DNA from: Antarcticibacterium flavum
Lineage (GTDB): Bacteria; Bacteroidota; Bacteroidia; Flavobacteriales; Flavobacteriaceae
Reading direction: 5' to 3'
DNA length: 64,000 bases
Assembly (NCBI RefSeq): GCF_006159205.1
Contig: NZ_CP040812.1
Location: 434,001 to 498,000 of the forward strand
The notes under the pieces were generated by a model. The model searched no databases and was not told the DNA's origin. It saw only the letters and a program-made list of their open reading frames with translations. This document shows positions 1 through 64,000 of this stretch, piece by piece; the stretch's first letter is position 1, and each line of letters begins with the position of its first letter. The position numbers were made by a program, and so were the translations under genes.

Positions 1-2068
1 TTTGGGCAATAAGAAAATTTAGGCCAGATGTAATTATTAACAGGTTCAACCACCGTACAGCAGGAGAAACTCACGGGCAACATACCGCCTCTGCCCTGCT
101 TGCTATGGATGCATTTGATCTTGCGGGAGACCCTTCTACTTTTAAAGATCAACTGGAATATACCACGCCCCACCAGCCTAAGAAATTATATTTTAACACC
201 TCTCCCTGGTTTTATGGAAGTGAGGAAGCTTTTGAAGAAGCACTGGATTCTACATTTCTTGAATTTGAAACAGGAGTTTACTTCCCGTTATTAGGATTAT
301 CCAATCCCGAAATTGCGGCGCTTAGTCGCAGCCAGCATCAATCCCAGGGATTTGGCAGCACAGGGAGCCGGGGTACCCAAAAGGAATACCTGGAAATGAT
401 AAAAGGGGATCTTCCTGCAGGAGAAACTTCTGTATTTGAAGGGATAGATACTTCCTGGAACAGAGTAAAGGGAGGAACAGAGATTGGAAAGATACTGGAA
501 GCTGTGGAGAAGGAATATAATTTCGAGGATCCCGCGGCGAGCCTTCCGCAGTTAATAAAAGCATATTCCCTTATCCAGGGATTGGAAGACCAGTATTGGA
601 GGGCATTGAAACTGGAGCAAATTAAGGAGGTCATTGCTGCCAGTGCAGGCTTGTTCCTGGAGGCAACTGCACAAAATCCAGGCGCGGTACCTTCAGAAGA
701 AATAGAATTAAATTTTGAAGCTATCAATCGAAGTTCCGGTGAAATGAGGCTTACTAATATCAGCCTTCAGCCAGGAGACAGGGAAATGCAGGTAAATGCT
801 CTTTTGGCCAATAATGAATCCTGGAAAGATACTTTCTCACTTCCAATTCCTGCAGATATTGATTATACCAGTCCTTACTGGCTAAAGGAAAAAAGCGGCC
901 CGGGAAAATACAGGGTTAAAGACCAGACATTGATTGGTCTGCCTGAAACTCCACCCAGTATAACAGCCACTTTCCTCATTGAAATTTCTGGAACAGCAAT
1001 TCCATTTACCAAAGAGATCGTTTATAAATTTAATGATGCCGTAGATGGAGAGGTATACCAGCCATTCGAGATCGTTCCCCCGGTTTCAGTAAAAATAAGG
1101 GATGGGGTCATGGTTTTTGCTGATACTGCTTCCAAAATTGTTCCTGTAACTGTTTACGCAGGAAAGAGTAATGTGAAAGGTGTTCTTAGCCTGCAGGCCG
1201 GAAAGGGCTGGAAGATTGAACCTGCCTCTTCGCAAATTGCAATTCCGCAAAAAGGAGATGCATATACAGTGAATTTTAAGGTCACCCCCCTGCCGGCCAG
1301 AGCGAAACACTCCTGGAACCTATACTGGATAATAACGGAAAAAATTATTCCAATGAGCTGGTACACCTCACATATCGTCATATACCAAAGCAAGTCATGG
1401 TGATGCCTGCAGCTGCAAAAATGGTGAAATTGGATATTGAGAAAAAGGGGCAGCGTATTGCTTTCATCGAGGGTGCAGGAGATGTGATCCCTGAAAGCCT
1501 TGAGCAAATAGGCTATGATGTGCAAAGAATTCATCCAGATGCAATAAATGCCGCTACTCTTAAAAACTATGATGCCGTTATTCTTGGAATAAGAGCCTAC
1601 AATATCCTGGAGCAGTTAAAATACAGGCAAAAGGAACTTCATGAATATGTAAAAAATGGTGGAAACCTAATTGTGCAATACAATACCAACCGTGGACTGG
1701 TGGTGAATCCTATTGCGCCTTTCAAATTACAACTATCCCGTGAAAGGGTGACTGAGGAAGATGCCGAAGTAAGGTTTCTGGCTCCTGATCATCCGGTTTT
1801 AAATACTCCTAATAAGATCACCGCAAAGGATTTTGAGAACTGGGTACAGGAAAGAGGATTGTATTTCGCAGGAGAATGGGGCCCGGAGTTCACACCAATT
1901 TTAGCAATGAATGACACTAATGAGCCTTCAAGGGAAGGTAGCCTCATGATTGCAAAGTATGGGAAAGGAAATTATATTTATACCGGCATAAGTTTCTTTA
2001 GGCAATTCCCTGAAGGGGTTCCCGGAGCATACCGTCTTTTTGCAAATTTGGTCTCTTTAGGAAAATAA
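1..2068 (+). CDS. PIG-L family deacetylase, 5'-truncated and frameshifted
   Basis: The reading frame is open from the window edge (frame beginning at base 3), so the start codon and the N-terminal part lie outside. The first visible residues (RPDVIINRFNHR, then ETHGQHTASA) resemble the metal-binding end of a PIG-L/LmbE-type N-acetylglucosaminyl deacetylase fold. A long beta-rich middle follows, then a C-terminal domain from about 1430 with a glutamine-amidotransferase-like look (YDAVILGIRAYN, GGNLIVQYNT). The frame shifts from 3 to 2 at the run of six C at 1285-1290. One extra C joins the two halves into VTPPAGQSETLLEP and so on. Large PIG-L proteins of this architecture are common in Bacteroidota and act on amino-sugar substrates; the substrate here is unknown. 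It lies directly upstream of a small membrane peptide and a sodium symporter, probably co-transcribed. A homopolymer consensus error is more likely than a true pseudogene. Confidence 0.8.
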
Positions 2069-2069
2069 G

Positions 2070-2177
2070 ATGAAGAAGCCTGAAAATTACATCTGGAAAA
2101 AATCATACACCTGGGTATTACTTGCCAATGCTATATATGTATTGATCTTTTACTTTCTAATGAAAATCTTTACATAA
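2070..2177 (+). CDS. 35-residue single-pass membrane peptide
   Basis: A short ORF starts 1 nt after the PIG-L stop and ends immediately before the ATG of the symporter (stop at 2175-2177, next ATG at 2178). The predicted peptide begins MKKPENYIWKKSYTW and continues with a hydrophobic stretch (VLLANAIYVLIFYFLM), so it looks like a single transmembrane helix with a basic, aromatic N-terminus on the cytoplasmic side. Gapless packing between two conserved genes suggests it is translated. A small accessory subunit of the symporter is a reasonable guess, as small helper subunits exist for several solute carriers, but I do not recognise a named family. Confidence 0.6.
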   Translation: MKKPENYIWKKSYTWVLLANAIYVLIFYFLMKIFT

Positions 2178-3875
2178 ATGCAGCCAATAGACTGGATCAT
2201 CCTGGCCGGCACCCTTATTTTCATCGTAACCTATGGAGTTTATAGGACCCGGGGGCAACAGGACGTGCAGGATTATATTCGTGGTGGAAATACAGCTCAA
2301 TGGTGGACCATTGGACTTTCTGTCATGGCGACACAGGCTAGTGCAATAACTTTCCTTTCTACCCCTGGACAGGCATATCACGACGGGATGGGATTTGTAC
2401 AATTTTATTTTGGATTACCTATTGCCATGGTAATCATATGTATGGTCTTTATCCCTATTTATCACCGCCTTAAAGTTTATACCGCCTACGAATATCTTGA
2501 ATCGAGATTTGATCGCAAAACACGATCCCTCACTGCTATCCTGTTTCTTATCCAAAGAGGCCTCTCAGCCGGGATCACCATCTTTGCCCCTGCCATCATA
2601 CTCTCGGCAGTATTGGGCTGGAACCTCAATGCGCTCACTATTCTTATTGGGGTACTCGTGATCATATATACAGTCTCAGGAGGAACAAAAGCGGTAAATG
2701 TTACTCAAAAACAGCAAATGGCTGTGATCTTTGCCGGGATGTTTACAGCTTTTTTCCTGATAATAAGTTATCTCCCCTCCAATATTACCTTTAACAATGC
2801 TCTCGAAATTGCCGGAGCCAGCGGTAAAATGGATATTCTGGATTTCTCTTTTGATCTTTCAAACAGGTATACTTTCTGGAGTGGGATCATTGGAGGTACA
2901 TTCCTGGCCCTCTCCTATTTCGGAACAGATCAAAGCCAGGTACAACGCTATCTTACGGGAAGGTCCATGAGGGAAATGCAGCTGGGATTGGTCTTTAATG
3001 GTTTGCTGAAAGTACCTATGCAATTCTTCATTTTACTGGTAGGGGTAATGGTTTTTGTCTTCTATCAATTTAATCAATCCCCGCTTAATTTTAATCCTGC
3101 TGCAGAGGAAGCTGTACTCGCCTCCCCTTATGCCGATGATTATAAAAGCCTGATGGCAGAAAATCAAAATTTGCAACAACAGCAACAGGAGATCACTATT
3201 GGGTTTGGGAAAAATATACAAACCTTAGGCCAACAGGAAAAAAATGAGTTCAAAGCAGAGCTCCTGGAACTTAATAACAGGGAAAAGGAGAACAGGGAAA
3301 AAGCCAAAGGCCTAATTAGAGCCGCGAATAATAAGGTCGAAACCAATGACAAGGATTACGTTTTCATACATTTCATCCTTAACAATTTGCCACGCGGACT
3401 TATAGGACTTTTACTGGCAGTGATCCTATCTGCAGCCATGTCCTCAACAGCTTCAGAGCTTAATGCCCTTGCCTCTACAACTACCATCGACCTCTACAAG
3501 CGTAATATGACTGAAACAAAAAGTGAGGAACATTACGTAAAGGTTTCAAGGATTTTTACCTTCCTATGGGGGTTAATTGCTATTGCATTTGCCAGTTTTG
3601 CTAATTTATTTGACAACCTTATCCAGCTTGTAAATATCATTGGTTCTATTTTTTATGGAAATGTGCTTGGCATCTTCCTGCTGGCATTCTTTATAAGATA
3701 CGTTCAAAGCAACGCGGTATTTATTGCCGCCCTTATAACCCAGGTATTGGTAATCCTGGTATATTATCTCGAAGTAATGGAGTTCCTCTGGTTAAACCTG
3801 TTTGGATGTGCCCTTGTAATTTTGCTGGCTTTGATACTCCAAACGATGATCTATTCTCCAAAGAAAGTCCAATAA
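2178..3875 (+). CDS. Sodium:solute symporter (SSS family)
   Basis: A 565-residue polytopic membrane protein with about 13 predicted helices. It imports a solute with Na+ across the inner membrane. The N-terminal helix and GGNTAQWWTIGLS, the GGTKAVNVTQKQQ segment and the SSTASELNALASTTTIDLYKR segment are typical SSS (SLC5-like) signatures. Between about residues 310 and 395 there is a hydrophilic glutamine/glutamate-rich insertion (ENQNLQQQQQ then LNNREKENREKAKG), probably a cytoplasmic coiled coil, as seen in Bacteroidota members. The adjacent PIG-L deacetylase suggests a sugar or amino-sugar derivative as substrate, which is inference only. Confidence 0.88.
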   Translation: MQPIDWIILAGTLIFIVTYGVYRTRGQQDVQDYIRGGNTAQWWTIGLSVMATQASAITFLSTPGQAYHDGMGFVQFYFGLPIAMVIICMVFIPIYHRLKVYTAYEYLESRFDRKTRSLTAILFLIQRGLSAGITIFAPAIILSAVLGWNLNALTILIGVLVIIYTVSGGTKAVNVTQKQQMAVIFAGMFTAFFLIISYLPSNITFNNALEIAGASGKMDILDFSFDLSNRYTFWSGIIGGTFLALSYFGTDQSQVQRYLTGRSMREMQLGLVFNGLLKVPMQFFILLVGVMVFVFYQFNQSPLNFNPAAEEAVLASPYADDYKSLMAENQNLQQQQQEITIGFGKNIQTLGQQEKNEFKAELLELNNREKENREKAKGLIRAANNKVETNDKDYVFIHFILNNLPRGLIGLLLAVILSAAMSSTASELNALASTTTIDLYKRNMTETKSEEHYVKVSRIFTFLWGLIAIAFASFANLFDNLIQLVNIIGSIFYGNVLGIFLLAFFIRYVQSNAVFIAALITQVLVILVYYLEVMEFLWLNLFGCALVILLALILQTMIYSPKKVQ

Positions 3876-4190
3876 AACAGGAGATAATTTAATTCTTAAC
3901 CATTGTTTTCCGATAAAAGAGTCTAGACCGCTTCCGCTGCTGGAATTTAAAACCTTGACTAAACTATGTCAATGAAAAACAGCGCTATACCCAATTCTAA
4001 AAAGTGTGGATTTTCCTAACTATTTTAGTGTTCAAAACCACCCCTTGTTGAGGTTGAGGTAACCTTAGGCTATATATATCAAGGCGTAATGTAAATTCAA
4101 ATCGTAGGATACCAATAACACAATTACGAATAAAATCCTTAGCTGAAGATTTTCCTTTTTTAATCGTATGATAAGAATGGAGAAGGCTTT
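3876..4190. other. Intergenic, no gene seen
   Basis: About 315 bases between the symporter and the terminator of the minus-strand DUF2911 gene. The sequence is AT-rich with no convincing ORF, RNA or repeat. Two short direct copies of GTTGAGG (around 4045-4060) are the only regularity noticed. Confidence 0.5.
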
Positions 4191-4227
4191 AAAAAGAAAA
4201 ACCTGCTCGGGGCAGGTTTTTCTTTTT
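4191..4227 (-). terminator. Rho-independent terminator
   Basis: A perfect 16-bp stem (AAAAAGAAAAACCTGC at 4191-4206 with its complement at 4212-4227) and a 5-nt loop. On the minus strand the descending arm ends in a U-rich tract, 14 nt after the stop of the DUF2911 gene. Being symmetric, it could also end transcription from the plus-strand symporter. Confidence 0.85.
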
Positions 4228-4240
4228 ATGTAGTAGCAAA

Positions 4241-5086
4241 TTAATTGGCTTCCCATTCCTTTATGGAATCCTGGTTCATCTTCACATAATCTGCATTATT
4301 AGCTTTTTGAGCCATTTCCAGTGACTTCTTTGCTGTAGCGATAGCTTCCTTCTTCATTCCAAGATCTGCCTGAATAAGGGACTTTTTGCGTAGCATCCAG
4401 AATGGAGCATTACCCTGCATTTCAATGGCTTTATTCACCCATTCCAGCGCCTTCTTATTATCCTTTTTGGTATCGTGGTAATAAGAACCCGCCGCGAAAT
4501 AATCGTTTGCTGAAGGGCCATTCATTACTTTTTCTATACTTGCCATAGTCTTGGCATCTGTAGGAAATTGTATTGGCAGGGATGCAACAGTATTTTCCCA
4601 TACGATATTCAATACAGCTGAATCATTTTTTAGATCATCAAAAAAGATAGTAAAAGTTTCCATAGGAAAAGGTAACTCGGTCACCTCTGCGTTGGCTTTT
4701 AAAGCTATCTTATCCTCCTGCCAGTTTTGAGGAACACCCCAGTTATCTGCTTCCTTATAAAAGATCACCTCCCAGGATTGTTTATTGGGTATGGTATATA
4801 ATCCATAAGTACCTCTTGGCAGTTTTTGGGAGCCAATCTCCACATCGTCACTAAAGGTGATCTTTGTGTTGGAGTTGGCACCTGTTCTCCAAACCTCGCC
4901 GTATGGCACCAGATCGCCAAATATTTGACGGTCCCTCATCCCGGGACGTGAATATTCAAGTGTCACATCGGTAAGTCCCACCTTTTGTTCAACCTTGGTG
5001 AAAGGGCTTGGCTGTGGGGCCTGTATTTGTGCAGTCGCACCTAAAGAAACAAGGCCGGCAACCAGCAATAAAACTATTCTTTTCAT
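4241..5086 (-). CDS. DUF2911 domain protein with TPR-like tail, exported
   Basis: 281 residues with a signal peptide (MKRIVLLLVAGLVSLGATAQ). Residues about 25-180 match the DUF2911 family: the characteristic EYSRPGMRDRQIFGDLVPYGEVWRTGAN is followed by the TYGLYTIP and WEVIFYK strands. The last about 90 residues form helical tetratricopeptide-like repeats (ALEWVNKAIEMQ, AIATAKKSLEMAQ). This architecture is frequent in Bacteroidota, and the biochemical function is unknown. The gene is monocistronic, with a promoter box at 5106-5113 and a strong terminator at 4191-4227. Confidence 0.88.
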   Translation of the reverse strand: MKRIVLLLVAGLVSLGATAQIQAPQPSPFTKVEQKVGLTDVTLEYSRPGMRDRQIFGDLVPYGEVWRTGANSNTKITFSDDVEIGSQKLPRGTYGLYTIPNKQSWEVIFYKEADNWGVPQNWQEDKIALKANAEVTELPFPMETFTIFFDDLKNDSAVLNIVWENTVASLPIQFPTDAKTMASIEKVMNGPSANDYFAAGSYYHDTKKDNKKALEWVNKAIEMQGNAPFWMLRKKSLIQADLGMKKEAIATAKKSLEMAQKANNADYVKMNQDSIKEWEAN

Positions 5087-5105
5087 ATTATTGAGTTTGG
5101 TTTAT

Positions 5106-5113
5106 CAAATATA
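5106..5113 (-). promoter_or_regulatory. Bacteroidota -7 box (TATATTTG) for the DUF2911 gene
   Basis: The minus strand reads TATATTTG, an exact TANNTTTG match, about 20 nt before the start codon. A T-rich segment about 19 nt further upstream could be the -33 element. Assigned by motif only. Confidence 0.5.
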
Positions 5114-5209
5114 AGCATTCGTCAATTAAAAAGATCATCAGGAAAATTATTTTTGTTTAACATTTCTATAATTAAATTAAACATTTTTATAAGTAACTTT
5201 ACATAAAAA

Positions 5210-5692
5210 ATGAAGATATATACACTCCACACCCTGCAAAAGCTTCCTTTGTCATTGAAGGAGGCGTGGGATTTCCTCTCAGACCCCAGGAATTTAAAGA
5301 CCATAACACCAGATTATATGGGCTTTGATATCATTGGGGGAGCAGACCGTCACATGTATCCCGGTCAAATTCTCCAGTATATAGTTACCCCGGTTGCAGG
5401 AATAAAAACTAAATGGGTTACAGAGATCACCCATGTAAAGGATATGGAATACTTCGTAGACGAGCAGCGTTTTGGCCCGTATGCATTATGGCACCATAAA
5501 CATTTCCTTAAAGAAATAGATGGTGGGGTGGAAATGGAAGATATTGTTGATTATAAACTTCCATTAGGATTTTTAGGACAGGCAGTGCATCCATTTTTAG
5601 TTAAACCCAAACTAAAGGAAATTTTCGAGTACCGCCAGGAGAAGCTTATAGAACTCTTTGGGAAGTATGAGGGTGCCGACTCTAATAAATAA
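5210..5692 (+). CDS. SRPBCC family protein
   Basis: 160 residues with the helix-grip (START/Bet v1-like) layout: KIYTLHTLQKLPLSLKEAW at the N-terminus, SDPRNLKTITPDYMGF, then beta strands and a long C-terminal helix (LKEIFEYRQEKLIELF). SRPBCC proteins bind hydrophobic ligands in an internal cavity; no ligand can be inferred here. It is the first gene of a three-gene cluster with an SDR and a photolyase, an arrangement seen repeatedly in marine Flavobacteriia and probably light-responsive (inference). It ends 16 nt before the SDR start. Confidence 0.8.
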   Translation: MKIYTLHTLQKLPLSLKEAWDFLSDPRNLKTITPDYMGFDIIGGADRHMYPGQILQYIVTPVAGIKTKWVTEITHVKDMEYFVDEQRFGPYALWHHKHFLKEIDGGVEMEDIVDYKLPLGFLGQAVHPFLVKPKLKEIFEYRQEKLIELFGKYEGADSNK

Positions 5693-5708
5693 TTTAAACA
5701 AAACAATT

Positions 5709-6405
5709 ATGAAAAAGAATATACTTATAATTGGAGGATCGGGAGGTATTGGGTTGGAAATAGCCAAAATACTTGCTCCTGAAAATAATGTAATAATAGC
5801 TTCAAGAAGTAAAGGAAACCTGGAGGAGCTGGATGTAGCCTATCATTCATTCGATGTTTTGAAGGATGATATTAAGGACCTGGATCTTCCCGATTCAATT
5901 GACGGGCTGGTTTATTGTCCCGGAAGTATTAATCTAAAACCTTTTAAAATGCTGAAAATTGAAGCATTTGAGGAAGAAATGAATCTCAATTTCTTTTCAC
6001 TTGTAAAGGTGGTACAGGGACTTTTGCCACACCTTAAAAATGCGGACTCCCCCGGCCTCATATTTTTTAGCACTGTCGCAGTCCAGAAGGGCATGCCTTT
6101 TCACACCAGTGTTGCAGCTGCAAAGGGGCCATCGAAGGGTTTGCAAGATCCCTGGCGGCAGAGTATGCTCCAACCTTCAGGGTAAATGTAATCGCGCCTT
6201 CTTTAACCGATACCCCCTGGCAGGAAAATTACTGTCCAGTGAAGATAAAAGAACGAAAATGGCAGAGCGTCATCCCCTCCAACGAATAGGGAGTGCGAAA
6301 GATATAGCAAATATGGCAGAATTCTTACTTTCATCAAAAAGCAGCTGGATGACTGGACAGGTGCTTGGAGTAGATGGAGGACTCTCCAGTTTAAATATGA
6401 ATTAA
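5709..6405 (+). CDS. Short-chain dehydrogenase/reductase (SDR), two frameshifts
   Basis: A Rossmann-fold NAD(P)-dependent oxidoreductase of about 233 residues once corrected. The N-terminus NILIIGGSGGIGLEIAKIL is the dinucleotide-binding motif. The C-terminus (RHPLQRIGSAKDIANMAEFLLSS, TGQVLGVDGGLSSL) is typical of the classical SDR tail. The frame breaks at GGGG 6125-6128 (one G short: AAAKGAIEGFARSLAAEY) and again at CCCCC 6213-6217 (one C short: LTDTPLAGKLL). The middle part between the two runs is readable only in frame 2. In the usual catalytic YxxxK site the tyrosine seems to be replaced in the visible FHTSVAAAK segment, so activity is uncertain. The stop overlaps the photolyase ATG by 1 nt (TAATG). 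Start at 5709 chosen because the glycine motif begins immediately. Confidence 0.82.
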
Positions 6406-7708
6406 TGAGTGACAAAGTTTCCATATTCTGGTTTAGAAGGGACCTTAGAATAGATGATAATGTGGGTTTCCTTGAGGCTCTCAAAGGAACTCAACAAGTT
6501 TTGCCGATTTTTATTTTTGATACAGAGATCCTGGGCAAATTGAAAAAGGATGATTCGCGGGTAAGCTTCATACATGATCAAATTCAGAAAATAAGAAAGG
6601 AATTGCAGCAAAAGGGCAGTTCTTTGGCTGTATACCACGGGAAGCCGCTTGAGATCTTTAAGGACCTGGCAAAAAAATATAATATCCTGAAGGTTTATAC
6701 TAACAGGGACTATGAACCTTATTCCAGGCAAAGGGATGAGGAAATAAAAGATTTCTTAAGTACAGAAAATATTTCGTTTAAAACCTTCAAAGACCAGGTG
6801 ATCTTTGAGCAGGATGAGATAGTAAAAAAAGACGGCGATCCTTATGTAGTTTACACCCCATATATGAAATTATGGAAGGAGAAATTTAAAGAAACAGATC
6901 TTAAGGTTCATTATACCAGTAGTCACCTGGACAATTTGGTTCAAAACACCAGGCTGCCTAATCTTAGCCTGGGAGATATAGGTTTTGAAAGATCAAATCT
7001 TGAAATTCCAGATTACGATGTGTCCCCACCTTAATAGCCGATTATGAGAAGAAAAGAAATTTCCCTGCTAAAGATGCGACCTCACGCCTGGGAGTCCATT
7101 TGAGATTTGGAACTGTGGGCTTAAGAAAGATAATTAAAAAAGCTAATACTGAAGAAAATAAAACATTCTTGGAGGAATTGATTTGGAGAGAATTTTTTAT
7201 GCAAATACTCTATCACTTTCCAAATACCGTTACAGAAGCTTTTAAACCCAAATATGATCGTATTGACTGGCGCAACAATGAAGGTGAATTTGAAAAATGG
7301 AAAGAGGGAAAGACCGGTTACCCCCTGGTAGACGCAGGGATGCGGCAACTAAATACGATTGGCTTTATGCATAACCGGGTGAGAATGCTTACGGCAAGTT
7401 TCCTGTGTAAGCACCTTCTTATAGACTGGCGCTGGGGTGAGGCCTATTTTGCTGAAAAATTACTGGATTATGAAATGGCCTCCAATGTAGGGAACTGGCA
7501 ATGGGCTGCTGGCAGCGGTGTAGATGCCGCCCCTTATTTCAGGATCTTTAACCCTACTACTCAAATTGAGAAATTTGACAAAGAAAGGAAATATATTAAA
7601 GAATGGATCGGGGAAATAGATACCAATGAGTATCCCGGTGAAATGGTAGACCATAAGGAAGCCCGGGAAAGGGCATTATCTACTTATAAGTCGGCATTAA
7701 ACGGGTAA
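6405..7708 (+). CDS. Cryptochrome/deoxyribodipyrimidine photolyase, one frameshift
   Basis: About 434 residues once the frame break is repaired. The N-terminal photolyase alpha/beta domain begins SIFWFRRDLRIDDNVG. The C-terminal FAD-binding helical domain contains WREFFMQILYHFP, GYPLVDAGMRQL, MHNRVRM and NVGNWQWAAGSGVDAAPYFRIFNP, the last being the conserved flavin/DNA-binding core. These enzymes repair cyclobutane pyrimidine dimers with blue light, or act as photoreceptors. Frame 3 ends at a TAA just after CCCC 7023-7026. One added C yields DVSPTLIADYEKKRNFPA and joins the two halves in frame 2. It overlaps the SDR by 1 nt, forming a light-stress cluster with SRPBCC and SDR. Confidence 0.88.
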
Positions 7709-7720
7709 CCGGGCCTGGCT

Positions 7721-8467
7721 CTACTTTTTTATTAGTTTTTTGGCCTTTTCAAGATCCTCCGGGGTGTCAATCCCTATGCCTTTAAAATCTGTTTCTACCA
7801 TTTTTATGGTTTTTCCATATTCAAGATAACGTATGCATTCAATCTTTTCTGTAGCCTCAAGAGGCAGCATAGAAAGCTTGGAAAAATCCAATAAAGCCTG
7901 TTTCCGGAAGGCATAGACTCCTATATGTTTGAAATAGGTAACGCCACTTTGGTTATCCCTTGGATATGGTAGCGGAAATCTTGAAAAGTATAGAGCAAGA
8001 TCATCCTTATTTGTGATCACTTTCACGTTATTGGGATTGGTGATCTCTTCACTGTCGCTCATTGCCGTCTTCAAAGATGCCAGGTCTATCTTTCCTTCAG
8101 GATCATTGTCGAAAACCTGCAGGAGTTTCTCCAGGCTCCTGTGATCTATCAATGGTTCATCCCCCTGTACATTAAGCACGATCTCCACATCCAGGTCCTG
8201 TACGGCTTCCGCTATCCTGTCACTTCCTGTTTCGTGAACCAGTTTACTCTTTATAGCTTTTCCTCCAAACTTAATGATCTCTTCAACGATTATATCACTA
8301 TCTGTAACCACATACACCTCTCCGAACAACCCGGTATTTAAGGCAGCCTCATAGGTTCTTCTTATAACCGTTTTACCATTGAGGTCCTGCATAAGTTTAC
8401 CAGGGAAACGTGAGGCTTCATATCTGGCAGGGATCATTGCTATGATCTTTTCTTTAGGTATCTTCAT
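7721..8467 (-). CDS. kdsB: 3-deoxy-manno-octulosonate cytidylyltransferase
   Basis: 248 residues, the normal KdsB length. It activates Kdo with CTP to CMP-Kdo for lipopolysaccharide inner-core synthesis in the cytoplasm. Visible signatures are [16 protein letters not shown] near the N-terminus (nucleotide binding), [15 protein letters not shown] and the C-terminal [14 protein letters not shown]. It lies tail-to-tail with the photolyase (12-nt gap) and downstream of the helicase gene on the same strand. Confidence 0.95.
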
Positions 8468-8508
8468 ATTGTGTCTTTGGTATGATTGTTAAATTTTGCA
8501 ACCCTCTT

Positions 8509-9945
8509 CTAATCATCGGCAAAAAAGTCATCTTTAAAACCTATAAGGTAAAGTTTTTCCTGTGCCCTGGTGACGGCTGTATACAACCATCGCAGATAGT
8601 CTTTGTCTATTCCGTTAGGTAAATAGGGTTGCTCTATAAAAATAGTATGCCACTGTCCACCCTGAGATTTATGACAGGTCATAGCATATGAGAATTTGAT
8701 TTGAAGGGCATTAAAAAATTTATTCCCCTTGACCTTTAAAAATTTCCTGTATTTAGAAGTTTCATCTTCATAATCTTTCATCACCTCCTGGTAAAGTCTA
8801 TTCGATTCATCATAGGTAAGAGAAGGGGAATTGCTTTCCAGAGTGTCAAGTATTACAACGGTCTCGAAGGGCTTCATTTTTGGATAATCCACCATTTGCA
8901 CCTTTATTTCAGCAAATCTAAAGCCGTAGAGTTCTCTAATTGCAAAGATCTCCAGTACTTTTATAATATCCCCATTGGCAATAAAACCCGCTTCAGAAGT
9001 AGGTTTTATCCAAAAATAATTATTCTTCACCACCATCAAATAATCCCCGGCAGAGATCTCTTCCTCCTGGAACAGGATCCTTGATCTTATTTGCTGGTTA
9101 TATTGATTGGCCCTCTTATTTGAACGTACGATTATAGAGGTATCTTCGTGTCCAAGATGATCATAGGAATCCTGTATGGCATCCAGTATTTCCTGCCCGT
9201 CCAATAGCCTTACGACATCTGCCCGCGGCGTAATTTGGAACCTGAAGCTTTCATAGAATTCCATTGCCAGGGCCTCTCTTATTCTCGTAGCGTTCAAAAG
9301 AATATCACTTTCTTCACTTTGTCTTACTACCTCGTCCAGTTCTATATGCACTACCTCCTTATCATAATGATTCCTTAGTTTCCTCTCCTCTAGCGCCGGG
9401 CTCATATCAAGCTTCACCGGGGGTAACTGGGCTGTATCACCAATTAATATAAGAGAGCAGTTCTGGCCGGAGTTTACGTAATCAATAAGATCTGGCAACA
9501 ATCCGCTGCTTTGAAAGAGTTTTGTATCTGGATCCTCATCGGGGATCATCGATGCCTCATCCACTATAAAAATAGCATTCTTATGTTTGTTTGGTTGCAG
9601 CACAAACTGCACTCCTGCACCCCCAGTCTTTTTTGGGAAATATATTTTTTTATGAATTGTTTGTGCTTCCTGCCCGGAGTAGAGGGAGATCACCTTAGCA
9701 GCCCTTCCTGTGGGGGCCAGCAGGATACCGCTTCTCCTTATCTTCCAAAGATTCTTAACCAGGGCGCTTATTATAGTGGTCTTTCCTGTACCGGCAAAGC
9801 CTTTGAGAAGGAAAAGGGAATCTGGTTTTGGATTAACTGCAAATGAGGCAAGTTGCTGTAAAGCTATGTCCTGTTTTATTTTTGCTGAAAAACCTAATTC
9901 ATTTAATAATAGCTTATAAAACTTTTCAGCAGTTATAGTTTCCAT
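8509..9945 (-). CDS. ATP-dependent RecD-like DNA helicase
   Basis: 478 residues from the preferred start METITAEKFYK; a 10-residue upstream extension is open but lacks family-like sequence. Superfamily 1 helicase: Walker A GFAGTGKTTIISAL near residue 50, APTGRAAKV, Walker B DEASM, GDTAQLPPV, and C-terminal motifs MTCHKSQGGQW and YTAVTRAQEKLYLIG. The length fits the short RecD-like/exonuclease V-type helicases common in Flavobacteriia, which lack the long N-terminal part of RecD2. A DNA repair or recombination role is inferred from the family. It shares a divergent promoter region with the gene at 10062. Confidence 0.88.
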   Translation of the reverse strand: METITAEKFYKLLLNELGFSAKIKQDIALQQLASFAVNPKPDSLFLLKGFAGTGKTTIISALVKNLWKIRRSGILLAPTGRAAKVISLYSGQEAQTIHKKIYFPKKTGGAGVQFVLQPNKHKNAIFIVDEASMIPDEDPDTKLFQSSGLLPDLIDYVNSGQNCSLILIGDTAQLPPVKLDMSPALEERKLRNHYDKEVVHIELDEVVRQSEESDILLNATRIREALAMEFYESFRFQITPRADVVRLLDGQEILDAIQDSYDHLGHEDTSIIVRSNKRANQYNQQIRSRILFQEEEISAGDYLMVVKNNYFWIKPTSEAGFIANGDIIKVLEIFAIRELYGFRFAEIKVQMVDYPKMKPFETVVILDTLESNSPSLTYDESNRLYQEVMKDYEDETSKYRKFLKVKGNKFFNALQIKFSYAMTCHKSQGGQWHTIFIEQPYLPNGIDKDYLRWLYTAVTRAQEKLYLIGFKDDFFADD

Positions 9946-9963
9946 ACAATTTCTTCGAATTAT

Positions 9964-9971
9964 CAAAGATA
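9964..9971 (-). promoter_or_regulatory. Bacteroidota -7 box (TATCTTTG) for the RecD-like helicase
   Basis: The minus strand reads TATCTTTG (exact TANNTTTG) 18 nt before the chosen ATG, with TTTCTG 17 nt upstream as a possible -33 element. The position supports the internal start at 9945. Confidence 0.5.
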
Positions 9972-10017
9972 GCAATGGATTTTTAGGGCAGAAACTTTTA
10001 CGAATAAAAAAAAATTG

Positions 10018-10025
10018 TAGATTTG
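10018..10025 (+). promoter_or_regulatory. Bacteroidota -7 box (TAGATTTG)
   Basis: An exact TANNTTTG match 36 nt upstream of the ATG at 10062, with a T-rich CTTTTA near 9995-10000 as a possible -33 element. Confidence 0.5.
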
Positions 10026-10061
10026 CGATGAACTCTTAATATTTACATAAATTAAAAAAGC

Positions 10062-10715
10062 ATGAAACTTATCATTCAATTACTGCTCTGGATTGTGATT
10101 ATTTTCCTGGGTTACCTGGTTTTTAACGCTGTTTATGAACCAATCCAGTTTAATAAGGTTAAAGAAAAAAGATACGCTAAGGTAATTGAACGTCTTCAGG
10201 ATATTCGTGCTGCCCAAATAGCTCATCAGGAAGTTACAGGGAGATTTGCCAAGGATTTTGATGGCCTGGTTCGCTTTATTGATACCGCAGAATTCGTTCT
10301 TACACAAAGAAGGGACACTACTGTACTCGATGAGGAATATAGAAGAACTTATAATGTAGATCAATATAAAGACATTGTGCTTATTGATACTTTGGGGTAT
10401 GCATCTGTAAAGGATTCTCTTTTCAAGGATGGACGTTATAAGAATATGAGCAAGGTCCCTGTAGATGGAATTGATGCAGAATTCGAAATGGATGCCGGTA
10501 CTGTAGTAAAAAGAGAGAACAGGCTTCCTGTTTTTGAAGTAAAAGTTGATAAGGCTGTTGTTCTTCACGACCAGGATAGGGATCTTGTGCTGCAGGAAAG
10601 ACAGGTCGTTTCTGTAGACCAGGTGAACGGTCCTTATATTAGTGTTGGTTCCATGGAAGATGTAACTACCGCTGCAAACTGGCCAGATTCTTATGGAAAA
10701 GGAAGAGAGCAGTAA
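10062..10715 (+). CDS. Membrane-anchored conserved hypothetical protein
   Basis: 217 residues. It has one N-terminal transmembrane helix (IIQLLLWIVIIFLGYLVFNAVY), then a charged helix (KVKEKRYAKVIERLQDIRAAQIAHQEVTGRF) and a beta-rich soluble domain, presumably periplasmic. The helix followed by AHQEVTGRFAKDFDGLVRFI resembles the N-terminal region of pilin-like or type II secretion-like proteins, but no family is recognised. Its 3' end overlaps the DUF3822 start by 23 nt, and it is first in a cluster leading to rsmD, so a housekeeping role is likely. Confidence 0.75.
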   Translation: MKLIIQLLLWIVIIFLGYLVFNAVYEPIQFNKVKEKRYAKVIERLQDIRAAQIAHQEVTGRFAKDFDGLVRFIDTAEFVLTQRRDTTVLDEEYRRTYNVDQYKDIVLIDTLGYASVKDSLFKDGRYKNMSKVPVDGIDAEFEMDAGTVVKRENRLPVFEVKVDKAVVLHDQDRDLVLQERQVVSVDQVNGPYISVGSMEDVTTAANWPDSYGKGREQ

Positions 10716-11520
10716 AGAAAATAACAGTAATTTAAAGATGTCCATTCAGGTGCGCCTGAATGGACTTTCTTTTTGTACCCGTGATTCAACAACCGGGGAG
10801 ATCACGTGGTACTATAATGAAGACTTTAATAAGGAATATAATCCTGTTAAGATCCTGCAGCATATTGAGAAGTTATACAACACTGTGGAGCAGCTTAATT
10901 TTCCTGTAAGGGATGTTAATTTGCTTTTTTCTCATGACCTGTACACTTTTGTTCCCAAAGAGTTCTTTGTGGAAGATGAAGCTTCCACATATCTAAAATT
11001 CAGCACCAAGATCCTTAAGACAGATGTGGTTGCACACGATCACCTGGAAGACAGGGAACTGGTGAATGTTTATATACCATATACGAATATCAATAATTTC
11101 TTTTTTGAGAAATACGGGGAGTTCGAATTTAGGCATAGCAGCTCTGTGCTGGTGGAGGAAGCATTCAAAATAGGGGAAAACAAGTCAACAAAAGCCATTT
11201 TAAACAGCTTTAAGGGCTATTATGATCTTGTCATCGTTAAAGGTAATGACCTCCTTTTTTGTAATACCTTTACGTATGATACAAAAGAGGATTTCATTTA
11301 CTATCTTCTTTTTACCCTGGAACAATTAAAACTGGAGCCGGAATCCCTGGACCTTTATCTTTTGGGAAATATTACAGAAGATTCTCCAAATTACAAGATC
11401 TTATATACTTATGTAAAATACCTGCATTTTCTGGAGGTACCTTTTTCCGGTCAAAATGAAAAATTCAATAATCCTCTTTTGGTGCGGGAAGCATTTTTAC
11501 AACTAAAGTCATTAGAATGA
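10693..11520 (+). CDS. DUF3822 family protein
   Basis: 275 residues from the first ATG (10693). An alternative start at 10738 (MSIQVRLNGLSF) would remove a charged 15-residue leader and the overlap with the upstream gene. The sequence matches the Bacteroidota-specific DUF3822 family, whose fold resembles actin-like or PilM-like proteins. Visible landmarks are PVRDVNLLFSHDLYTFVP and NVYIPYTNINNFFF. Function unknown. Coupling to rsmD by an ATGA overlap (11517-11520) is typical. Confidence 0.82.
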   Translation: MEKEESSKENNSNLKMSIQVRLNGLSFCTRDSTTGEITWYYNEDFNKEYNPVKILQHIEKLYNTVEQLNFPVRDVNLLFSHDLYTFVPKEFFVEDEASTYLKFSTKILKTDVVAHDHLEDRELVNVYIPYTNINNFFFEKYGEFEFRHSSSVLVEEAFKIGENKSTKAILNSFKGYYDLVIVKGNDLLFCNTFTYDTKEDFIYYLLFTLEQLKLEPESLDLYLLGNITEDSPNYKILYTYVKYLHFLEVPFSGQNEKFNNPLLVREAFLQLKSLE

Positions 11521-12056
11521 GAATAATTTCAGGCCTATACAGAGGAAAAAAGATCACAGCACCCAAAAAACTACCTGTACGCCCTACAACAGATATGGCT
11601 AAGGAAGCTCTTTTCAATATCCTTAACAATCAATATCATTTTAACCAGTTAAAAGTACTGGACCTTTTCGCGGGCTCAGGAAATATTTCCTATGAATTTG
11701 CCTCCAGAGGGGCTGGTCCCATAACCGCTGTAGATGAAAATTTTGAGTGCATTAAATTTATCAAAAAAACTGCTGCAGAGTTGGAGGCCGATATTACCCC
11801 TATAAAAAGCGACGTCTTTAAGTATTTGGAAAGAGCTTTCATAAAAAGTGATATCGTTTTTGCAGACCCGCCATATAATTTTGAGGACCTGCAGTTTAAA
11901 AAGATTGTTGATCTGGTCTTTGAAAAGGATATTTTAACTGAAGGCGGTATTCTTGTTGTTGAACATTCAAAACACACGAAACTGGCTGAACTGCCTAATT
12001 TTAGAGAAGGAAGAAAATACGGAAACTCGGTTTTTAGTTTTTTTTCTTTACCTTAG
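11517..12056 (+). CDS. rsmD: 16S rRNA (guanine(966)-N2)-methyltransferase
   Basis: 179 residues. Rossmann-like SAM methyltransferase: MRIISGLYRGKKI with RPTTDMAKEALFNIL (the RsmD N-terminal signature), SAM-binding LDLFAGSGNISYEF, and the catalytic FADPPYNF (DPPY motif of N-methyltransferases). It methylates G966 of 16S rRNA in the 30S subunit. It overlaps DUF3822 by 4 nt and is followed after 4 nt by the next gene. Confidence 0.93.
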   Translation: MRIISGLYRGKKITAPKKLPVRPTTDMAKEALFNILNNQYHFNQLKVLDLFAGSGNISYEFASRGAGPITAVDENFECIKFIKKTAAELEADITPIKSDVFKYLERAFIKSDIVFADPPYNFEDLQFKKIVDLVFEKDILTEGGILVVEHSKHTKLAELPNFREGRKYGNSVFSFFSLP

Positions 12057-12060
12057 GTTA

Positions 12061-12453
12061 ATGGAGGACGTAAAACGTAAAATAGAACTGGAATATACCA
12101 TTCTTGAATTTTACGATGATTATGTAATTTCACGTGTACGTGAGGGAGTAGTCTTTAGTAAGAAACAGGTAAGGGATCTTGTGGAAGTCTGTTCGAATTT
12201 CTTTGAAGGCCGCGATTTTGTCTACATCTCAGAGCGGGTTACCAATTATAATGTAGATCCCACGATCTATCTAAATCTTGATCTTGTTGAGAATCTTGCA
12301 GGAATAGCGATTGTAAGCAGCAAAACCTCTTCCCTTATGATGGCAGGGTTTGAACAAAATTTTTCAAAAGTTCCCTATGGTATCTTTCTCGAACTGGAAG
12401 AAGCGCTCGACTGGAAAGATGAAGTTATAAATAATAAAAAAGCAGGCCTGTAA
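12061..12453 (+). CDS. Conserved hypothetical protein, SpoIIAA/STAS-like size
   Basis: 130 residues starting MEDVKRKIELEYTILEFYDDYVISRV, with alternating strands and helices. The fold pattern (short strands, FVYISERVTNYNVDP, then FSKVPYGIFLELEEALDW) resembles SpoIIAA-like flavobacterial proteins, at low confidence; no catalytic motif is visible. An in-frame extension upstream to 11953 runs inside rsmD and is rejected. The last codons and stop (KKAGL then TAA at 12451-12453) are antisense to the 3' end of the RNase P RNA. Confidence 0.72.
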   Translation: MEDVKRKIELEYTILEFYDDYVISRVREGVVFSKKQVRDLVEVCSNFFEGRDFVYISERVTNYNVDPTIYLNLDLVENLAGIAIVSSKTSSLMMAGFEQNFSKVPYGIFLELEEALDWKDEVINNKKAGL

Positions 12454-12758
12454 TCCGGATTCTGTTATTTTTGAATTGCTTCAAAAATACCTTATCATTT
12501 ATCTCAGATCATTTGTTACCAAAGACCTTTAGCTGCCTACCCTCCAGCAACGGGCGGGCTACCCTTAAATGCCGGTATACATGGCATTGCACCGCATAGA
12601 GTTTACATGATTTCACTACAGCATTACCTGTACATCCTTTCTGTTGCACTAGTCCTGGCCTCACGACCGGTGGGCGTTACCCACTATGCTGCCCTATGGT
12701 GTCCAGACTTTCCTCTATCCCGCTTTAATTCGGGGTAGCGATAAGGCGGCCTGCTTCG
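12440..12758 (-). ncRNA. rnpB: RNase P RNA (bacterial class A)
   Basis: The catalytic RNA of RNase P, which trims tRNA 5' ends. Read on the minus strand, the conserved core is visible: GAGGAAAGTCTGGAC near 12709-12723 (P4/CR I region), CAGGACTAGTGCAACAGAAA (CR II-III side), TAAACTCTATG, and GGGTAGCCCGCCCGTTGCT. Near the 3' side are a TTTGGTAACAAATGATC segment and an AGAATCCGG end. P1 pairs GAAGCAGGCC at 12748-12757 with GGCCTGCT at 12441-12448, followed by a T-run. Ends are approximate within a few nt. The 5' end sits just downstream of the promoter box at 12762-12769. The 3' end overlaps the stop of the convergent gene. Confidence 0.93.
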
Positions 12759-12761
12759 GCG

Positions 12762-12769
12762 CAAATATA
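12762..12769 (-). promoter_or_regulatory. Bacteroidota -7 box (TATATTTG) for rnpB
   Basis: The minus strand reads TATATTTG immediately before the inferred 5' end of the RNase P RNA, exactly where a -7 element should lie. A TTTC 16 nt upstream may serve as the -33 element. Confidence 0.6.
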
Positions 12770-12879
12770 CTGTAGCTTAGACTAAGAAAGGAAAAATTCC
12801 TGACAAATTTACCAGAAGAAAATTCGGTCAACCAGAAGAAAAACCGGATAATACATTTACTTCTTAAAAATGGTATTTC

Positions 12880-12887
12880 TATATTTG
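12880..12887 (+). promoter_or_regulatory. Bacteroidota -7 box (TATATTTG) for dnaX
   Basis: TATATTTG 17 nt before the dnaX ATG, with TTTAC about 20 nt upstream. This implies a short 5' leader. Confidence 0.5.
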
Positions 12888-12904
12888 TTACTCAAAAATT
12901 ATAA

Positions 12905-14743
12905 ATGGAGCATTTTGTTGTATCGGCACGAAAGTACCGCCCCCAAACCTTTAAAGACGTGGTGGGCCAGCAGGCAATTACCAACACACTTTTAAATGCT
13001 ATTAACCACGATCATCTTGCGCAGGCCCTTTTGTTTACGGGGCCAAGAGGGGTAGGAAAAACAACCTGTGCCCGTATCCTGGCAAAAATGATCAATCACG
13101 ACGGCACACAACAGCCAGATGAGGATTTTGCCTTTAATATCTTTGAACTCGATGCTGCCTCCAATAACTCTGTTGATGATATAAGAAATCTTATTGACCA
13201 GGTGAGAATACCACCACAGGTAGGAAAGTATAAGGTGTATATCATTGATGAGGTCCATATGCTCTCTGCCTCTGCTTTTAATGCTTTCCTTAAAACCCTG
13301 GAGGAGCCACCAAAGCATGCGATATTCATTCTTGCAACCACAGAAAAACATAAGATAATCCCTACCATACTTTCCCGCTGCCAGATCTTTGACTTTAAAA
13401 GGATCACGGTGACAGATGCCCGCAATTACCTGGCATATATCGCAGAGCAGGAAGGTGTTGAAGCAGAGGAGGATGCCCTTCATATCATTGCCCAAAAGGC
13501 AGACGGCGCTATGAGGGATGCCCTTTCTATTTACGACAGGGTGGTAAGTTTTAGCGGTGCAAACCTTACCAGGCAGGCAGTTACTGAAAACCTGAATGTT
13601 CTGGATTATGAAACCTACCTGAATGTAACCAACCTAATCCTGGAAAATAATATCCCGCAGCTGCTGGTAGAATACAACGAAATTCTTGCCAGGGGATTTG
13701 ACGGCCACCATTTTATCGCAGGACTGGCTTCCCACTTCAGGGACCTTTTGGTGTGCAGAAATCCAAAGACTATAAGCCTGCTGGAAGTAGGAGAAAATAC
13801 CAAGACCAGTTATTACGAACAGGCGCAAAAGACCAGCGAAGCATTCTTAATGCAAGGAATTGAACTCGCAAATGAATGCGACCTTAAATATAAAAGCAGC
13901 CGTAACCAGAGGCTGTTGGTAGAATTATGCCTAATGCAACTCGCCTCTATCACCTTTGATGGAGAAAAAAAAAAGCCTGAGCAGTTTATAATTCCTGCTC
14001 AAAATTATAAGAACTTCCCTCCTGCCGCTTCTTTAAAACTTTCTTCTGAAGAAAAAGTAGTTGTAAGGGATAACGAATACGGGCAGGGTAATTCTGCTCC
14101 CAAACCGGAAGTTCAGGTCCCGGACACAGAATTTAAAACTGAAAGACAGGAAGATAAAAGTTCCCCTGTTGAAGGCTTGCCAGATCCTGAAAAATCTACC
14201 TGTCGCATTGAAGAAGCTCCTGTTGAAGCTCCTGCTGAAAATCCAGCACCCTCCCCTGCACCGGCAGCGACCATAACCTCCAAAGAAAAGGTAAGCGGAC
14301 TTTCCCTGGCGAGTATCCGAAAAAAGAAGGAATTGCTCGCGAAGCAACAGGGCCATACCGAAAAGACGGTTGAGGAGAAGAATGAAAAATTCAATGAAAC
14401 CCAGCTTCACGCTGCCTGGGATGATTATATTCACAGGTTGAAAAATAAAGGAGAAAAGATTCTGGCTTCCATCATGGAAACAGATATGCCCAAGCTGGAA
14501 GGGACAGCAATTACCATTGAACTTCCTGCAGATACTATGAGGAAGGATCTCGAACGGGGAATGAACCCCCTTATGGGCTATCTTAAAAAGAAACTTCAAA
14601 ATACGTTTATTACCCTGGATATACAGGTAAACGAAACCAAGGCCAAGCAATATGCCTTCACCAATATTGAGAAATATAATAAGCTAAAGGAAAAAAATCC
14701 TTTAATAGAGAAATTGCGTACAACCTTTGATCTTGATCTTTAA
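12905..14743 (+). CDS. dnaX: DNA polymerase III subunit gamma/tau
   Basis: 612 residues. Clamp-loader ATPase of the replicative holoenzyme. The AAA+ domain occupies about residues 1-240: KYRPQTFKDVVGQ, Walker A GPRGVGKTTCAR, Walker B IIDEVHML, and the sensor/arginine-finger region ATTEKHKIIPTILSRCQ. The lid and collar follow to about 365. A low-complexity Pro/Glu/Ala linker spans about residues 390-460 (EAPVEAPAENPAPSPAPA), and a C-terminal tau-like domain ends the protein. The four-cysteine zinc module that follows Walker A in Escherichia coli DnaX is not present. The stop lies 2 nt before the next gene. Confidence 0.95.
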   Translation: MEHFVVSARKYRPQTFKDVVGQQAITNTLLNAINHDHLAQALLFTGPRGVGKTTCARILAKMINHDGTQQPDEDFAFNIFELDAASNNSVDDIRNLIDQVRIPPQVGKYKVYIIDEVHMLSASAFNAFLKTLEEPPKHAIFILATTEKHKIIPTILSRCQIFDFKRITVTDARNYLAYIAEQEGVEAEEDALHIIAQKADGAMRDALSIYDRVVSFSGANLTRQAVTENLNVLDYETYLNVTNLILENNIPQLLVEYNEILARGFDGHHFIAGLASHFRDLLVCRNPKTISLLEVGENTKTSYYEQAQKTSEAFLMQGIELANECDLKYKSSRNQRLLVELCLMQLASITFDGEKKKPEQFIIPAQNYKNFPPAASLKLSSEEKVVVRDNEYGQGNSAPKPEVQVPDTEFKTERQEDKSSPVEGLPDPEKSTCRIEEAPVEAPAENPAPSPAPAATITSKEKVSGLSLASIRKKKELLAKQQGHTEKTVEEKNEKFNETQLHAAWDDYIHRLKNKGEKILASIMETDMPKLEGTAITIELPADTMRKDLERGMNPLMGYLKKKLQNTFITLDIQVNETKAKQYAFTNIEKYNKLKEKNPLIEKLRTTFDLDL

Positions 14744-14745
14744 TT

Positions 14746-15327
14746 ATGTTAGGTTTAAAATTACCCACAGACCCGCGATGGGCCAGAATAGCAGAAAAGA
14801 ACATAGAGGAAATTCTTATTGACCACGCCTGGTGTGAGCAAAAGGCGGCTTCAACAGCGGTATCCCTTATAGTAACTTATCCTGAATACAGTGAACTTGT
14901 AACTGCTATGACAGCTCTTGTAAGGGAAGAAATGGGCCATTTTAAAATGGTTCACGACCGTATCCTGGCAAGGGGGATTAAACTGGGATGGGATCGAAAG
15001 GATGAATATGTACTGCAGCTACGGGAATTCTTGCCTAAAGGAGGCAGCCGGCTCACCCAATTAATACACAGGCTTCTTATAGCCGCACTTATAGAGGCGA
15101 GAAGTTGCGAAAGGTTTCGACTTCTCTCTGAGCAACTGGAAGATAAAGAATTACGGGATTTTTACCGCCAACTCATGATTAGTGAGGCCAATCACTACAC
15201 CCTCTTCCTTAATTTTGCGAGGCAATATGGGGAAAGGGAAATAGTAAATAAGAAATGGCAGGAACTTCTTGACTTTGAAGCCGAAGTGATGAAAGACCTT
15301 GGTAAAAAAGAAAGCATTCACGGTTAA
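14746..15327 (+). CDS. miaE: tRNA-(ms[2]io[6]A)-hydroxylase, MiaE-like
   Basis: 193 residues. Ferritin-like four-helix di-iron protein with ligand-type motifs in the helices: EEILIDHAWCEQKAA, REEMGHFKMVH (ExxH), IEARSCERF and SEANHYTLF (ExxH). MiaE hydroxylates the isopentenyl side chain of modified A37 in tRNA. The DPRWARIAEKNIEEIL N-terminus is typical for the family. It starts 2 nt after dnaX (same operon) and its stop overlaps the convergent ppx stop by 3 nt. Confidence 0.87.
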   Translation: MLGLKLPTDPRWARIAEKNIEEILIDHAWCEQKAASTAVSLIVTYPEYSELVTAMTALVREEMGHFKMVHDRILARGIKLGWDRKDEYVLQLREFLPKGGSRLTQLIHRLLIAALIEARSCERFRLLSEQLEDKELRDFYRQLMISEANHYTLFLNFARQYGEREIVNKKWQELLDFEAEVMKDLGKKESIHG

Positions 15328-16227
15328 TTGTTCACCGCACTTCTTTCCTGATATAGGGATTTAATAATCCCATCTGCAAGACCAATCTTGGGCACATAGA
15401 TCCTCCTAGCCCGGGTCCACTTCATGGCAGAAAGGTAAATTTTTGTAGCAGGTATAATAACGTCTGCCCTGTCTGCATTTAAATTAAGCTCGGTGATCCT
15501 TTCCTCATAGGTAAATGAATTAAGAAGCTGGTAGTAAGAACTTAAATAAAGATAGCTTAAAGGTTTACCTACAGATTTTCCGCTGCTTTTAAATATGTTA
15601 TTTATATTCCCCCCCCAGATCCTATAAGATCTATCTTGGAATAGTTTGCAGTTACCTTCTTGATCCATGACTCCACCTCTTCCCAAAGGTCATCATCCAC
15701 ATTATTCTTAAGCAAGCGCACTGTTCCAAGTTTAAATGATCTCGAGGCTATGGTTTCCCCACTGCTATATAGTGTAAACTCTGTACTACCTCCCCCACAT
15801 CAACATACAAATAGGTCTTATCCTGCTGGATAAGGGCGTGAAGATCTGTTGCTGCAATAATTGCGGCCTCATGGTTACCATCGATGATTTGTATTGTTAC
15901 TCCGGTCTCCTTTTCAATAAGATTTGCTATTTCCTGCCCATTATTTGCTTCGCGCATGGCAGATGTGGCACAAGCCTGATATGCCTCAATTTTATGAGAT
16001 TTCATCAATAATTTGAATGCCTGCATAGTATCCACCATTCGGGTGGTATTTTCTTCTGAAATAACTTTGGAGATAAAAACATCTGCTCCCAGTCTTATTG
16101 GCACCCTTACCAGGGAAGTTTTTTTGAAAAGCGGCTCTTTTCCTTCCTGCTCTGTAACGGTCATTATCAATAACCTCACAGCATTGGAACCTATATCTAT
16201 GGCTGCTAATTTTCTTTGTTCAATCAC
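15324..16227 (-). CDS. ppx: Exopolyphosphatase (Ppx/GppA family), two frameshifts
   Basis: About 300 residues when repaired. Actin-like phosphatase that removes phosphate from polyphosphate or pppGpp. The N-terminal half reads KLAAIDIGSNAVRLLIM (phosphate 1 loop), ATSAMREANNGQEI and EAAIIAATDLHAL. It then breaks at a run of five G (15791-15795 on the plus strand as C). One extra base restores the canonical YVDVGGGSTEFTLY. A second break lies in the C8 run at 15609-15616, after which GGNINNIFKSSGKSV continues. The last part contains NLNADRADVIIPATKIYL, the conserved RAD signature. Its start overlaps the ppk1 stop by 4 nt. Probably intact in the organism. Confidence 0.87.
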
Positions 16228-18326
16228 CCGTTAAAATTTTCAAGTTTTTGTTTATAATAATCATAGAGCGCAAACTGCGACCGCACCGGCAGATTGTCAT
16301 TTCTGCGGTATGCATTGTCCTGGTCCCTGGAATGTACCCTGGCCTTAACATTATCACTCCAGCTTATCTCAAAGGTTTCCAGGATCTCCTGTTTGATATC
16401 CTCATCATAAATAGGACAGGATACCTCTACCCTGTAATCCATATTACGCGTCATCCAATCGGCAGAAGAAATATAAATTTTAGGATCTCCTTCATTTTCG
16501 AATATATACACCCTGGGATGTTCAAGGAATTTATCCACAATACTTATTGCTTCAATATTCTCACTTAATCCAGGGATTCCCGGTATTAATGAACATATCC
16601 CCCTTACGATAAGCCTTATTTTCACTCCGGCATTACTAGCCTCATATAGCTTGTCTATCAATGTAAAATCACTTAAACTGTTTAGCTTAAGTCTTATACC
16701 TGCAGGTCTTCCCCGCTGTGCATTTTCAATTTCTGTACCAATAAGCTTAAGGAGCGCAGTTCTTGTATAATGTGGTGATACCAACAGGTGTTTATATCTA
16801 CTAACCTTATAATTGATCTCAAAGAAATCAAATACTTTATTTATCTCCTTTAGAATTTCCTGGTTCCCTGTGAAGAGCGTATAATCTGTATATATACGGG
16901 AGGTCGATTCATTGAAGTTCCCTGTACTAAGGAAACCGTACTTACGCAATTTTCCTTTTTCTTCCCTTTCGATCACACAGGTTTTACAATGAACCTTAAG
17001 ACCTGTTACTCCAAAAATAAGATTTACCCCTTCCTGCTGCATTTGCTCTGCATAACGAATGTTGGCAACTTCATCAAATCTTGCCCGCAGCTCGATTTGA
17101 ACGGTAACCTTCTTTCCGTTTTTAACCGCATTTATTAGGGAGCTGGCTATGTGGGAGATTTTTGCAAGCCTGTAAATGGTGATCTTTATTGATCTTACCT
17201 TTGGATCAAGGGCTGCTTCCCTAAGAAATTTTACGACATATTGAAAAGCCTGGTAAGGTGCGTAAAGCAAATAATCTTTTTTACCAATCATTCCCAAAAG
17301 GCTACCCTGTAAAATAAGTCCCGGTATTGGTAAAGGTTCTATAGCTTTATACAGTAATTCCTCATTTCCCAGGCTGGGAAAATTCATATAATCGCGGCGG
17401 TTATGATATCGCCCCCCGGGAATAATGCTATCGGTTGAGTCAATACCCATTTTTCCCATTAGAAAACTCAGGGTATCCTCATCTATGTTCATATCATAAA
17501 CAAACCGTACCGGGTCCCCTTTTATTCTATCCTGTACACTGGCAGATATTTTTTCAATGAAACTTTTACTGAGGTCACTGTCAATATCCAGCTCTGCATC
17601 CCTGGTAATTTTGATCATATGAGCACTTACGCTCTCATATTCAAAAATGTTGAAAATAGTCTTCAGGTTAAAACGTATAAGGTCATCCAGCAGGATAATA
17701 TATTGCTTGCCATCCTCTTCAGGCAGGACCACGAACCTATCAATACTTCTGGGTATTTCTATAAGAACATATTTTTTGTCCCGTGCATCTCTCTTGAGCA
17801 ACCTGGAGATCCCGTGTTGCGGGACCTCTTCCTTCATCACCATTTTTACTGCCAGGTAGGCAGCACTATCTTTTAAACTTGGGGCCTCCACCAGGTCATT
17901 CAGGATAATTGTTACCAGTGCAGGGCTTACTTTAGATAAAAAATAATTCTTTATAAAAGCTTCCTGTGATGAGGATACCTGCTTCTCATTGATGATATAA
18001 ATATCGTGATCCTCCAGTTGTTTCTGGATCTTATCCAGTACCTCGAGGCTTTCAGATTGTTGGTCTATCACGATTTGTGTAATTTCCTCCAGCAATTTTC
18101 CGGCTTTTATACCTCCTAAAATGCTTTTAGCTGTCTTTCCTGCAAGGTCAATGCGCTTTATCGTTGCATACCTAACCTTGAAAAATTCATCGAGGTTATT
18201 AGAAAATATCCCAAGAAACCTAAGACGTTCTATTAGGGGAACTGTCTCATCTTCAGCTTCCTGTAGAACTCGTGCATTGAATTGTAGCCAGCTTAATTCC
18301 CGGTTGATGTATTGGTGGTTACCCAT
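16224..18326 (-). CDS. ppk1: Polyphosphate kinase 1
   Basis: 700 residues, the usual length. It reversibly makes polyphosphate from ATP at the membrane. The N-terminal domain begins YINRELSWLQFNARVLQEA. The phospholipase-D-like catalytic part contains the autophosphorylated-histidine region GLKVHCKTCVIER, then GFLSTGNFNESTSRIYTDY and SSADWMTRNMDYRVEV. It lies in an operon with sixA (5-nt gap) and ppx (4-nt overlap), coupling synthesis and breakdown of polyphosphate. Confidence 0.95.
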   Translation of the reverse strand: MGNHQYINRELSWLQFNARVLQEAEDETVPLIERLRFLGIFSNNLDEFFKVRYATIKRIDLAGKTAKSILGGIKAGKLLEEITQIVIDQQSESLEVLDKIQKQLEDHDIYIINEKQVSSSQEAFIKNYFLSKVSPALVTIILNDLVEAPSLKDSAAYLAVKMVMKEEVPQHGISRLLKRDARDKKYVLIEIPRSIDRFVVLPEEDGKQYIILLDDLIRFNLKTIFNIFEYESVSAHMIKITRDAELDIDSDLSKSFIEKISASVQDRIKGDPVRFVYDMNIDEDTLSFLMGKMGIDSTDSIIPGGRYHNRRDYMNFPSLGNEELLYKAIEPLPIPGLILQGSLLGMIGKKDYLLYAPYQAFQYVVKFLREAALDPKVRSIKITIYRLAKISHIASSLINAVKNGKKVTVQIELRARFDEVANIRYAEQMQQEGVNLIFGVTGLKVHCKTCVIEREEKGKLRKYGFLSTGNFNESTSRIYTDYTLFTGNQEILKEINKVFDFFEINYKVSRYKHLLVSPHYTRTALLKLIGTEIENAQRGRPAGIRLKLNSLSDFTLIDKLYEASNAGVKIRLIVRGICSLIPGIPGLSENIEAISIVDKFLEHPRVYIFENEGDPKIYISSADWMTRNMDYRVEVSCPIYDEDIKQEILETFEISWSDNVKARVHSRDQDNAYRRNDNLPVRSQFALYDYYKQKLENFNG

Positions 18327-18331
18327 GTAAT

Positions 18332-18817
18332 TTATCGCAGATTTTTGGGAAACAAATTAAGAATAGTTTCCCCATTTTGAAGGTCTTTCCAGGAATTTGT
18401 TTCAAAATCTATGACCGTAAGTCCCGTCGTGGGAATATTATCAAATGATTTATTTCCCAGTTCATTCACCAGGCCGGTCATAGCGGGATTATGTCCAAAG
18501 ACAATAAGTTTTTCCACAGCAGGATCACAAGTATTTATTTGTGCCAGGAGATCTTTCTTATTAAAAGTATAAAGGTTAGGTTTTATGATAAAATCCCTAT
18601 CCCCTACTTCCAATTCTTCTTTAAAGATCTTTGCCGTTTCCAGGGCTCTTACAGCAGGACTGGTCCATATTGTAACAGGTTTACTATAGAATTTCCGGAA
18701 GGCTTTAGAAATAAGCTCCCCATCCTTAAACCCTCTTTTCTTTAATGGCCGCTTATCATCTGCCACATTATATTTCCAGGAGGACTTCCCGTGTCTTACC
18801 AGGATCAATCTTTTCAT
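18332..18817 (-). CDS. SixA-like histidine phosphatase family protein
   Basis: 161 residues. Phosphoglycerate-mutase-fold phosphatase: RHGKSSWK at the N-terminus holds the catalytic RHG, and FGHNPAMT carries the second catalytic histidine. SixA proteins dephosphorylate phosphohistidine in signalling domains. Placement in the pdxH-ppk1-ppx operon hints at a phosphate-related target, which is not demonstrated. It overlaps pdxH by 4 nt (ATGA). Confidence 0.88.
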   Translation of the reverse strand: MKRLILVRHGKSSWKYNVADDKRPLKKRGFKDGELISKAFRKFYSKPVTIWTSPAVRALETAKIFKEELEVGDRDFIIKPNLYTFNKKDLLAQINTCDPAVEKLIVFGHNPAMTGLVNELGNKSFDNIPTTGLTVIDFETNSWKDLQNGETILNLFPKNLR

Positions 18818-19458
18818 GGCGCCAGTCTTTTAAATTTCCAGTGGTTATCCTTTACTTCAAAATAAATACGGTCGTGCAGCCTGTTGGGCCTACCCTGCCA
18901 AAATTCAAAGTCTATTGGTCTTACAAGATATCCTCCCCAGGAATCGGGTTTAGGAACCTCCTTTCCCTCATATTCTTCTTCCAGTTCCTTTAGCCGATTT
19001 TCAAGTACTTCCCTGGATTTTATTTCACTGCTTTGATTTGAAGCCCAGGCTCCTAATTGGCTTCCACGAGGACGGGAATTGAAATATTCTATGGCTTTTT
19101 CTTCTGAATATTTTTCAGCTTTCCCTTTTATTATCACCTGTCGCTCCATTTGTGGCCAGAAGAAAGAAATACAGATATGAGGGTTGTGAGAAAGGGCCTG
19201 TCCCTTATCGGAAGCATAATTAGTATAGAATATAAAACCTTCAGTAGTAAATTCTTTAAGAAGAACCACCCTGTTCTTTGGATATCCATCTTTTCCTATG
19301 GTAGATATAGTCATGGCATTTACCTCCATTGGATCTCTACCTTCTTCTACTTCTTCAAACCAATCCTTAAAAAGTTCCATGGGATTTGACGGAATTTCAG
19401 TTTCCAGAAGTTTTCCTTTTGAATATACACGCCTGTAATTAGCAAGATTTTTGCTCAT
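18814..19458 (-). CDS. pdxH: Pyridoxamine 5'-phosphate oxidase
   Basis: 214 residues. FMN enzyme that oxidises pyridoxamine/pyridoxine 5'-phosphate to pyridoxal 5'-phosphate. Signatures: RVVLLKEFTTEGFIFYTNY (FMN binding), SRPRGSQLGAWASNQS, and the C-terminal FWQGRPNRLHDRIYF (substrate/FMN). First gene of the minus-strand polyphosphate operon. Confidence 0.95.
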   Translation of the reverse strand: MSKNLANYRRVYSKGKLLETEIPSNPMELFKDWFEEVEEGRDPMEVNAMTISTIGKDGYPKNRVVLLKEFTTEGFIFYTNYASDKGQALSHNPHICISFFWPQMERQVIIKGKAEKYSEEKAIEYFNSRPRGSQLGAWASNQSSEIKSREVLENRLKELEEEYEGKEVPKPDSWGGYLVRPIDFEFWQGRPNRLHDRIYFEVKDNHWKFKRLAP

Positions 19459-20065
19459 ATCGATACACTTTGGTGCAATTTACAAGTTTTGCAAGTAAGA
19501 AAGAAAATCCAATCTCAAAACTTTTATGATAAATATCAGCTAATAGCAACAAAATAAAGAGATCGGGGTACATAAAAAATGACCTTCAGAAATTGTGCTT
19601 TTTTGGGTTGGAAACCATTTAAGAGAAATCCTTCTAGGCAGTAAAAATGTGGTCTAAAATACTAGAAATCCCCCATTGAAATAGTGAACTTCATGACTGT
19701 GGAACAGGTTTTTAGCCAAAAAAATAGGGGAATTCCCCTATAGAAAATTAAATATTTGTGCATTTCATGCCAAAAAACGTACATCTCATCTAAAACCTTA
19801 GTCTTTTCTTTTTTTTACTGCGGATTCGTATAATCTTTACATCGTGATTGATACAATCCAAATTGGTTCCCCAAATCGATTTGACCTAGATTCCCCCCAC
19901 AGATTCTTCCGGGTATTGATCATGTTGTTCCATAGAATTGAACAATTAGATGATGGTAACCCTACTATTCCTCTAAGAAAAACAAACGAATTTAAAATTA
20001 ACCAATTTTTGTTGGGGTTGTCGTCTATGCGCTATCCCGAACTAAACTGAATATATAATTCAAAA
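19459..20065. other. Regulatory-looking gap upstream of the adhesin cluster
   Basis: About 600 bases, AT-rich, between the divergent pdxH operon and the adhesin cluster. It holds a perfect 18-bp palindrome at 19724-19741. A weak promoter-like TATAATCTTTAC lies near 19830. A 68-codon ORF (19844-20050) has no protein-like features and is not called. Confidence 0.5.
19724..19741. promoter_or_regulatory. Perfect 18-bp palindrome, candidate operator
   Basis: ATAGGGGAATTCCCCTAT, a perfect dyad about 325 nt upstream of the first gene of the adhesin cluster. No adjacent T-run, so not a terminator. A dimeric regulator site is the simplest reading (inference). Confidence 0.45.
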
Positions 20066-20575
20066 ATGTATACTATGATTTGGAAAACTACTTCTTTAAT
20101 AACGGCATTCCTTTTTCTCTTTAGCCCGATAAGTTTATTCTCACAAAATTCCGAGTTATTAAATTTAGAACATCTATTTAGTGCTGATTATAGTACAAGT
20201 GAAAGTTTAAGTGCTGCAAAGACTGAAGAATTTCGTAAGCTTTTTTACAACCTACAACCAACTTTATATATTGAAGATCAAAAGATAAAGACCTTTGATA
20301 AAGAAAATCCTGTTAAGGCTGAAGTTTATGCAAATTCGGTAGATTTATTAACGACACAAAATATTTTATTTAATACAGTAGAATTGCTTGCCTTTAAACT
20401 TAATGATGCCGGTGAAATCTCTGCTCCCATTGACATTTCTAACCTTACGTCTTTTAAAAATCTTAAGTTTATTTATGTGGAATGCGCCTCTAATTGCACT
20501 ATTTCCCGAATTGAAAATATGTTTCTTAATACCGGAAATCTTACGGTAATCTATCTGGTTGCTACCCCTGAATAA
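20066..20575 (+). CDS. Small exported hypothetical protein of the adhesin cluster
   Basis: 169 residues with a clear signal peptide (WKTTSLITAFLFLFSPISLFSQ); a second in-frame ATG three codons in is equally plausible as start. The mature part (about 145 residues) is acidic and mixed alpha/beta, with a CASNC pair near residue 145 (ECASNCTISRIEN). No family recognised. It lies 33 nt before the giant adhesin in the same direction, so it is probably co-transcribed and may be periplasmic or outer-membrane associated. Confidence 0.72.
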   Translation: MYTMIWKTTSLITAFLFLFSPISLFSQNSELLNLEHLFSADYSTSESLSAAKTEEFRKLFYNLQPTLYIEDQKIKTFDKENPVKAEVYANSVDLLTTQNILFNTVELLAFKLNDAGEISAPIDISNLTSFKNLKFIYVECASNCTISRIENMFLNTGNLTVIYLVATPE

Positions 20576-20608
20576 ACATTTATTTCCCTTTTTTTAAAAA
20601 GAGTTACT

Positions 20609-23600
20609 ATGGAAAAAAACTATTTCAAAGCTATTCCTGGAAGTTTAAAAAATTTCTGGATACTGCTTCTTGTTGTTATTTTAGGAAATTCTGTGCAAAT
20701 ATATGCACAGGTACGGGTAGATTTTAATCAGCGTACTTCTACAAGTACGCCAAATAAAAAGGTCTATAACCTTAATGGTGACTTTACCATGATAGGGAAC
20801 ACCAACTTGACCCTTCAAAATTATTCTACCAGCAGGACAAACAGTAATAATACCATGATTCTGGTAGATGTAGACAATGACAGCAATACCAGCAATTCGT
20901 CGATGGCGCAACTTACATTTTCAACTGAAAATGATGCAAATCCAATATGCTCTAATGTAGTATATGCCGGATTGTACTGGACGGGAAGAACCGCCAACAA
21001 TAACAGCAGTAGATCCAAGAGAACAGTTAAATTTAAAGCTCCAGATGCTTCTTACAAAGAGCTCACTGCAAATCCGGATAATATAAGATTTCCAGGAGAT
21101 GACAATATGTACGTGGCTTATGTAGAAGTTACAGATTTAGTGAAAGCCGGAGGAACAGGGGATTATTGGGTTGCTGATATGGAACTTACCACTGGAAATG
21201 GTGGGGCAATAGGATTTTACGGCGGCTGGGGAATGGTTGTAATATATGAAAATGCGCAAATGAACCTTCGCGATGTGACAGTTTTTGATGGTTATGCTTT
21301 TGTAGCAGGAAATATTACCACCAATTATGAATTGCCGGTTTCAGGATTTAACACTGCACAAAGCGGAAATGTAAATGTAAAATTAGGCTTTATGGCTGGG
21401 GAAGGTGACAATGCTATTTCCGGCGATTATTTTCAAATTCAGAAAAAGAGTGATAATGGTTGGTTAAGCCTTAGCCACAGTGCAAACGCAACTAATAATT
21501 TTTTCAATTCCTCTATAGAAACCGAAGGGATCCGAAATCCAAATTTGATCAATAATACAGGATTGGATATAAGTATGTTTACCATCCCAAATGCCAACAA
21601 TAATGTTATAGGAAATAATCAAACTTCTACAAAATTCCGGTACGGTTCTACTCAGGATACTTATATCATCTTTAACATGGTAATGTCGGTAGATGCCTAT
21701 ATTCCCAAAATTGAAGGAGTGGGCTCCATTACTTCAATTAACAATAATCCGGTTAACGCTCCCTATAGTGCCCAGCCCGGAGAAGAGATCACTTATAAAG
21801 TGGAAGTAAAGAATAAAGGAACGGAAGCAATTGATAATGCTGAATTGATAATTCCCGTTCCCTTTAACGTGGAATATATTCCAAATTCGGTTCAAAATAA
21901 TATTTACTTTACGCCTGCTCCGTCCCCAAATAATTTGACTTACAATCCTAATTTGGGTATCAATGGTTCCCTTGTGTGGAACATAGGCAGTCTTCCGGTA
22001 AGTTCCAATACCAATAATATATTGGCAGATCTTACAGTAAAGTTTAAGGTAACCACCAATTGTACTATACTGAAAAATTCTGTATGCGGTGATGGCTTTA
22101 CAATTCCTATCACTGGTAATTTAAGCGGTAAAGGAAAAATTACCGGTACCACCTTCAATAATGTGGGTGTTATTCAGGGATATCAGAAAGATGGGGCATG
22201 CCAGGGCCAACCTGTTTCCGATAATTTAATGGTGAAAATTAATGCAACCTCTTACATAGCCGACAATTGTCAGGAAACTCCAGATGATTTAGTATTTAAT
22301 TATTGCAAGAGTGAATCTGAAATTCCTGTAACTGATATTAAAATAATTTTACCTGAAGGTTCTCGTATATATAATCAATTTCCTATCAATGAGGCTATAG
22401 AATATAACGTAAGTCTTCCTAATACTGTAGGTTCTACTACTTATTATGCAACCTTAAAAGGTTCTTCCACCTGCTATATACCGTTTATTGTTGAAGTTAG
22501 AGACACACCAGTAGGAGCAATTGAAGGAACAGTTACTCAACCAACTTGCGATGTTGCAACCGGATCTTTTCAAATTGCAGATTTCGATTCAGCTAACACT
22601 TATAACTTCAATCCTGATGTAGTTAGCATTTCAGATTCAGGATTGGTAACTGCCAATGGAGGAACTTACAACTTTACTGTAACCAATACAGGTGGTTGTA
22701 CTTCTGCTGCAAGCGAAGATGTCGTTGTAAATGCACAATCTCATACACCGGATTCCCCAGTTGTAGCTTCCACTTTAGACACAACCTGTGATCTCAACAA
22801 TGGTACAATTTCAATTGTTGTAATGGATGGAGTTGAGTACAGTATAGATGGAGAGAACTACCAATCTACTGGTAATTTCGATAATTTGTCGCCAAACAAT
22901 TACTATATAAGTGCAAGATTTATAAATGGAGACTGTATCTCAGCTACTACAGAAATTGAAATAGTTGAAATTCCCGACACAGAAGATCCGGTTCTTTCAG
23001 AATTAGAGGATATAAATATAAACGTTGATGCAGGATTATGTGGTGCCGTTGTGAACTATGAAGTTCCAATTGCTACGGATAATTGCGAAGGAACTGAAGT
23101 GAGCTTAACAGAAGGTTTAGCCTCCGGAGGTGAATTCCCGGTAGGAATTAGCACCGTTACTTATACCGCTACCGATGCTTCAGGAAACTCGGTTACTACC
23201 AGTTTTACTGTAACCGTAACTGATAATGAAGCTCCTGTACCCGATGTAGCTGAACTTCCAACCGTAACCGGTGAGTGTTCTGCAACTGTAAGTGTTGTTC
23301 CAACCGCTACCGATAATTGTGGTGGAACTATTAACGGAACTACTGAAGATGCTCTTACTTATACCGAGCAGGGAACTTATACCGTAACCTGGACTTTTGA
23401 TGATGGAAACGGAAACACTTCCACTCAGACTCAAACTGTAATTGTAGAAGATGTTACTGCTCCTGTAGCTAATGTAGCTGAACTTCCAACTGTAACAGGT
23501 GAGTGTTCTGCAACTGTAGCTGTTGTTCCAACTGCCACCGACAATTGTGGAGGAACTATCAACGGAACTACTGAAGATGCTCTTACTTATACCGGGCAGG

Positions 23601-26600
23601 GAACTTATACTGTAACCTGGACTTTTGATGATGGTAATGGAAATATCACCACACAGGAACAAACAGTGATCGTTGAGGACGTAACTGCTCCTGTAGCAGA
23701 TGTAGCTGAACTTCCAACCGTAACAGGTGAATGTTCTGCAACTGTAGCTGTTGTTCCTACTGCCACTGACAATTGTGGTGGAACTATAGAAGGAACTACT
23801 GAAGATGCACTTACGTATAACGAGCAGGGAACTTATACCGTAACCTGGACCTTTGATGATGGAAATGGAAATATCACTACCCAGGAACAAACAGTAATTG
23901 TTGATGACGTTACTGCTCCTGTGCCTGATGTAGCTGAACTTCCTACCGTAACAGGTGAATGTTCTGCAACTGTAGCTGTTGTGCCAACCGCCACCGACAA
24001 TTGTGGTGGAACTATCAACGGTACTACTGAAGATGCTCTTACTTATACCGAGCAGGGAACTTATACTGTAACCTGGACATTTGATGATGGTAATGGAAAC
24101 ACTTCCACTCAAACTCAAACTGTAATTGTAGAAGATGTAACTGCTCCTGTAGCCGATGTAGCTGAACTTCCAACCGTAACCGGTGAGTGTTCTGCAACTG
24201 TAGCTGTTGTTCCAACTGCCACTGATAATTGTGGTGGAACTATCAACGGTACTACTGAAGATGCTCTTACTTATACCGAGCAGGGAACTTATATTGTAAC
24301 CTGGACATTTGATGATGGAAATGGAAACACTTCCACTCAGACGCAAACTATAATTGTAGAAGATGTTACTGCTCCTGTAGCTGATGTAACAACTTTAGAA
24401 ACATTAACTGGAGGTTGTTCAGTAACAGTAATCACTGTACCTACCGCAACTGATAACTGCGAAGGAACTATTGAAGGAACTACCAATGATCCTCTAACTT
24501 ATGAAGAGCAAGGTACCTTTACTATAACATGGACCTACGATGATGGGAACGGAAATACTTCCACTCAGACTCAAACTGTGGAAGTGAATGATACCAGCGC
24601 TCCGGTGGCGGACTTGAATGACCTTCCAACGATAACTGCGGAATGCTTTGTAACTGTAGATGCTATTCCAACTGCAACCGATAATTGCAGTGGTGAGAAA
24701 TTTAACGGTACCACTTCAGATCCGTTGACTTATAACGAACAGGGAACTTATACGATTACCTGGACTTTTGATGATGGAAATGGAAACACTTCCACTCAAA
24801 CTCAAACTGTAATTGTAGAAGATGTAACTGCTCCTGTAGCCGATGTAGCTGAACTTCCAACCGTAACCGGTGAGTGTTCTGCAACTGTAGCTGCTGTTCC
24901 AACTGCCACTGATAATTGCGGTGGAACTATAGAAGGAACTACTGAAGATGCACTTACGTATAACGAGCAGGGAACTTATACTGTAACCTGGACTTTTGAT
25001 GATGGTAATGGAAATATCACCACACAGGAACAAACAGTGATCGTTGAGGACGTAACTGCTCCTGTAGCAGATGTAGCTGAACTTCCAACCGTAACAGGTG
25101 AATGTTCTGCAACTGTAGCTGTTGTTCCTACTGCCACTGACAATTGTGGTGGAACTATAGAAGGAACTACTGAAGATGCACTTACGTATAACGAGCAGGG
25201 AACTTATACCGTAACCTGGACCTTTGATGATGGAAATGGAAATATCACTACCCAGGAACAAACAGTAATTGTTGATGACGTTACTGCTCCTGTGCCTGAT
25301 GTAGCTGAACTTCCTACCGTAACAGGTGAATGTTCTGCAACTGTAGCTGTTGTGCCAACCGCCACCGATAATTGTGGTGGAACTATTAACGGAACTACTG
25401 AAGATGCTCTTACTTATACCGAGCAGGGAACTTATACTGTAACCTGGACATTTGATGATGGTAATGGAAATATCACAATACAGGAACAAACAGTGATCGT
25501 TGATGACGTTACCGCTCCTGTAGCCGATGTAGCTGAGCTTCCATCCGTAACTGGTGAATGTTCTGCAACTGTAAGTGTTGTTCCAACTGCCACTGATAAT
25601 TGTGGTGGAACTATCAACGGAACTACTGAAGATGCTCTTACTTATACTGAGCAGGGAACTTATACTGTAACCTGGACTTTTGATGATGGAAATGGAAACA
25701 CTTCCACTCAGACGCAGACTGTAATTGTAGAAGATGTTACTGCTGCTGTAGCTGATGTAACAACTTTAGAAACATTAACTGGAGGTTGTTCAGTAACAGT
25801 AACTGCTGTACCTACCGCAACTGATAACTGCGAAGGAACTATTGAAGGAACTACCAATGATCCTCTAACTTATGAAGAGCAAGGTACCTTCACTATAACA
25901 TGGACCTACGATGATGGGAACGGAAATACTTCCACTCAGACTCAAACTGTGGAAGTGAATGATACCAGCGCTCCGGTGGCGGACTTGAATGACCTTCCAA
26001 CGATAACTGCGGAATGTTTTGTAACTGTAGATGCTATTCCAACTGCAACCGATAATTGCAGTGGTGAGAAATTTAACGGTACCACTTCAGATCCGTTGAC
26101 TTATAACGAACAGGGAACTTATACGATTACCTGGACTTTTGATGATGGTAATGGAAACACTTCCACTCAGACGCAAACTGTAATTGTAGAAGATGTAACT
26201 GCTCCTGTAGCCGATGTAGCTGAACTTCCAACCGTAACCGGTGAGTGTTCTGCAACTGTAGCTGTTGTTCCTACTGCCACCGACAACTGTGGTGGAACTA
26301 TCAACGGTACTACTGAAGATGCTCTTATTTATACTGAACAGGGTACTTATACTGTAACCTGGACTTTTGATGATGGAAACGGAAACACTTCCACTCAGAC
26401 TCAGACTGTAATTGTAGAAGATGTAACTGCTCCTGTAGCCGATGTAGCTGAGCTTCCATCCGTAACTGGTGAATGTTCTGCAACTGTAGCTGTTGTTCCA
26501 ACTGCCACTGATAATTGTGGTGGAACTATCAACGGTACTACTGAAGATGCTCTTACTTATACCGAGCAGGGAACTTATATTGTAACCTGGACATTTGATG

Positions 26601-29600
26601 ATGGAAATGGAAACACTTCCACTCAGACGCAGACTGTAATTGTAGAAGATGTTACTGCTGCTGTAGCTGATGTAACAACTTTAGAAACATTAACTGGAGG
26701 TTGTTCAGTAACAGTAACTACTGTACCTACCGCAACTGATAACTGCGAAGGAACTATTGAAGGAACTACCAATGATCCTCTAACTTATGAAGAGCAAGGT
26801 ACCTTCACTATAACATGGACCTACGATGATGGGAACGGAAATACTTCCACTCAGACTCAAACTGTGGAAGTGAATGATACCAGCGCTCCGGTGGCGGACT
26901 TGAATGACCTTCCAACGATAACTGCGGAATGTTTTGTAACTGTAGATGCTATTCCAACTGCAACCGATAATTGCAGTGGTGAGAAATTTAACGGTACCAC
27001 TTCAGATCCGTTGACTTATAACGAACAGGGAACTTATACCGTAACCTGGACTTTTGATGATGGAAACGGAAACACTTCCACTCAGACTCAAACTGTAATT
27101 GTAGAAGATGTAACTGCTCCTGTAGCCGATGTAGCTGAACTTCCAACCGTAACAGGTGAATGTTCTGCAACTGTAGCTGCTGTTCCAACTGCCACTGATA
27201 ATTGCGGTGGAACTATAGAAGGAACTACTGAAGATGCTCTTACTTATACTGAACAGGGAACTTATATTGTAACCTGGACTTTCAACGATGGAAACGGAAA
27301 CACTTCCACTCAAACTCAAACAGTAATTGTTGATGATGTTACGGCTCCAGTAGCTGATGTAGCTGAACTTCCAACCGTAACCGGAGAATGCTCTGCAACT
27401 GTAAGTGTTGTTCCAACTGCCACTGATAATTGTGGTGGAACTATTAACGGAACTACTGAAGATGCTCTTACTTATACCGAGCAGGGAACTTATACTGTAA
27501 CCTGGACATTTGATGATGGTAATGGAAATATCACAATACAGGAACAAACAGTGATCGTTGATGACGTTACCGCTCCTGTAGCCGATGTAGCTGAGCTTCC
27601 ATCCGTAACTGGTGAATGTTCTGCAACTGTAAGTGTTGTTCCAACTGCCACTGATAATTGTGGTGGAACTATCAACGGAACTACTGAAGATGCTCTTACT
27701 TATACTGAGCAGGGAACTTATACTGTAACCTGGACTTTTGATGATGGAAATGGAAACACTTCCACTCAGACGCAGACTGTAATTGTAGAAGATGTTACTG
27801 CTGCTGTAGCTGATGTAACAACTTTAGAAACATTAACTGGAGGTTGTTCAGTAACAGTAACTGCTGTACCTACCGCAACTGATAACTGCGAAGGAACTAT
27901 TGAAGGAACTACCAATGATCCTCTAACTTATGAAGAGCAAGGTACCTTCACTATAACATGGACCTACGATGATGGGAACGGAAATACTTCCACTCAGACT
28001 CAAACTGTGGAAGTGAATGATACCAGCGCTCCGGTGGCGGACTTGAATGACCTTCCAACGATAACTGCGGAATGTTTTGTAACTGTAGATGCTATTCCAA
28101 CTGCAACCGATAATTGCAGTGGTGAGAAATTTAACGGTACCACTTCAGATCCGTTGACTTATAACGAACAGGGAACTTATACGATTACCTGGACTTTTGA
28201 TGATGGTAATGGAAACACTTCCACTCAGACGCAAACTGTAATTGTAGAAGATGTAACTGCTCCTGTAGCCGATGTAGCTGAACTTCCAACCGTAACCGGT
28301 GAGTGTTCTGCAACTGTAGCTGTTGTTCCTACTGCCACCGACAACTGTGGTGGAACTATCAACGGTACTACTGAAGATGCTCTTATTTATACTGAACAGG
28401 GTACTTATACTGTAACCTGGACTTTTGATGATGGAAACGGAAACACTTCCACTCAGACTCAGACTGTAATTGTAGAAGATGTAACTGCTCCTGTAGCCGA
28501 TGTAGCTGAGCTTCCATCCGTAACTGGTGAATGTTCTGCAACTGTAGCTGTTGTTCCAACTGCCACTGATAATTGTGGTGGAACTATCAACGGTACTACT
28601 GAAGATGCTCTTACTTATACCGAGCAGGGAACTTATATTGTAACCTGGACATTTGATGATGGAAATGGAAACACTTCCACTCAGACGCAGACTGTAATTG
28701 TAGAAGATGTTACTGCTGCTGTAGCTGATGTAACAACTTTAGAAACATTAACTGGAGGTTGTTCAGTAACAGTAACTACTGTACCTACCGCAACTGATAA
28801 CTGCGAAGGAACTATTGAAGGAACTACCAATGATCCTCTAACTTATGAAGAGCAAGGTACCTTCACTATAACATGGACCTACGATGATGGGAACGGAAAT
28901 ACTTCCACTCAGACTCAAACTGTGGAAGTGAATGATACCAGCGCTCCGGTGGCGGACTTGAATGACCTTCCAACGATAACTGCGGAATGTTTTGTAACTG
29001 TAGATGCTATTCCAACTGCAACCGATAATTGCAGTGGTGAGAAATTTAACGGTACCACTTCAGATCCGTTGACTTATAACGAACAGGGAACTTATACGAT
29101 TACCTGGACTTTTGATGATGGTAATGGAAACACTTCCACTCAGACGCAAACTGTAATTGTAGAAGATGTAACTGCTCCTGTAGCCGATGTAGCTGAACTT
29201 CCAACCGTAACCGGTGTGTGTTCTGCAACTGTAGCTGTTGTTCCTACTGCCACCGACAATTGTGGTGGAACTATAGAAGGAACGACTGAAGATGCTCTTA
29301 CTTATATTGAGCAGGGAACTTATACCGTAACCTGGACTTTTGATGATGGAAACGGAAACACTTCCACTCAGACTCAAACTGTAATTGTAGAAGATGTAAC
29401 TGCTCCTGTAGCCGATGTAGCTGAACTTCCAACCGTAACAGGTGAATGTTCTGCAACTGTAGCTGCTGTTCCAACTGCCACTGATAATTGCGGTGGAACT
29501 ATAGAAGGAACTACTGAAGATGCTCTTACTTATACTGAACAGGGAACTTATATTGTAACCTGGACTTTCGATGATGGAAATGGAAACACTTCCACTCAGA

Positions 29601-31102
29601 CTCAAACAGTGATCGTTGATGACGTTACTGCTCCTGTAGCTGATGTAGCTGAACTTCCAAACGTAACAGGTGAGTGTTCTGCAACGGTATCTGTTGTTCC
29701 AACTGCCACTGATAATTGTGGTGGAACTATCAACGGAACTACTGAAGATGCTCTTACTTATACTGAGCAGGGAACTTATACTGTAACCTGGACTTTCGAT
29801 GATGGAAATGGAAACACTTCCACTCAGACTCAAACAGTAATTGTAATTGAAATCGACGCCCCTGTTGTAGCTTCGGTTACACAACCAACCTGTGATGCAG
29901 AAACCGGATCTTTCAGCATTACTGCTGTTGAAGGTCTTGAATATAATATAAATGGTGGTTCATACACTGCAACTACTACTTTTGAAGGGCTTTCCGCAGG
30001 TACTTATACTGTAACTGCAAGAACCGCTCAGGGATGTGTTACTGAGGCTGTTTCAGTAACAATAAATGCACAACCTGCAACTCCTGCCGCTCCGGTGGTA
30101 TCCTCTGTGAGTCAGCCTGGATGTGGTGTTGCAACAGGATCATTTTCGGTACAGGTGGTTAACGGACTGGAATATAGTATTGATGGAGAAACGTATACTA
30201 CTTCAGGAAACTTTGAAGGCCTGGAGCCGGGGATCTATTTTGTAGCCGCGATGAATGAAACAGGATGTATGTCGGCTCTTACAGAAGTTGAGATCACTGA
30301 ATCCTCCACTCTTCCTTCTCCTCAGGTTCTTGCTGTGGTTCAACCATCTTGTGAGGTGGCAACGGGATCTTTCACTGTGGATGTAGAAGAGGGTGTTACC
30401 TACAGCATAAATGGTACAGATTACCAGGCTGAAGGTGAATTTACACAACTTGCACCGGGTATCTATTCTTTAACCGCACGAAATGAAGAAGGATGTGTTT
30501 CCCAGGCTGTGGAAGTGACCATTAACACGGTACAGGGCGCGGTTGCTATAGAAACCACTACTGTAGACCTATGTATTGAAGATGAGACCTTTGATCTTTT
30601 TGAACTATTGCTGGGGGATTATGACGATTCAGGTTCCTGGAGCGATCCAACCCAAACTGGTGCCCTTACAGGAAGCAGAATTGATCCTTCCCTGCTGCCG
30701 GTTGGAAACTATACCTTCACCTACAATCTGGGTGGGGAATGTCCTTCAACAACGATGGTTGCTGTGAGCATCAATGATCTTTGTGTGGTTCTTCCCTGTG
30801 GATTCCAGGATATCAAGGATAGCATTTCAAAAGCAGTTACTCCCAATGGAGACGGATATAATGACTTTTTCACGGTAAACCTGAATACAGATTGTGGTTT
30901 CACCTACAATGTAAAAATCTTTAATAGATGGGGGTCACAGGTATACTCTGCAGCAAACTACCAGAATGACTGGAATGGAAATTCAGACAGGTCTGTAACT
31001 TCCTCAAACCAGCTACCTTCAGGTACCTACTTTTATATTCTTGAAATAAATGGAAGTGGTTTTGAGCCAATCCAGGGTTACATCTACTTAGGAACTAAAT
31101 AA
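20609..31102 (+). CDS. Giant T9SS-secreted adhesin with 29 tandem 76-residue repeats
   Basis: 3,497 residues. The N-terminal signal peptide (hydrophobic WILLLVVILGNSVQIYAQ) is followed by a globular region to about residue 390. A DUF11-like segment follows at about 390-490 (EEITYKVEVKNKGTEAIDNAEL). QPTC-type repeats span about 630-790 and an HYR domain about 790-874. Then come 29 tandem repeats (residues 875-3083), each with two cysteines (TGECSATV, TATDNCGG) and an acidic FDDGNGN loop that looks calcium-binding. Three further QPTC...GC repeats of about 75 residues run to about 3310. The C-terminus (AVTPNGDGYNDFF, KIFNRWGSQVYS, LPSGTYFYILE) is a type B type IX secretion sorting domain. It is predicted to be secreted and attached to the surface with help from the following PorP/SprF protein, as SprB is with SprF in gliding flavobacteria. 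Confidence 0.92.
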   Translation: MEKNYFKAIPGSLKNFWILLLVVILGNSVQIYAQVRVDFNQRTSTSTPNKKVYNLNGDFTMIGNTNLTLQNYSTSRTNSNNTMILVDVDNDSNTSNSSMAQLTFSTENDANPICSNVVYAGLYWTGRTANNNSSRSKRTVKFKAPDASYKELTANPDNIRFPGDDNMYVAYVEVTDLVKAGGTGDYWVADMELTTGNGGAIGFYGGWGMVVIYENAQMNLRDVTVFDGYAFVAGNITTNYELPVSGFNTAQSGNVNVKLGFMAGEGDNAISGDYFQIQKKSDNGWLSLSHSANATNNFFNSSIETEGIRNPNLINNTGLDISMFTIPNANNNVIGNNQTSTKFRYGSTQDTYIIFNMVMSVDAYIPKIEGVGSITSINNNPVNAPYSAQPGEEITYKVEVKNKGTEAIDNAELIIPVPFNVEYIPNSVQNNIYFTPAPSPNNLTYNPNLGINGSLVWNIGSLPVSSNTNNILADLTVKFKVTTNCTILKNSVCGDGFTIPITGNLSGKGKITGTTFNNVGVIQGYQKDGACQGQPVSDNLMVKINATSYIADNCQETPDDLVFNYCKSESEIPVTDIKIILPEGSRIYNQFPINEAIEYNVSLPNTVGSTTYYATLKGSSTCYIPFIVEVRDTPVGAIEGTVTQPTCDVATGSFQIADFDSANTYNFNPDVVSISDSGLVTANGGTYNFTVTNTGGCTSAASEDVVVNAQSHTPDSPVVASTLDTTCDLNNGTISIVVMDGVEYSIDGENYQSTGNFDNLSPNNYYISARFINGDCISATTEIEIVEIPDTEDPVLSELEDININVDAGLCGAVVNYEVPIATDNCEGTEVSLTEGLASGGEFPVGISTVTYTATDASGNSVTTSFTVTVTDNEAPVPDVAELPTVTGECSATVSVVPTATDNCGGTINGTTEDALTYTEQGTYTVTWTFDDGNGNTSTQTQTVIVEDVTAPVANVAELPTVTGECSATVAVVPTATDNCGGTINGTTEDALTYTGQGTYTVTWTFDDGNGNITTQEQTVIVEDVTAPVADVAELPTVTGECSATVAVVPTATDNCGGTIEGTTEDALTYNEQGTYTVTWTFDDGNGNITTQEQTVIVDDVTAPVPDVAELPTVTGECSATVAVVPTATDNCGGTINGTTEDALTYTEQGTYTVTWTFDDGNGNTSTQTQTVIVEDVTAPVADVAELPTVTGECSATVAVVPTATDNCGGTINGTTEDALTYTEQGTYIVTWTFDDGNGNTSTQTQTIIVEDVTAPVADVTTLETLTGGCSVTVITVPTATDNCEGTIEGTTNDPLTYEEQGTFTITWTYDDGNGNTSTQTQTVEVNDTSAPVADLNDLPTITAECFVTVDAIPTATDNCSGEKFNGTTSDPLTYNEQGTYTITWTFDDGNGNTSTQTQTVIVEDVTAPVADVAELPTVTGECSATVAAVPTATDNCGGTIEGTTEDALTYNEQGTYTVTWTFDDGNGNITTQEQTVIVEDVTAPVADVAELPTVTGECSATVAVVPTATDNCGGTIEGTTEDALTYNEQGTYTVTWTFDDGNGNITTQEQTVIVDDVTAPVPDVAELPTVTGECSATVAVVPTATDNCGGTINGTTEDALTYTEQGTYTVTWTFDDGNGNITIQEQTVIVDDVTAPVADVAELPSVTGECSATVSVVPTATDNCGGTINGTTEDALTYTEQGTYTVTWTFDDGNGNTSTQTQTVIVEDVTAAVADVTTLETLTGGCSVTVTAVPTATDNCEGTIEGTTNDPLTYEEQGTFTITWTYDDGNGNTSTQTQTVEVNDTSAPVADLNDLPTITAECFVTVDAIPTATDNCSGEKFNGTTSDPLTYNEQGTYTITWTFDDGNGNTSTQTQTVIVEDVTAPVADVAELPTVTGECSATVAVVPTATDNCGGTINGTTEDALIYTEQGTYTVTWTFDDGNGNTSTQTQTVIVEDVTAPVADVAELPSVTGECSATVAVVPTATDNCGGTINGTTEDALTYTEQGTYIVTWTFDDGNGNTSTQTQTVIVEDVTAAVADVTTLETLTGGCSVTVTTVPTATDNCEGTIEGTTNDPLTYEEQGTFTITWTYDDGNGNTSTQTQTVEVNDTSAPVADLNDLPTITAECFVTVDAIPTATDNCSGEKFNGTTSDPLTYNEQGTYTVTWTFDDGNGNTSTQTQTVIVEDVTAPVADVAELPTVTGECSATVAAVPTATDNCGGTIEGTTEDALTYTEQGTYIVTWTFNDGNGNTSTQTQTVIVDDVTAPVADVAELPTVTGECSATVSVVPTATDNCGGTINGTTEDALTYTEQGTYTVTWTFDDGNGNITIQEQTVIVDDVTAPVADVAELPSVTGECSATVSVVPTATDNCGGTINGTTEDALTYTEQGTYTVTWTFDDGNGNTSTQTQTVIVEDVTAAVADVTTLETLTGGCSVTVTAVPTATDNCEGTIEGTTNDPLTYEEQGTFTITWTYDDGNGNTSTQTQTVEVNDTSAPVADLNDLPTITAECFVTVDAIPTATDNCSGEKFNGTTSDPLTYNEQGTYTITWTFDDGNGNTSTQTQTVIVEDVTAPVADVAELPTVTGECSATVAVVPTATDNCGGTINGTTEDALIYTEQGTYTVTWTFDDGNGNTSTQTQTVIVEDVTAPVADVAELPSVTGECSATVAVVPTATDNCGGTINGTTEDALTYTEQGTYIVTWTFDDGNGNTSTQTQTVIVEDVTAAVADVTTLETLTGGCSVTVTTVPTATDNCEGTIEGTTNDPLTYEEQGTFTITWTYDDGNGNTSTQTQTVEVNDTSAPVADLNDLPTITAECFVTVDAIPTATDNCSGEKFNGTTSDPLTYNEQGTYTITWTFDDGNGNTSTQTQTVIVEDVTAPVADVAELPTVTGVCSATVAVVPTATDNCGGTIEGTTEDALTYIEQGTYTVTWTFDDGNGNTSTQTQTVIVEDVTAPVADVAELPTVTGECSATVAAVPTATDNCGGTIEGTTEDALTYTEQGTYIVTWTFDDGNGNTSTQTQTVIVDDVTAPVADVAELPNVTGECSATVSVVPTATDNCGGTINGTTEDALTYTEQGTYTVTWTFDDGNGNTSTQTQTVIVIEIDAPVVASVTQPTCDAETGSFSITAVEGLEYNINGGSYTATTTFEGLSAGTYTVTARTAQGCVTEAVSVTINAQPATPAAPVVSSVSQPGCGVATGSFSVQVVNGLEYSIDGETYTTSGNFEGLEPGIYFVAAMNETGCMSALTEVEITESSTLPSPQVLAVVQPSCEVATGSFTVDVEEGVTYSINGTDYQAEGEFTQLAPGIYSLTARNEEGCVSQAVEVTINTVQGAVAIETTTVDLCIEDETFDLFELLLGDYDDSGSWSDPTQTGALTGSRIDPSLLPVGNYTFTYNLGGECPSTTMVAVSINDLCVVLPCGFQDIKDSISKAVTPNGDGYNDFFTVNLNTDCGFTYNVKIFNRWGSQVYSAANYQNDWNGNSDRSVTSSNQLPSGTYFYILEINGSGFEPIQGYIYLGTK
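25367..27039 (+). repeat. Segmental duplication block, copy 1
   Basis: This 1,673-bp stretch (units 10-17 in part) recurs at 27425-29097, offset 2,058 bp (nine units). No mismatch was seen by eye in the lines compared. The flanking bases differ (C25366 versus T27424; C27040 versus G29098). A recent intragenic duplication or gene-conversion event. Confidence 0.8.
27425..29097 (+). repeat. Segmental duplication block, copy 2
   Basis: Second copy of the 1,673-bp block at 25367-27039. The two blocks are separated by 385 bp. Confidence 0.8.
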
Positions 31103-31112
31103 ACCAAATCAA

Positions 31113-32027
31113 ATGAAAAATTATTACATCCTCATATTGATACTTTTTGTGGGATTGTCCTCTGCCCGGGCACAACAACTACCGCAATTCACTCAATATA
31201 TGTATAATACCATAGCGATAAACCCTGCCTATGCCGGGAACAGGGATGGACTATCTCTAACGGCACTTCACCGTAGCCAGTGGGAAGGAATTGAAGGTGC
31301 ACCACGTACACAAACCTTTTCTATCCACTCCCCTCTTTCCAATGAGAAAGTTGGTCTGGGCCTTTCTGTGATCAATGATAAGACCGGGTATGAGAACTAC
31401 ACCTATTTGTATGGGGATTTCTCTTACACTATCAATGTGAGTGACGATGTTACCCTTTCCTTTGGTGCCAAGGGTGGATTTAGCTACTACAATCTTGATG
31501 AGAATTTATTTACTGAGCCAAGTGTATTACAAGATCCTTTCTTCAGGGAGCAATTTAATCGCTGGACTCCCAATGTGGGGGCCGGGTTATATTTATCTTC
31601 ACAGGACTGGTACGTAGGACTTTCAGCTCCTAAATTGATCAACAATAACAACAATGAATTTAGCGAATACGTCGCCCTGGAGCAGGTTCATTATTATCTA
31701 ACCGGGGGTTATGTTTTTGATCTTAGTGATACCTGGAAACTACGGCCTACCGCTCTTGCAAAAGTAACATCGGGAGCACCGCTTTCGTTTGATATGTCGG
31801 GAACCGTGATCTATGATGAGAAGCTTTACCTTGGTGCCACCTACAGGATTGATGATGCAATAGGAGCCTTTCTCGATTTCCAGATCTTTGAACCATTAAG
31901 GATTGGATATGCTTACGAGTACTCAATCTCAGACCTTAGGCCATATACTTCAGGATCCCACGAGATCATCCTGATTTATGAAATGAGGTATAAGAACACC
32001 AAATTCAAATCCCCAAGATTTTTCTAA
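31113..32027 (+). CDS. PorP/SprF family type IX secretion membrane protein
   Basis: 304 residues with a signal peptide (YYILILILFVGLSSARAQ). The mature start QQLPQFTQYMYNTIAINPAYAG is the hallmark of the PorP/SprF family, followed by amphipathic strands of an outer-membrane beta-barrel. PorP/SprF-like proteins bind the C-terminal domain of type B cargo and help anchor it on the cell surface. Located 10 nt after the giant adhesin, it is very likely its dedicated partner. Confidence 0.93.
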   Translation: MKNYYILILILFVGLSSARAQQLPQFTQYMYNTIAINPAYAGNRDGLSLTALHRSQWEGIEGAPRTQTFSIHSPLSNEKVGLGLSVINDKTGYENYTYLYGDFSYTINVSDDVTLSFGAKGGFSYYNLDENLFTEPSVLQDPFFREQFNRWTPNVGAGLYLSSQDWYVGLSAPKLINNNNNEFSEYVALEQVHYYLTGGYVFDLSDTWKLRPTALAKVTSGAPLSFDMSGTVIYDEKLYLGATYRIDDAIGAFLDFQIFEPLRIGYAYEYSISDLRPYTSGSHEIILIYEMRYKNTKFKSPRFF

Positions 32028-32044
32028 ACTATAATAAAGCTATT

Positions 32045-33919
32045 ATGAGGAATTTCAACTACTTATTAATTCTACTATTCATTGGAAATAGTTTTATAAG
32101 TTCAGCTCAAAATGCAAAGCAAAGAAAAGCCGACAGGCTCTTTAATGACCTTGCTTATACAGAAGCTGTAGAGGTTTATAAAGACCTTGTGGAAAGGGAC
32201 CATAATACCCTCTACAACAAGCAAAAGCTTGGAGACAGTTACATAAAACTTCGCAGGCCTTCACAGGCGGTGGCATATTACGAGGAGATTGTAAATGACC
32301 CTAACGTCTCTCCTGAATATTATTATAAGTACGCACAGGCATTAAGAGGGGTTATGCGATACGAGGAATCCCGGGAATGGTTACAAAAATACAGAAACTC
32401 CAAAGGTAATACTCAAAATGTTGACAGGATGCTGGAGGGAGATGTTTCAGATATCGAGATAGCCGATGAGTATTCACTTAATGGTGTGAACTTTAACTCC
32501 GGTTTCAGTGATTTCGGAGCCTATGAAAAGGACGGAAGAGTATATTTTGTTTCCTCCAGGGATGATGGGATGTCAAAGAAAAGTAAGACTTATTCCTGGA
32601 CGGGAGAGCCGTTTTTGGATATATATCAATTTGAAGCAGGAAATGTTACAGCCCTACCGGGTGATGTGAACACAGTATTACACGACGGACCTTTAACTAT
32701 AACAAAGGATGGCAGATATATGTATTTTAACCGCAACAATTATCTGAATAATAAACAGGGTAAGCGCGATAAGGATAAAACAAATCACCTTAAGATCTAC
32801 CGGGCAACCAATGTTAATGGACAGTGGAAAGATGTGGTAGAACTGCCGTTTAACAGTGACTCCTACTCAGTGGGCCACCCTGCGCTTTCTGCCGATGAAA
32901 AGACCCTTTATTTCGCTTCAGATATGCCTGGAGGTTTGGGAGGGACAGACATTTATAAAGTTGAGATCCTTGGTGAAAACGAATATGGAATACCATCTAA
33001 CCTGGGAAAAGAGATCAATACCCCCCAGGATGAGGCCTTTCCTTTTGTAACTGAATATAATGTACTGTATTTTTCTTCCAATGGCCACCTTGGAATGGGA
33101 ATGATGGATATATTCAAGGTAGATCTTGGACAAATGGGAATTAAGGTAACCAACCTTGGAGAACCTGTGAACAGCAATATGGACGACTTCGCCTATTTCA
33201 TGATGAATGGCAATAATACAGGTTATTTTGCTTCAAATCGTGAAGGTGGAATCGATAATATCTACGGGTATAATCTTTTAAATCCGTTAATTTTAAAAGG
33301 TACTGTGACAGATGCTATCAACAAAAGACCTGTTCCAAATGCAACCATTCGCTTATTTGATGAGAATAATAATCAGGTTGCATTCCTTGAAACAAAACAG
33401 GACGGGACTTACGAAACTGAAATAAGCAGGAATAAGGAATATCCTGTAGAAGCCAAGCATATTGAGTACGAGGAGAAAACAGGTAGCATTAGTTCTATGG
33501 ACAGCAACGAGCGCGATGAACTGGTTTATAATATTGAACTCGACCCAATTGAAGATGTTGAATATTTAGCTGAAATTGATATCATCTATTTTGACTTTGA
33601 CAAACATAATATAAGGCCAGATGCTGCAAAGGAGCTGGATAAACTTGTTGACCTGATGCAGAACAAATATCCGGAACTTGTAATTGAAATAGGTTCGCAT
33701 ACAGACAGGAGAGGAAGTGAACAGTATAACGAAGGCCTTGCTGAAAGAAGAGCGAAATCCACCTATGATTATCTTATATCAAAGGGAATCTCTGAAGATA
33801 GGATCGTGGAATACAGAGGTTATGGTAAAAAAGAACCTGCAATAGACTGTGACCAATGCACAGAAAGAGACCATCAAATGAACCGAAGATCTATTTTCAA
33901 GGTGGTAAAAATGAATTAA
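32045..33919 (+). CDS. OmpA family protein with TPR and PD40 repeats
   Basis: 624 residues with a signal peptide (LLILLFIGNSFISSAQN). TPR-like helices (KADRLFNDLAYTEAVEVYK, RRPSQAVAYYEEIV) span residues about 25-125. WD40-like beta-propeller blades follow at about 165-400 (HPALSADEKTLYFASDMPGG). A carboxypeptidase-regulatory-like domain is at about 408-480 (LKGTVTDAINKRPVPNATI). The C-terminal OmpA peptidoglycan-binding domain has IIYFDFDKHNIRPDA and EIGSHTDRRGSEQYNEGLAERRA. This architecture recurs as the third member of adhesin-PorP-OmpA cassettes (compare PorE in T9SS), tethering the complex to peptidoglycan. Confidence 0.92.
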   Translation: MRNFNYLLILLFIGNSFISSAQNAKQRKADRLFNDLAYTEAVEVYKDLVERDHNTLYNKQKLGDSYIKLRRPSQAVAYYEEIVNDPNVSPEYYYKYAQALRGVMRYEESREWLQKYRNSKGNTQNVDRMLEGDVSDIEIADEYSLNGVNFNSGFSDFGAYEKDGRVYFVSSRDDGMSKKSKTYSWTGEPFLDIYQFEAGNVTALPGDVNTVLHDGPLTITKDGRYMYFNRNNYLNNKQGKRDKDKTNHLKIYRATNVNGQWKDVVELPFNSDSYSVGHPALSADEKTLYFASDMPGGLGGTDIYKVEILGENEYGIPSNLGKEINTPQDEAFPFVTEYNVLYFSSNGHLGMGMMDIFKVDLGQMGIKVTNLGEPVNSNMDDFAYFMMNGNNTGYFASNREGGIDNIYGYNLLNPLILKGTVTDAINKRPVPNATIRLFDENNNQVAFLETKQDGTYETEISRNKEYPVEAKHIEYEEKTGSISSMDSNERDELVYNIELDPIEDVEYLAEIDIIYFDFDKHNIRPDAAKELDKLVDLMQNKYPELVIEIGSHTDRRGSEQYNEGLAERRAKSTYDYLISKGISEDRIVEYRGYGKKEPAIDCDQCTERDHQMNRRSIFKVVKMN

Positions 33920-33943
33920 AGTTTTAGGGCAAATGATTAAAAT

Positions 33944-33973
33944 GGGTTCGGCAGCAGTCGGGCCCTTTTTTTT
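33944..33973 (+). terminator. Rho-independent terminator of the adhesin cassette
   Basis: A 7-bp stem GGGTTCG/CGGGCCC (two G-U pairs) with an 8-nt loop and a T-run, 24 nt after the OmpA stop. Confidence 0.7.
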
Positions 33974-34064
33974 ACCTCTCACCTTCCCTAAACCTTTTTC
34001 TCATAACCAGGTCATTAATATAAATTGGAAACATAGAATTTTTATTAACTGCTTCTATTGATCC

Positions 34065-34223
34065 TGTCCCATAGAGACTTTCTATGGGAAGGAAACTATT
34101 ATACCTATGAACAACCTGTGCCGTTAGGTACAGAATATATTCGGGATATTTATATGCCGTACCCGAAAGGCACAGGTAAAAAATTAATTTTGATTCTACC
34201 CATAGATAGTCCCTAACGGGACA
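34065..34223. repeat. Near-palindromic ~157-bp element, copy A
   Basis: Starts TGTCCCATAGAGACTTTCTA and ends with the near-complement TAGATAGTCCCTAACGGGACA. Inner arms CCTGTGCCGTTAGGTACAGA and CCGTACCCGAAAGGCACAGG also pair. The whole unit folds into one long interrupted hairpin. It is followed by a conserved tail with CATTCTAATGAATCCTAAAA (34274-34293). Confidence 0.8.
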
Positions 34224-34391
34224 AAGCATCTTTGTTATAGCTATGCGCTAATTGTTTTTTAAGCCCAACCACAACCATTCTAATGAATCCTAAAAGAACC
34301 TTCCTACGACAGCTGAAAAAGGTTTCAGCATCCAATCGCCTGAAACAATGCCAGCCCTATCGTTGGCCTCCAGAACTATCCTTTAGCCAGA

Positions 34392-34548
34392 TGTCCCGCA
34401 GGGACTTTCTATGGGTAGAAAATTTTTATCTGGGAAGCAACCTGTGCCTGTAGGTACAGAATATATAGAGCGTATTTATATGCCGTACCGAAAGGCACGG
34501 GAAAAAATAGCATTTCGATTCTATCCCTAGATATTCCCTAAAGGGACA
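34392..34548. repeat. Near-palindromic ~157-bp element, copy B
   Basis: Starts TGTCCCGCAGGGAC and ends CCCTAAAGGGACA. Inner arms CCTGTGCCTGTAGGTACAG and CCGTACCGAAAGGCACGG. The arms differ by compensating changes from copies A and C. The same tail type follows (CATTCTTATGAAACCTAAAA). Confidence 0.8.
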
Positions 34549-34684
34549 AACGACCTAGGGAAAATAGGTAGTCTAATCGCTTAAACCGAATCACAAGCAT
34601 TCTTATGAAACCTAAAAGAACTTTCATTCGTCCTTCTGAAAAACGTTTCAGAATCTAATGATCTTAATACTTACCGCCCCTCTC

Positions 34685-34767
34685 ACCTGCCTTCATCTTT
34701 ATCTTTTAACTACTCGGTTATAAAAATTAAAGAATGTGAAAATTGCACGCACAGCCACCGGTGCTCC
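34685..34767 (+). repeat. Direct repeat flanking palindromic copies C and D
   Basis: Segment containing CTTTTAACTACTCGGTTATA and GCACAGCCACCGGTG-type sequence. It recurs at about 35436-35521 immediately before copy D, so element and flank were duplicated together. Confidence 0.65.
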
Positions 34768-34924
34768 TGTTCCGTAGGGACTTCTATGGGTAGAAAATTT
34801 TTATCCGGTGAACAGCCTGTGCCGTTAGGTAAAGAATATACACAGGAGATTTATATACCGTACCTAAAGGCACGGAAAAAAAATAGCATTTCGATTCTAC
34901 CCACAGATAGTCCCTAACGGGACA
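34768..34924. repeat. Near-palindromic ~157-bp element, copy C
   Basis: Starts TGTTCCGTAGGGAC and ends AGTCCCTAACGGGACA. It is preceded by an about 85-bp segment (34685-34767) that recurs before copy D, and followed by the CATTCTAATAAAACCTAAAA tail and then the multi-hairpin element. Confidence 0.8.
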
Positions 34925-35005
34925 CAGCAACTATGGAATATATGTGCGCTAATCGGTTAAACCTAATCACAAGCATTCTAATAAAACCTAAAAGAACCTT
35001 CAAGC

Positions 35006-35340
35006 GTCATGCTGAGACCCCGATAAATTTTTTTTTATTAGCGTGAGGTGATGACGTATGAATATCATCAATGAGTATAATATTCTTCTTTGCAGAATTT
35101 CTCCCGGCCTACGAAAGCTTATCGTAAAATTTGAAATGAGAGGGGCGTTAAGAATTTTAGGCTGTTTGAGCACAACGGAATATTCTCGCAGGATTTTATT
35201 TGCCCGCGAGTTCCTAAAATTTAGCCACCGAATGAAAAATTTAGAGAAGCTTTGGTAAGCCTAAACTTTTTTGGTTCTTTTTTTGCAACCGACGACCAAA
35301 GGGAGAGGATTGCAGCAAAAAAGAACAAGCGGTCCTATAT
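35006..35340. repeat. Multi-hairpin dispersed element, copy 1
   Basis: Shares about 300 bp with 62038-62330. It contains three nested or consecutive inverted repeats: GTCAT...GATGAC with an A/T-rich core; a long pair GGCCTACGAAAGCTTATC / AAGCTTTGGTAAGCC with the inner arms GAATTTTAGG / CCTAAAATTTAGCC; and TTTTTTTGCAACC / GATTGCAGCAAAAAA. A weak ORF (35058-35258) lies inside it and is not a gene. Downstream homology resumes at AATACGTCAATGGTAACTCG (35381 onward). Confidence 0.8.
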
Positions 35341-35521
35341 AATGCCTATAAACCTGCCTGGATAATGTAAGAAAAATAGAATACGTCAATGGTAACTCGT
35401 TTCAGCATCTAATGAAATAAAGGCGAACTGACGCTCTCACTTGCCTTCAATCTATATCTTTTAACTACTCGATTATAAAATTAAAGAAGACGGAAATGGT
35501 ACGCACAGCCACCGGTGATAC

Positions 35522-35600
35522 TGTCCCATAGGGACTTTCTATGGGTAGAAAATTTTTATCCGGGAAGCAACCTGTGCCTTTAGGTACAGAATATAAACCA
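35522..35600. repeat. Near-palindromic element, copy D (right arm lost)
   Basis: The left arm (TGTCCCATAGGGAC, then CCTGTGCCTTTAGGTACAGA) is intact. After about 35600 the sequence diverges and the complementary right arm is missing. Confidence 0.7.
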
Positions 35601-35692
35601 GGAATTGTAGGCCATACCTGATAATTTTTTTAAGGTAAAAGATTTGTATTTCGGTTTGGACAGCCCAGAACGGCTCCTGGAAAATAAACTAT

Positions 35693-35725
35693 AAAAAAAG
35701 GGCCTGACTCTCGTCAAACCCTTTC
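35693..35725 (-). terminator. Terminator of the CAP-domain gene
   Basis: The minus strand folds AAGGGTTTGAC-GAGA-GTCAGGCCCTT with a following T-run, about 50 nt after the stop of the CAP gene. Confidence 0.7.
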
Positions 35726-35777
35726 CTGCATAGCAGACTAATCAGATTTATTTGGCATTAAAATGAAATCTCATTTA

Positions 35778-36287
35778 CTATCTCTTTACAAATATATTAG
35801 TAAAATAATTCTTCCCATCCTCGTCTTGCTCCACTGAGATTCCAAAATGGGTGAAATCTCCTTCAATATTATCCTTATGACCATCGCTATTGATCCAGGC
35901 ATTTACAACAGCCTCTGCAGTACGATATCCAAAACCAATATTTTCGCTAACTGCTTTGGCTCCTATATCATTTACAAGGGCAATATATCTTTTATTAAAG
36001 TTATCATGGCTCACTTTTTTATTCGCGATCATATAATTATTATGTTCGATAGCCTGGTGGGTGATATCATCTAAGGTACCAAGTACTTTTAGACCATTAT
36101 CTCTTCTATAGTTATTCACGGCTACTATAATATCTTTTTCAATAGAACTGTAGGCGATATAATCTACAAGGTTTGCAGTCTTAATTGGATCATCGGCTGG
36201 AAGATCATTGTCTGTAGCGCAGGAGCTAAATGTCAACACGCAAATAAGGACAAGACACACTTTTTTAGTAATAGTGTACATAGGCAA
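35778..36287 (-). CDS. CAP/SCP-domain lipoprotein
   Basis: 169 residues (a start two codons later is possible). Lipoprotein signal: hydrophobic VCLVLICVLTFSSC with the cysteine of a lipobox. The mature part is a CAP (CRISP/Antigen-5/PR-1) domain: EKDIIVAVNNYRRDNGL, THQAIEHNNYMI, VSENIGFGYRTAEAVVNAWINSDGHKDNI and HFGISVEQDEDGKNYFTNIF. Bacterial CAP proteins are extracytoplasmic and mostly of unknown function. Monocistronic. Confidence 0.87.
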   Translation of the reverse strand: MPMYTITKKVCLVLICVLTFSSCATDNDLPADDPIKTANLVDYIAYSSIEKDIIVAVNNYRRDNGLKVLGTLDDITHQAIEHNNYMIANKKVSHDNFNKRYIALVNDIGAKAVSENIGFGYRTAEAVVNAWINSDGHKDNIEGDFTHFGISVEQDEDGKNYFTNIFVKR

Positions 36288-36473
36288 ACAGGTTAGTTAG
36301 GTAAATTTGGGATAGCCAAAATACACAAAAAATCGATTAAATGCACGTTTTGTCCTTCGCAATGTGCGATTTATCGAAATTTTAACAAAATTTGTAATCC
36401 CCGTCCTACAAACAGGGATCATATAGAATAAGAAATAACAGGAAAGGATTTAAGGAATTATACAGGCAGGGCC

Positions 36474-37379
36474 TTACAAATTAAAGATTTTACCATCATC
36501 GGCAAGAGCTACATTGGAATAAACTGTTTCAGCTTCAGTTTTAAAAAGGTTGAGATCTCCATATCTGGTAGAGAAATGACCAAGGATAAGCCGGCCAGCG
36601 TTGGCTCCTTTGGCTATGGCAGCAGCTTGTTTGGCAGTAGAATGTTTGGTGGGAAAAGCAAGTTCCAAATGTTCTTCAAGGAAGGTGGATTCGTGGTACA
36701 GGACAGAGACATCCTTCAATTGTTCTATTATACCCTCATCATAAACCGTATCACTGCAATATGCATAGCTTTTTGGTGGATCTGGAGGGGCAGTAACCCA
36801 ATGGTTCGGGATAAGCTTTCCATCCTCTGAAACCACATCCTTTCCCTGTTTTACGCTATTGTAGAGAGAAACATCGATCTTATACCTGGAGATCTCATTT
36901 ATAAGAAGCTTTCGGGGCCCGGGTTTTTCTCTGAATAAAAATCCGTTGGTGTAGATACGGTGCTTAAGCGGAATGGTTTCTACGGTAACCTTATCATCCT
37001 CATAAAGCAACTGAGGTTCCTTGCTATCAAGTTCATGGAAAATTAAGAGATAATTCGTCCAAGAATTGGATAACTTTAGCTGTAGCGTAATGATCTCTTT
37101 TATTCCTTTTGGACCGTAAATATGAAGGTCTGTATCCCGGTTAAGCAGTCTAAAGGTAGAAATTAGGCCTACGAGTCCAAAACAATGGTCCCCATGCAGG
37201 TGGGAAATAAAGATATGCTGGATACGGGAAAATTTAACCTTATTGCGCCTTAGTTCAACCTGTGTACCTTCCCCACAATCTATAAGAAATTTGTGGTTAT
37301 TAATATCAAGTACTTGTGCAGATGGATTGGTAAATGTTCGGGGAGTGGCGGCATAACATCCTAATATGGTAAGTTTCAT
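36474..37379 (-). CDS. rnz: Ribonuclease Z
   Basis: 301 residues. Zinc beta-lactamase-fold endonuclease that matures tRNA 3' ends. The metal site HLHGDHCFGL is present near residue 65, with DCGEGTQVELRR before it, CSDTVYDE, ESTF and GHFSTRYGD later. It ends the pyrR-pyrB-unknown-rnz run, with a 51-nt gap to the gene before it. Confidence 0.94.
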   Translation of the reverse strand: MKLTILGCYAATPRTFTNPSAQVLDINNHKFLIDCGEGTQVELRRNKVKFSRIQHIFISHLHGDHCFGLVGLISTFRLLNRDTDLHIYGPKGIKEIITLQLKLSNSWTNYLLIFHELDSKEPQLLYEDDKVTVETIPLKHRIYTNGFLFREKPGPRKLLINEISRYKIDVSLYNSVKQGKDVVSEDGKLIPNHWVTAPPDPPKSYAYCSDTVYDEGIIEQLKDVSVLYHESTFLEEHLELAFPTKHSTAKQAAAIAKGANAGRLILGHFSTRYGDLNLFKTEAETVYSNVALADDGKIFNL

Positions 37380-37430
37380 ATTTCCTGTAATTAAAGCTCC
37401 GTCACCCTGTTATATTCTTCTTTCAGCAGC

Positions 37431-37763
37431 TTAAAATCCAAGCTCCCTTTCAAGTTCTTCCATATTAATAATATCCTCTGCCTCCACCAGGGTGGGCACT
37501 ACTATCAATTCCTCTGGTATAGAATCGATGTCAATTTCCCTGCTAACAATCACAAAGGATTTTTTATTGCTGCGGTGTAAATTTGAGATTTCAAGGAACG
37601 ACAGTAAATTTTCAAGTTGCACCGGTTCTTTTTGCAGGAGATTGATAATCACATTGTCATTTTTAAACTTTTTGTGATTCTGGGAAATATAAGTGGCAAA
37701 ACCTGTAAGATCTCCTTTTTCATCTTCAAGTATCTTATACTTGTCTTTCTCTGTAATTTTCAT
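37431..37763 (-). CDS. Small conserved hypothetical protein between pyrB and rnz
   Basis: 110 residues from MKITEKDKYKILEDEKGD. A longer in-frame ORF upstream overlaps pyrB and is not used. Acidic, with alternating strands and helices (NVIINLLQKEPVQLENLLSF, KSFVIVSREIDID, TLVEAEDIINMEELERELGF), resembling a STAS/anti-anti-sigma-type fold, at low confidence. The 28-nt gap to pyrB suggests one transcript. Confidence 0.75.
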   Translation of the reverse strand: MKITEKDKYKILEDEKGDLTGFATYISQNHKKFKNDNVIINLLQKEPVQLENLLSFLEISNLHRSNKKSFVIVSREIDIDSIPEELIVVPTLVEAEDIINMEELERELGF

Positions 37764-37791
37764 AATCTTTCTTTTAAATGTTCCTCCTGCC

Positions 37792-38721
37792 TTAGGGTTT
37801 AATCTTGGAGGCCAGTAAATATATGACTGCCATTCGAATGGCAACGCCATTTTGCACCTGGTCCAGGATGATAGCCTGTTTGGAATCGGCAACATCACTG
37901 GTGATCTCCACTCCCCTATTGATTGGCCCGGGGTGCATAATCACAATTTGCTTATCCAGGGAGTCCAGTAACTGTTTGTTGACTCCAAATTGCTGGGTAT
38001 ATTCCCTTGTACTGGGAAAATAACTTATTTCCATCCTCTCATTCTGCACCCTTAACATATTTGCCACATCACACCATTCAAGAGCCTTTCTTAAATTTGT
38101 CTCCACTCCTACCCCCAAAGATTCCACATATCTTGGAAGCAAGGTTTTAGGGCCACATACCTTCACTTCTGCTCCCTGTAATTTTAAAGCAAAGATATTT
38201 GATAAGGCTACCCTGCTGTGAAGTATATCACCCACAATAACAACCTTCTTACCTTTCACTTCTCCAAGTCTTTCTCTTATGGAATATGAATCCAGGAGGG
38301 CCTGTGTAGGATGTTCGTGGGTTCCATCACCGGCATTAATGATGCTGGCATCCACATGTTTTGAAAGAAAAATGCCTGCCCCGGGGTTTGGATGTCTCAT
38401 CACCACCATATCCACTTTCATTGAAAGTATATTATTTACGGTGTCAATAAGTGTTTCCCCTTTGCTTACAGATGAGGATGACGCAGAGAAATTGATCACA
38501 TCTGCACTTAATCTTTTTTCAGCCAGTTCAAATGATAACCTCGTCCTGGTGCTGTTCTCAAAAAATAAATTGGCGATGGTAATATCCCGCAGAGAAGGAA
38601 CCTTTTTAATTGGCCTGTTGATCACTTCCTTAAAATGATCGGCCGTTTTAAAGATAAGATCAATATCGGCCTGGTTAAGGTATTTAATTCCCAATAAGTG
38701 ATTTACACTTAACTCGTTCAT
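37792..38721 (-). CDS. pyrB: Aspartate carbamoyltransferase catalytic subunit
   Basis: 309 residues. It condenses carbamoyl phosphate with aspartate in pyrimidine synthesis. Signatures: FFENSTRTRLSFELAEKRL (carbamoyl-phosphate site), GDGTHEHPTQALLD and MHPGPINRGVEI. No regulatory pyrI is nearby. It lies 9 nt after pyrR in the same operon. Confidence 0.95.
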   Translation of the reverse strand: MNELSVNHLLGIKYLNQADIDLIFKTADHFKEVINRPIKKVPSLRDITIANLFFENSTRTRLSFELAEKRLSADVINFSASSSSVSKGETLIDTVNNILSMKVDMVVMRHPNPGAGIFLSKHVDASIINAGDGTHEHPTQALLDSYSIRERLGEVKGKKVVIVGDILHSRVALSNIFALKLQGAEVKVCGPKTLLPRYVESLGVGVETNLRKALEWCDVANMLRVQNERMEISYFPSTREYTQQFGVNKQLLDSLDKQIVIMHPGPINRGVEITSDVADSKQAIILDQVQNGVAIRMAVIYLLASKIKP

Positions 38722-38730
38722 TGACTGTTA

Positions 38731-39270
38731 TTATTTTGGAATGAGATAAACTGCATCTTCTCCCTGATTTTCTTTCCAGTGTACTTTCACCTGTTCATCG
38801 TTAATAGCATCCACCTGCCTGCCGTTATAGTCTGGTTGTATGGGCAAATGGCGGCTAAACCTACGGTCTATAAAGGTGAGGAGCTCAATTTCACTGGGTC
38901 TTCCAAAGGATTGGATGGCTGTAAGTGCTGCTCTTATACTTCGTCCTGTATAAAGAACATCATCTATAAAAATGACTTTCTTATCTTCTACAAGAAAATC
39001 AATTTTGGTCTTATTGGCTTCCAGAGGCTTATCGCTTCTTCTAAAATCATCCCGGTAAAAAGTGATATCAAGTTGACCATATGGAATATCCCCAATATTG
39101 TACTCCTCCTCCAGCATTTTGATGATCCTGTTTGCCAGATATACTCCTCTTGGCTGTATTCCAATTAAAACGGTGTTCTCCATCCCCGGATGGTTTTCTA
39201 TTAACTGGCAGGCCAAACGATGAAGAATGATGTTGATCTCTTTGGAGTTAAGCAACACTTTTTGGCTCAT
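38731..39270 (-). CDS. pyrR: PyrR: pyrimidine operon regulator / uracil phosphoribosyltransferase
   Basis: 179 residues. Type I phosphoribosyltransferase fold with the PRPP loop VIFIDDVLYTGRSIRAAL and GIQPRGVYLANRI. In Firmicutes PyrR attenuates pyr mRNA by RNA binding. I see no obvious attenuator hairpin in front of this operon, so only the catalytic or a different regulatory role is supported here. First gene of the pyrR-pyrB run. Confidence 0.93.
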   Translation of the reverse strand: MSQKVLLNSKEINIILHRLACQLIENHPGMENTVLIGIQPRGVYLANRIIKMLEEEYNIGDIPYGQLDITFYRDDFRRSDKPLEANKTKIDFLVEDKKVIFIDDVLYTGRSIRAALTAIQSFGRPSEIELLTFIDRRFSRHLPIQPDYNGRQVDAINDEQVKVHWKENQGEDAVYLIPK

Positions 39271-39298
39271 AATATTTTTCGGGCTGGAATTGATAATT

Positions 39299-39306
39299 CA
39301 AAAGTA
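39299..39306 (-). promoter_or_regulatory. Bacteroidota -7 box (TACTTTTG) for the pyr operon
   Basis: Exact TANNTTTG on the minus strand, 28 nt before the pyrR ATG. No clear -33 element. Confidence 0.4.
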
Positions 39307-39394
39307 AGATTTTTTTGGAATACTTACCTGCTAAAATCTCCTTACTCTGTCTCATTAAATTTATCTTGTAGTAATTTCAAATATGTCGGGACAT

Positions 39395-39423
39395 AAAAAA
39401 ACCTCCCCGGTTTCCCGGGGAGG
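39395..39423 (-). terminator. Terminator of rpsA
   Basis: A 9-bp GC stem CCTCCCCGG/CCGGGGAGG with a 4-nt loop. The plus-strand A-run at 39395-39401 becomes the U-run on the minus strand, 29 nt after the rpsA stop. Confidence 0.88.
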
Positions 39424-39451
39424 CTTCATATTTAAGAAAACAGATTGGAAA

Positions 39452-41305
39452 TTACTTTCCTTCCATTTTATCTTTAAGGGCTTGTAGCTCTGCATTCACA
39501 TCACCAATGGTTGTTTTCTCATTGTTCTGTGCTGCAGCTTTTTTAGCTGCCTGCTTCACTATTTGCTGCTCTTCTTCCTTGTGGATAGCTGTATGAGAAG
39601 CTACCACTCTCTTGAATTCCTTATTGAATTCAATGATCTGGAACTCTGCAGTTTCTCCTTGCTTAAGCTTGCTACCATCTTCTTTTTCAAGGTGACGGGT
39701 AGGAATAAATGCAGTAATATCCTCGTTAAAGTCTATAGTTGCACCTTTGTCAACGATCTCTGTAATTGCAGCAGTATGTGTAGTACCTACAGCAAATTCA
39801 GTTTCGTATTTATCCCACGGGTTAGACTCAGTTTGCTTGTGTCCAAGGCTTAATTTACGTCCATCAACATCAAGTTCAAGAACAACAACCTCAAGCTTAT
39901 CACCTACATTGGTGAATTCACTTGGATGCTTGATCTTCTTGGTCCATGAAAGATCTGAAATGTAAATAAGACCGTCAATTCCTTCTTCAAGTTCTACGAA
40001 CACACCAAAGTTGGTGAAGTTACGTACGATACCTGTATGTCTTGAACCTACAGGATACTTGGAAGTAATATCTGTCCATGGGTCTGGAGTTAATTGCTTA
40101 ATACCAAGTGACATCTTACGGTCATCACGATCTAAAGTAAGGATTTGAGCTTCAACCTCATCCCCTACTTTCACGAAATCCTGAGCTGAACGCAGGTGCG
40201 TACTCCAGGACATTTCAGAAACGTGGATAAGACCTTCAACACCTTCAGCAACTTCAATAAATGCACCGTAGTCTGCTATAACAACTACTTTACCTTTTAC
40301 TTTGTCACCTACTGCAAGGTTCTCATCAAGAGCTTCCCATGGGTGCTTATGTAATTGCTTAAGACCTAATTGAATTATTGTCTTAGCTTCATCAAAGTCA
40401 AGAATTACAACATTAAGTTTTTGATCCAGTTCAACTATCTCATTTGGATGGTTGATACGTGACCAGCTAAGGTCTGTAATATGGATAAGTCCATCTACGC
40501 CACCAAGGTCAACGAATACTCCGTAAGAAGTAATGTTTTTAACAGTACCTTCAAGTACCTGACCTTTTTCAAGCTGTCCAATGATCTCTTTCTTCTGCTC
40601 TTCAATATCTGCCTCGATAAGGGCTTTGTGAGATACAACAACGTTCTTAAATTCGTGGTTGATCTTCACAACTTTGAATTCCATTGTTTTTCCTACGTAA
40701 GCATCGTAATCGCGAATTGGTTTCACGTCTATTTGAGATCCAGGCAGGAATGCCTCAATTCCAAATACGTCTACGATCATACCACCTTTGGTACGACACT
40801 TCACAAAACCGTTTACAATAAGGCTTTCATCGTGAGCTTTGTTCACACGATCCCATGCCATGATAACACGGGCCTTACGGTGAGAAAGGATCAATTGACC
40901 TGTTGCATCTTCACGCACATCAATTAATACTTCTACCTCATCACCTACTTTAAGGTCCGGGTTGTAACGGAATTCGTTCAGGGAGATAACACCTTCACTC
41001 TTTGCATTAATGTCAATGATTGCATCACGATCTGTAATATTAATTACTTTTCCTGTTGTAACCTCATCATCCAAAGTGTCAACGAAATTCTCTGAAACCA
41101 GTTTCTCAAATTCCTCTAACTTGGTATCATCTACAGGATCAATACCTTCTTCGTAGTTGTGCCAGTTAAAGTCTGCTAAAAATTTCTCGGGATCTTGCTG
41201 CTGGTCTGCCGCTTCTGGTTGTGACGCAGTATCCAGTCCTGCTACGTCCTGAACTTCCGGAGTCTGAGAATCCTGAACTTCCTGATTTTTGTTTTCTTCA
41301 GCCAT
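39452..41305 (-). CDS. rpsA: 30S ribosomal protein S1
   Basis: 617 residues. mRNA-binding protein of the small subunit. An acidic Gln/Glu-rich N-terminus (about 60 residues) is followed by six S1/OB repeats, visible as GKVINITDRDAIIDI, GFVKCRTKGGMIVDV, GTVKNITSYGVFVDLGGVDGLIH, GKVVVIADYGAFIEVAEG, GIVRNFTNFGVFVELEEG and AAITEIVDKGATIDF. In Bacteroidota, S1 helps recruit A/T-rich leaders because Shine-Dalgarno signals are weak. It lies 182 nt downstream of cmk on the same strand. Confidence 0.95.
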   Translation of the reverse strand: MAEENKNQEVQDSQTPEVQDVAGLDTASQPEAADQQQDPEKFLADFNWHNYEEGIDPVDDTKLEEFEKLVSENFVDTLDDEVTTGKVINITDRDAIIDINAKSEGVISLNEFRYNPDLKVGDEVEVLIDVREDATGQLILSHRKARVIMAWDRVNKAHDESLIVNGFVKCRTKGGMIVDVFGIEAFLPGSQIDVKPIRDYDAYVGKTMEFKVVKINHEFKNVVVSHKALIEADIEEQKKEIIGQLEKGQVLEGTVKNITSYGVFVDLGGVDGLIHITDLSWSRINHPNEIVELDQKLNVVILDFDEAKTIIQLGLKQLHKHPWEALDENLAVGDKVKGKVVVIADYGAFIEVAEGVEGLIHVSEMSWSTHLRSAQDFVKVGDEVEAQILTLDRDDRKMSLGIKQLTPDPWTDITSKYPVGSRHTGIVRNFTNFGVFVELEEGIDGLIYISDLSWTKKIKHPSEFTNVGDKLEVVVLELDVDGRKLSLGHKQTESNPWDKYETEFAVGTTHTAAITEIVDKGATIDFNEDITAFIPTRHLEKEDGSKLKQGETAEFQIIEFNKEFKRVVASHTAIHKEEEQQIVKQAAKKAAAQNNEKTTIGDVNAELQALKDKMEGK

Positions 41306-41487
41306 TGCTGATTAATTATTTGTATCCTGTGTCTCTTCGGAAAAAACTAAGGCAATAAAAAACACAGAAGTGATTATTGTTTTGATTTTCAGCCCTTTTC
41401 TTTTTTCCATTATTTTGCCGAAAAGGAGTGCAAAAATACAATTAAATTTTTTGATTATCAAAATACTGAAAGTAAATTGATTGCAGA

Positions 41488-42195
41488 TTATTCAGCAGAA
41501 TTTACCTCAGCAATTTTATCCAGGGAAAGTTTCAATATTTTCTCAAACTGTTCCTCTATACTCAAGGAGGAATTATCTATTTCAATGGCATCCTGCGCCT
41601 TTACCAGCGGGGAATCCTCGCGGGTGGTGTCCAGGTGGTCCCGCTCCTCCACATTTTTAAGCACCTCTTCATAATTAACCTCCTGCCCTTTTTCAATTAA
41701 CTCTTTATACCTGCGTTGAGCACGCTCTTTGGAAGTAGCCGTCATGAAAAGTTTAAGTTCGGCATGAGGGAATACAACGGTGCCTATGTCACGGCCATCC
41801 ATTACCACTCCTTTTTCCTTCCCCATTAACTGTTGCTGGGAAACAAGTTTTTCCCGTACCTGTGATACTGCCGCTACCTTGCTTACATAATTTGAAACTT
41901 CGAGGGTCCTTATTTCATCTTCAATATTTTCATCATTCAGGTAAATTGCCGCATAACCAAGATCGGGATCGAAGATGAACTTTAATTGTATATTATCAAG
42001 CTTTGCTACCAGTCCCTCTTTATCAAAAGAGGTTGGCGTGATAAGATCATTCCTCATAGCATAAAAAGAAACTGCTCTATACATCGCCCCGGTATCTACA
42101 TATACATAACCCAATTCCCTGGCGAGTTGTTTGGCAACAGTGCTTTTTCCTGTAGATGAAAATCCGTCTATTGCTATCGTGATCCTTTTATTCAT
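41488..42195 (-). CDS. cmk: Cytidylate kinase
   Basis: 235 residues. It phosphorylates CMP/dCMP with ATP. P-loop AIDGFSSTGKSTVAKQLA at the N-terminus, YVDTGAMYRAVSFYA, MDGRDIGTVVFPHAELK, and the arginine-rich lid KERAQRRYKEL. Placement upstream of rpsA is conserved in many bacteria. Confidence 0.95.
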   Translation of the reverse strand: MNKRITIAIDGFSSTGKSTVAKQLARELGYVYVDTGAMYRAVSFYAMRNDLITPTSFDKEGLVAKLDNIQLKFIFDPDLGYAAIYLNDENIEDEIRTLEVSNYVSKVAAVSQVREKLVSQQQLMGKEKGVVMDGRDIGTVVFPHAELKLFMTATSKERAQRRYKELIEKGQEVNYEEVLKNVEERDHLDTTREDSPLVKAQDAIEIDNSSLSIEEQFEKILKLSLDKIAEVNSAE

Positions 42196-42218
42196 TCCTG
42201 TTTCATTTTATAAAGGTG

Positions 42219-42226
42219 CAAAAATA
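42219..42226 (-). promoter_or_regulatory. Bacteroidota -7 box (TATTTTTG) for cmk
   Basis: Exact TANNTTTG on the minus strand, 23 nt before the cmk ATG. The -33 element is not evident. Confidence 0.4.
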
Positions 42227-42371
42227 ATGAATTCATACCGGCTGGGATAATTTTAGGATACTATTAAAGACGATTTGATTAACTAAGGAAGGGTTTACAG
42301 AAATCTCTTCAAAAACAGACATAAAGGTTATTTAAATATTATTCTATTTTTATAGGAATCATAGATATTGA

Positions 42372-44054
42372 ATGATGAAGAAAATACTGGCCACCATTAT
42401 GGTCCTGGCTGCAACCCTTTTCGGATACTATATTATAAAGACCTATCCTCATAGGATCAATATACTTTTCATGAAATCTAAAATGGAAGAAAGATTTCAG
42501 GAAGCTGTTTTGGGTGTTTATGACCGGGAGGAAAAAATTGACATACGTAAAGTTAAAAAGATCACCCATTATACTATTCGTCTTAATGATGACGATAACT
42601 GGCGTATTGACAGCAACCATATTCAGAATTTACATGATACCATACCAGTAATGCTTACTGTAGAAATGTGGGATCCAAGGGGGTTGACAAAAACTTCAGA
42701 AGGGAGAAATAATAAGAATGTAAAGCAATTTTTTAGTCTGGTTATCACTAATCGTAAGAACATTTATATTCGATGGAATCCTGAAATGGAAGTACCGGTC
42801 AACCTCTATCCCTGGAATAACAGGCCCTTACCATATATTGCCGCCTTCAGAGAATTTGCTCAAATCCTGAAAGAAATAAATCCGGAAGTGAAAATGGTTT
42901 ATTCACCGGCAGGATTCGCTGGAGCCCTGGAAAATTATCCCGGGGACGATGTGGTAGATTTCGCCAGCATTACTCTCAACAGTAAGGCTGAGAACCACCT
43001 AAAAACAAAGGAACATAAGGACCTGGGCTCCCAAATCACAAGAAAGTTACATCGCTTGCGCTTCATCAATAAACCTATATTAATAATAACTTCTGACAAT
43101 GCAGGTGACTCCTCGCACCACGACGAACTTATCAAGGTCGCTATAAAGAAGATTCAGGAAAACAGGGATATTATTTATTCGACCGAAAACTTCAAAAGGC
43201 CTTCTTCCCAGTGGGAAGGAGATCTGGACAATTTAAAAATAGGACTTTATGATCCACAAGGAGAATTGGTACATGAAAATGCTGTTAATACTGAGCATTT
43301 ATTTATAAGTTTTAAACAAATAGAAAGTGGATCATATATTAGGGATATGGAAGAGGTTATTGCCAGGAATCATGACCTTATAATTTCTGTAGAACCCGCC
43401 TGGTGGAATGAGGAAAAGGATAAAAATATTCTCAACCGCATAAAAAACGGCGAATTGGATAAGTATATTGAAAAATTCTACCAATCCATACCTGCAACGA
43501 ATAGAAATATATATTTGCGTTTTGCACACGAAATGGAAATTCCCATAACAAGGTATCCCTGGCAGAGTGCAGATCCTTTGTTATATATTGAAGCATTTAG
43601 ATATTTTATGCAATACGATCATGGTAAAGACCTTAATATATATAAAATATGGGGACCTGCCGGAGATCGTGGGTCTCTCGACTGGTGGCCGGGTAATGAC
43701 GTAGTTGATTTTATAAGTATTGCAATATATGGATTGCCAGATAAAAATATTTCAGATCCCAATAAACAAGAATCTTTCTCAAAAATTCTAAATAGAAAAA
43801 TGTTTCGGTTCAGGTTAATTGATAAACCTATTTTTATCACAGAATTTGGAGTAAAAGGAGAGGAAGAGTTTCAAACTCATTGGCTTAGAGAGGCTGCATA
43901 CATTATTAAACAACATCCCAGGATTAGAGGGATCTCTTATTTTAATTATACTGATTCACCTGAAGTGTGGGGAGATATATCACCACCACAATGGACTATT
44001 TCAAAGAATTCTTTCAGCGAATTCATAAGGATCTTAAATACTCCTTTAAAATAA
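42372..44054 (+). CDS. Membrane-anchored protein with two tandem GH26-like domains
   Basis: 560 residues. An N-terminal membrane segment (KILATIMVLAATLFGYYII) is followed by two homologous halves resembling glycoside hydrolase family 26. The second half keeps IYLRFAHEMEIPITRYPW (acid/base Glu after His), IWGPAGDRGSLDWWPGNDVV and the nucleophile-type KPIFITEFG. The first half has IYIRWNPEMEVPVNLYPW, YSPAGFAGALENYPGDDVVD and KPILIITSDNAGD. There the His before Glu and the nucleophile Glu are both replaced, so it is probably non-catalytic. GH26 enzymes cleave mannan or mixed-link glucan; the substrate here is unknown. It is an isolated gene, divergent from cmk and convergent with lon. No PUL (SusC/D) genes are nearby. 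Confidence 0.78.
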   Translation: MMKKILATIMVLAATLFGYYIIKTYPHRINILFMKSKMEERFQEAVLGVYDREEKIDIRKVKKITHYTIRLNDDDNWRIDSNHIQNLHDTIPVMLTVEMWDPRGLTKTSEGRNNKNVKQFFSLVITNRKNIYIRWNPEMEVPVNLYPWNNRPLPYIAAFREFAQILKEINPEVKMVYSPAGFAGALENYPGDDVVDFASITLNSKAENHLKTKEHKDLGSQITRKLHRLRFINKPILIITSDNAGDSSHHDELIKVAIKKIQENRDIIYSTENFKRPSSQWEGDLDNLKIGLYDPQGELVHENAVNTEHLFISFKQIESGSYIRDMEEVIARNHDLIISVEPAWWNEEKDKNILNRIKNGELDKYIEKFYQSIPATNRNIYLRFAHEMEIPITRYPWQSADPLLYIEAFRYFMQYDHGKDLNIYKIWGPAGDRGSLDWWPGNDVVDFISIAIYGLPDKNISDPNKQESFSKILNRKMFRFRLIDKPIFITEFGVKGEEEFQTHWLREAAYIIKQHPRIRGISYFNYTDSPEVWGDISPPQWTISKNSFSEFIRILNTPLK

Positions 44055-44114
44055 AACATCCTGCGCAAGCTTATCTTACGCAGGATGCCCTCAAATATAT
44101 TTTATTAACGCTTA

Positions 44115-46565
44115 TTAAAGCGTTTTCGCATTGTAAACCTTTTCATCTGTTAGAGCCATATCTATCACTTCGCTCATCTCCTTAACATAATGGAAAGTAA
44201 GGCCTTTTAGATATTCCTCTTTGATCTCCTTAATATCTCTTTCATTATCCTTGCAAAGGATGATCTCTTTTATACTTGCCCTTTTTGCTGCAAGGATCTT
44301 CTCTTTTATCCCGCCAACAGGTAAGACTTTTCCTCGTAGGGTGATCTCTCCGGTCATTGCGATGCTCTTCTTTACCTTACGTTGTGTAAATAAGGAAACA
44401 AGTGAAGTAAGCATAGTAATTCCTGCGCTGGGACCATCCTTTGGGGTTGCTCCTTCCGGCACGTGGATATGCACATTATATTTATTGAATACTTCGGGGT
44501 CTATTCCCCACTTATCTGCATTGGATTTGATATACTCCATTGCAATGGTGGCGCTCTCCTTCATCACCTTCCCAAGGTTCCCGGTAATATTAAGATTTCC
44601 CTTACCCTGTGATAAAATTGATTCTATAAAGAGGATATCCCCTCCTACCTGTGTCCAGGCAAGGCCGGTTACCACTCCCGCGACGTCATTATTCTCATAT
44701 TTGTCCCGTTCAAGCCTTGGGCTTCCAAGGATCTCAATAATATCATCATTACTTACCTTGACCTTATACTCCTCCTCCATTGCAATATTCTTGGCTGCGT
44801 AACGCACTACTTTCGCAATTTGCTTTTCAAGCCCTCGTACTCCAGATTCCCGGGTATAACCCTCAATGATCTTCTCCAGCTGCGGCCGGGCGATCTTAAG
44901 GTTCTCTTTGGTAAGTCCGTGTTCCTTCAGTTGTTTTGGCAACAGGTGTTGTTTGGCAATTTCCACTTTCTCTTCAATAGTATAGCCAGTAACATTAATG
45001 ATCTCCATCCTGTCTCTAAGAGCAGGCTGTATGGTGTTAAGACTATTTGCTGTAGCAATGAACATCACCTTTGAAAGGTCAAATCCCATTTCAAGGAAAT
45101 TATCGTGGAACTCGTTATTTTGTTCAGGGTCCAGTACTTCCAGTAAAGCTGAAGATGGGTCCCCCTGGTTTCCAGCCGCCAGCTTATCAATTTCATCAAG
45201 TACAAATACAGGATTGCTTGTTCCGGCTTTTTTCAAACTCTGAATGATCCTTCCCGGCATTGCGCCTATATAGGTCTTACGGTGCCCTCTAATCTCGGCC
45301 TCATCACGCAAACCTCCCAAAGAAATCCTTATATATTCCCGACCAAGAGCCTCTGCAACAGATTTACCAAGGGAGGTTTTCCCAACCCCCGGAGGTCCAT
45401 ACAAGCAGAGTATTGGAGATTTCATATCATTCCGCAATTTAAGAACTGCCAGATATTCAATGATCCTTTTCTTCACATCTTCCAGACCGTAATGGTCTCT
45501 ATCCAGGATACGCTGGGCCCGTTTTAAGTCAAATTTATCTTTGCTGAAATCATTCCAGGGAAGGTCCAGGAATAAATCCAGGTAATTACGTTGTATGGAA
45601 TACTCTGCCACCTGCGGATTCATTCGCTGCATTTTGGAGAGTTCCTTATTAAAATGCTTCTTTACCTTCTCATCCCATTTCTTCTTCTTGGATCGCAATC
45701 GCATTTCCTCTACCTCATCCTCATGGGAAACCCCTCCAAGTTCTTCCTGAATGGTCTTCATTTGCTGGTGAAGGAAATATTCCCTTTGCTGCTGGCTCAT
45801 ATCGCTTTGCACCTTGCTCTGGATATCATTCTTCAATTCCAGCTTCTGGAACTCAACATTCATGTATTTTAAGGTAGAAAGTGCCCGGTCTTTAAGATCA
45901 TTCGTTTCCAGTAACTTTTGTTTCTCCTCCACACTTAGATTCATATTAGAGGAAACAAAATTTATTAGAAAGGAAGGACTCTCAATATTCTTGATTGCAA
46001 AAGATGCTTCACTTGGAATATTGGGGCTTCCTTTGATGATTTGCAGGGCAAGTTCCTTAATAGAATCAATAATCGCACTAAACTCGGGATTATCTACCTC
46101 TGGTCTTTTCTCAGGCACCTCTTTGATGGAAGCAGAGAGGTAAGGCTTTTCAGAGATTACATCGGCGATTTTAAAACGTTTTTTTCCCTGGATAATTACA
46201 GTAGTATTACCATCTGGCATCTTAAGAACCCTAAGTATCCTTGCAACTACCCCTGTGCGGTGAATATCTTTTGATTTAGGATTTTCAACCTCTTCATCTT
46301 TTTGAGCAACCACTCCAATAACCTTTGTGCCGTTATTGGCATCATTGATAAGCTTTATGGAAGTATCCCTTCCGGCTGTAATAGGTATTACAACCCCGGG
46401 AAAAAGAACGGTATTTCGTAAAGGCAAAATGGGCAGGATCTCGGGGAGATCCTCATTATTTATCTCTTCTTCATCTTCAGGAGTCATTAGGGGAATTAAT
46501 TCTGCATCTTCATCTATTCCCTGAAATGACAAACTGTCAAGATTCATTAATTTAGATTTAGCCAT
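44115..46565 (-). CDS. lon: ATP-dependent Lon protease
   Basis: 816 residues. Cytoplasmic AAA+ serine protease for misfolded and regulatory proteins. The N-terminal substrate domain ([15 protein letters not shown]) is followed by a coiled region. The ATPase has Walker [14 protein letters not shown] and Walker [11 protein letters not shown]. The C-terminal protease has the catalytic Ser in [11 protein letters not shown] and the Lys in [16 protein letters not shown]. An acidic N-terminal extension of about 35 residues is typical of Bacteroidota Lon. Confidence 0.96.
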
Positions 46566-46581
46566 ATCATATTTTAGGTCA

Positions 46582-46597
46582 AACTGTCACTACAGTT
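46582..46597. promoter_or_regulatory. Inverted repeat upstream of lon
   Basis: AACTGT-CACT-ACAGTT, a perfect 6-bp dyad 17 nt before the lon start on the minus strand. It may be an operator or a leader hairpin. Function unknown. Confidence 0.3.
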
Positions 46598-46728
46598 GGT
46601 TATTTATTTCTCTTTCAAACCTTCCTTATTTTCTTATATACCTAAGGCAGTGAGTTGAAGGTTTTTGCTGAAGGTATTATTTCAATTCCTATGCCATCGG
46701 CAATTATGAAAAAAAAATTTCATGAAAC

Positions 46729-46764
46729 TGTAACAATTCAAAGGTAAGGCTATCTTTATAGTAG
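46729..46764 (+). promoter_or_regulatory. Candidate ECF-type promoter of the sigma-factor operon
   Basis: TGTAAC (46729-46734), 16 nt, then TATCTTTATAGTAG (46751-46764) directly before the sigma-factor gene. The GTAAC element resembles the -35 of ECF-dependent promoters and would fit autoregulation. Motif-based inference. Confidence 0.35.
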
Positions 46765-46780
46765 AGCTTAAGTTAATTTT

Positions 46781-47341
46781 TTGACACCAACCATCACTTA
46801 TATTGACGAACTGGTTGTACGCTGTCGCCAAGGCGACCAACGTGCACAAATGGAAATTTATAATAAATATTATAAAGCCATGTATAATACTGCTCTAAGA
46901 ATTGTAAAAGATCCTGCCGAAGCTGAGGATGTTATGCAGGAGGCATTTATAAAGGCCTTCTCAAAAATAAACAGCTTCCAGGGAAAATCAACTTTTGGAG
47001 CCTGGTTAAAAAAGATCACTGTGAATTTGAGTATTATTTCCTTTAATAAACAATCTAAATTCCAAAATGTATCCTATGAGGACCAATTCAAATATGAAAC
47101 TGAAGAAGCCCAGGGGGTAGACATTAAGGAGGAAGAAACTAATTCTAAGGTAAAAAGGATATTAAAAGCTATGAAGGGCATAAAAGAAAGTTACCAAATA
47201 GCTCTAAATCTTCACCTTATTGAAGGATATGATTACGAGGAGATTTGCGAGATCCTGGAAATTAGCTCTGCCAATTGCAGGACCCTTATCTCCAGGGCAA
47301 AAGAAAGTCTTAGAAATAAATTACTGGAATATGAAGTATAA
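46781..47341 (+). CDS. RNA polymerase sigma factor, ECF (sigma-70) family
   Basis: 186 residues with a TTG start codon at 46781; no upstream in-frame ATG fits. Sigma2 region: YNKYYKAMYNTALRIVKDPAEAEDVMQEAFIKAF. Sigma4 region: YQIALNLHLIEGYDYEEICEILEISSANCRTLISRAKESL, a helix-turn-helix that binds the -35 element. Its 3' end overlaps the next gene by 11 nt, indicating coupling to a membrane partner that is probably its anti-sigma factor. Confidence 0.92.
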   Translation: MTPTITYIDELVVRCRQGDQRAQMEIYNKYYKAMYNTALRIVKDPAEAEDVMQEAFIKAFSKINSFQGKSTFGAWLKKITVNLSIISFNKQSKFQNVSYEDQFKYETEEAQGVDIKEEETNSKVKRILKAMKGIKESYQIALNLHLIEGYDYEEICEILEISSANCRTLISRAKESLRNKLLEYEV

Positions 47342-47891
47342 AGATATAGATGAGCTATTTGAAGGATTGGACTTCGATGTAGCTGAACCTGCCTCCGGGC
47401 ACGAAGACAGGTTCCTGCAAAGGCTCAAAGAGAAACAGAAAAAACCTGCCCCCGGCGGGAAACTAAGGATGTTGTGGAGCCCAATTGCTGCAGTTGCTGC
47501 AGGTCTGGTGCTCATTATCCTAATTGGCGGTAATCTGATGGGATCCTATTCCCTTACCAACTCTGCCGACCTGGCCGGTATATCCCCCGAGATGAAAGAA
47601 ACACACCAATTCTATACTTCTCTTATCACGACCGAACTGGCAAAAATTGAAGAAGCCAAAACTCCTGAGACTGAAGCTTTGGTAAATGATGCCCTGGCAC
47701 AGCTGGAAAAGCTGGACAATGATTATGAAAAATTGAAAAAAGACCTTAAAACCAGCGGGCAGGATAAACGGGTCATTTTCGCAATGGTATCAAACCTGCA
47801 ACAACGAATTGACCTCCTGAATAATGTTTTAACGCACATAGAAAATATTAAAGAACTTAAAAACCCTAACAATGAGAACAACATTATATAA
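47331..47891 (+). CDS. Putative anti-sigma factor, single-pass membrane protein
   Basis: 186 residues from the ATG at 47331. The N-terminal cytoplasmic part is about 50 residues (MKYKDIDELFEGLDFDVAEP, then basic). One transmembrane helix follows (MLWSPIAAVAAGLVLIILIGG). The periplasmic part is largely helical and coiled-coil-like (ETEALVNDALAQLEKLDNDYEKLKKDLK). Topology and overlap with the ECF sigma gene suggest an anti-sigma function, although no zinc-type anti-sigma motif is seen. It overlaps the next gene by 20 nt. Confidence 0.75.
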   Translation: MKYKDIDELFEGLDFDVAEPASGHEDRFLQRLKEKQKKPAPGGKLRMLWSPIAAVAAGLVLIILIGGNLMGSYSLTNSADLAGISPEMKETHQFYTSLITTELAKIEEAKTPETEALVNDALAQLEKLDNDYEKLKKDLKTSGQDKRVIFAMVSNLQQRIDLLNNVLTHIENIKELKNPNNENNII

Positions 47892-48975
47892 ACTACTATT
47901 TATCCTGGCTTTATCACCCAGCCTGGTGTTTTGCACCAACTCACCGCAGCCCGATGAATTGAAGGGCAGGCACACAAAAGAGAAAAAGATCTCCAAAGAA
48001 TTCAACGTGTCACCAGATGCATTGCTAAAAATAAATAATAGCTATGGAAACATAGACCTTGCTACCTGGGATCAAAACCGGGTGACCATTGAGGTTATTA
48101 TAAAGACCAATGGGAATGATGAAGAAAAGGTAAGGGAAAAACTGGAGGAGATCAATGTTGAATTTAATCAAACCACATCGGGGGTAAGCGCAAGGACCCG
48201 GTTTACAAAGGAAAACAGTTCCTGGTGGAGTTCCTTATTTAGCGGTAGCTCTAATGTGAATATGGAGATAAATTATATAGTAAGGGCTCCTGCAACAAAT
48301 AATGTGGACTTTAGCAATGACTATGGAAATATCTTTATTGATAAATTGACCGGAAATGCAAAAATAAATTGTGACTATGGCAGGATGGATATAAGGGAAC
48401 TTCACGGAAGCAATAATCAGCTTAATTTCGACTACTCCCGTAACAGCCATTTTGGATATATCAATAAAGCAGTGATAAATGCCGATTATTCTGAATTCAC
48501 TGTAGATGACGCTAAAACTTTAAAGATCAATGCTGATTATACCAACTCAAAGATCAAACGCGCAGAGCTTGTGGAGTTTAGTTGCGATTATGGCAGCCTT
48601 ACAATAGATAAAGTAAAACGAATCGCAGGCAGCGGAGATTATCTAAGTACTAAGATTGGAGATATACATCACTCTGCAGATCTTAGTATGGACTACGGCA
48701 GCCTTGCTATTGGAAAAGTCATACGAGGTGCCGGGGAAGTAAAAATAAATTCAGATTATACCGGGCTTAAAATAGGTTATGACAGGGAACATGCATTTCA
48801 GTTTTCTATTAACGCCAATTATGCCAATGTAAAAGGAATGGATAATTTTGAGATCAATAAACAAAACCAGGGTAATACCAGTAAAAGTTATGCCGGTTAT
48901 CACCTAAATAATTCAGGTAACGGTAATATTACTATCACCTCCAGCTATGGAAGTATATCCTTCCAACAACTATAA
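47872..48975 (+). CDS. Exported DUF4097-like beta-helix protein
   Basis: 367 residues with a signal peptide (LYKLLFILALSPSLVFC); the Cys at its end could make it a lipoprotein. The mature part is made of short repeated strands with DYG/DYS turns (SNDYGNIFIDKLTG, NCDYGRMDIRELHG, SMDYGSLAIGKV), the pattern of DUF4097 adhesin-like right-handed beta-helices. Cotranscribed with the sigma/anti-sigma pair by gene overlap, so it is likely a regulon member sensing or responding to envelope stress (inference). Confidence 0.82.
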   Translation: MRTTLYKLLFILALSPSLVFCTNSPQPDELKGRHTKEKKISKEFNVSPDALLKINNSYGNIDLATWDQNRVTIEVIIKTNGNDEEKVREKLEEINVEFNQTTSGVSARTRFTKENSSWWSSLFSGSSNVNMEINYIVRAPATNNVDFSNDYGNIFIDKLTGNAKINCDYGRMDIRELHGSNNQLNFDYSRNSHFGYINKAVINADYSEFTVDDAKTLKINADYTNSKIKRAELVEFSCDYGSLTIDKVKRIAGSGDYLSTKIGDIHHSADLSMDYGSLAIGKVIRGAGEVKINSDYTGLKIGYDREHAFQFSINANYANVKGMDNFEINKQNQGNTSKSYAGYHLNNSGNGNITITSSYGSISFQQL

Positions 48976-49002
48976 ATTTATCAATCAAAAACCATTAAAG
49001 AA

Positions 49003-49734
49003 ATGAGAAAATTAGTATTCTTATTCAGCCTTTTGTTAAGTATAACATCTGCCCAGGCCCAGTGGTGGAACAGTTCAAAAAAGATCACTGGAAATAAAGA
49101 GGTTGTTAACCAATCAAGGACCGTCCAGGATTATGATCGTATAAATGTTACAGGTATGATGGATGTGCAACTCGTGGCAGGAAAGGAAGGAAAAATTGAC
49201 CTTGAAGGGGAAAGCAATTTACTGGAATACATTGAAACAGAAGTTAGCGGTGGAACGTTGAAGATCTCTGTGGAAAAAGGTATAAACCTGCAGCCATCAA
49301 GGAATTACCCAATTAAAATCGTTGTTCCTTTTGAAGACCTTGATGCGGTAACCCTTACAGGTTCAGGGCATATTCGCGGGAGTGATGTGATAAGCGCCAG
49401 GAGTTTTAAAGTAAGTGTAACCGGCTCTGGGAACATGAACCTTGACCTTGATGTGGAAGATCTTAAAGGTACCGTAACCGGTTCCGGAGACGTGAAATTA
49501 AAAGGAAAAGCCAGGCATCTTGACTGCACTGTAACAGGATCTGGCGACTTCCTTGCTTATGATCTAAGGACGCAAACTACCAATGCTTCTGTTACCGGAT
49601 CTGGAGATATTGAAATTTCTGTCGAAGACGAGCTGCAGGCAAAAGTTTCAGGTTCGGGAGATATTCGATATAAAGGCAATCCTCAAAAACAGAATTTTAA
49701 AACCTCAGGATCGGGTACGGTCGCAAAAAACTAA
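49003..49734 (+). CDS. Head-GIN domain (DUF2807) exported protein
   Basis: 243 residues with a signal peptide (LVFLFSLLLSITSAQAQW). The mature protein is a beta-helix of recurrent TGSG turns (VTLTGSGHIRGSD, VSVTGSGNMNLD, GTVTGSGDVKL, CTVTGSGDFLA, ASVTGSGDIEIS), diagnostic of the putative auto-transporter adhesin head GIN domain. Last gene of the ECF-sigma operon, 27 nt after the DUF4097 gene, ending at a bidirectional terminator. Confidence 0.9.
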   Translation: MRKLVFLFSLLLSITSAQAQWWNSSKKITGNKEVVNQSRTVQDYDRINVTGMMDVQLVAGKEGKIDLEGESNLLEYIETEVSGGTLKISVEKGINLQPSRNYPIKIVVPFEDLDAVTLTGSGHIRGSDVISARSFKVSVTGSGNMNLDLDVEDLKGTVTGSGDVKLKGKARHLDCTVTGSGDFLAYDLRTQTTNASVTGSGDIEISVEDELQAKVSGSGDIRYKGNPQKQNFKTSGSGTVAKN

Positions 49735-49750
49735 TATTATCATATTTTTG

Positions 49751-49795
49751 AAAAGGGTAGGATAAAAACTTCGGTTTTATTCTATCCTTTTTCTT
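49751..49795. terminator. Bidirectional terminator
   Basis: A long imperfect stem AAAAGGGTAGGATAAAA / TTTTATTCTATCCTTTT around CTTCGG, flanked by A- and T-runs. It serves both the DUF2807 gene and the convergent MFS gene, whose stop (49782-49784) lies inside the stem. Confidence 0.82.
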
Positions 49796-51098
49796 TTGGA
49801 ACCCTTAAAAGCAATACCACCCCTGCAATAAAGAAGACTACAAGGAATAGGATCGCATCCCTCACACTGCCGGTTACCTGAGCCACTATACCATACATAA
49901 GCATCCCTATCACTATCCCAATTTTTTCTGAAACATCGTAAAAACTAAAATAACTGGCGGTATCTTTTGTAGGTGGTAACATCTTTGAATAGGTGGAACG
50001 TGATAATGCCTGTATCCCACCCATAATAAGTCCAACACAGGCTGCAGCTACGTAAAATTGATTGGGGGTCATTATATAATAAGCATATACACAAATAGCT
50101 ATCCAAAATATATTGAGCCCAATGAGAGTGGGAACATTTCCTATTTTGCCGGCAAGTTTCGATGTCCCTGTTGCTCCGGCCACTGCAACAAGCTGTATAA
50201 GTAGGATACTAATTATTAATCCTGTGGTTGCATTTTGTTCTCCCCAGTCCAACTCCTCTATTCCAAAATAAGTCGCAATCAACATAATTGTTTGTACCGC
50301 CATACTGTAGGTGAAGAAAGCCAATAGATACCGCTTTAAGCGTAAATTGTTACCCAGGGATCTCCAAATATATCGCAACTCCCGGTAGCCGTTAAAAACG
50401 ACATTGCGGGTTAGTCCTGTGGCCTTATTACCTTGAGGGAGATAATAATAGGTGTATTGACTAAAGCCAATCCACCAAATTCCTGTCAAAACAAAGGAGA
50501 GTCTGGTGGGAATTCCTTCATTCTCAAACCCAAATAATTCATAATTAAGGATCATTACCAGGCAAATCACCAATAGGATCACACTGCCAATATAACCCAG
50601 GGAAAAACCTTTGGCACTTATCCTATCCTGTTGCTCTTTAAAAGCTATATCTGGCAAATACGAATTATAGAATACCAGGCTGGCCCAAAAACCAATGAGG
50701 GCCAGAAAATAACAAAGCAATCCAAACCACAGGTATTCCAGGTCAAACCAGTACAACCCTATACAGGAGACGGCCCCCAAATAGCAAAAGAACTTAAGGA
50801 AGGATTTTTTATTGCCCACGAAATCTGCAATCCCTGAGAGAATAGGACTTATGATCGATACTACAAAAAATGCCAGGGCAGTTACATAACTTATAAGGGA
50901 ATCATTATTAAAATTGATCCCCATAAAGGGCACGGTATCGTCAAGAATACGTCCCTGGTCATCCTTAATGATTGTTATTGCCCCGTAAAAAATGGGGAAG
51001 ATGGCGCTGGAAATTACCAGGCTGTAAACAGAGTTTGCCCAGTCATAAAATGCCCAGGCATTAAGAAGCTTTTTACTTCCTTTGGGGAGATCTTTCAT
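49782..51098 (-). CDS. MFS transporter, UMF1/Atg22-like
   Basis: 438 residues, about 12 transmembrane helices. The N-terminus WAFYDWANSVYSLVISSAIFP is characteristic of the Atg22/UMF1 branch of the major facilitator superfamily; GGIQALSRSTYSKMLPP is the conserved motif in the second half. Family members are thought to export amino acids or small metabolites; the substrate here is unknown. It lies downstream of the M48 gene but separated by a terminator. Confidence 0.9.
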   Translation of the reverse strand: MKDLPKGSKKLLNAWAFYDWANSVYSLVISSAIFPIFYGAITIIKDDQGRILDDTVPFMGINFNNDSLISYVTALAFFVVSIISPILSGIADFVGNKKSFLKFFCYLGAVSCIGLYWFDLEYLWFGLLCYFLALIGFWASLVFYNSYLPDIAFKEQQDRISAKGFSLGYIGSVILLVICLVMILNYELFGFENEGIPTRLSFVLTGIWWIGFSQYTYYYLPQGNKATGLTRNVVFNGYRELRYIWRSLGNNLRLKRYLLAFFTYSMAVQTIMLIATYFGIEELDWGEQNATTGLIISILLIQLVAVAGATGTSKLAGKIGNVPTLIGLNIFWIAICVYAYYIMTPNQFYVAAACVGLIMGGIQALSRSTYSKMLPPTKDTASYFSFYDVSEKIGIVIGMLMYGIVAQVTGSVRDAILFLVVFFIAGVVLLLRVPKEKG

Positions 51099-51110
51099 TG
51101 GCTAAAAATA

Positions 51111-51137
51111 AAAAAAGCTGCTCTTAATGAACAGCTT
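51111..51137 (-). terminator. Terminator of the M48 protease gene
   Basis: The minus strand AAGCTGTTC-ATTAA-GAGCAGCTT stem is followed by a T-run, 25 nt after the M48 stop and just before the MFS start. Confidence 0.75.
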
Positions 51138-51162
51138 CTCTTATAATTTATTGAATTATATC

Positions 51163-51984
51163 TTATTTAAAGGAAGTAACCCCGTATTTCCTGGCTTCTG
51201 CCTTAGCTTCCGGAGCCCACTTCGTGATGTTGTTAATCCTGGTAGAAGAAGCAGGGTGAGTACTAAGAAATTCTGGTGGACCCTGACCTCCGGCTTGTGC
51301 AGCCATTCTCTTCCAAAGCTCTGCAGCTTCCATAGGCTCATAACCGGCAATAGCCATTAAAGTAAGTCCAATTCTATCAGCTTCTGTCTCGTGGCTTCTG
51401 CTAAAAGGAAGCATCACTCCAAGTTGAGAACCTAAACCGTAGGCCTGTGCGAAGATTTGCTGGGTTTGCTCACTTCTTCCGCTTACCGCTACACTACCGG
51501 CCACACCAACTAATTGTTGCAGCTGCCCTGCACTCATTCGTTGAGCACCATGATCTGCAAGAGAGTGGGCAACCTCATGAGCCATGATCGCTGCAATTCC
51601 AGTTTCGTCCTGTGCCACTGGCAATATTCCTGTGTAAAAAACTATTTTACCACCCGGCATAGCCCAGGCATTGACAGCCTCATCTTTAACGAGATTGAAT
51701 TCCCAGGCAAAATCGTTCAGGTATCCCTGGTACCCGTTAGCGTTCAGGTAACGTTCTGACGCGGTTACTATCTTCTGGCCGACATTTTTTATAGTATTCG
51801 CCTCAGCTGTACCGGTCACCACATCATTTTCAGCAAGAAATTGGTCATACTGCGCAAAGGCAGCGGGGAACAACTGCTCGTTGGATACAAAATTAAGGTT
51901 CCTCTCCCCTGTAAAAGGATTGGTTTTACAGCCTGCCAGCGCAAGGACTGTAAATACGACTATAAATAAATTTCTAAATCTCAT
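51163..51984 (-). CDS. M48 family metalloprotease, lipoprotein
   Basis: 273 residues from MRFRNLFIVV; a longer in-frame start at 52020 would hide the signal sequence. Lipobox VLALAGC. The catalytic zinc site HEVAH lies near residue 135 with the third-ligand region ETEADRIGLTLM downstream. WAMPGGKIVFYTGIL and STHPASSTRI are typical of BepA/LoiP-like periplasmic M48 peptidases, which control outer-membrane protein quality in Proteobacteria. A similar role is inferred. Confidence 0.91.
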   Translation of the reverse strand: MRFRNLFIVVFTVLALAGCKTNPFTGERNLNFVSNEQLFPAAFAQYDQFLAENDVVTGTAEANTIKNVGQKIVTASERYLNANGYQGYLNDFAWEFNLVKDEAVNAWAMPGGKIVFYTGILPVAQDETGIAAIMAHEVAHSLADHGAQRMSAGQLQQLVGVAGSVAVSGRSEQTQQIFAQAYGLGSQLGVMLPFSRSHETEADRIGLTLMAIAGYEPMEAAELWKRMAAQAGGQGPPEFLSTHPASSTRINNITKWAPEAKAEARKYGVTSFK

Positions 51985-52162
51985 AATTTTTGGTTTTAAT
52001 ATGATAAAAGTACAAAACACCCCACTGTATGGTTATGGGTTTAAGTTCGCTTTAACATAAAAGCAATTTCAAAAATGATACCAAAGCAGCAGGAAATAAT
52101 GTTCCCAGCCCCGTATGGCTTTATTCTTAAATTCCTAACTTCGCTTTTTTCTGCAGCACATT

Positions 52163-53038
52163 ATGACTAAAAAGCAAAAAGAGAATACCCCGGTACAGGT
52201 GCTTTTAACGCCTAAATATATTTTAGTGGCCGGAAAGATCCTTACCGCAATCTCACCTTTCCTGGCAAGCCGGTTTGCCGCGAAATTATTTTTGACCCCT
52301 CACAAATACAAGCTACCTGAAAGGGAAAAGGAGATGGACAGGAATTCCTCGCAAATCGTGGAGGAGGTTCCCGGTATAAATAGGGAGATCGTGGTTTATC
52401 GCTATGGTGATCCTGCTGCGGGCAAGAAGGTATTATTGGCTCACGGCTGGAGCGGCAGGGGGACTCAAATGCCGAAACTGGCAGCTGCGCTGGTAAAAGA
52501 GAATTATGAAGTAGTAAGTTTTGATGCCCCGGGCCATGGTAAGGCCCCGGGAAAAATGAGCATGATGCCGTTCTTTATAGAAGCTATCCACCATCTTGAT
52601 AACACCCATGGGCCTTTTCACGCTGCAATTGGCCATTCTCTTGGGGGTATGTCCCTTTTACGTGCAGCAAAAGAGGGACTGGCTTTAGAAAAACTGGTAA
52701 TAATTGGTACCGCAAACAGTGTTACACATATTACGTACGAATTTGCCAGGAACATGAAACTTAATGAAGAAGTAGCACGAAAAATGAAATCATATTTCGA
52801 CGAAAAATATGGGATGGATATGGATAATCTCTCCGGAGCTTTTTCTGCTGAAAGTGTGAACATCCCAACCCTGGTGGTCCATGATAAGAACGATGTGGAT
52901 GTCCACTTTAGCTCGGCATATGAAATAAGGGACAAGCTCAAGAACGGCGAATTATTTTTAACAGAAGGGCTGGGACATCGCAAAATCCTGGGAGATCAAA
53001 AAGTAATTAACAAAATCACAACGTTCATCGCGGTATAA
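52163..53038 (+). CDS. Alpha/beta hydrolase
   Basis: 291 residues. The nucleophile elbow GHSLGGMSLL carries the catalytic Ser; LLAHGWSGRGTQM is the oxyanion loop, VVHDKNDVDVHF the acid region and TEGLGHRKIL the catalytic His. An N-terminal hydrophobic helix (ILTAISPFLASRFAAKLFL) suggests membrane association. Substrate unknown. Followed after 20 nt by msrB. Confidence 0.88.
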   Translation: MTKKQKENTPVQVLLTPKYILVAGKILTAISPFLASRFAAKLFLTPHKYKLPEREKEMDRNSSQIVEEVPGINREIVVYRYGDPAAGKKVLLAHGWSGRGTQMPKLAAALVKENYEVVSFDAPGHGKAPGKMSMMPFFIEAIHHLDNTHGPFHAAIGHSLGGMSLLRAAKEGLALEKLVIIGTANSVTHITYEFARNMKLNEEVARKMKSYFDEKYGMDMDNLSGAFSAESVNIPTLVVHDKNDVDVHFSSAYEIRDKLKNGELFLTEGLGHRKILGDQKVINKITTFIAV

Positions 53039-53058
53039 TCTTTGTACTTTTATGAACT

Positions 53059-53541
53059 ATGAAAAAGATTATAATATTGATTATTGCTATTGTAGCATCC
53101 AGCTGCAACAGCAATGCCCAGCAGAATTCAGAAACCAAAACAAAAGATTATAAGGTTTCAAAAACCGAAGCCGAATGGAAAGAGATCCTTTCACCACAGG
53201 AGTACGCCGTTTTGCGTGAGGCTGCTACCGAGAGGCCCCATTCCAGCAAACTCAATGACGTTAATGTCCCTGGAATATTCGTTTGCGCCGGCTGCGGAAA
53301 TGAGCTTTATGAAACCAAACACAAATTTGAAAGCGGTACAGGTTGGCCAAGCTTTGACAGGCCAATTGAAGGAGGCGTTGCTTACGGTGCCGATTCCAAA
53401 CTGGGATACCAGCGGGATGAAGTACATTGTGCCGATTGTGGCGGCCACCTGGGCCATGTGTTTGATGACGGCCCACGCGAGACTACAGGAAAGCGGCATT
53501 GTATCAATGGCGTTGCAATGAATTTTATTCCGAAGGAATAA
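53059..53541 (+). CDS. msrB: Peptide methionine (R)-S-oxide reductase, exported lipoprotein form
   Basis: 160 residues. A lipoprotein-type signal (IIILIIAIVASSC) precedes a complete MsrB domain: zinc pairs CAGC and CADC, the core FESGTGWPSFDRPIEGGV, GGHLGHVFDDGP, and the catalytic Cys in GKRHCINGVAMNF. It reduces R-methionine sulfoxide in extracytoplasmic proteins. Twinned with the cytoplasmic form downstream (21-nt gap). Confidence 0.94.
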   Translation: MKKIIILIIAIVASSCNSNAQQNSETKTKDYKVSKTEAEWKEILSPQEYAVLREAATERPHSSKLNDVNVPGIFVCAGCGNELYETKHKFESGTGWPSFDRPIEGGVAYGADSKLGYQRDEVHCADCGGHLGHVFDDGPRETTGKRHCINGVAMNFIPKE

Positions 53542-53562
53542 TTATCCACCAAAAAAGGATTT

Positions 53563-53955
53563 ATGAAAAAGTATAATATAGAAAAGTCTGAGGCTGAATG
53601 GAAAGAACAACTGGGCGAGGACAGGTATCGTATCCTTCGCCAAAAAGGTACAGAGGCGCCCCACAGTGGAGAATATAACCTTCACTTTGACGAAGGGGAA
53701 TATAAATGTGCAGCCTGTAATACAAAGCTATTTGAGAGCGATTCAAAATTTGAGAGCGGCTGTGGCTGGCCCAGTTTTGATGAAGCAATTGAAGGAAGCA
53801 TAGAATATGTCCAGGACAAGACTTTTGGAATGATACGCACAGAGATACTTTGCGCCAATTGTGGCAGCCACCTGGGACATGTCTTTGACGATGGCCCTAC
53901 AGATACCGGCCAGCGCTACTGCGTGAATTCGGCCAGTATAAATTTCAATAAATAA
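53563..53955 (+). CDS. msrB: Peptide methionine (R)-S-oxide reductase, cytoplasmic form
   Basis: 130 residues with no signal peptide. Zinc pairs CAAC and CANC, core FESGCGWPSFDEAIEGSI, GSHLGHVFDDGP, catalytic Cys in GQRYCVNSASINF. An extra Cys (SGCGW) replaces the Thr of the upstream paralogue and may act as a resolving residue. A tandem paralogue of the preceding gene with a different predicted location. Confidence 0.94.
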   Translation: MKKYNIEKSEAEWKEQLGEDRYRILRQKGTEAPHSGEYNLHFDEGEYKCAACNTKLFESDSKFESGCGWPSFDEAIEGSIEYVQDKTFGMIRTEILCANCGSHLGHVFDDGPTDTGQRYCVNSASINFNK

Positions 53956-53970
53956 CCTAAACTTATTATT

Positions 53971-54528
53971 ATGAAAAAGATTTTCACCTTACTATTTATG
54001 TCTGTTTTCGCATTGACCTCGTGTAGCAACGATGGCCCACAGGGACCTCCCGGGCCTCCGGGACCACAAGGCCCTCCGGGACCAGGTGGCGGTGATGCTG
54101 AAATAGGAACAGTTATTGACCTCGTTGGAACCTTCAACGCCGCCAATGATTACTCTTTACTTTTAGATTTCAATGAGGAGAATATAGAAGTTTTTGAATC
54201 TGATGCAGTTCTTGTTTATATGAAGACAGGCGAAGACGGTACTGCAGATGGTGCCCCCGTGGAAGTCTTTAGAATGCTTCCTCAAACGTATTATATCAAT
54301 GGAGAAGCTTTGCAATATAACTTTGACTTTACATTTTTTGATGTACTTATATTTTTAGATGGCACAGTAGATCTGGCCTCTCTGGATACAGATTATACGA
54401 ATGACAGGGTGTTTCGCGTAGTGATCGTACCTGCAGAATTCGCAGAAACTATGGATACATTAAACATAGATGCTGTACTTAAATCCCTTGATATCCAGGA
54501 AATGGACATTAAGAAAGCAAATTTCTAG
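53971..54528 (+). CDS. Lipoprotein with a short collagen-like stretch
   Basis: 185 residues. Lipobox FALTSC, then a run of Gly-X-Y triplets (residues about 22-40, GPQGPPGPPGPQGPPGPGGG), then an acidic globular domain of about 140 residues, mostly beta-strand. The triplets are too few for a stable long triple helix but could trimerise or extend the domain from the membrane. This pattern recurs in Bacteroidota lipoproteins of unknown function. It lies 15 nt after msrB, probably in the same transcript, and ends before a strong terminator. Confidence 0.82.
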   Translation: MKKIFTLLFMSVFALTSCSNDGPQGPPGPPGPQGPPGPGGGDAEIGTVIDLVGTFNAANDYSLLLDFNEENIEVFESDAVLVYMKTGEDGTADGAPVEVFRMLPQTYYINGEALQYNFDFTFFDVLIFLDGTVDLASLDTDYTNDRVFRVVIVPAEFAETMDTLNIDAVLKSLDIQEMDIKKANF

Positions 54529-54550
54529 CACACATTCTCTTACCAAAATA

Positions 54551-54592
54551 TAAAAGAGGCTTATTACCTGCGGGTGATAAGCCTCTTTTTTC
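54551..54592 (+). terminator. Rho-independent terminator
   Basis: Stem AGAGGCTTATTACC/GGTGATAAGCCTCT with a TGCG loop and a T-run, after the collagen-like lipoprotein gene. Confidence 0.88.
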
Positions 54593-54688
54593 TCAAATAT
54601 ATACCACCTCTTGCCTCATTAAACTTTCAGTTTAACCTATTATTCCTTAAATTCGCATCTTCTTAAACTGTTACAAAAAATTCCGAAT

Positions 54689-56080
54689 ATGAGTAAATAT
54701 GATATCATTGTTTTAGGAAGTGGTCCCGGTGGATATGTTACTGCCATTCGCGCTTCACAATTAGGTTTTAAAACAGCCGTGGTTGAAAAGGAAAGCCTTG
54801 GAGGTGTTTGTCTTAACTGGGGTTGTATCCCAACCAAAGCACTTCTTAAAAGCGCCCAGGTGTTTGATTACCTAAACCATGCGGCCGATTATGGGTTAAA
54901 AGTTGAAAATGCCGATAAGGATTTTGGTGCAGTTATAAAGCGAAGCCGGAATGTGGCAGATGGAATGAGCAAAGGGGTTCAATTCCTTATGAAAAAAAAT
55001 AAAATTGATGTTATTGAAGGCTTCGGAAAATTAAAATCCGGTAAAAAGATTGCGGTAACAGATAAGAATGATAAAACTACAGAGTACGAAGCCAAGCACA
55101 TAATTGTCGCCACAGGTGCACGTTCCCGTGAATTGCCAAGCCTAAAGCAGGATGGTAAGAAAGTAATAGGATACCGCGAGGCTATGACCCTTGATAAGCA
55201 GCCGGAATCTATGATCGTTGTAGGATCTGGTGCTATTGGGGTGGAATTTGCCCATTTTTATAACGCGATGGGGACAGATGTTACAGTCGTGGAATTCCTA
55301 CCAAACCTTGTGCCTCTTGAAGATGAGGAAATCTCAAAACAATTTGAGCGCAGTGTGAAAAAAGCCGGAATAAAAGTGATGACAAACTCCTCTGTAGAGA
55401 GCGTTGACACTTCCGGAAAAAAGATCAAGGCAAAGGTGAAGACCAAAAAAGGAGAAGAAACCCTTGAGGCAGATATTGTACTTTCTGCTGTTGGGATCAA
55501 AACAAACATTGAAAATATAGGCCTGGAAGACCTGGGCATCAAGACAGATAAGGATAAGATCGTAGTTAACGAGTGGTACCAGACCAATGTAGATGGCATT
55601 TACGCCATTGGTGATGTTGTTGCTGGTCCTGCACTTGCTCACGTTGCATCTGCTGAAGGTATTACCTGTGTAGAAAAGATCGCCGGTATGCACGTGGAAC
55701 CAATCGACTACGGTAATATCCCGGGATGTACCTATGCAACTCCTGAAATAGCATCGGTTGGAATGACTGAAAAGCAGGCAAAAGAAGCAGGCTATGAATT
55801 GAAAATTGGAAAGTTCCCATTCTCAGCTTCAGGAAAAGCAAAAGCTGCCGGAACGCCAGATGGTTTTGTGAAAGTGATCTTTGACGCGAAATATGGAGAA
55901 TGGTTAGGTTGCCACATGATTGGTGCCGGAGTGACAGATATGATCGCTGAGGCTGTTCTTGGAAGAAAACTTGAAACTACTGGGCACGAAGTCCTTAAAA
56001 CCATCCACCCACACCCAACTATGAGTGAAGCGGTGATGGAAGCTGTAGCCGCCGCTTATGACGAGGTGATCCACTTGTAG
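54689..56080 (+). CDS. lpdA: Dihydrolipoyl dehydrogenase
   Basis: 463 residues. FAD/NAD disulfide oxidoreductase (E3) of 2-oxoacid dehydrogenase complexes. FAD-binding IIVLGSGPGGYVTAIRA at the N-terminus, redox-active disulfide GGVCLNWGCIPTKALL, NAD-binding VVGSGAIGVEFAHFY, YAIGDVV, and the C-terminal dimerisation/active-site HPHPTMSE. Its TAG stop is also the first three bases of a heptanucleotide array. Confidence 0.95.
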   Translation: MSKYDIIVLGSGPGGYVTAIRASQLGFKTAVVEKESLGGVCLNWGCIPTKALLKSAQVFDYLNHAADYGLKVENADKDFGAVIKRSRNVADGMSKGVQFLMKKNKIDVIEGFGKLKSGKKIAVTDKNDKTTEYEAKHIIVATGARSRELPSLKQDGKKVIGYREAMTLDKQPESMIVVGSGAIGVEFAHFYNAMGTDVTVVEFLPNLVPLEDEEISKQFERSVKKAGIKVMTNSSVESVDTSGKKIKAKVKTKKGEETLEADIVLSAVGIKTNIENIGLEDLGIKTDKDKIVVNEWYQTNVDGIYAIGDVVAGPALAHVASAEGITCVEKIAGMHVEPIDYGNIPGCTYATPEIASVGMTEKQAKEAGYELKIGKFPFSASGKAKAAGTPDGFVKVIFDAKYGEWLGCHMIGAGVTDMIAEAVLGRKLETTGHEVLKTIHPHPTMSEAVMEAVAAAYDEVIHL

Positions 56081-56145
56081 TCGTTAGTCGTTAGTCTTTA
56101 GTCTTTAGTCTTTAGTCTTTAGTCTTTAGTCTTTAGTCTTTAGTC
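56078..56145 (+). repeat. Heptanucleotide array TAGTCTT, about 9.7 units
   Basis: Two TAGTCGT units followed by seven TAGTCTT and a partial unit. It begins exactly at the lpdA stop codon. Confidence 0.95.
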
Positions 56146-56156
56146 AAAAAAAAATT

Positions 56157-56196
56157 ATCCCTGCTGGAAGTAACATTTTAGCGGGGATTTTTTTTC
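56157..56196 (+). terminator. Terminator downstream of lpdA
   Basis: ATCCCTGCT / AGCGGGGAT stem (one G-U pair), 14-nt loop, and a long T-run. It lies between two heptamer arrays. Confidence 0.75.
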
Positions 56197-56258
56197 TGTT
56201 TTCCGTTTTCCGTTTTCTGTTTTCCGTTCTTTGTTCTCTTTTCTCTGCTCTCTGTACT
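56196..56258 (+). repeat. Degenerate heptanucleotide array (C-TGTTTT type), 9 units
   Basis: In strict 7-nt register: CTGTTTT, CCGTTTT, CCGTTTT, CTGTTTT, CCGTTCT, TTGTTCT, CTTTTCT, CTGCTCT, CTGTACT. Confidence 0.85.
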
Positions 56259-56277
56259 ACTAGTGTTCAGGGTTAAT

Positions 56278-56312
56278 TGTTTGGTGTTTGGTGTTTGGTG
56301 TTTGGTGTTTGG
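56278..56312 (+). repeat. Heptanucleotide array TGTTTGG, 5 units
   Basis: Five identical TGTTTGG units, then a T-run and the dispersed word GCCACGAATGCACTAATG (56325-56342). Confidence 0.93.
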
Positions 56313-56379
56313 TTTTTTTTTTAGCCACGAATGCACTAATGTTTTTCGGTTATTTTCTATGTACCATTTTTAAATTCGG

Positions 56380-56456
56380 GAATTTGGTGCCTGGAATTTG
56401 GAATTTGGTGCTTGGTGCCTGTAATTTGGAATTTGGTGCTTGGAATTTGGAAATTG
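56380..56456 (+). repeat. Heptanucleotide array mixing GAATTTG and GTGCYTG, 11 units
   Basis: Order: GAATTTG, GTGCCTG, GAATTTG, GAATTTG, GTGCTTG, GTGCCTG, TAATTTG, GAATTTG, GTGCTTG, GAATTTG, GAAATTG. All units keep the 7-nt register although two unrelated words alternate. Confidence 0.9.
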
Positions 56457-56483
56457 TTGGTGCTTGTAGTCTCTTTTTCTAGC

Positions 56484-56627
56484 CCTGCCAGGTTTCTCCT
56501 TTGCAGGATTGACCTATAAAAGGAGGAATAAGTTTTCAGGAAAATTCAACCTGGTAGGTCTTTCTCGCAATTGAGATCCTTACCCAATGGAATTCGAACA
56601 AACTTCACAGGTTTTTTCCAACCTGTG
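56484..56627. repeat. AACCTG-type short dyads
   Basis: Several short inverted repeats built on the same core: CCTGCCAGG (56484-56492), ACCTGGTAGGT (56549-56559), and CACAGGTT-6 nt-AACCTGTG (56606-56627, a perfect 8-bp stem). Otherwise this gap holds no gene. Confidence 0.6.
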
Positions 56628-56696
56628 AGGTTTTCTTAGAAAGACAATTTTTCTTGCTGTAAATTATTTTTCTGAGGAGCTTTGAAAGAATTCGAT

Positions 56697-57422
56697 TTAA
56701 ACAGGAATTAGATCAGAATACCAAAACCTGGTATCCCAACTTTTCTCCTTATCTGCAAAACAATTATCATCTTCTTTTTCTGAAGACTGATAAGTTCTTT
56801 GCACCTTCTCCCCTATTTCAAATTTGACAGGCTCTTTGAAGATTGGTCCATCATAGACGAACGTGTGAAATTCGCCATTTTCCCCGCAAGGATCTACCCC
56901 TTCGGGTAATGAATCAATAAACTCCCGGTCGATGATCCTTCCGCAGAAAGATTCATCCAGATATTTCGCATTTACACATACCGTAATCGCTTTAAACCCG
57001 GCGTCGAGAAAATCTTGCATAAGTTGCCGGGTATCTCGCTTCCACAACGGGAATACTGCTGTGATGTCTTCTTTTTCAAGCTGTTCCTCCCGGTAAACCT
57101 TAAGATCCTCCAGGAAAATATCTCCAAAGACAGAATGAGTAAATCCCTCCTTTTTCAAAAGTTTTACCTGCTCTTGCATGGTTTGATTATAGGTGCTCAT
57201 AGAAACATTTCCTTTCAGGAATATTTGATGTAGAGGAAGCCCTATACTCCTTGCCTGCATCTCAAGAAGTTGCTGCCTTACTCCATGCATTGAAATGCGC
57301 CCAATCTCCCTATTTATGGTGGTAACGAGTTTCTCAACTTTGACAGCCTGGTTTTTCTGAAGGGTGTATAAAGCAAAAGCAGCATCCTTACCACTACTCC
57401 AGTTAAGATATGCTTTTTTCAT
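56697..57422 (-). CDS. Diphthine--ammonia ligase-like (adenine nucleotide alpha-hydrolase superfamily)
   Basis: 241 residues. PP-loop-type ATP site LNWSSGKDAAFALYTL at the N-terminus, then SMHGVRQQLLEMQA, GDIFLEDLKVYRE, and the C-terminal DPCGENGEFHTFVYDGPIF, which is diagnostic of the Dph6/MJ0570 family. In eukaryotes and archaea Dph6 amidates diphthine on EF-2. Bacteria lack diphthamide, so the bacterial substrate is different and unknown. It overlaps aroQ by 1 nt. Confidence 0.88.
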   Translation of the reverse strand: MKKAYLNWSSGKDAAFALYTLQKNQAVKVEKLVTTINREIGRISMHGVRQQLLEMQARSIGLPLHQIFLKGNVSMSTYNQTMQEQVKLLKKEGFTHSVFGDIFLEDLKVYREEQLEKEDITAVFPLWKRDTRQLMQDFLDAGFKAITVCVNAKYLDESFCGRIIDREFIDSLPEGVDPCGENGEFHTFVYDGPIFKEPVKFEIGEKVQRTYQSSEKEDDNCFADKEKSWDTRFWYSDLIPV

Positions 57423-57841
57423 TATTCTCCAATAAAACTATGTATGGCAAGATCATAACTCTGCAACCCGAAGCCAATGATCACTCCTTTGGCATTGGGT
57501 GAAACGTAAGAGGTATGCCGAAAGCTTTCCCTGGAAAAGGTATTGGATATATGTACTTCAACCACCGGGGTTTCTATTGCTTTAATTGCGTCCCCAATAC
57601 CCACAGAAGTGTGAGTATATGCGGCTGCATTGAGGATAATCCCGTCAAAGTCCTTATTTGCCTGTTGTAGTTGATCTATAAGTTCTCCTTCTATATTACT
57701 TTGGAAATAAGAAAGTTCCACTTCCCTGAATTTGAATTGAAGGTCGGCAAAATAATCCTCGAAGCTTTTATTACCGTATGTTTCTGGCTCCCGGGTTCCC
57801 AATAAATTAAGATTCGGGCCATTTATTATAATGATTTTCAT
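57422..57841 (-). CDS. aroQ: Type II 3-dehydroquinate dehydratase
   Basis: 139 residues, a dodecameric small dehydratase of the shikimate pathway. NGPNLNLLGTREPETYG carries the lid Arg and Tyr, FDGIILNAAAYTHTSVGIGDA the substrate loop, VEVHISNTFSRESFRHTSY the catalytic His region. A conserved neighbour of xerD in Flavobacteriia, here separated from it by three outer-membrane protein genes. Confidence 0.95.
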   Translation of the reverse strand: MKIIIINGPNLNLLGTREPETYGNKSFEDYFADLQFKFREVELSYFQSNIEGELIDQLQQANKDFDGIILNAAAYTHTSVGIGDAIKAIETPVVEVHISNTFSRESFRHTSYVSPNAKGVIIGFGLQSYDLAIHSFIGE

Positions 57842-57867
57842 AGGCTAAAGATATTTAAATAAGGCGC

Positions 57868-57903
57868 AGGAAAAAAGCGGAAGTTATGGCCTCCGCTTTT
57901 TTC
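57868..57903. terminator. Terminator between aroQ and the barrel genes
   Basis: AAAAAAGCGGA(AG)...(CC)TCCGCTTTTTT hairpin, symmetric. On the minus strand it lies about 60 nt after the stop of the barrel gene at 57963. Confidence 0.75.
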
Positions 57904-57962
57904 CGCATTAAAATGAAGTAAGAGTTGTTTAAAAATTTTTGTTCAGTTCATCTCAGTTAAGA

Positions 57963-58427
57963 TCATAGTCCAAATTCTACTCCAAGATTTACCGAGGAAA
58001 TATTCCCGGGATCCATACTTATACCTTGATAAGAAGCGATCAAACCAAGGCCTAAAACTCTAAACCCTAATTGAGGCCTGTAATAAAATCCGCCGTCATT
58101 GCCATCATTAAGTCCTACAGCATACCCCAGGTCAAGTCCTACTGTAATTCCAGGAAAGTTCAATCTTCCCGCAACTGCTGCAGGGAGAAATTGCATATCG
58201 TCAAAATCGTCATCCCCAAAAAAGTGGGAATACCCTACCATAGGGCCTATATCCAGGATTGGAATTGCATTGAACATATATGCCAGATCACCTCCCAATT
58301 GAAAAGAATAATCTGAAGCATCACCAACAGGTATTCCGGCATTCACTCCCAGCTTTAAATGCCCCTGACTGTAAGCAGAAGTGACACCTATCATAACCAC
58401 TACCAGAGTAATAAATAATTTTTTCAT
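57963..58427 (-). CDS. Outer-membrane beta-barrel protein
   Basis: 154 residues with a signal peptide (LFITLVVVMIGVTSAYSQ). The mature part has eight short amphipathic strands with glycine- and Asp-rich turns (HFFGDDDFDDMQF, GLNDGNDGGFYY) and a C-terminal aromatic/leucine strand (VNLGVEFGL), like a small OmpX/OmpA-type barrel. Function unknown. Confidence 0.82.
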   Translation of the reverse strand: MKKLFITLVVVMIGVTSAYSQGHLKLGVNAGIPVGDASDYSFQLGGDLAYMFNAIPILDIGPMVGYSHFFGDDDFDDMQFLPAAVAGRLNFPGITVGLDLGYAVGLNDGNDGGFYYRPQLGFRVLGLGLIASYQGISMDPGNISSVNLGVEFGL

Positions 58428-58558
58428 GTTTTCCTTATTTAATTGGTTGACTACTTAAATGTAAGGATTTTTGAATTCAAAATCTACATAATGCATTAGC
58501 ATTCAATATTTTAACCTCTTTTTAATCTGTATTAAAGAAAACCCATCGGGCAGGTGAC

Positions 58559-59164
58559 CTAATATTTATATCCTATTGACAATTGTATGAGTGAGTTGCG
58601 GTAATCAACATCCTCATAAATATTGCTGAAACCCCTTAGGTATCTGGCCTGCACAAAAATTCCCAGGGGAAGCTCATAGCCCAATCCGCCGGCCACACCC
58701 AGGTCAAATTTTTCAGTTTTATTGGTAATATCAAGGGTAGAAGCATTCTCACTACCCGTCGCCTCGGCTTTGGAATCAATGAGAAAGGAAAAGCGTGGCC
58801 CCGCTTCAATACTTAGTCCCGGCACAATGAAATATTTCAGCATTACGGGAAGGGAAATATAATCTACTTTAAAAGTGACCTCCCGGCCCCTTAATTCAGC
58901 CAACTCATGAGAAGAAGACCTTGCTCCCTGTGAGGAATAAATAATCTCAGGCTGTAAGGCAAATTGGGGGGCCACAAGAATCTCACCTAATATTCCCAAA
59001 TGAATATCGCTTCTGTCTTTAAAGTTACCCTGTATGGCATCCTTACCTGCAAAGCCGGAAATATTAACCCCGCCTTTTAAACCAACTTTAAAATATTCCT
59101 GCGCCTGTAACTGTAAACCCAACAGGCATAATGTAAAAATTAAAAAGATTCTTTTTATCATCAT
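58559..59164 (-). CDS. Porin-family outer-membrane beta-barrel protein
   Basis: 201 residues (start at the first or second Met) with a signal peptide (IFLIFTLCLLGLQLQAQ). The sequence FKVGLKGGVNISGFAGKDA, FALQPEIIYSSQGARSS, DYISLPVMLKYFIVPGLSIEAGP and GLGYELPLGIFVQARYLRGFSNI is the PorT-like OMP_b-brl_2 pattern. A paralogue of the next gene at 59284. Confidence 0.88.
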   Translation of the reverse strand: MMIKRIFLIFTLCLLGLQLQAQEYFKVGLKGGVNISGFAGKDAIQGNFKDRSDIHLGILGEILVAPQFALQPEIIYSSQGARSSSHELAELRGREVTFKVDYISLPVMLKYFIVPGLSIEAGPRFSFLIDSKAEATGSENASTLDITNKTEKFDLGVAGGLGYELPLGIFVQARYLRGFSNIYEDVDYRNSLIQLSIGYKY

Positions 59165-59283
59165 AGAATTTTTCCTGATTTATAATTATAAAATTAAAAG
59201 GATTTGATTGCCTTTGAAAGGGCCGGAAACAAAAAAGGTGTAAGTTCTCACTTACACCTTGTTGTTGATTAGTTATTCTTTAT

Positions 59284-59913
59284 CTAGAACATGAATCCAA
59301 TTCCTGCTTGAATTACAGAATGTTTTGCATCTGCTCCAGAAAATATATTGTTTCTAAAGCTGTCATCATAAATATCAGTTAAACCAATATTATAACGTCC
59401 ATTTACGAAGAATCCTCCTCTAAACTTATATGAAGCACCAAGGGCCACACTAAAGTCCACTGTATTAAACTGCTCTTCATCCAGAGAAACGGAAAATTCA
59501 TCATTAGTTGATGAAGGATTGCCATCGATTTCACTATTTACTAGGAAACCTACTTGTGGACCGGCTTCCAATGCCAATCCTTCTGTAAGATAAACTTTTG
59601 CAATTACAGGTACATTAATATAATCCAATTGATATTCTATATCATTGGCATTATTCCTGTCTGCAATGTCATACCCCTGCCCGGAATACAGTACCTCGGG
59701 CTGTATAGAAAATCGTTCGCTTAATGGAATTTCTGCAATTAACCCTAAATGAAAAGATGTTCTGCCATCTGGATCGTTAAAAGCATTCACTCCATCACCG
59801 GAGAAGGTAGAGAAGTTCACACCACCTTTTGCTCCAAACATTACATATTCCTGTGCCTGCATTGTAGTGAAACCAAACAATGCTATTGCAATTAATAAAA
59901 GTGACTTTTTCAT
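59284..59913 (-). CDS. Porin-family outer-membrane beta-barrel protein
   Basis: 209 residues with a signal peptide (LLLIAIALFGFTTMQAQ). Same strand order as the gene at 58559: MFGAKGGVNFSTFSGDG, FSIQPEVLYSGQGYDIA, DYINVPVIAKVYLTEGLALEAGPQ, FFVNGRYNIGLTDIY. Probably a tandem duplicate. Divergent from xerD. Confidence 0.88.
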   Translation of the reverse strand: MKKSLLLIAIALFGFTTMQAQEYVMFGAKGGVNFSTFSGDGVNAFNDPDGRTSFHLGLIAEIPLSERFSIQPEVLYSGQGYDIADRNNANDIEYQLDYINVPVIAKVYLTEGLALEAGPQVGFLVNSEIDGNPSSTNDEFSVSLDEEQFNTVDFSVALGASYKFRGGFFVNGRYNIGLTDIYDDSFRNNIFSGADAKHSVIQAGIGFMF

Positions 59914-60026
59914 ATCTTTCTGTTTTAAAGTTCGGGGACAAATTTAGGCTTACATTTGTTAAGAAAAACTTACACAAGCCTAAAGTATTACTAATACTGG
60001 AAAGAGGATTGTTGATAACTCATATA

Positions 60027-60929
60027 ATGAACTGGTATCAAGCACTAAAGGATTTTAAGGAGCACCTGCAGATAGAGCGGGGCCTTTCAACGAATTCTAT
60101 TGAAAGTTATTCCTTGGACATTTCCAAACTTATTAACTATTTGGAACAAAATGATGTAGCCGTTTCTCCTACAAAAATTGAAAGAGAGGACCTTCAAAAT
60201 TTTATTTATGAGGTTGCAAAATTGCTGAATGCCCGCTCACAATCCCGTTTAATTTCAGGATTAAAAAGTTTTTTCAACTACCTGATTTTTGAAGGTTACA
60301 GGGATGCCAACCCTATGGAACTTGTGGAATCCCCAAAAATAGGAAGAAAGTTACCAGATACACTTTCTCTTCCTGAAATTGACAGGCTAATAGCAGCCAT
60401 AGACCTTTCAACTAATGAAGGCGAACGCAACCGCGCGATCATAGAGACCCTCTACGGCTGCGGATTAAGGGTTTCTGAAGTGATCAATCTTAGGTTAAGT
60501 GATCTTTATTTTAAAGAAGGTTTTATCAAGGTTACCGGTAAGGGAAATAAAGAACGCTTCGTTCCGGTTGGGGAAATAACACAACAGTATATTGAAGAAT
60601 ATGTTTCAAACACCCGTAGAAATGTCCCGGTAAAACCCACTTTTACTGATATTGTCTTTCTCAACAGGCGCGGGAGAATGCTAACCCGCGCTATGATCTT
60701 TACCATCGTTAAAAACCTTGCGCTTGTGGCAAACCTTCAAAAGAATATAAGTCCGCACACCTTCAGGCACTCATTTGCAACCCATCTTCTTGAAAACGGG
60801 GCCGATCTAAGGTCTATTCAACAAATGCTGGGGCACGAAAGTATCACCACCACCGAGATCTATATGCACGTGGACAAAAGTCATTTGCGCGAGGTAATAA
60901 GCAATTATCATCCACGTAGCAATTATTAA
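60027..60929 (+). CDS. xerD: Site-specific tyrosine recombinase XerD
   Basis: 300 residues from MNWYQALKDFKEHLQIERGLS. An upstream in-frame ATG (59880) would overlap the divergent barrel gene and adds non-conserved sequence. The N-terminal SAM-like domain spans residues 1-100. The catalytic domain has the Arg in YGCGLRVSEVINL, then HTFRHSFATHLLENGAD (H..R), GHESITTTEIYMHVD with the second His and the nucleophile Tyr. It resolves chromosome dimers at dif with XerC. A host housekeeping gene, not an element integrase. Confidence 0.93.
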   Translation: MNWYQALKDFKEHLQIERGLSTNSIESYSLDISKLINYLEQNDVAVSPTKIEREDLQNFIYEVAKLLNARSQSRLISGLKSFFNYLIFEGYRDANPMELVESPKIGRKLPDTLSLPEIDRLIAAIDLSTNEGERNRAIIETLYGCGLRVSEVINLRLSDLYFKEGFIKVTGKGNKERFVPVGEITQQYIEEYVSNTRRNVPVKPTFTDIVFLNRRGRMLTRAMIFTIVKNLALVANLQKNISPHTFRHSFATHLLENGADLRSIQQMLGHESITTTEIYMHVDKSHLREVISNYHPRSNY

Positions 60930-61009
60930 ATTCATGCTAAATGGGCCGGGTTGCTTTAGATTATACTTCCTGTGCCTTACCTTAAGGGAAAATAGAATAA
61001 TAGAAAAGC

Positions 61010-61975
61010 ATGAAGACATTAAATTTTAGAAACGGCGATGAAATGCCTGCAATTGGGCTGGGAACCTGGAAATCTGGAAAAGGAGAAGTTGGTAAGGCCG
61101 TAAAGGCGGCAGTCCAAAGCGGCTACAGGCACATCGATTGTGCGGCCACTTATGGAAACGAAGCTGAAATTGGAGAAGCCCTTGCAGAAGTTTTTAAGGA
61201 GGGTAAGGTGAAAAGAGAGGACTTGTGGATCACTTCCAAACTGTGGAATAATGCCCATAAAAAGGAAGATGTGATCCCTGCTTTAAAGAAGACTTTAAAA
61301 GATCTTCAATTAGATTACCTCGACCTCTACCTAATTCACTGGCCGGTAGCATTTAAGCCAGAGGTTGCCGCACCTCAAAAGGATGATGATTATCTTTCCC
61401 TGGAAGAGGCACTTATAATAGAGACCTGGAATATGATGCTAAAGGCAAAGGAGCATGGTTTGGTAAAGCATACAGGAGTATCCAATTTTAGTATAGCAAA
61501 ACTGGAGGACCTTATGGAGGAAACCAATGATATTCCTGAAATGAACCAGGTAGAGATCCATCCATACCTTCAACAGGATGAATTGCTGGAATTTTGCAGC
61601 AAACATGATATACACCTCACCGGCTATTCACCACTTGGCAGTGGTGACCGGCCCGATGCCATGAAAGCTTCCAACGAACCTTCCCTGCTGGAGAACAAGG
61701 TGATTACCGGAATCGCCAAAAGACACGGCGCAACTCCCGGACAGGTATTAATAAAATGGCACCTCATTAGAGGAACTGCCGTAATTCCTAAATCTACGAA
61801 TCCCGAAAGAATACAGGAGAATATTGAAAGTACAGGAGTCAACCTCAATGAAAGTGATTTGCAGGAGATCTCCCAACTGGACAAGCATTTTCGCTATGTA
61901 AACGGGGAGTTTTTTGTAACAAAAGGCAATCCTTATTCCAATATTTTTGATGAAGATGATTATAGGGAGAAGTAG
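61010..61975 (+). CDS. Aldo/keto reductase
   Basis: 321 residues. NADPH-dependent carbonyl reductase of the (beta/alpha)8 family: GLGTWKSGKGEVGKAV, HIDCAATYGNEAEIGEAL (Asp and catalytic Tyr), WITSKLWNNAH (Lys), LIHWPVAFKP (His), NQVEIHPYLQQ and the NADP-binding AVIPKSTNPERIQEN. Substrate unknown. The stop codon TAG is followed by TCGTTAG, the same junction as at the lpdA stop. Confidence 0.92.
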   Translation: MKTLNFRNGDEMPAIGLGTWKSGKGEVGKAVKAAVQSGYRHIDCAATYGNEAEIGEALAEVFKEGKVKREDLWITSKLWNNAHKKEDVIPALKKTLKDLQLDYLDLYLIHWPVAFKPEVAAPQKDDDYLSLEEALIIETWNMMLKAKEHGLVKHTGVSNFSIAKLEDLMEETNDIPEMNQVEIHPYLQQDELLEFCSKHDIHLTGYSPLGSGDRPDAMKASNEPSLLENKVITGIAKRHGATPGQVLIKWHLIRGTAVIPKSTNPERIQENIESTGVNLNESDLQEISQLDKHFRYVNGEFFVTKGNPYSNIFDEDDYREK

Positions 61976-61985
61976 TCGTTAGAGG

Positions 61986-62027
61986 GTTTTCTGTTTACCG
62001 TTTGCCGTTTACGGTTGTAGGTTGTCT
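61986..62027 (+). repeat. Degenerate heptanucleotide array GTTTNCC type, 6 units
   Basis: In register: GTTTTCT, GTTTACC, GTTTGCC, GTTTACG, GTTGTAG, GTTGTCT. Located just after the aldo/keto reductase stop. Confidence 0.8.
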
Positions 62028-62037
62028 CATCAGTTTC

Positions 62038-62330
62038 GTCATCCTGAGACCCCAATAAAATTTTTTTATTAGCGTGAGGTGATGACGTTTTCCCCGGCCT
62101 ACGAAAGTTTATCGTAAAATTTGAAATGAGTGGGGCGTTAGAATTTTAGGCTGTCTGAGCGCAACGGATTAATCTCGCATGAATTCATTTTCCCGCGAGT
62201 ACCTAAAATTTAGCCACCGAATGATAAATTTAGATAAGCTTTCGTAAGCCTAGACTTTTTTGCTTCTTTTTCTTGCAACCGACGACCAGAGGGAGAGGAT
62301 TGCAGCAAAAAAGAAGGAGTGGTCTTATGA
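62038..62330. repeat. Multi-hairpin dispersed element, copy 2
   Basis: Shares its length with 35006-35340, with substitutions and small indels. The long arms GGCCTACGAAAGTTTATC and AAGCTTTCGTAAGCC, and GAATTTTAGG / CCTAAAATTTAGCC, are kept. Homology extends to AATACGTCAATGGTAACTTG (62389 onward). Confidence 0.8.
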
Positions 62331-62465
62331 AATGAAGATAACCTCGACACCGTTTCTTCCAGATTCCATAGAATTATATCTAATAAAATACGTCAATGGT
62401 AACTTGTTTCAGGATCTAATGGAGTTAAATGTTCAGCACCTCGCGTACACATTCCTTCTCTTTTT

Positions 62466-62500
62466 ACCTGGTTTCTGGTTCTTGTTTCCTGGTTCTTAGT
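62466..62500 (+). repeat. Heptanucleotide array (TCCTGGT/TCTTGTT words), 5 units
   Basis: ACCTGGT, TTCTGGT, TCTTGTT, TCCTGGT, TCTTAGT, then GCCACGAATGCACGAATG at 62515. Confidence 0.85.
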
Positions 62501-62729
62501 TTGGATTGGGTGTGAGCCACGAATGCACGAATGTTTTCTATTTGTTAGTGAATAAAAAGTGAGGGAATGATGAGGACAAATATTTTTATCTGCAGCGTTA
62601 GTAGAAGGCAAAATGTATTTTCAAACTCTGTTTTACCAAAACCTATACTCGCACCGTCATCCTGAACTCCTTTCAGGATCTAATGGCGTTGAGTGTTCAG
62701 CGCTTCGCGTACACATCCCTTCTCTTTTT

Positions 62730-62764
62730 TCCTGGTTCCTGGTTCTTGTTTCCTGGTTCTTAGT
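62730..62764 (+). repeat. Heptanucleotide array, second copy of the TCCTGGT type, 5 units
   Basis: TCCTGGT, TCCTGGT, TCTTGTT, TCCTGGT, TCTTAGT, again followed by GCCACGAATGCACTAAT (62781). Array and tag sequence are duplicated together relative to 62466. Confidence 0.85.
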
Positions 62765-62901
62765 TGGGATTGAGTGTGGGCCACGAATGCACTAATATTT
62801 TTTTAGTTATGCAGTATTCCCAGTAACATCATCCTGAACTCGTTTCAGTATCTAATATAATTTAGTATTCAGCATTTAGCGTTACATGCATCCCGTCTTT
62901 T

Positions 62902-62992
62902 CTCTCTTCTCTCTTCTCTCTTCTCTTGTTTCTTGTTTCTTGTTTCTTGTTTCTTGTTTCTTGTTTCTTGCTTCTTGTTTCTTGTTTCTTGT
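62902..62992 (+). repeat. Heptanucleotide array CTCTCTT then TTCTTGT, 13 units
   Basis: Three CTCTCTT, one hybrid CTCTTGT, then nine TTCTTGT (one ending in C). The word changes without losing the 7-nt register. Confidence 0.93.
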
Positions 62993-63011
62993 TCTTTAAA
63001 AATAACATACT

Positions 63012-63044
63012 AAAAAAGCCTTTGATCAATTCAAAGGCTTTTTT
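63012..63044 (-). terminator. Terminator of rny
   Basis: AAAAAAGCCTTTGA-TCAAT-TCAAAGGCTTTTTT, a near-perfect stem with flanking A/T runs, about 54 nt after the rny stop. Confidence 0.88.
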
Positions 63045-63097
63045 AAGTATTTCTGAAGCCTGTTTAGTTAAGGATTCAGATGTGAAATTCTAAAAGA

Positions 63098-64000
63098 TTA
63101 CTTGGCTATGTTAACCGCTCTTGTTTCCCTTATTACTGTTACTTTAACCTGGCCGGGATAGGTCATATCTGTCTGGATCTTTTGAGAAATTTCAAAAGAA
63201 AGGTTTGCAGCCTTATCATCGGTTACCTTTTCACTTTCCACTATTACCCGCAGTTCCCTACCAGCCTGTATGGCATAGGCTTTCTTCACCCCGCCAAATC
63301 CAAAGGCGATATCCTCCAGGTCTTTAAGTCGCTGAATGTAGGAATCAAGCACCTGTCTTCTTGCACCGGGTCTTGCACCGCTTATGGCGTCACAAACCTG
63401 TACAATTGGAGATAACAGGGAATTCATTTCAATCTCATCGTGGTGAGCCCCTATGGCATTGCATACTTCAGGTTTTTCACCATACTTCTCTGCCCACTGC
63501 ATACCAAGTAGCGCGTGAGGCATTTCAGTCTCTGTATCCGGCACTTTTCCTATATCGTGTAGCAACCCTGCTCTTTTTGCCAGTTTTGGGTTTAAACCAA
63601 GTTCTGCCGCCATTACACCACATAGTTTTGCAACTTCCCTTGAGTGCTGTAGCAGGTTTTGCCCATAAGAAGAACGGTATTTCATTCTACCCACCGTCTT
63701 TATCAATTCTGGATGTAAACCATGAATCCCTAAGTCTATAACAGTACGTTTCCCTATATCTATGATCTCCTCATCGATTTGTTTCCTGGTCTTCTTAACC
63801 ACTTCTTCAATCCTGGCAGGATGAATCCTTCCATCGGTTACTAGCTTATGCAGGGATAATCTCGCAACTTCCCTACGAACCGTGTCAAAGCAGGAAAGAA
63901 TGATGGCCTCGGGGTGTCATCTACTATGATTTCCACACCGGTAGCAGCCTCAATTGCTCTAATGTTCCTTCCTTCCCTTCCAATGATCCTTCCTTTAACA
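63098..64000 (-). CDS. rny: Ribonuclease Y, C-terminal part, one frameshift
   Basis: The gene runs off the window end, so the N-terminal membrane anchor and coiled coil are missing. At the edge the KH domain is visible ([30 protein letters not shown]). The frame breaks at GGGG 63911-63914 (plus strand). One added base gives [24 protein letters not shown]. The HD phosphohydrolase domain ([33 protein letters not shown]) and the C-terminal end [14 protein letters not shown] are intact. RNase Y starts mRNA decay at the membrane. Confidence 0.92.

What the first reader, a model, noticed from the sequence alone, without database searches (positions are those of the whole stretch)
56078..62992. Intergenic arrays built from different words but always with a 7-nt period
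Eight tandem arrays (56078, 56196, 56278, 56380, 61986, 62466, 62730, 62902) use different units (TAGTCTT, CCGTTTT, TGTTTGG, GAATTTG/GTGCTTG, GTTTACC, TCCTGGT, CTCTCTT, TTCTTGT), yet every one keeps a strict heptamer register even where the word changes mid-array. All are pyrimidine- or G/T-rich on the plus strand. Simple slippage would not force one period on unrelated words. A shared mechanism is suggested, such as a templating or copying enzyme, or a protein with a 7-nt footprint. Cyanobacterial STRR heptanucleotides are the nearest known analogue I can name.
Basis: partly seen in the sequence, partly recalled or inferred. Interest (0 to 1): 0.75.

Follow-up and report, generated by a model that had tools for sequence, protein, structure and literature searches.

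The report
Seven-letter DNA repeats between genes
Between its genes this bacterium carries many short tandem repeats that almost all have a seven-letter unit; they belong to a known but unexplained class of bacterial repeats, and their wording and direction relative to neighbouring genes follow rules that could help explain how such repeats grow.

Summary
The arrays are real. In an evenly spaced 1.6 Mb sample (37%) of the 4.35 Mb genome, 105 exact tandem runs have lag 7, 23 have lag 14, and every other lag from 1 to 20 has 0-3. Lag-7 scanning finds 181 arrays, 174 of them intergenic.

The words are not unrelated: 12 cores cover 180 of 181 arrays, and several arrays pass from one core to another in register. 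Neighbouring units match more often than shuffled ones, the mark of copying 1-2 whole units.

A polarity also emerged: the G/T-richer strand tends to run from the flanking genes into the gap (114 of 162 arrays; gap-wise p about 1e-4). It was only partly replicated elsewhere, but published Xanthomonas/Nostoc heptads are laid out alike.

Best reading: a many-word form of the known bacterial intergenic heptanucleotide repeats, its period inherited from old seeds and kept by unit-wise slippage. Period 7 leads in other Flavobacteriaceae, but octads exist. Reverse transcriptases do not track the arrays. Function, the preference for 7 and the polarity remain unexplained.

The parts
54689..56080 (+). 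lpdA-like gene (dihydrolipoyl dehydrogenase); its TAG stop codon is the first unit of array 1
   Evidence: ORF and translation; orthologues in 14 genus genomes examined at the 3' end; the name rests on the protein sequence and recalled family knowledge, not on a family search
56078..56145 (+). Array 1: TAGTCGT then TAGTCTT units (TTAG core), between the lpdA stop codon and a terminator-like hairpin
   Evidence: TRF score 122; sequence
56157..56195 (+). Terminator-like hairpin (ATCCCTGCT / AGCGGGGAT) followed by a T run, between arrays 1 and 2
   Evidence: read directly from the sequence; not scored by a tool
56192..56255 (+). Array 2: GTTTTCC/GTTTTCT units drifting into TCTGTTC-type units
   Evidence: TRF scores 60 and 52; in-register change of word seen
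56278..56317 (+). Array 3: TGTTTGG units
   Evidence: TRF score 73
56384..56456 (+). Array 4: mixed GGAATTT / GGTGCTT-type units
   Evidence: TRF rows of period 7, 21 and 28
61993..62016 (+). Array 5: weak GTTTACC-type array after the aldo/keto reductase-like ORF 61010-61975
   Evidence: TRF score 34, 82% matches
62468..62502 (+). Array 6: CTGGTTT / GTTTCTGGTTCTTA, with indels
   Evidence: TRF scores 31 and 48
62729..62759 (+). Array 7: TTCCTGG-type units, in a second copy of the stretch around array 6
   Evidence: TRF score 48; likeness of 62410-62533 and 62670-62798 seen by eye
62896..62993 (+). Array 8: TCTCTTC units passing in register into TCTTGTT units
   Evidence: TRF scores 55 and 133
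63012..63044 (.). Symmetric terminator-like hairpin (AAAAAAGCCTTTG / CAAAGGCTTTTTT) between array 8 and the convergent ORF 63098-63802
   Evidence: read directly from the sequence; not scored by a tool

Best explanation
These are intergenic heptanucleotide tandem repeats of a kind already known in bacteria, in an unusually rich many-word form. Most likely they grow and shrink by copying 1-2 whole units at a time (replication slippage or misaligned recombination) on seeds that already have a 7-nt period. Point mutations change the word while the register stays, and related arrays come to lie in many gaps. One period with many words is then mainly inheritance of register within a set of word families, not a fresh 7-nt choice at each site. 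Shown here: the excess of period 7, the small set of cores, neighbour-unit copying, in-register word changes, and no clear excess of isolated 7-nt duplications of 7-8 matching bases. Inferred: that slippage is the copying step and that the families share ancestors. Not explained: why 7 beats 6 and 8 in the first place, how arrays reach new gaps, and why the G/T-richer strand runs from the flanking genes into the gap.
For: Neighbouring units identical in 281 of 627 pairs against 191 expected, 0 of 1000 shuffles as high; distance 2: 227 of 557 against 171; gone at distance 4 (70 arrays). Twelve cores cover 180 of 181 arrays. In-register passages between cores, e.g. genome positions 800992, 2013413, 3053369. 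Within the genus the lpdA 3' site has two TTAGACG units (G001), a long TTAGGCG array (G003) and TAGTCGT/TAGTCTT (G000): one TTAG-N-CG seed, different expansion. Runs of 7-8 matching bases at lag 7 away from arrays: 29 in 80 named loci (26-33 at lags 6, 8-12) and 44 in G000 (22-44 at the same lags). MutS domains are present in all 16 genus genomes, so loss of mismatch repair is not needed.
Against: The purity of period 7 in this genome (105 against 0-1 at lags 5, 6, 8 and 9) is more than generic slippage predicts unless the arrays share few founders, and common descent was not proved. The word network uses short motif matches and has no shuffled control. The polarity is not predicted by plain slippage. 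In G000 away from arrays, runs of at least 6 at lag 7 are somewhat raised (174 against 53-122 at other lags). Pooled by family, variation sits on few unit positions, which plain slippage also does not predict, though this nearly vanishes when each variant is counted once per array.
Confidence: 0.55

Rival explanations
1. Selected binding platform: a DNA- or RNA-binding protein with a footprint of about 7 nt binds a core in each unit, and arrays are kept at gene edges for regulation or to mark transcription boundaries.
For: Arrays sit at gene edges (24 within 10 nt of a gene 3' end, 8 within 10 nt of a 5' end) with a polarity relative to genes. Pooled variation is concentrated outside a core of 3-6 nt, and TTAG-N-CG is kept behind lpdA in three species of the genus.
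Against: About 12 different cores in one genome would need many specificities. Counting distinct variants once per array leaves little support for a protected core in G000 (p=0.18 overall). Same-genus genomes lack or nearly lack arrays. PMC4692102 reports that its authors could not identify a regulatory role for the Xanthomonas/Nostoc heptads.
Confidence: 0.2
2. Polymerase geometry: the stretch of DNA held by the replicative polymerase makes 7-nt slippage intrinsically favoured in all bacteria (hypothesis of the 2007 survey as cited in PMC4692102).
For: Period 7 leads well beyond this genome: TTAG-core arrays in 70 of 149 Flavobacteriaceae genomes at period 7, against 9 at period 6 and 21 at period 8; 80 named loci give 18 lag-7 gap runs of at least 11 against 0-5 at other lags.
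Against: Octads with CTTWG or TTAG cores exist in the same family; density differs greatly within one genus; it does not predict the polarity.
Confidence: 0.12
3. Repeat-adding or end-extending process: an enzyme extends DNA outward from gene edges or break ends in steps of 7 nt, with the G/T-rich strand as the growing 3' strand, and the ends are then joined, giving facing arrays.
For: G/T-richer strand points into the gap from both sides; in the 14 gaps with both signs, adjacent changes are 15 plus-to-minus and 2 minus-to-plus. The effect holds without TTAGTC (p=0.00075), without GGTTGT (p=0.001) and for distinct strings only (p=0.0001). Published G-rich heptads show the same layout.
Against: RVT_1 genes do not track arrays. 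Neighbour copying is simpler as slippage. Polarity was not seen in G116 (9 arrays in gaps, p=0.32) and is only suggestive in named and same-genus loci (p=0.06). It is weak in co-directional gaps (40 to 30). No template RNA was looked for.
Confidence: 0.08
4. Dispersed cassettes: heptads ride on mobile or recombining intergenic elements, and their layout is that of the carrier.
For: Some dispersed intergenic 14-mers lie near arrays far above the 9.6% background (AACTCCGTGGTTAA 10 of 10, CTCCGTGAAACTCC 9 of 10, ACGAATGCACGAAT 11 of 20). Arrays 6 and 7 of the window sit in two similar stretches. An identical 62-nt array occurs at 538696 and 1787539.
Against: 174 of 181 array strings are distinct; other dispersed 14-mers are not near arrays (for example 0 of 38 and 2 of 28); no transposase was searched for.
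Confidence: 0.05

Closest known systems
GGGAATC heptads of Xanthomonas and GGGGA(C/T)T heptads of Nostoc (PMC4692102; term passages and sections 10 and 16 read)
   Different: One word type per genome, G-rich and able to form G-quadruplexes. Here there are 12 cores, mostly G/T-rich without G runs of three or more, in Bacteroidota.
TAACTGA direct repeats of Beggiatoaceae, Cyanobacteria and five Bacteroidetes (PMC4679880; outline with abstract and sections 8 and 12 read)
   Same: Intergenic heptads at gene edges; reported in Gramella forsetii with other heptamer repeats in the same gaps. One array in the sampled genome is of this word (4022557), and G116 has one.
   Different: There one word dominates and sits mostly just upstream of start codons; here many words, and gene 3' ends are at least as common.
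Long heptameric SSRs over-represented in many bacterial genomes (2007 survey, cited in PMC4692102; the survey itself was not held, and was not read)
   Same: Excess of period 7 among simple repeats.
   Different: As cited, a general survey; whether it treats word drift or polarity could not be checked.
Cyanobacterial STRR heptanucleotides
   Same: Tandem heptanucleotides in a genome, three words in Calothrix as cited.
   Different: Other phylum; their words were not compared here.

Membership tests
Bacterial intergenic heptanucleotide tandem repeats (heptameric SSR class) | Tandem 7-nt units in clear excess over other periods | tested here: met
   105 runs at lag 7 against 0-3 at other lags except 14, which has 23
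Bacterial intergenic heptanucleotide tandem repeats (heptameric SSR class) | Mainly intergenic | tested here: met
   174 of 181 arrays more than 90% intergenic, 3 inside genes, with simple gene calls of my own
Bacterial intergenic heptanucleotide tandem repeats (heptameric SSR class) | Length change between close strains | not testable with these tools
   only one genome per species is held; between species the lpdA site differs
Xanthomonas/Nostoc G-rich heptads | GGGANTN or GGGGAYT words | tested here: not met
   none of the 48 canonical words of the 181 arrays is GGGAATC or GGGGAYT
Xanthomonas/Nostoc G-rich heptads | G-rich strand pointing away from genes; convergent pairs | tested here: met
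   with the G/T-richer strand in place of the G-rich one: 114 of 162 arrays, 15 against 2 sign changes
TAACTGA repeats | TAACTGA as the dominant word | tested here: not met
   1 of 181 arrays (canonical AGTTATC; position 4022557)
Cyanobacterial STRR | Sharing the STRR words | not tested
   the word list was not fetched
Telomerase-like or reverse-transcriptase-made repeats | A reverse transcriptase present where arrays are present | tested here: not met
   RVT_1 in 5 of 16 genus genomes; absent in G011, which has arrays; 16 matches in G009, which has few in the 60 kb seen
Telomerase-like or reverse-transcriptase-made repeats | A template RNA carrying the repeat | not tested
   no search made beyond Rfam on the window, which found only RNase P

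The most novel reading that the evidence does not exclude
Heptad arrays in Bacteroidota, Xanthomonas and Nostoc are products of one general process that extends DNA outward from gene edges or break ends with a fixed step of about 7 nt, leaving the G- or G/T-rich strand pointing into the gap from both sides and so writing facing pairs of arrays: an unrecognised repeat-adding or end-processing activity in bacteria.
Probability: 0.08. Interest if true: 0.9.

Novelty: new variant of a known kind. Interest (0 to 1): 0.5.

Why it matters
The excess of period 7 among bacterial repeats is in print without a tested cause (PMC4692102). This genome is a rich case: 181 arrays in 1.6 Mb, 12 cores, and same-genus species that have far fewer in the stretches seen or lack the tested word. 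That makes the question testable by comparing close relatives and by following array length in culture. The polarity, seen here with G/T-rich words and in print for G-rich heptads of two other phyla, is a constraint that a full mechanism must meet. Even if the arrays are only slippage products, they should be fast-changing strain markers (inference).

Tried and rejected
Unrelated words each forced to 7: rejected as the main view. The 12 cores were chosen by eye from the list, and one motif match assigns an array, so the grouping is generous.

Independent origin of three lpdA arrays: my first reading, where loci on the minus strand were printed from the wrong end. One search, with the loci turned, showed that G000, G001 and G003 share TTAG-N-CG; a common seed is likelier. 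The Aequorivita viscosa array (TAGATGC) stays undecided.

Conserved core with free positions: strong when pooled (chi-square p down to 3e-37, but cells are not independent), weak when distinct variants count once per array (all G000 p=0.18, GGTTGT 0.012, AGTGGA 0.017, GTTT 0.18, TTAGTC 0.66, TCTTG 0.72, GTTTGG 0.99, one array per family 0.83-0.89, other genomes 0.002). Kept only as a lead.

Replication-strand bias: GGTTGT 10 leading to 23 lagging, TCTTG 6 to 16, AGTGGA 2 to 11 after merging; none survives correction for 12 families. Origin and terminus come from cumulative GC skew only.

Background composition as cause of polarity: rejected; with arrays masked, sense-strand G+T near gene ends is 0.45-0.53.

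RRM-type protein binding in sense transcripts: not general; when the nearest gene end is a 5' end, the named core strand is antisense in 56 of 70 arrays. PMC11697453 (search listing and passages read): no 'tandem', 'repeats' or 'heptamer' in its main text.

Mismatch-repair loss: not needed; G000 has three MutS_V matches, one in an 879-aa open frame.

Rfam: one match in the window, RNase P.

Rows dropped: one search uses 162 of 181 arrays (the rest lack a gene on one side, lie in a called gene, or have exactly half G+T). One search uses 70 arrays, those with a usable register. One search drops arrays under 5 units or with fewer than 2 or more than 12 variants. One search uses 26 of 30 and 22 of 25 arrays. 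G010 and G011 are not in the lpdA comparison.
Full report
What was checked. The window is bases 434001-498000 of a 4,353,683-base single-contig genome. The nearest named record returned for its LpdA protein is Zunongwangia atlantica at 90% identity, in a list where records very near the window's genome may be left out. Full-length orthologues in unnamed same-genus genomes are 91-94% identical. The eight arrays are present as described. They touch two gaps between convergent ORFs, 56081-56696 and 61976-63097. The first starts on the TAG stop codon of lpdA and ends before a terminator-like hairpin. One array has indels and one is weak, so the register is good but not perfect.

Period. I took 80 evenly spaced stretches of 20 kb, 1.6 Mb or 37% of the genome; two of them overlap the window. 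Exact runs of at least 14 number 105 at lag 7, 23 at lag 14, 3 at lag 15, 1 each at lags 4, 8, 10 and 13, and none at the other lags from 1 to 20. Order-2 Markov controls gave none at lag 7. A tolerant lag-7 scan finds 181 arrays, median length 37, longest 212. With my own simple gene calls, 174 are more than 90% intergenic and 3 lie inside genes. Convergent gaps hold 62 of the 167 arrays with both flanks known, but only 57 of 343 kb of gap sequence.

Words. The commonest word of each array falls into 48 rotation-and-strand classes. Twelve cores that I chose after seeing the list cover 180 of 181 arrays: GGTTGT 56, TCTTG 24, GTTT(T/A)C 21, TTAGTC 20, AGTGGA 16, GTTTGG 12, TTTGGAA 8, TGAGTA 7, TCTCTTC 5, TCTAG 4, TCTCACA 4, TAACTC 3. 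Single arrays pass from one core to another in register: TCTAG to TCTCTTC to TCTTG at 800992, GTTTGG to GTTTNC at 2013413, TTAGGAG to GTTGTAG at 3053369. Linking motif groups seen together in at least two arrays gives one connected set, but that network uses short matches and has no shuffled control. Of the 20 TTAGTC arrays, 7 begin on or overlap a stop codon.

Growth. In 70 arrays with at least six units and two unit types, neighbouring units are identical in 281 of 627 pairs against 191 after shuffling units within arrays (none of 1000 shuffles as high). At distance two the figures are 227 of 557 against 171, and at distance four the excess is gone. This is copying of one or two whole units. 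Away from arrays there is no excess of runs of 7-8 matching bases at lag 7: 29 in 80 named loci (26-33 at lags 6 and 8-12) and 44 in G000 (22-44 at those lags). Runs of 9 or more at lag 7 were excluded by design. At a threshold of 6 bases G000 does show a raised count, 174 against 53-122 at other lags, which may be worn array remains. Growth thus seems to work mainly on arrays that already exist.

One orthologous site. Behind the lpdA stop codon G001 has two TTAGACG units, G003 a long TTAGGCG array, G000 TAGTCGT then TAGTCTT; the other 11 genus genomes of the 14 compared show no heptad array in the 167 bases printed after the stop codon. Aequorivita viscosa has TAGATGC repeats from the stop codon on, with an assembly gap of N inside. 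Within the genus one inherited TTAG-N-CG seed with different expansion is the simplest reading.

Polarity. Each array was labelled by the strand richer in G+T. In left halves of gaps 72 are plus and 23 minus; in right halves 42 are minus and 25 plus. Flipping signs gap by gap gives p=5e-5 or 1e-4 with another seed. Fourteen of 70 gaps hold both signs; adjacent changes are 15 plus-to-minus and 2 minus-to-plus. One vote per gap half gives 61 consistent to 31. Divergent gaps score 27 to 5, convergent gaps 47 to 13, co-directional gaps only 40 to 30. The effect survives removal of TTAGTC (p=0.00075), of GGTTGT (0.001), of both (0.02) or of TCTTG/TCTCTTC (5e-5), and use of distinct strings only (1e-4). 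Masked background composition does not explain it. Replication elsewhere is partial: 16 to 6, p=0.004, in stretches chosen for TTAG matches, where the tie of TAG to stop codons may help; 15 to 11, p=0.06, in 80 named plus 16 same-genus loci, some of them chosen for matches; p=0.32 in G116, with 9 arrays in gaps. [quoted passage not shown] In Flexibacter-type F. litoralis, TAACTGA sets lie forward before start codons (12 of 14 sets) and one set lies reversed right after a stop codon (PMC4679880), which agrees in sign; reading 'F.' as Flexibacter is recalled.

Breadth. TTAG-core arrays of four units occur in 70 of 149 Flavobacteriaceae genomes at period 7, 9 of 149 at period 6 and 21 of 149 at period 8; several period-8 hits are really period-4 TTAG runs. 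The built-in control, the pattern read backwards (GATT core), also finds period-7 arrays in many of these genomes, so the period, not the TTAG core, is what stands out. Octads with a CTTWG core occur in 10 of 149, and G038 has its own AT-rich octads. Across the phylum 38 of 118 genomes have the period-7 pattern. In 80 named loci (1.45 Mb) gap runs of at least 11 number 18 at lag 7 and 0-5 at each other lag from 3 to 16. In 400 kb of G116, runs of at least 14 number 4 at lag 7, 3 at lag 14 and 0-1 elsewhere. Within the genus the 21-mer of TTCTTGT occurs in 3 of 16 genomes. In 60 kb each, G001 has no lag-7 run of at least 12 and G009 one; G003 and G011 stretches were partly chosen for matches, so their density is uncertain.

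Genes. RVT_1 occurs in 5 of 16 genus genomes (G000 6 matches, G001 1, G003 2, G006 1, G009 16) and not in G011, which has arrays. MutS_V occurs in 16 of 16. Neither tracks the arrays. Other candidate enzymes were not searched.

Unit anatomy. Pooled by family, departures within arrays fall on few positions; for GTTGT plus two positions, over 285 units, 2 departures at the first three positions and 65 and 49 at the last two. Counting each variant once per array removes most of this, so shared ancestry can produce it. I treat it as a lead.

Verdict and literature. The finding is real and belongs to a known class. Searches of the held open-access library gave PMC4692102, PMC4679880 and PMC6749651 as papers bearing on bacterial heptamer repeats; in what I saw of their listings I found no description of a many-word heptad genome in Flavobacteriaceae with this polarity. 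PMC4679880 does mention other heptamer repeats in Gramella forsetii and Elizabethkingia gaps. PMC6749651 was seen in passages only, PMC4060949 likewise. Most subscription papers are not in the library, and the 2007 survey was not held. I hold unit-wise slippage on inherited heptad seeds most likely (0.55). The preference for 7 and the polarity remain open.

Noticed in passing
20609-31102: A 3497-aa ORF with a 228-bp coding tandem repeat, about 29 copies (23231-29845); looks like a large repetitive surface protein.
   Followed up: no
62410-62533 and 62670-62798: Two similar stretches in the same gap, each with a heptad array and a GCCACGAATGCAC motif; GCCACGAATGCA occurs 22 times in the 1.6 Mb sample, 13 of them near an array.
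   Followed up: partly
G000 sample, e.g. L031-L110: Dispersed 14-mers AACTCCGTGGTTAA and CTCCGTGAAACTCC lie near heptad arrays in 10 of 10 and 9 of 10 cases against a 9.6% background.
   Followed up: no
G000 array clusters: Cores seem to follow an order on the strand: TTAGTC before GTTTNC in 6 of 6 same-strand pairs, before GTTTGG in 6 of 6, GTTTGG before TCTTG in 4 of 4. Small numbers.
   Followed up: no
G141, G093, G089, G145: Octad arrays with a CTTTG or CTTAG core and three very variable positions: a period-8 counterpart in the same family.
   Followed up: partly
G273: Arrays of GTTTAG plus one freely varying base at many sites in a genome of another family of the same class.
   Followed up: no
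G009: Sixteen nearly identical reverse-transcriptase matches, perhaps a multiplied group II intron.
   Followed up: no
G011: lpdA and MutS matches are broken or in short open frames, which suggests an error-rich assembly or gene decay.
   Followed up: no
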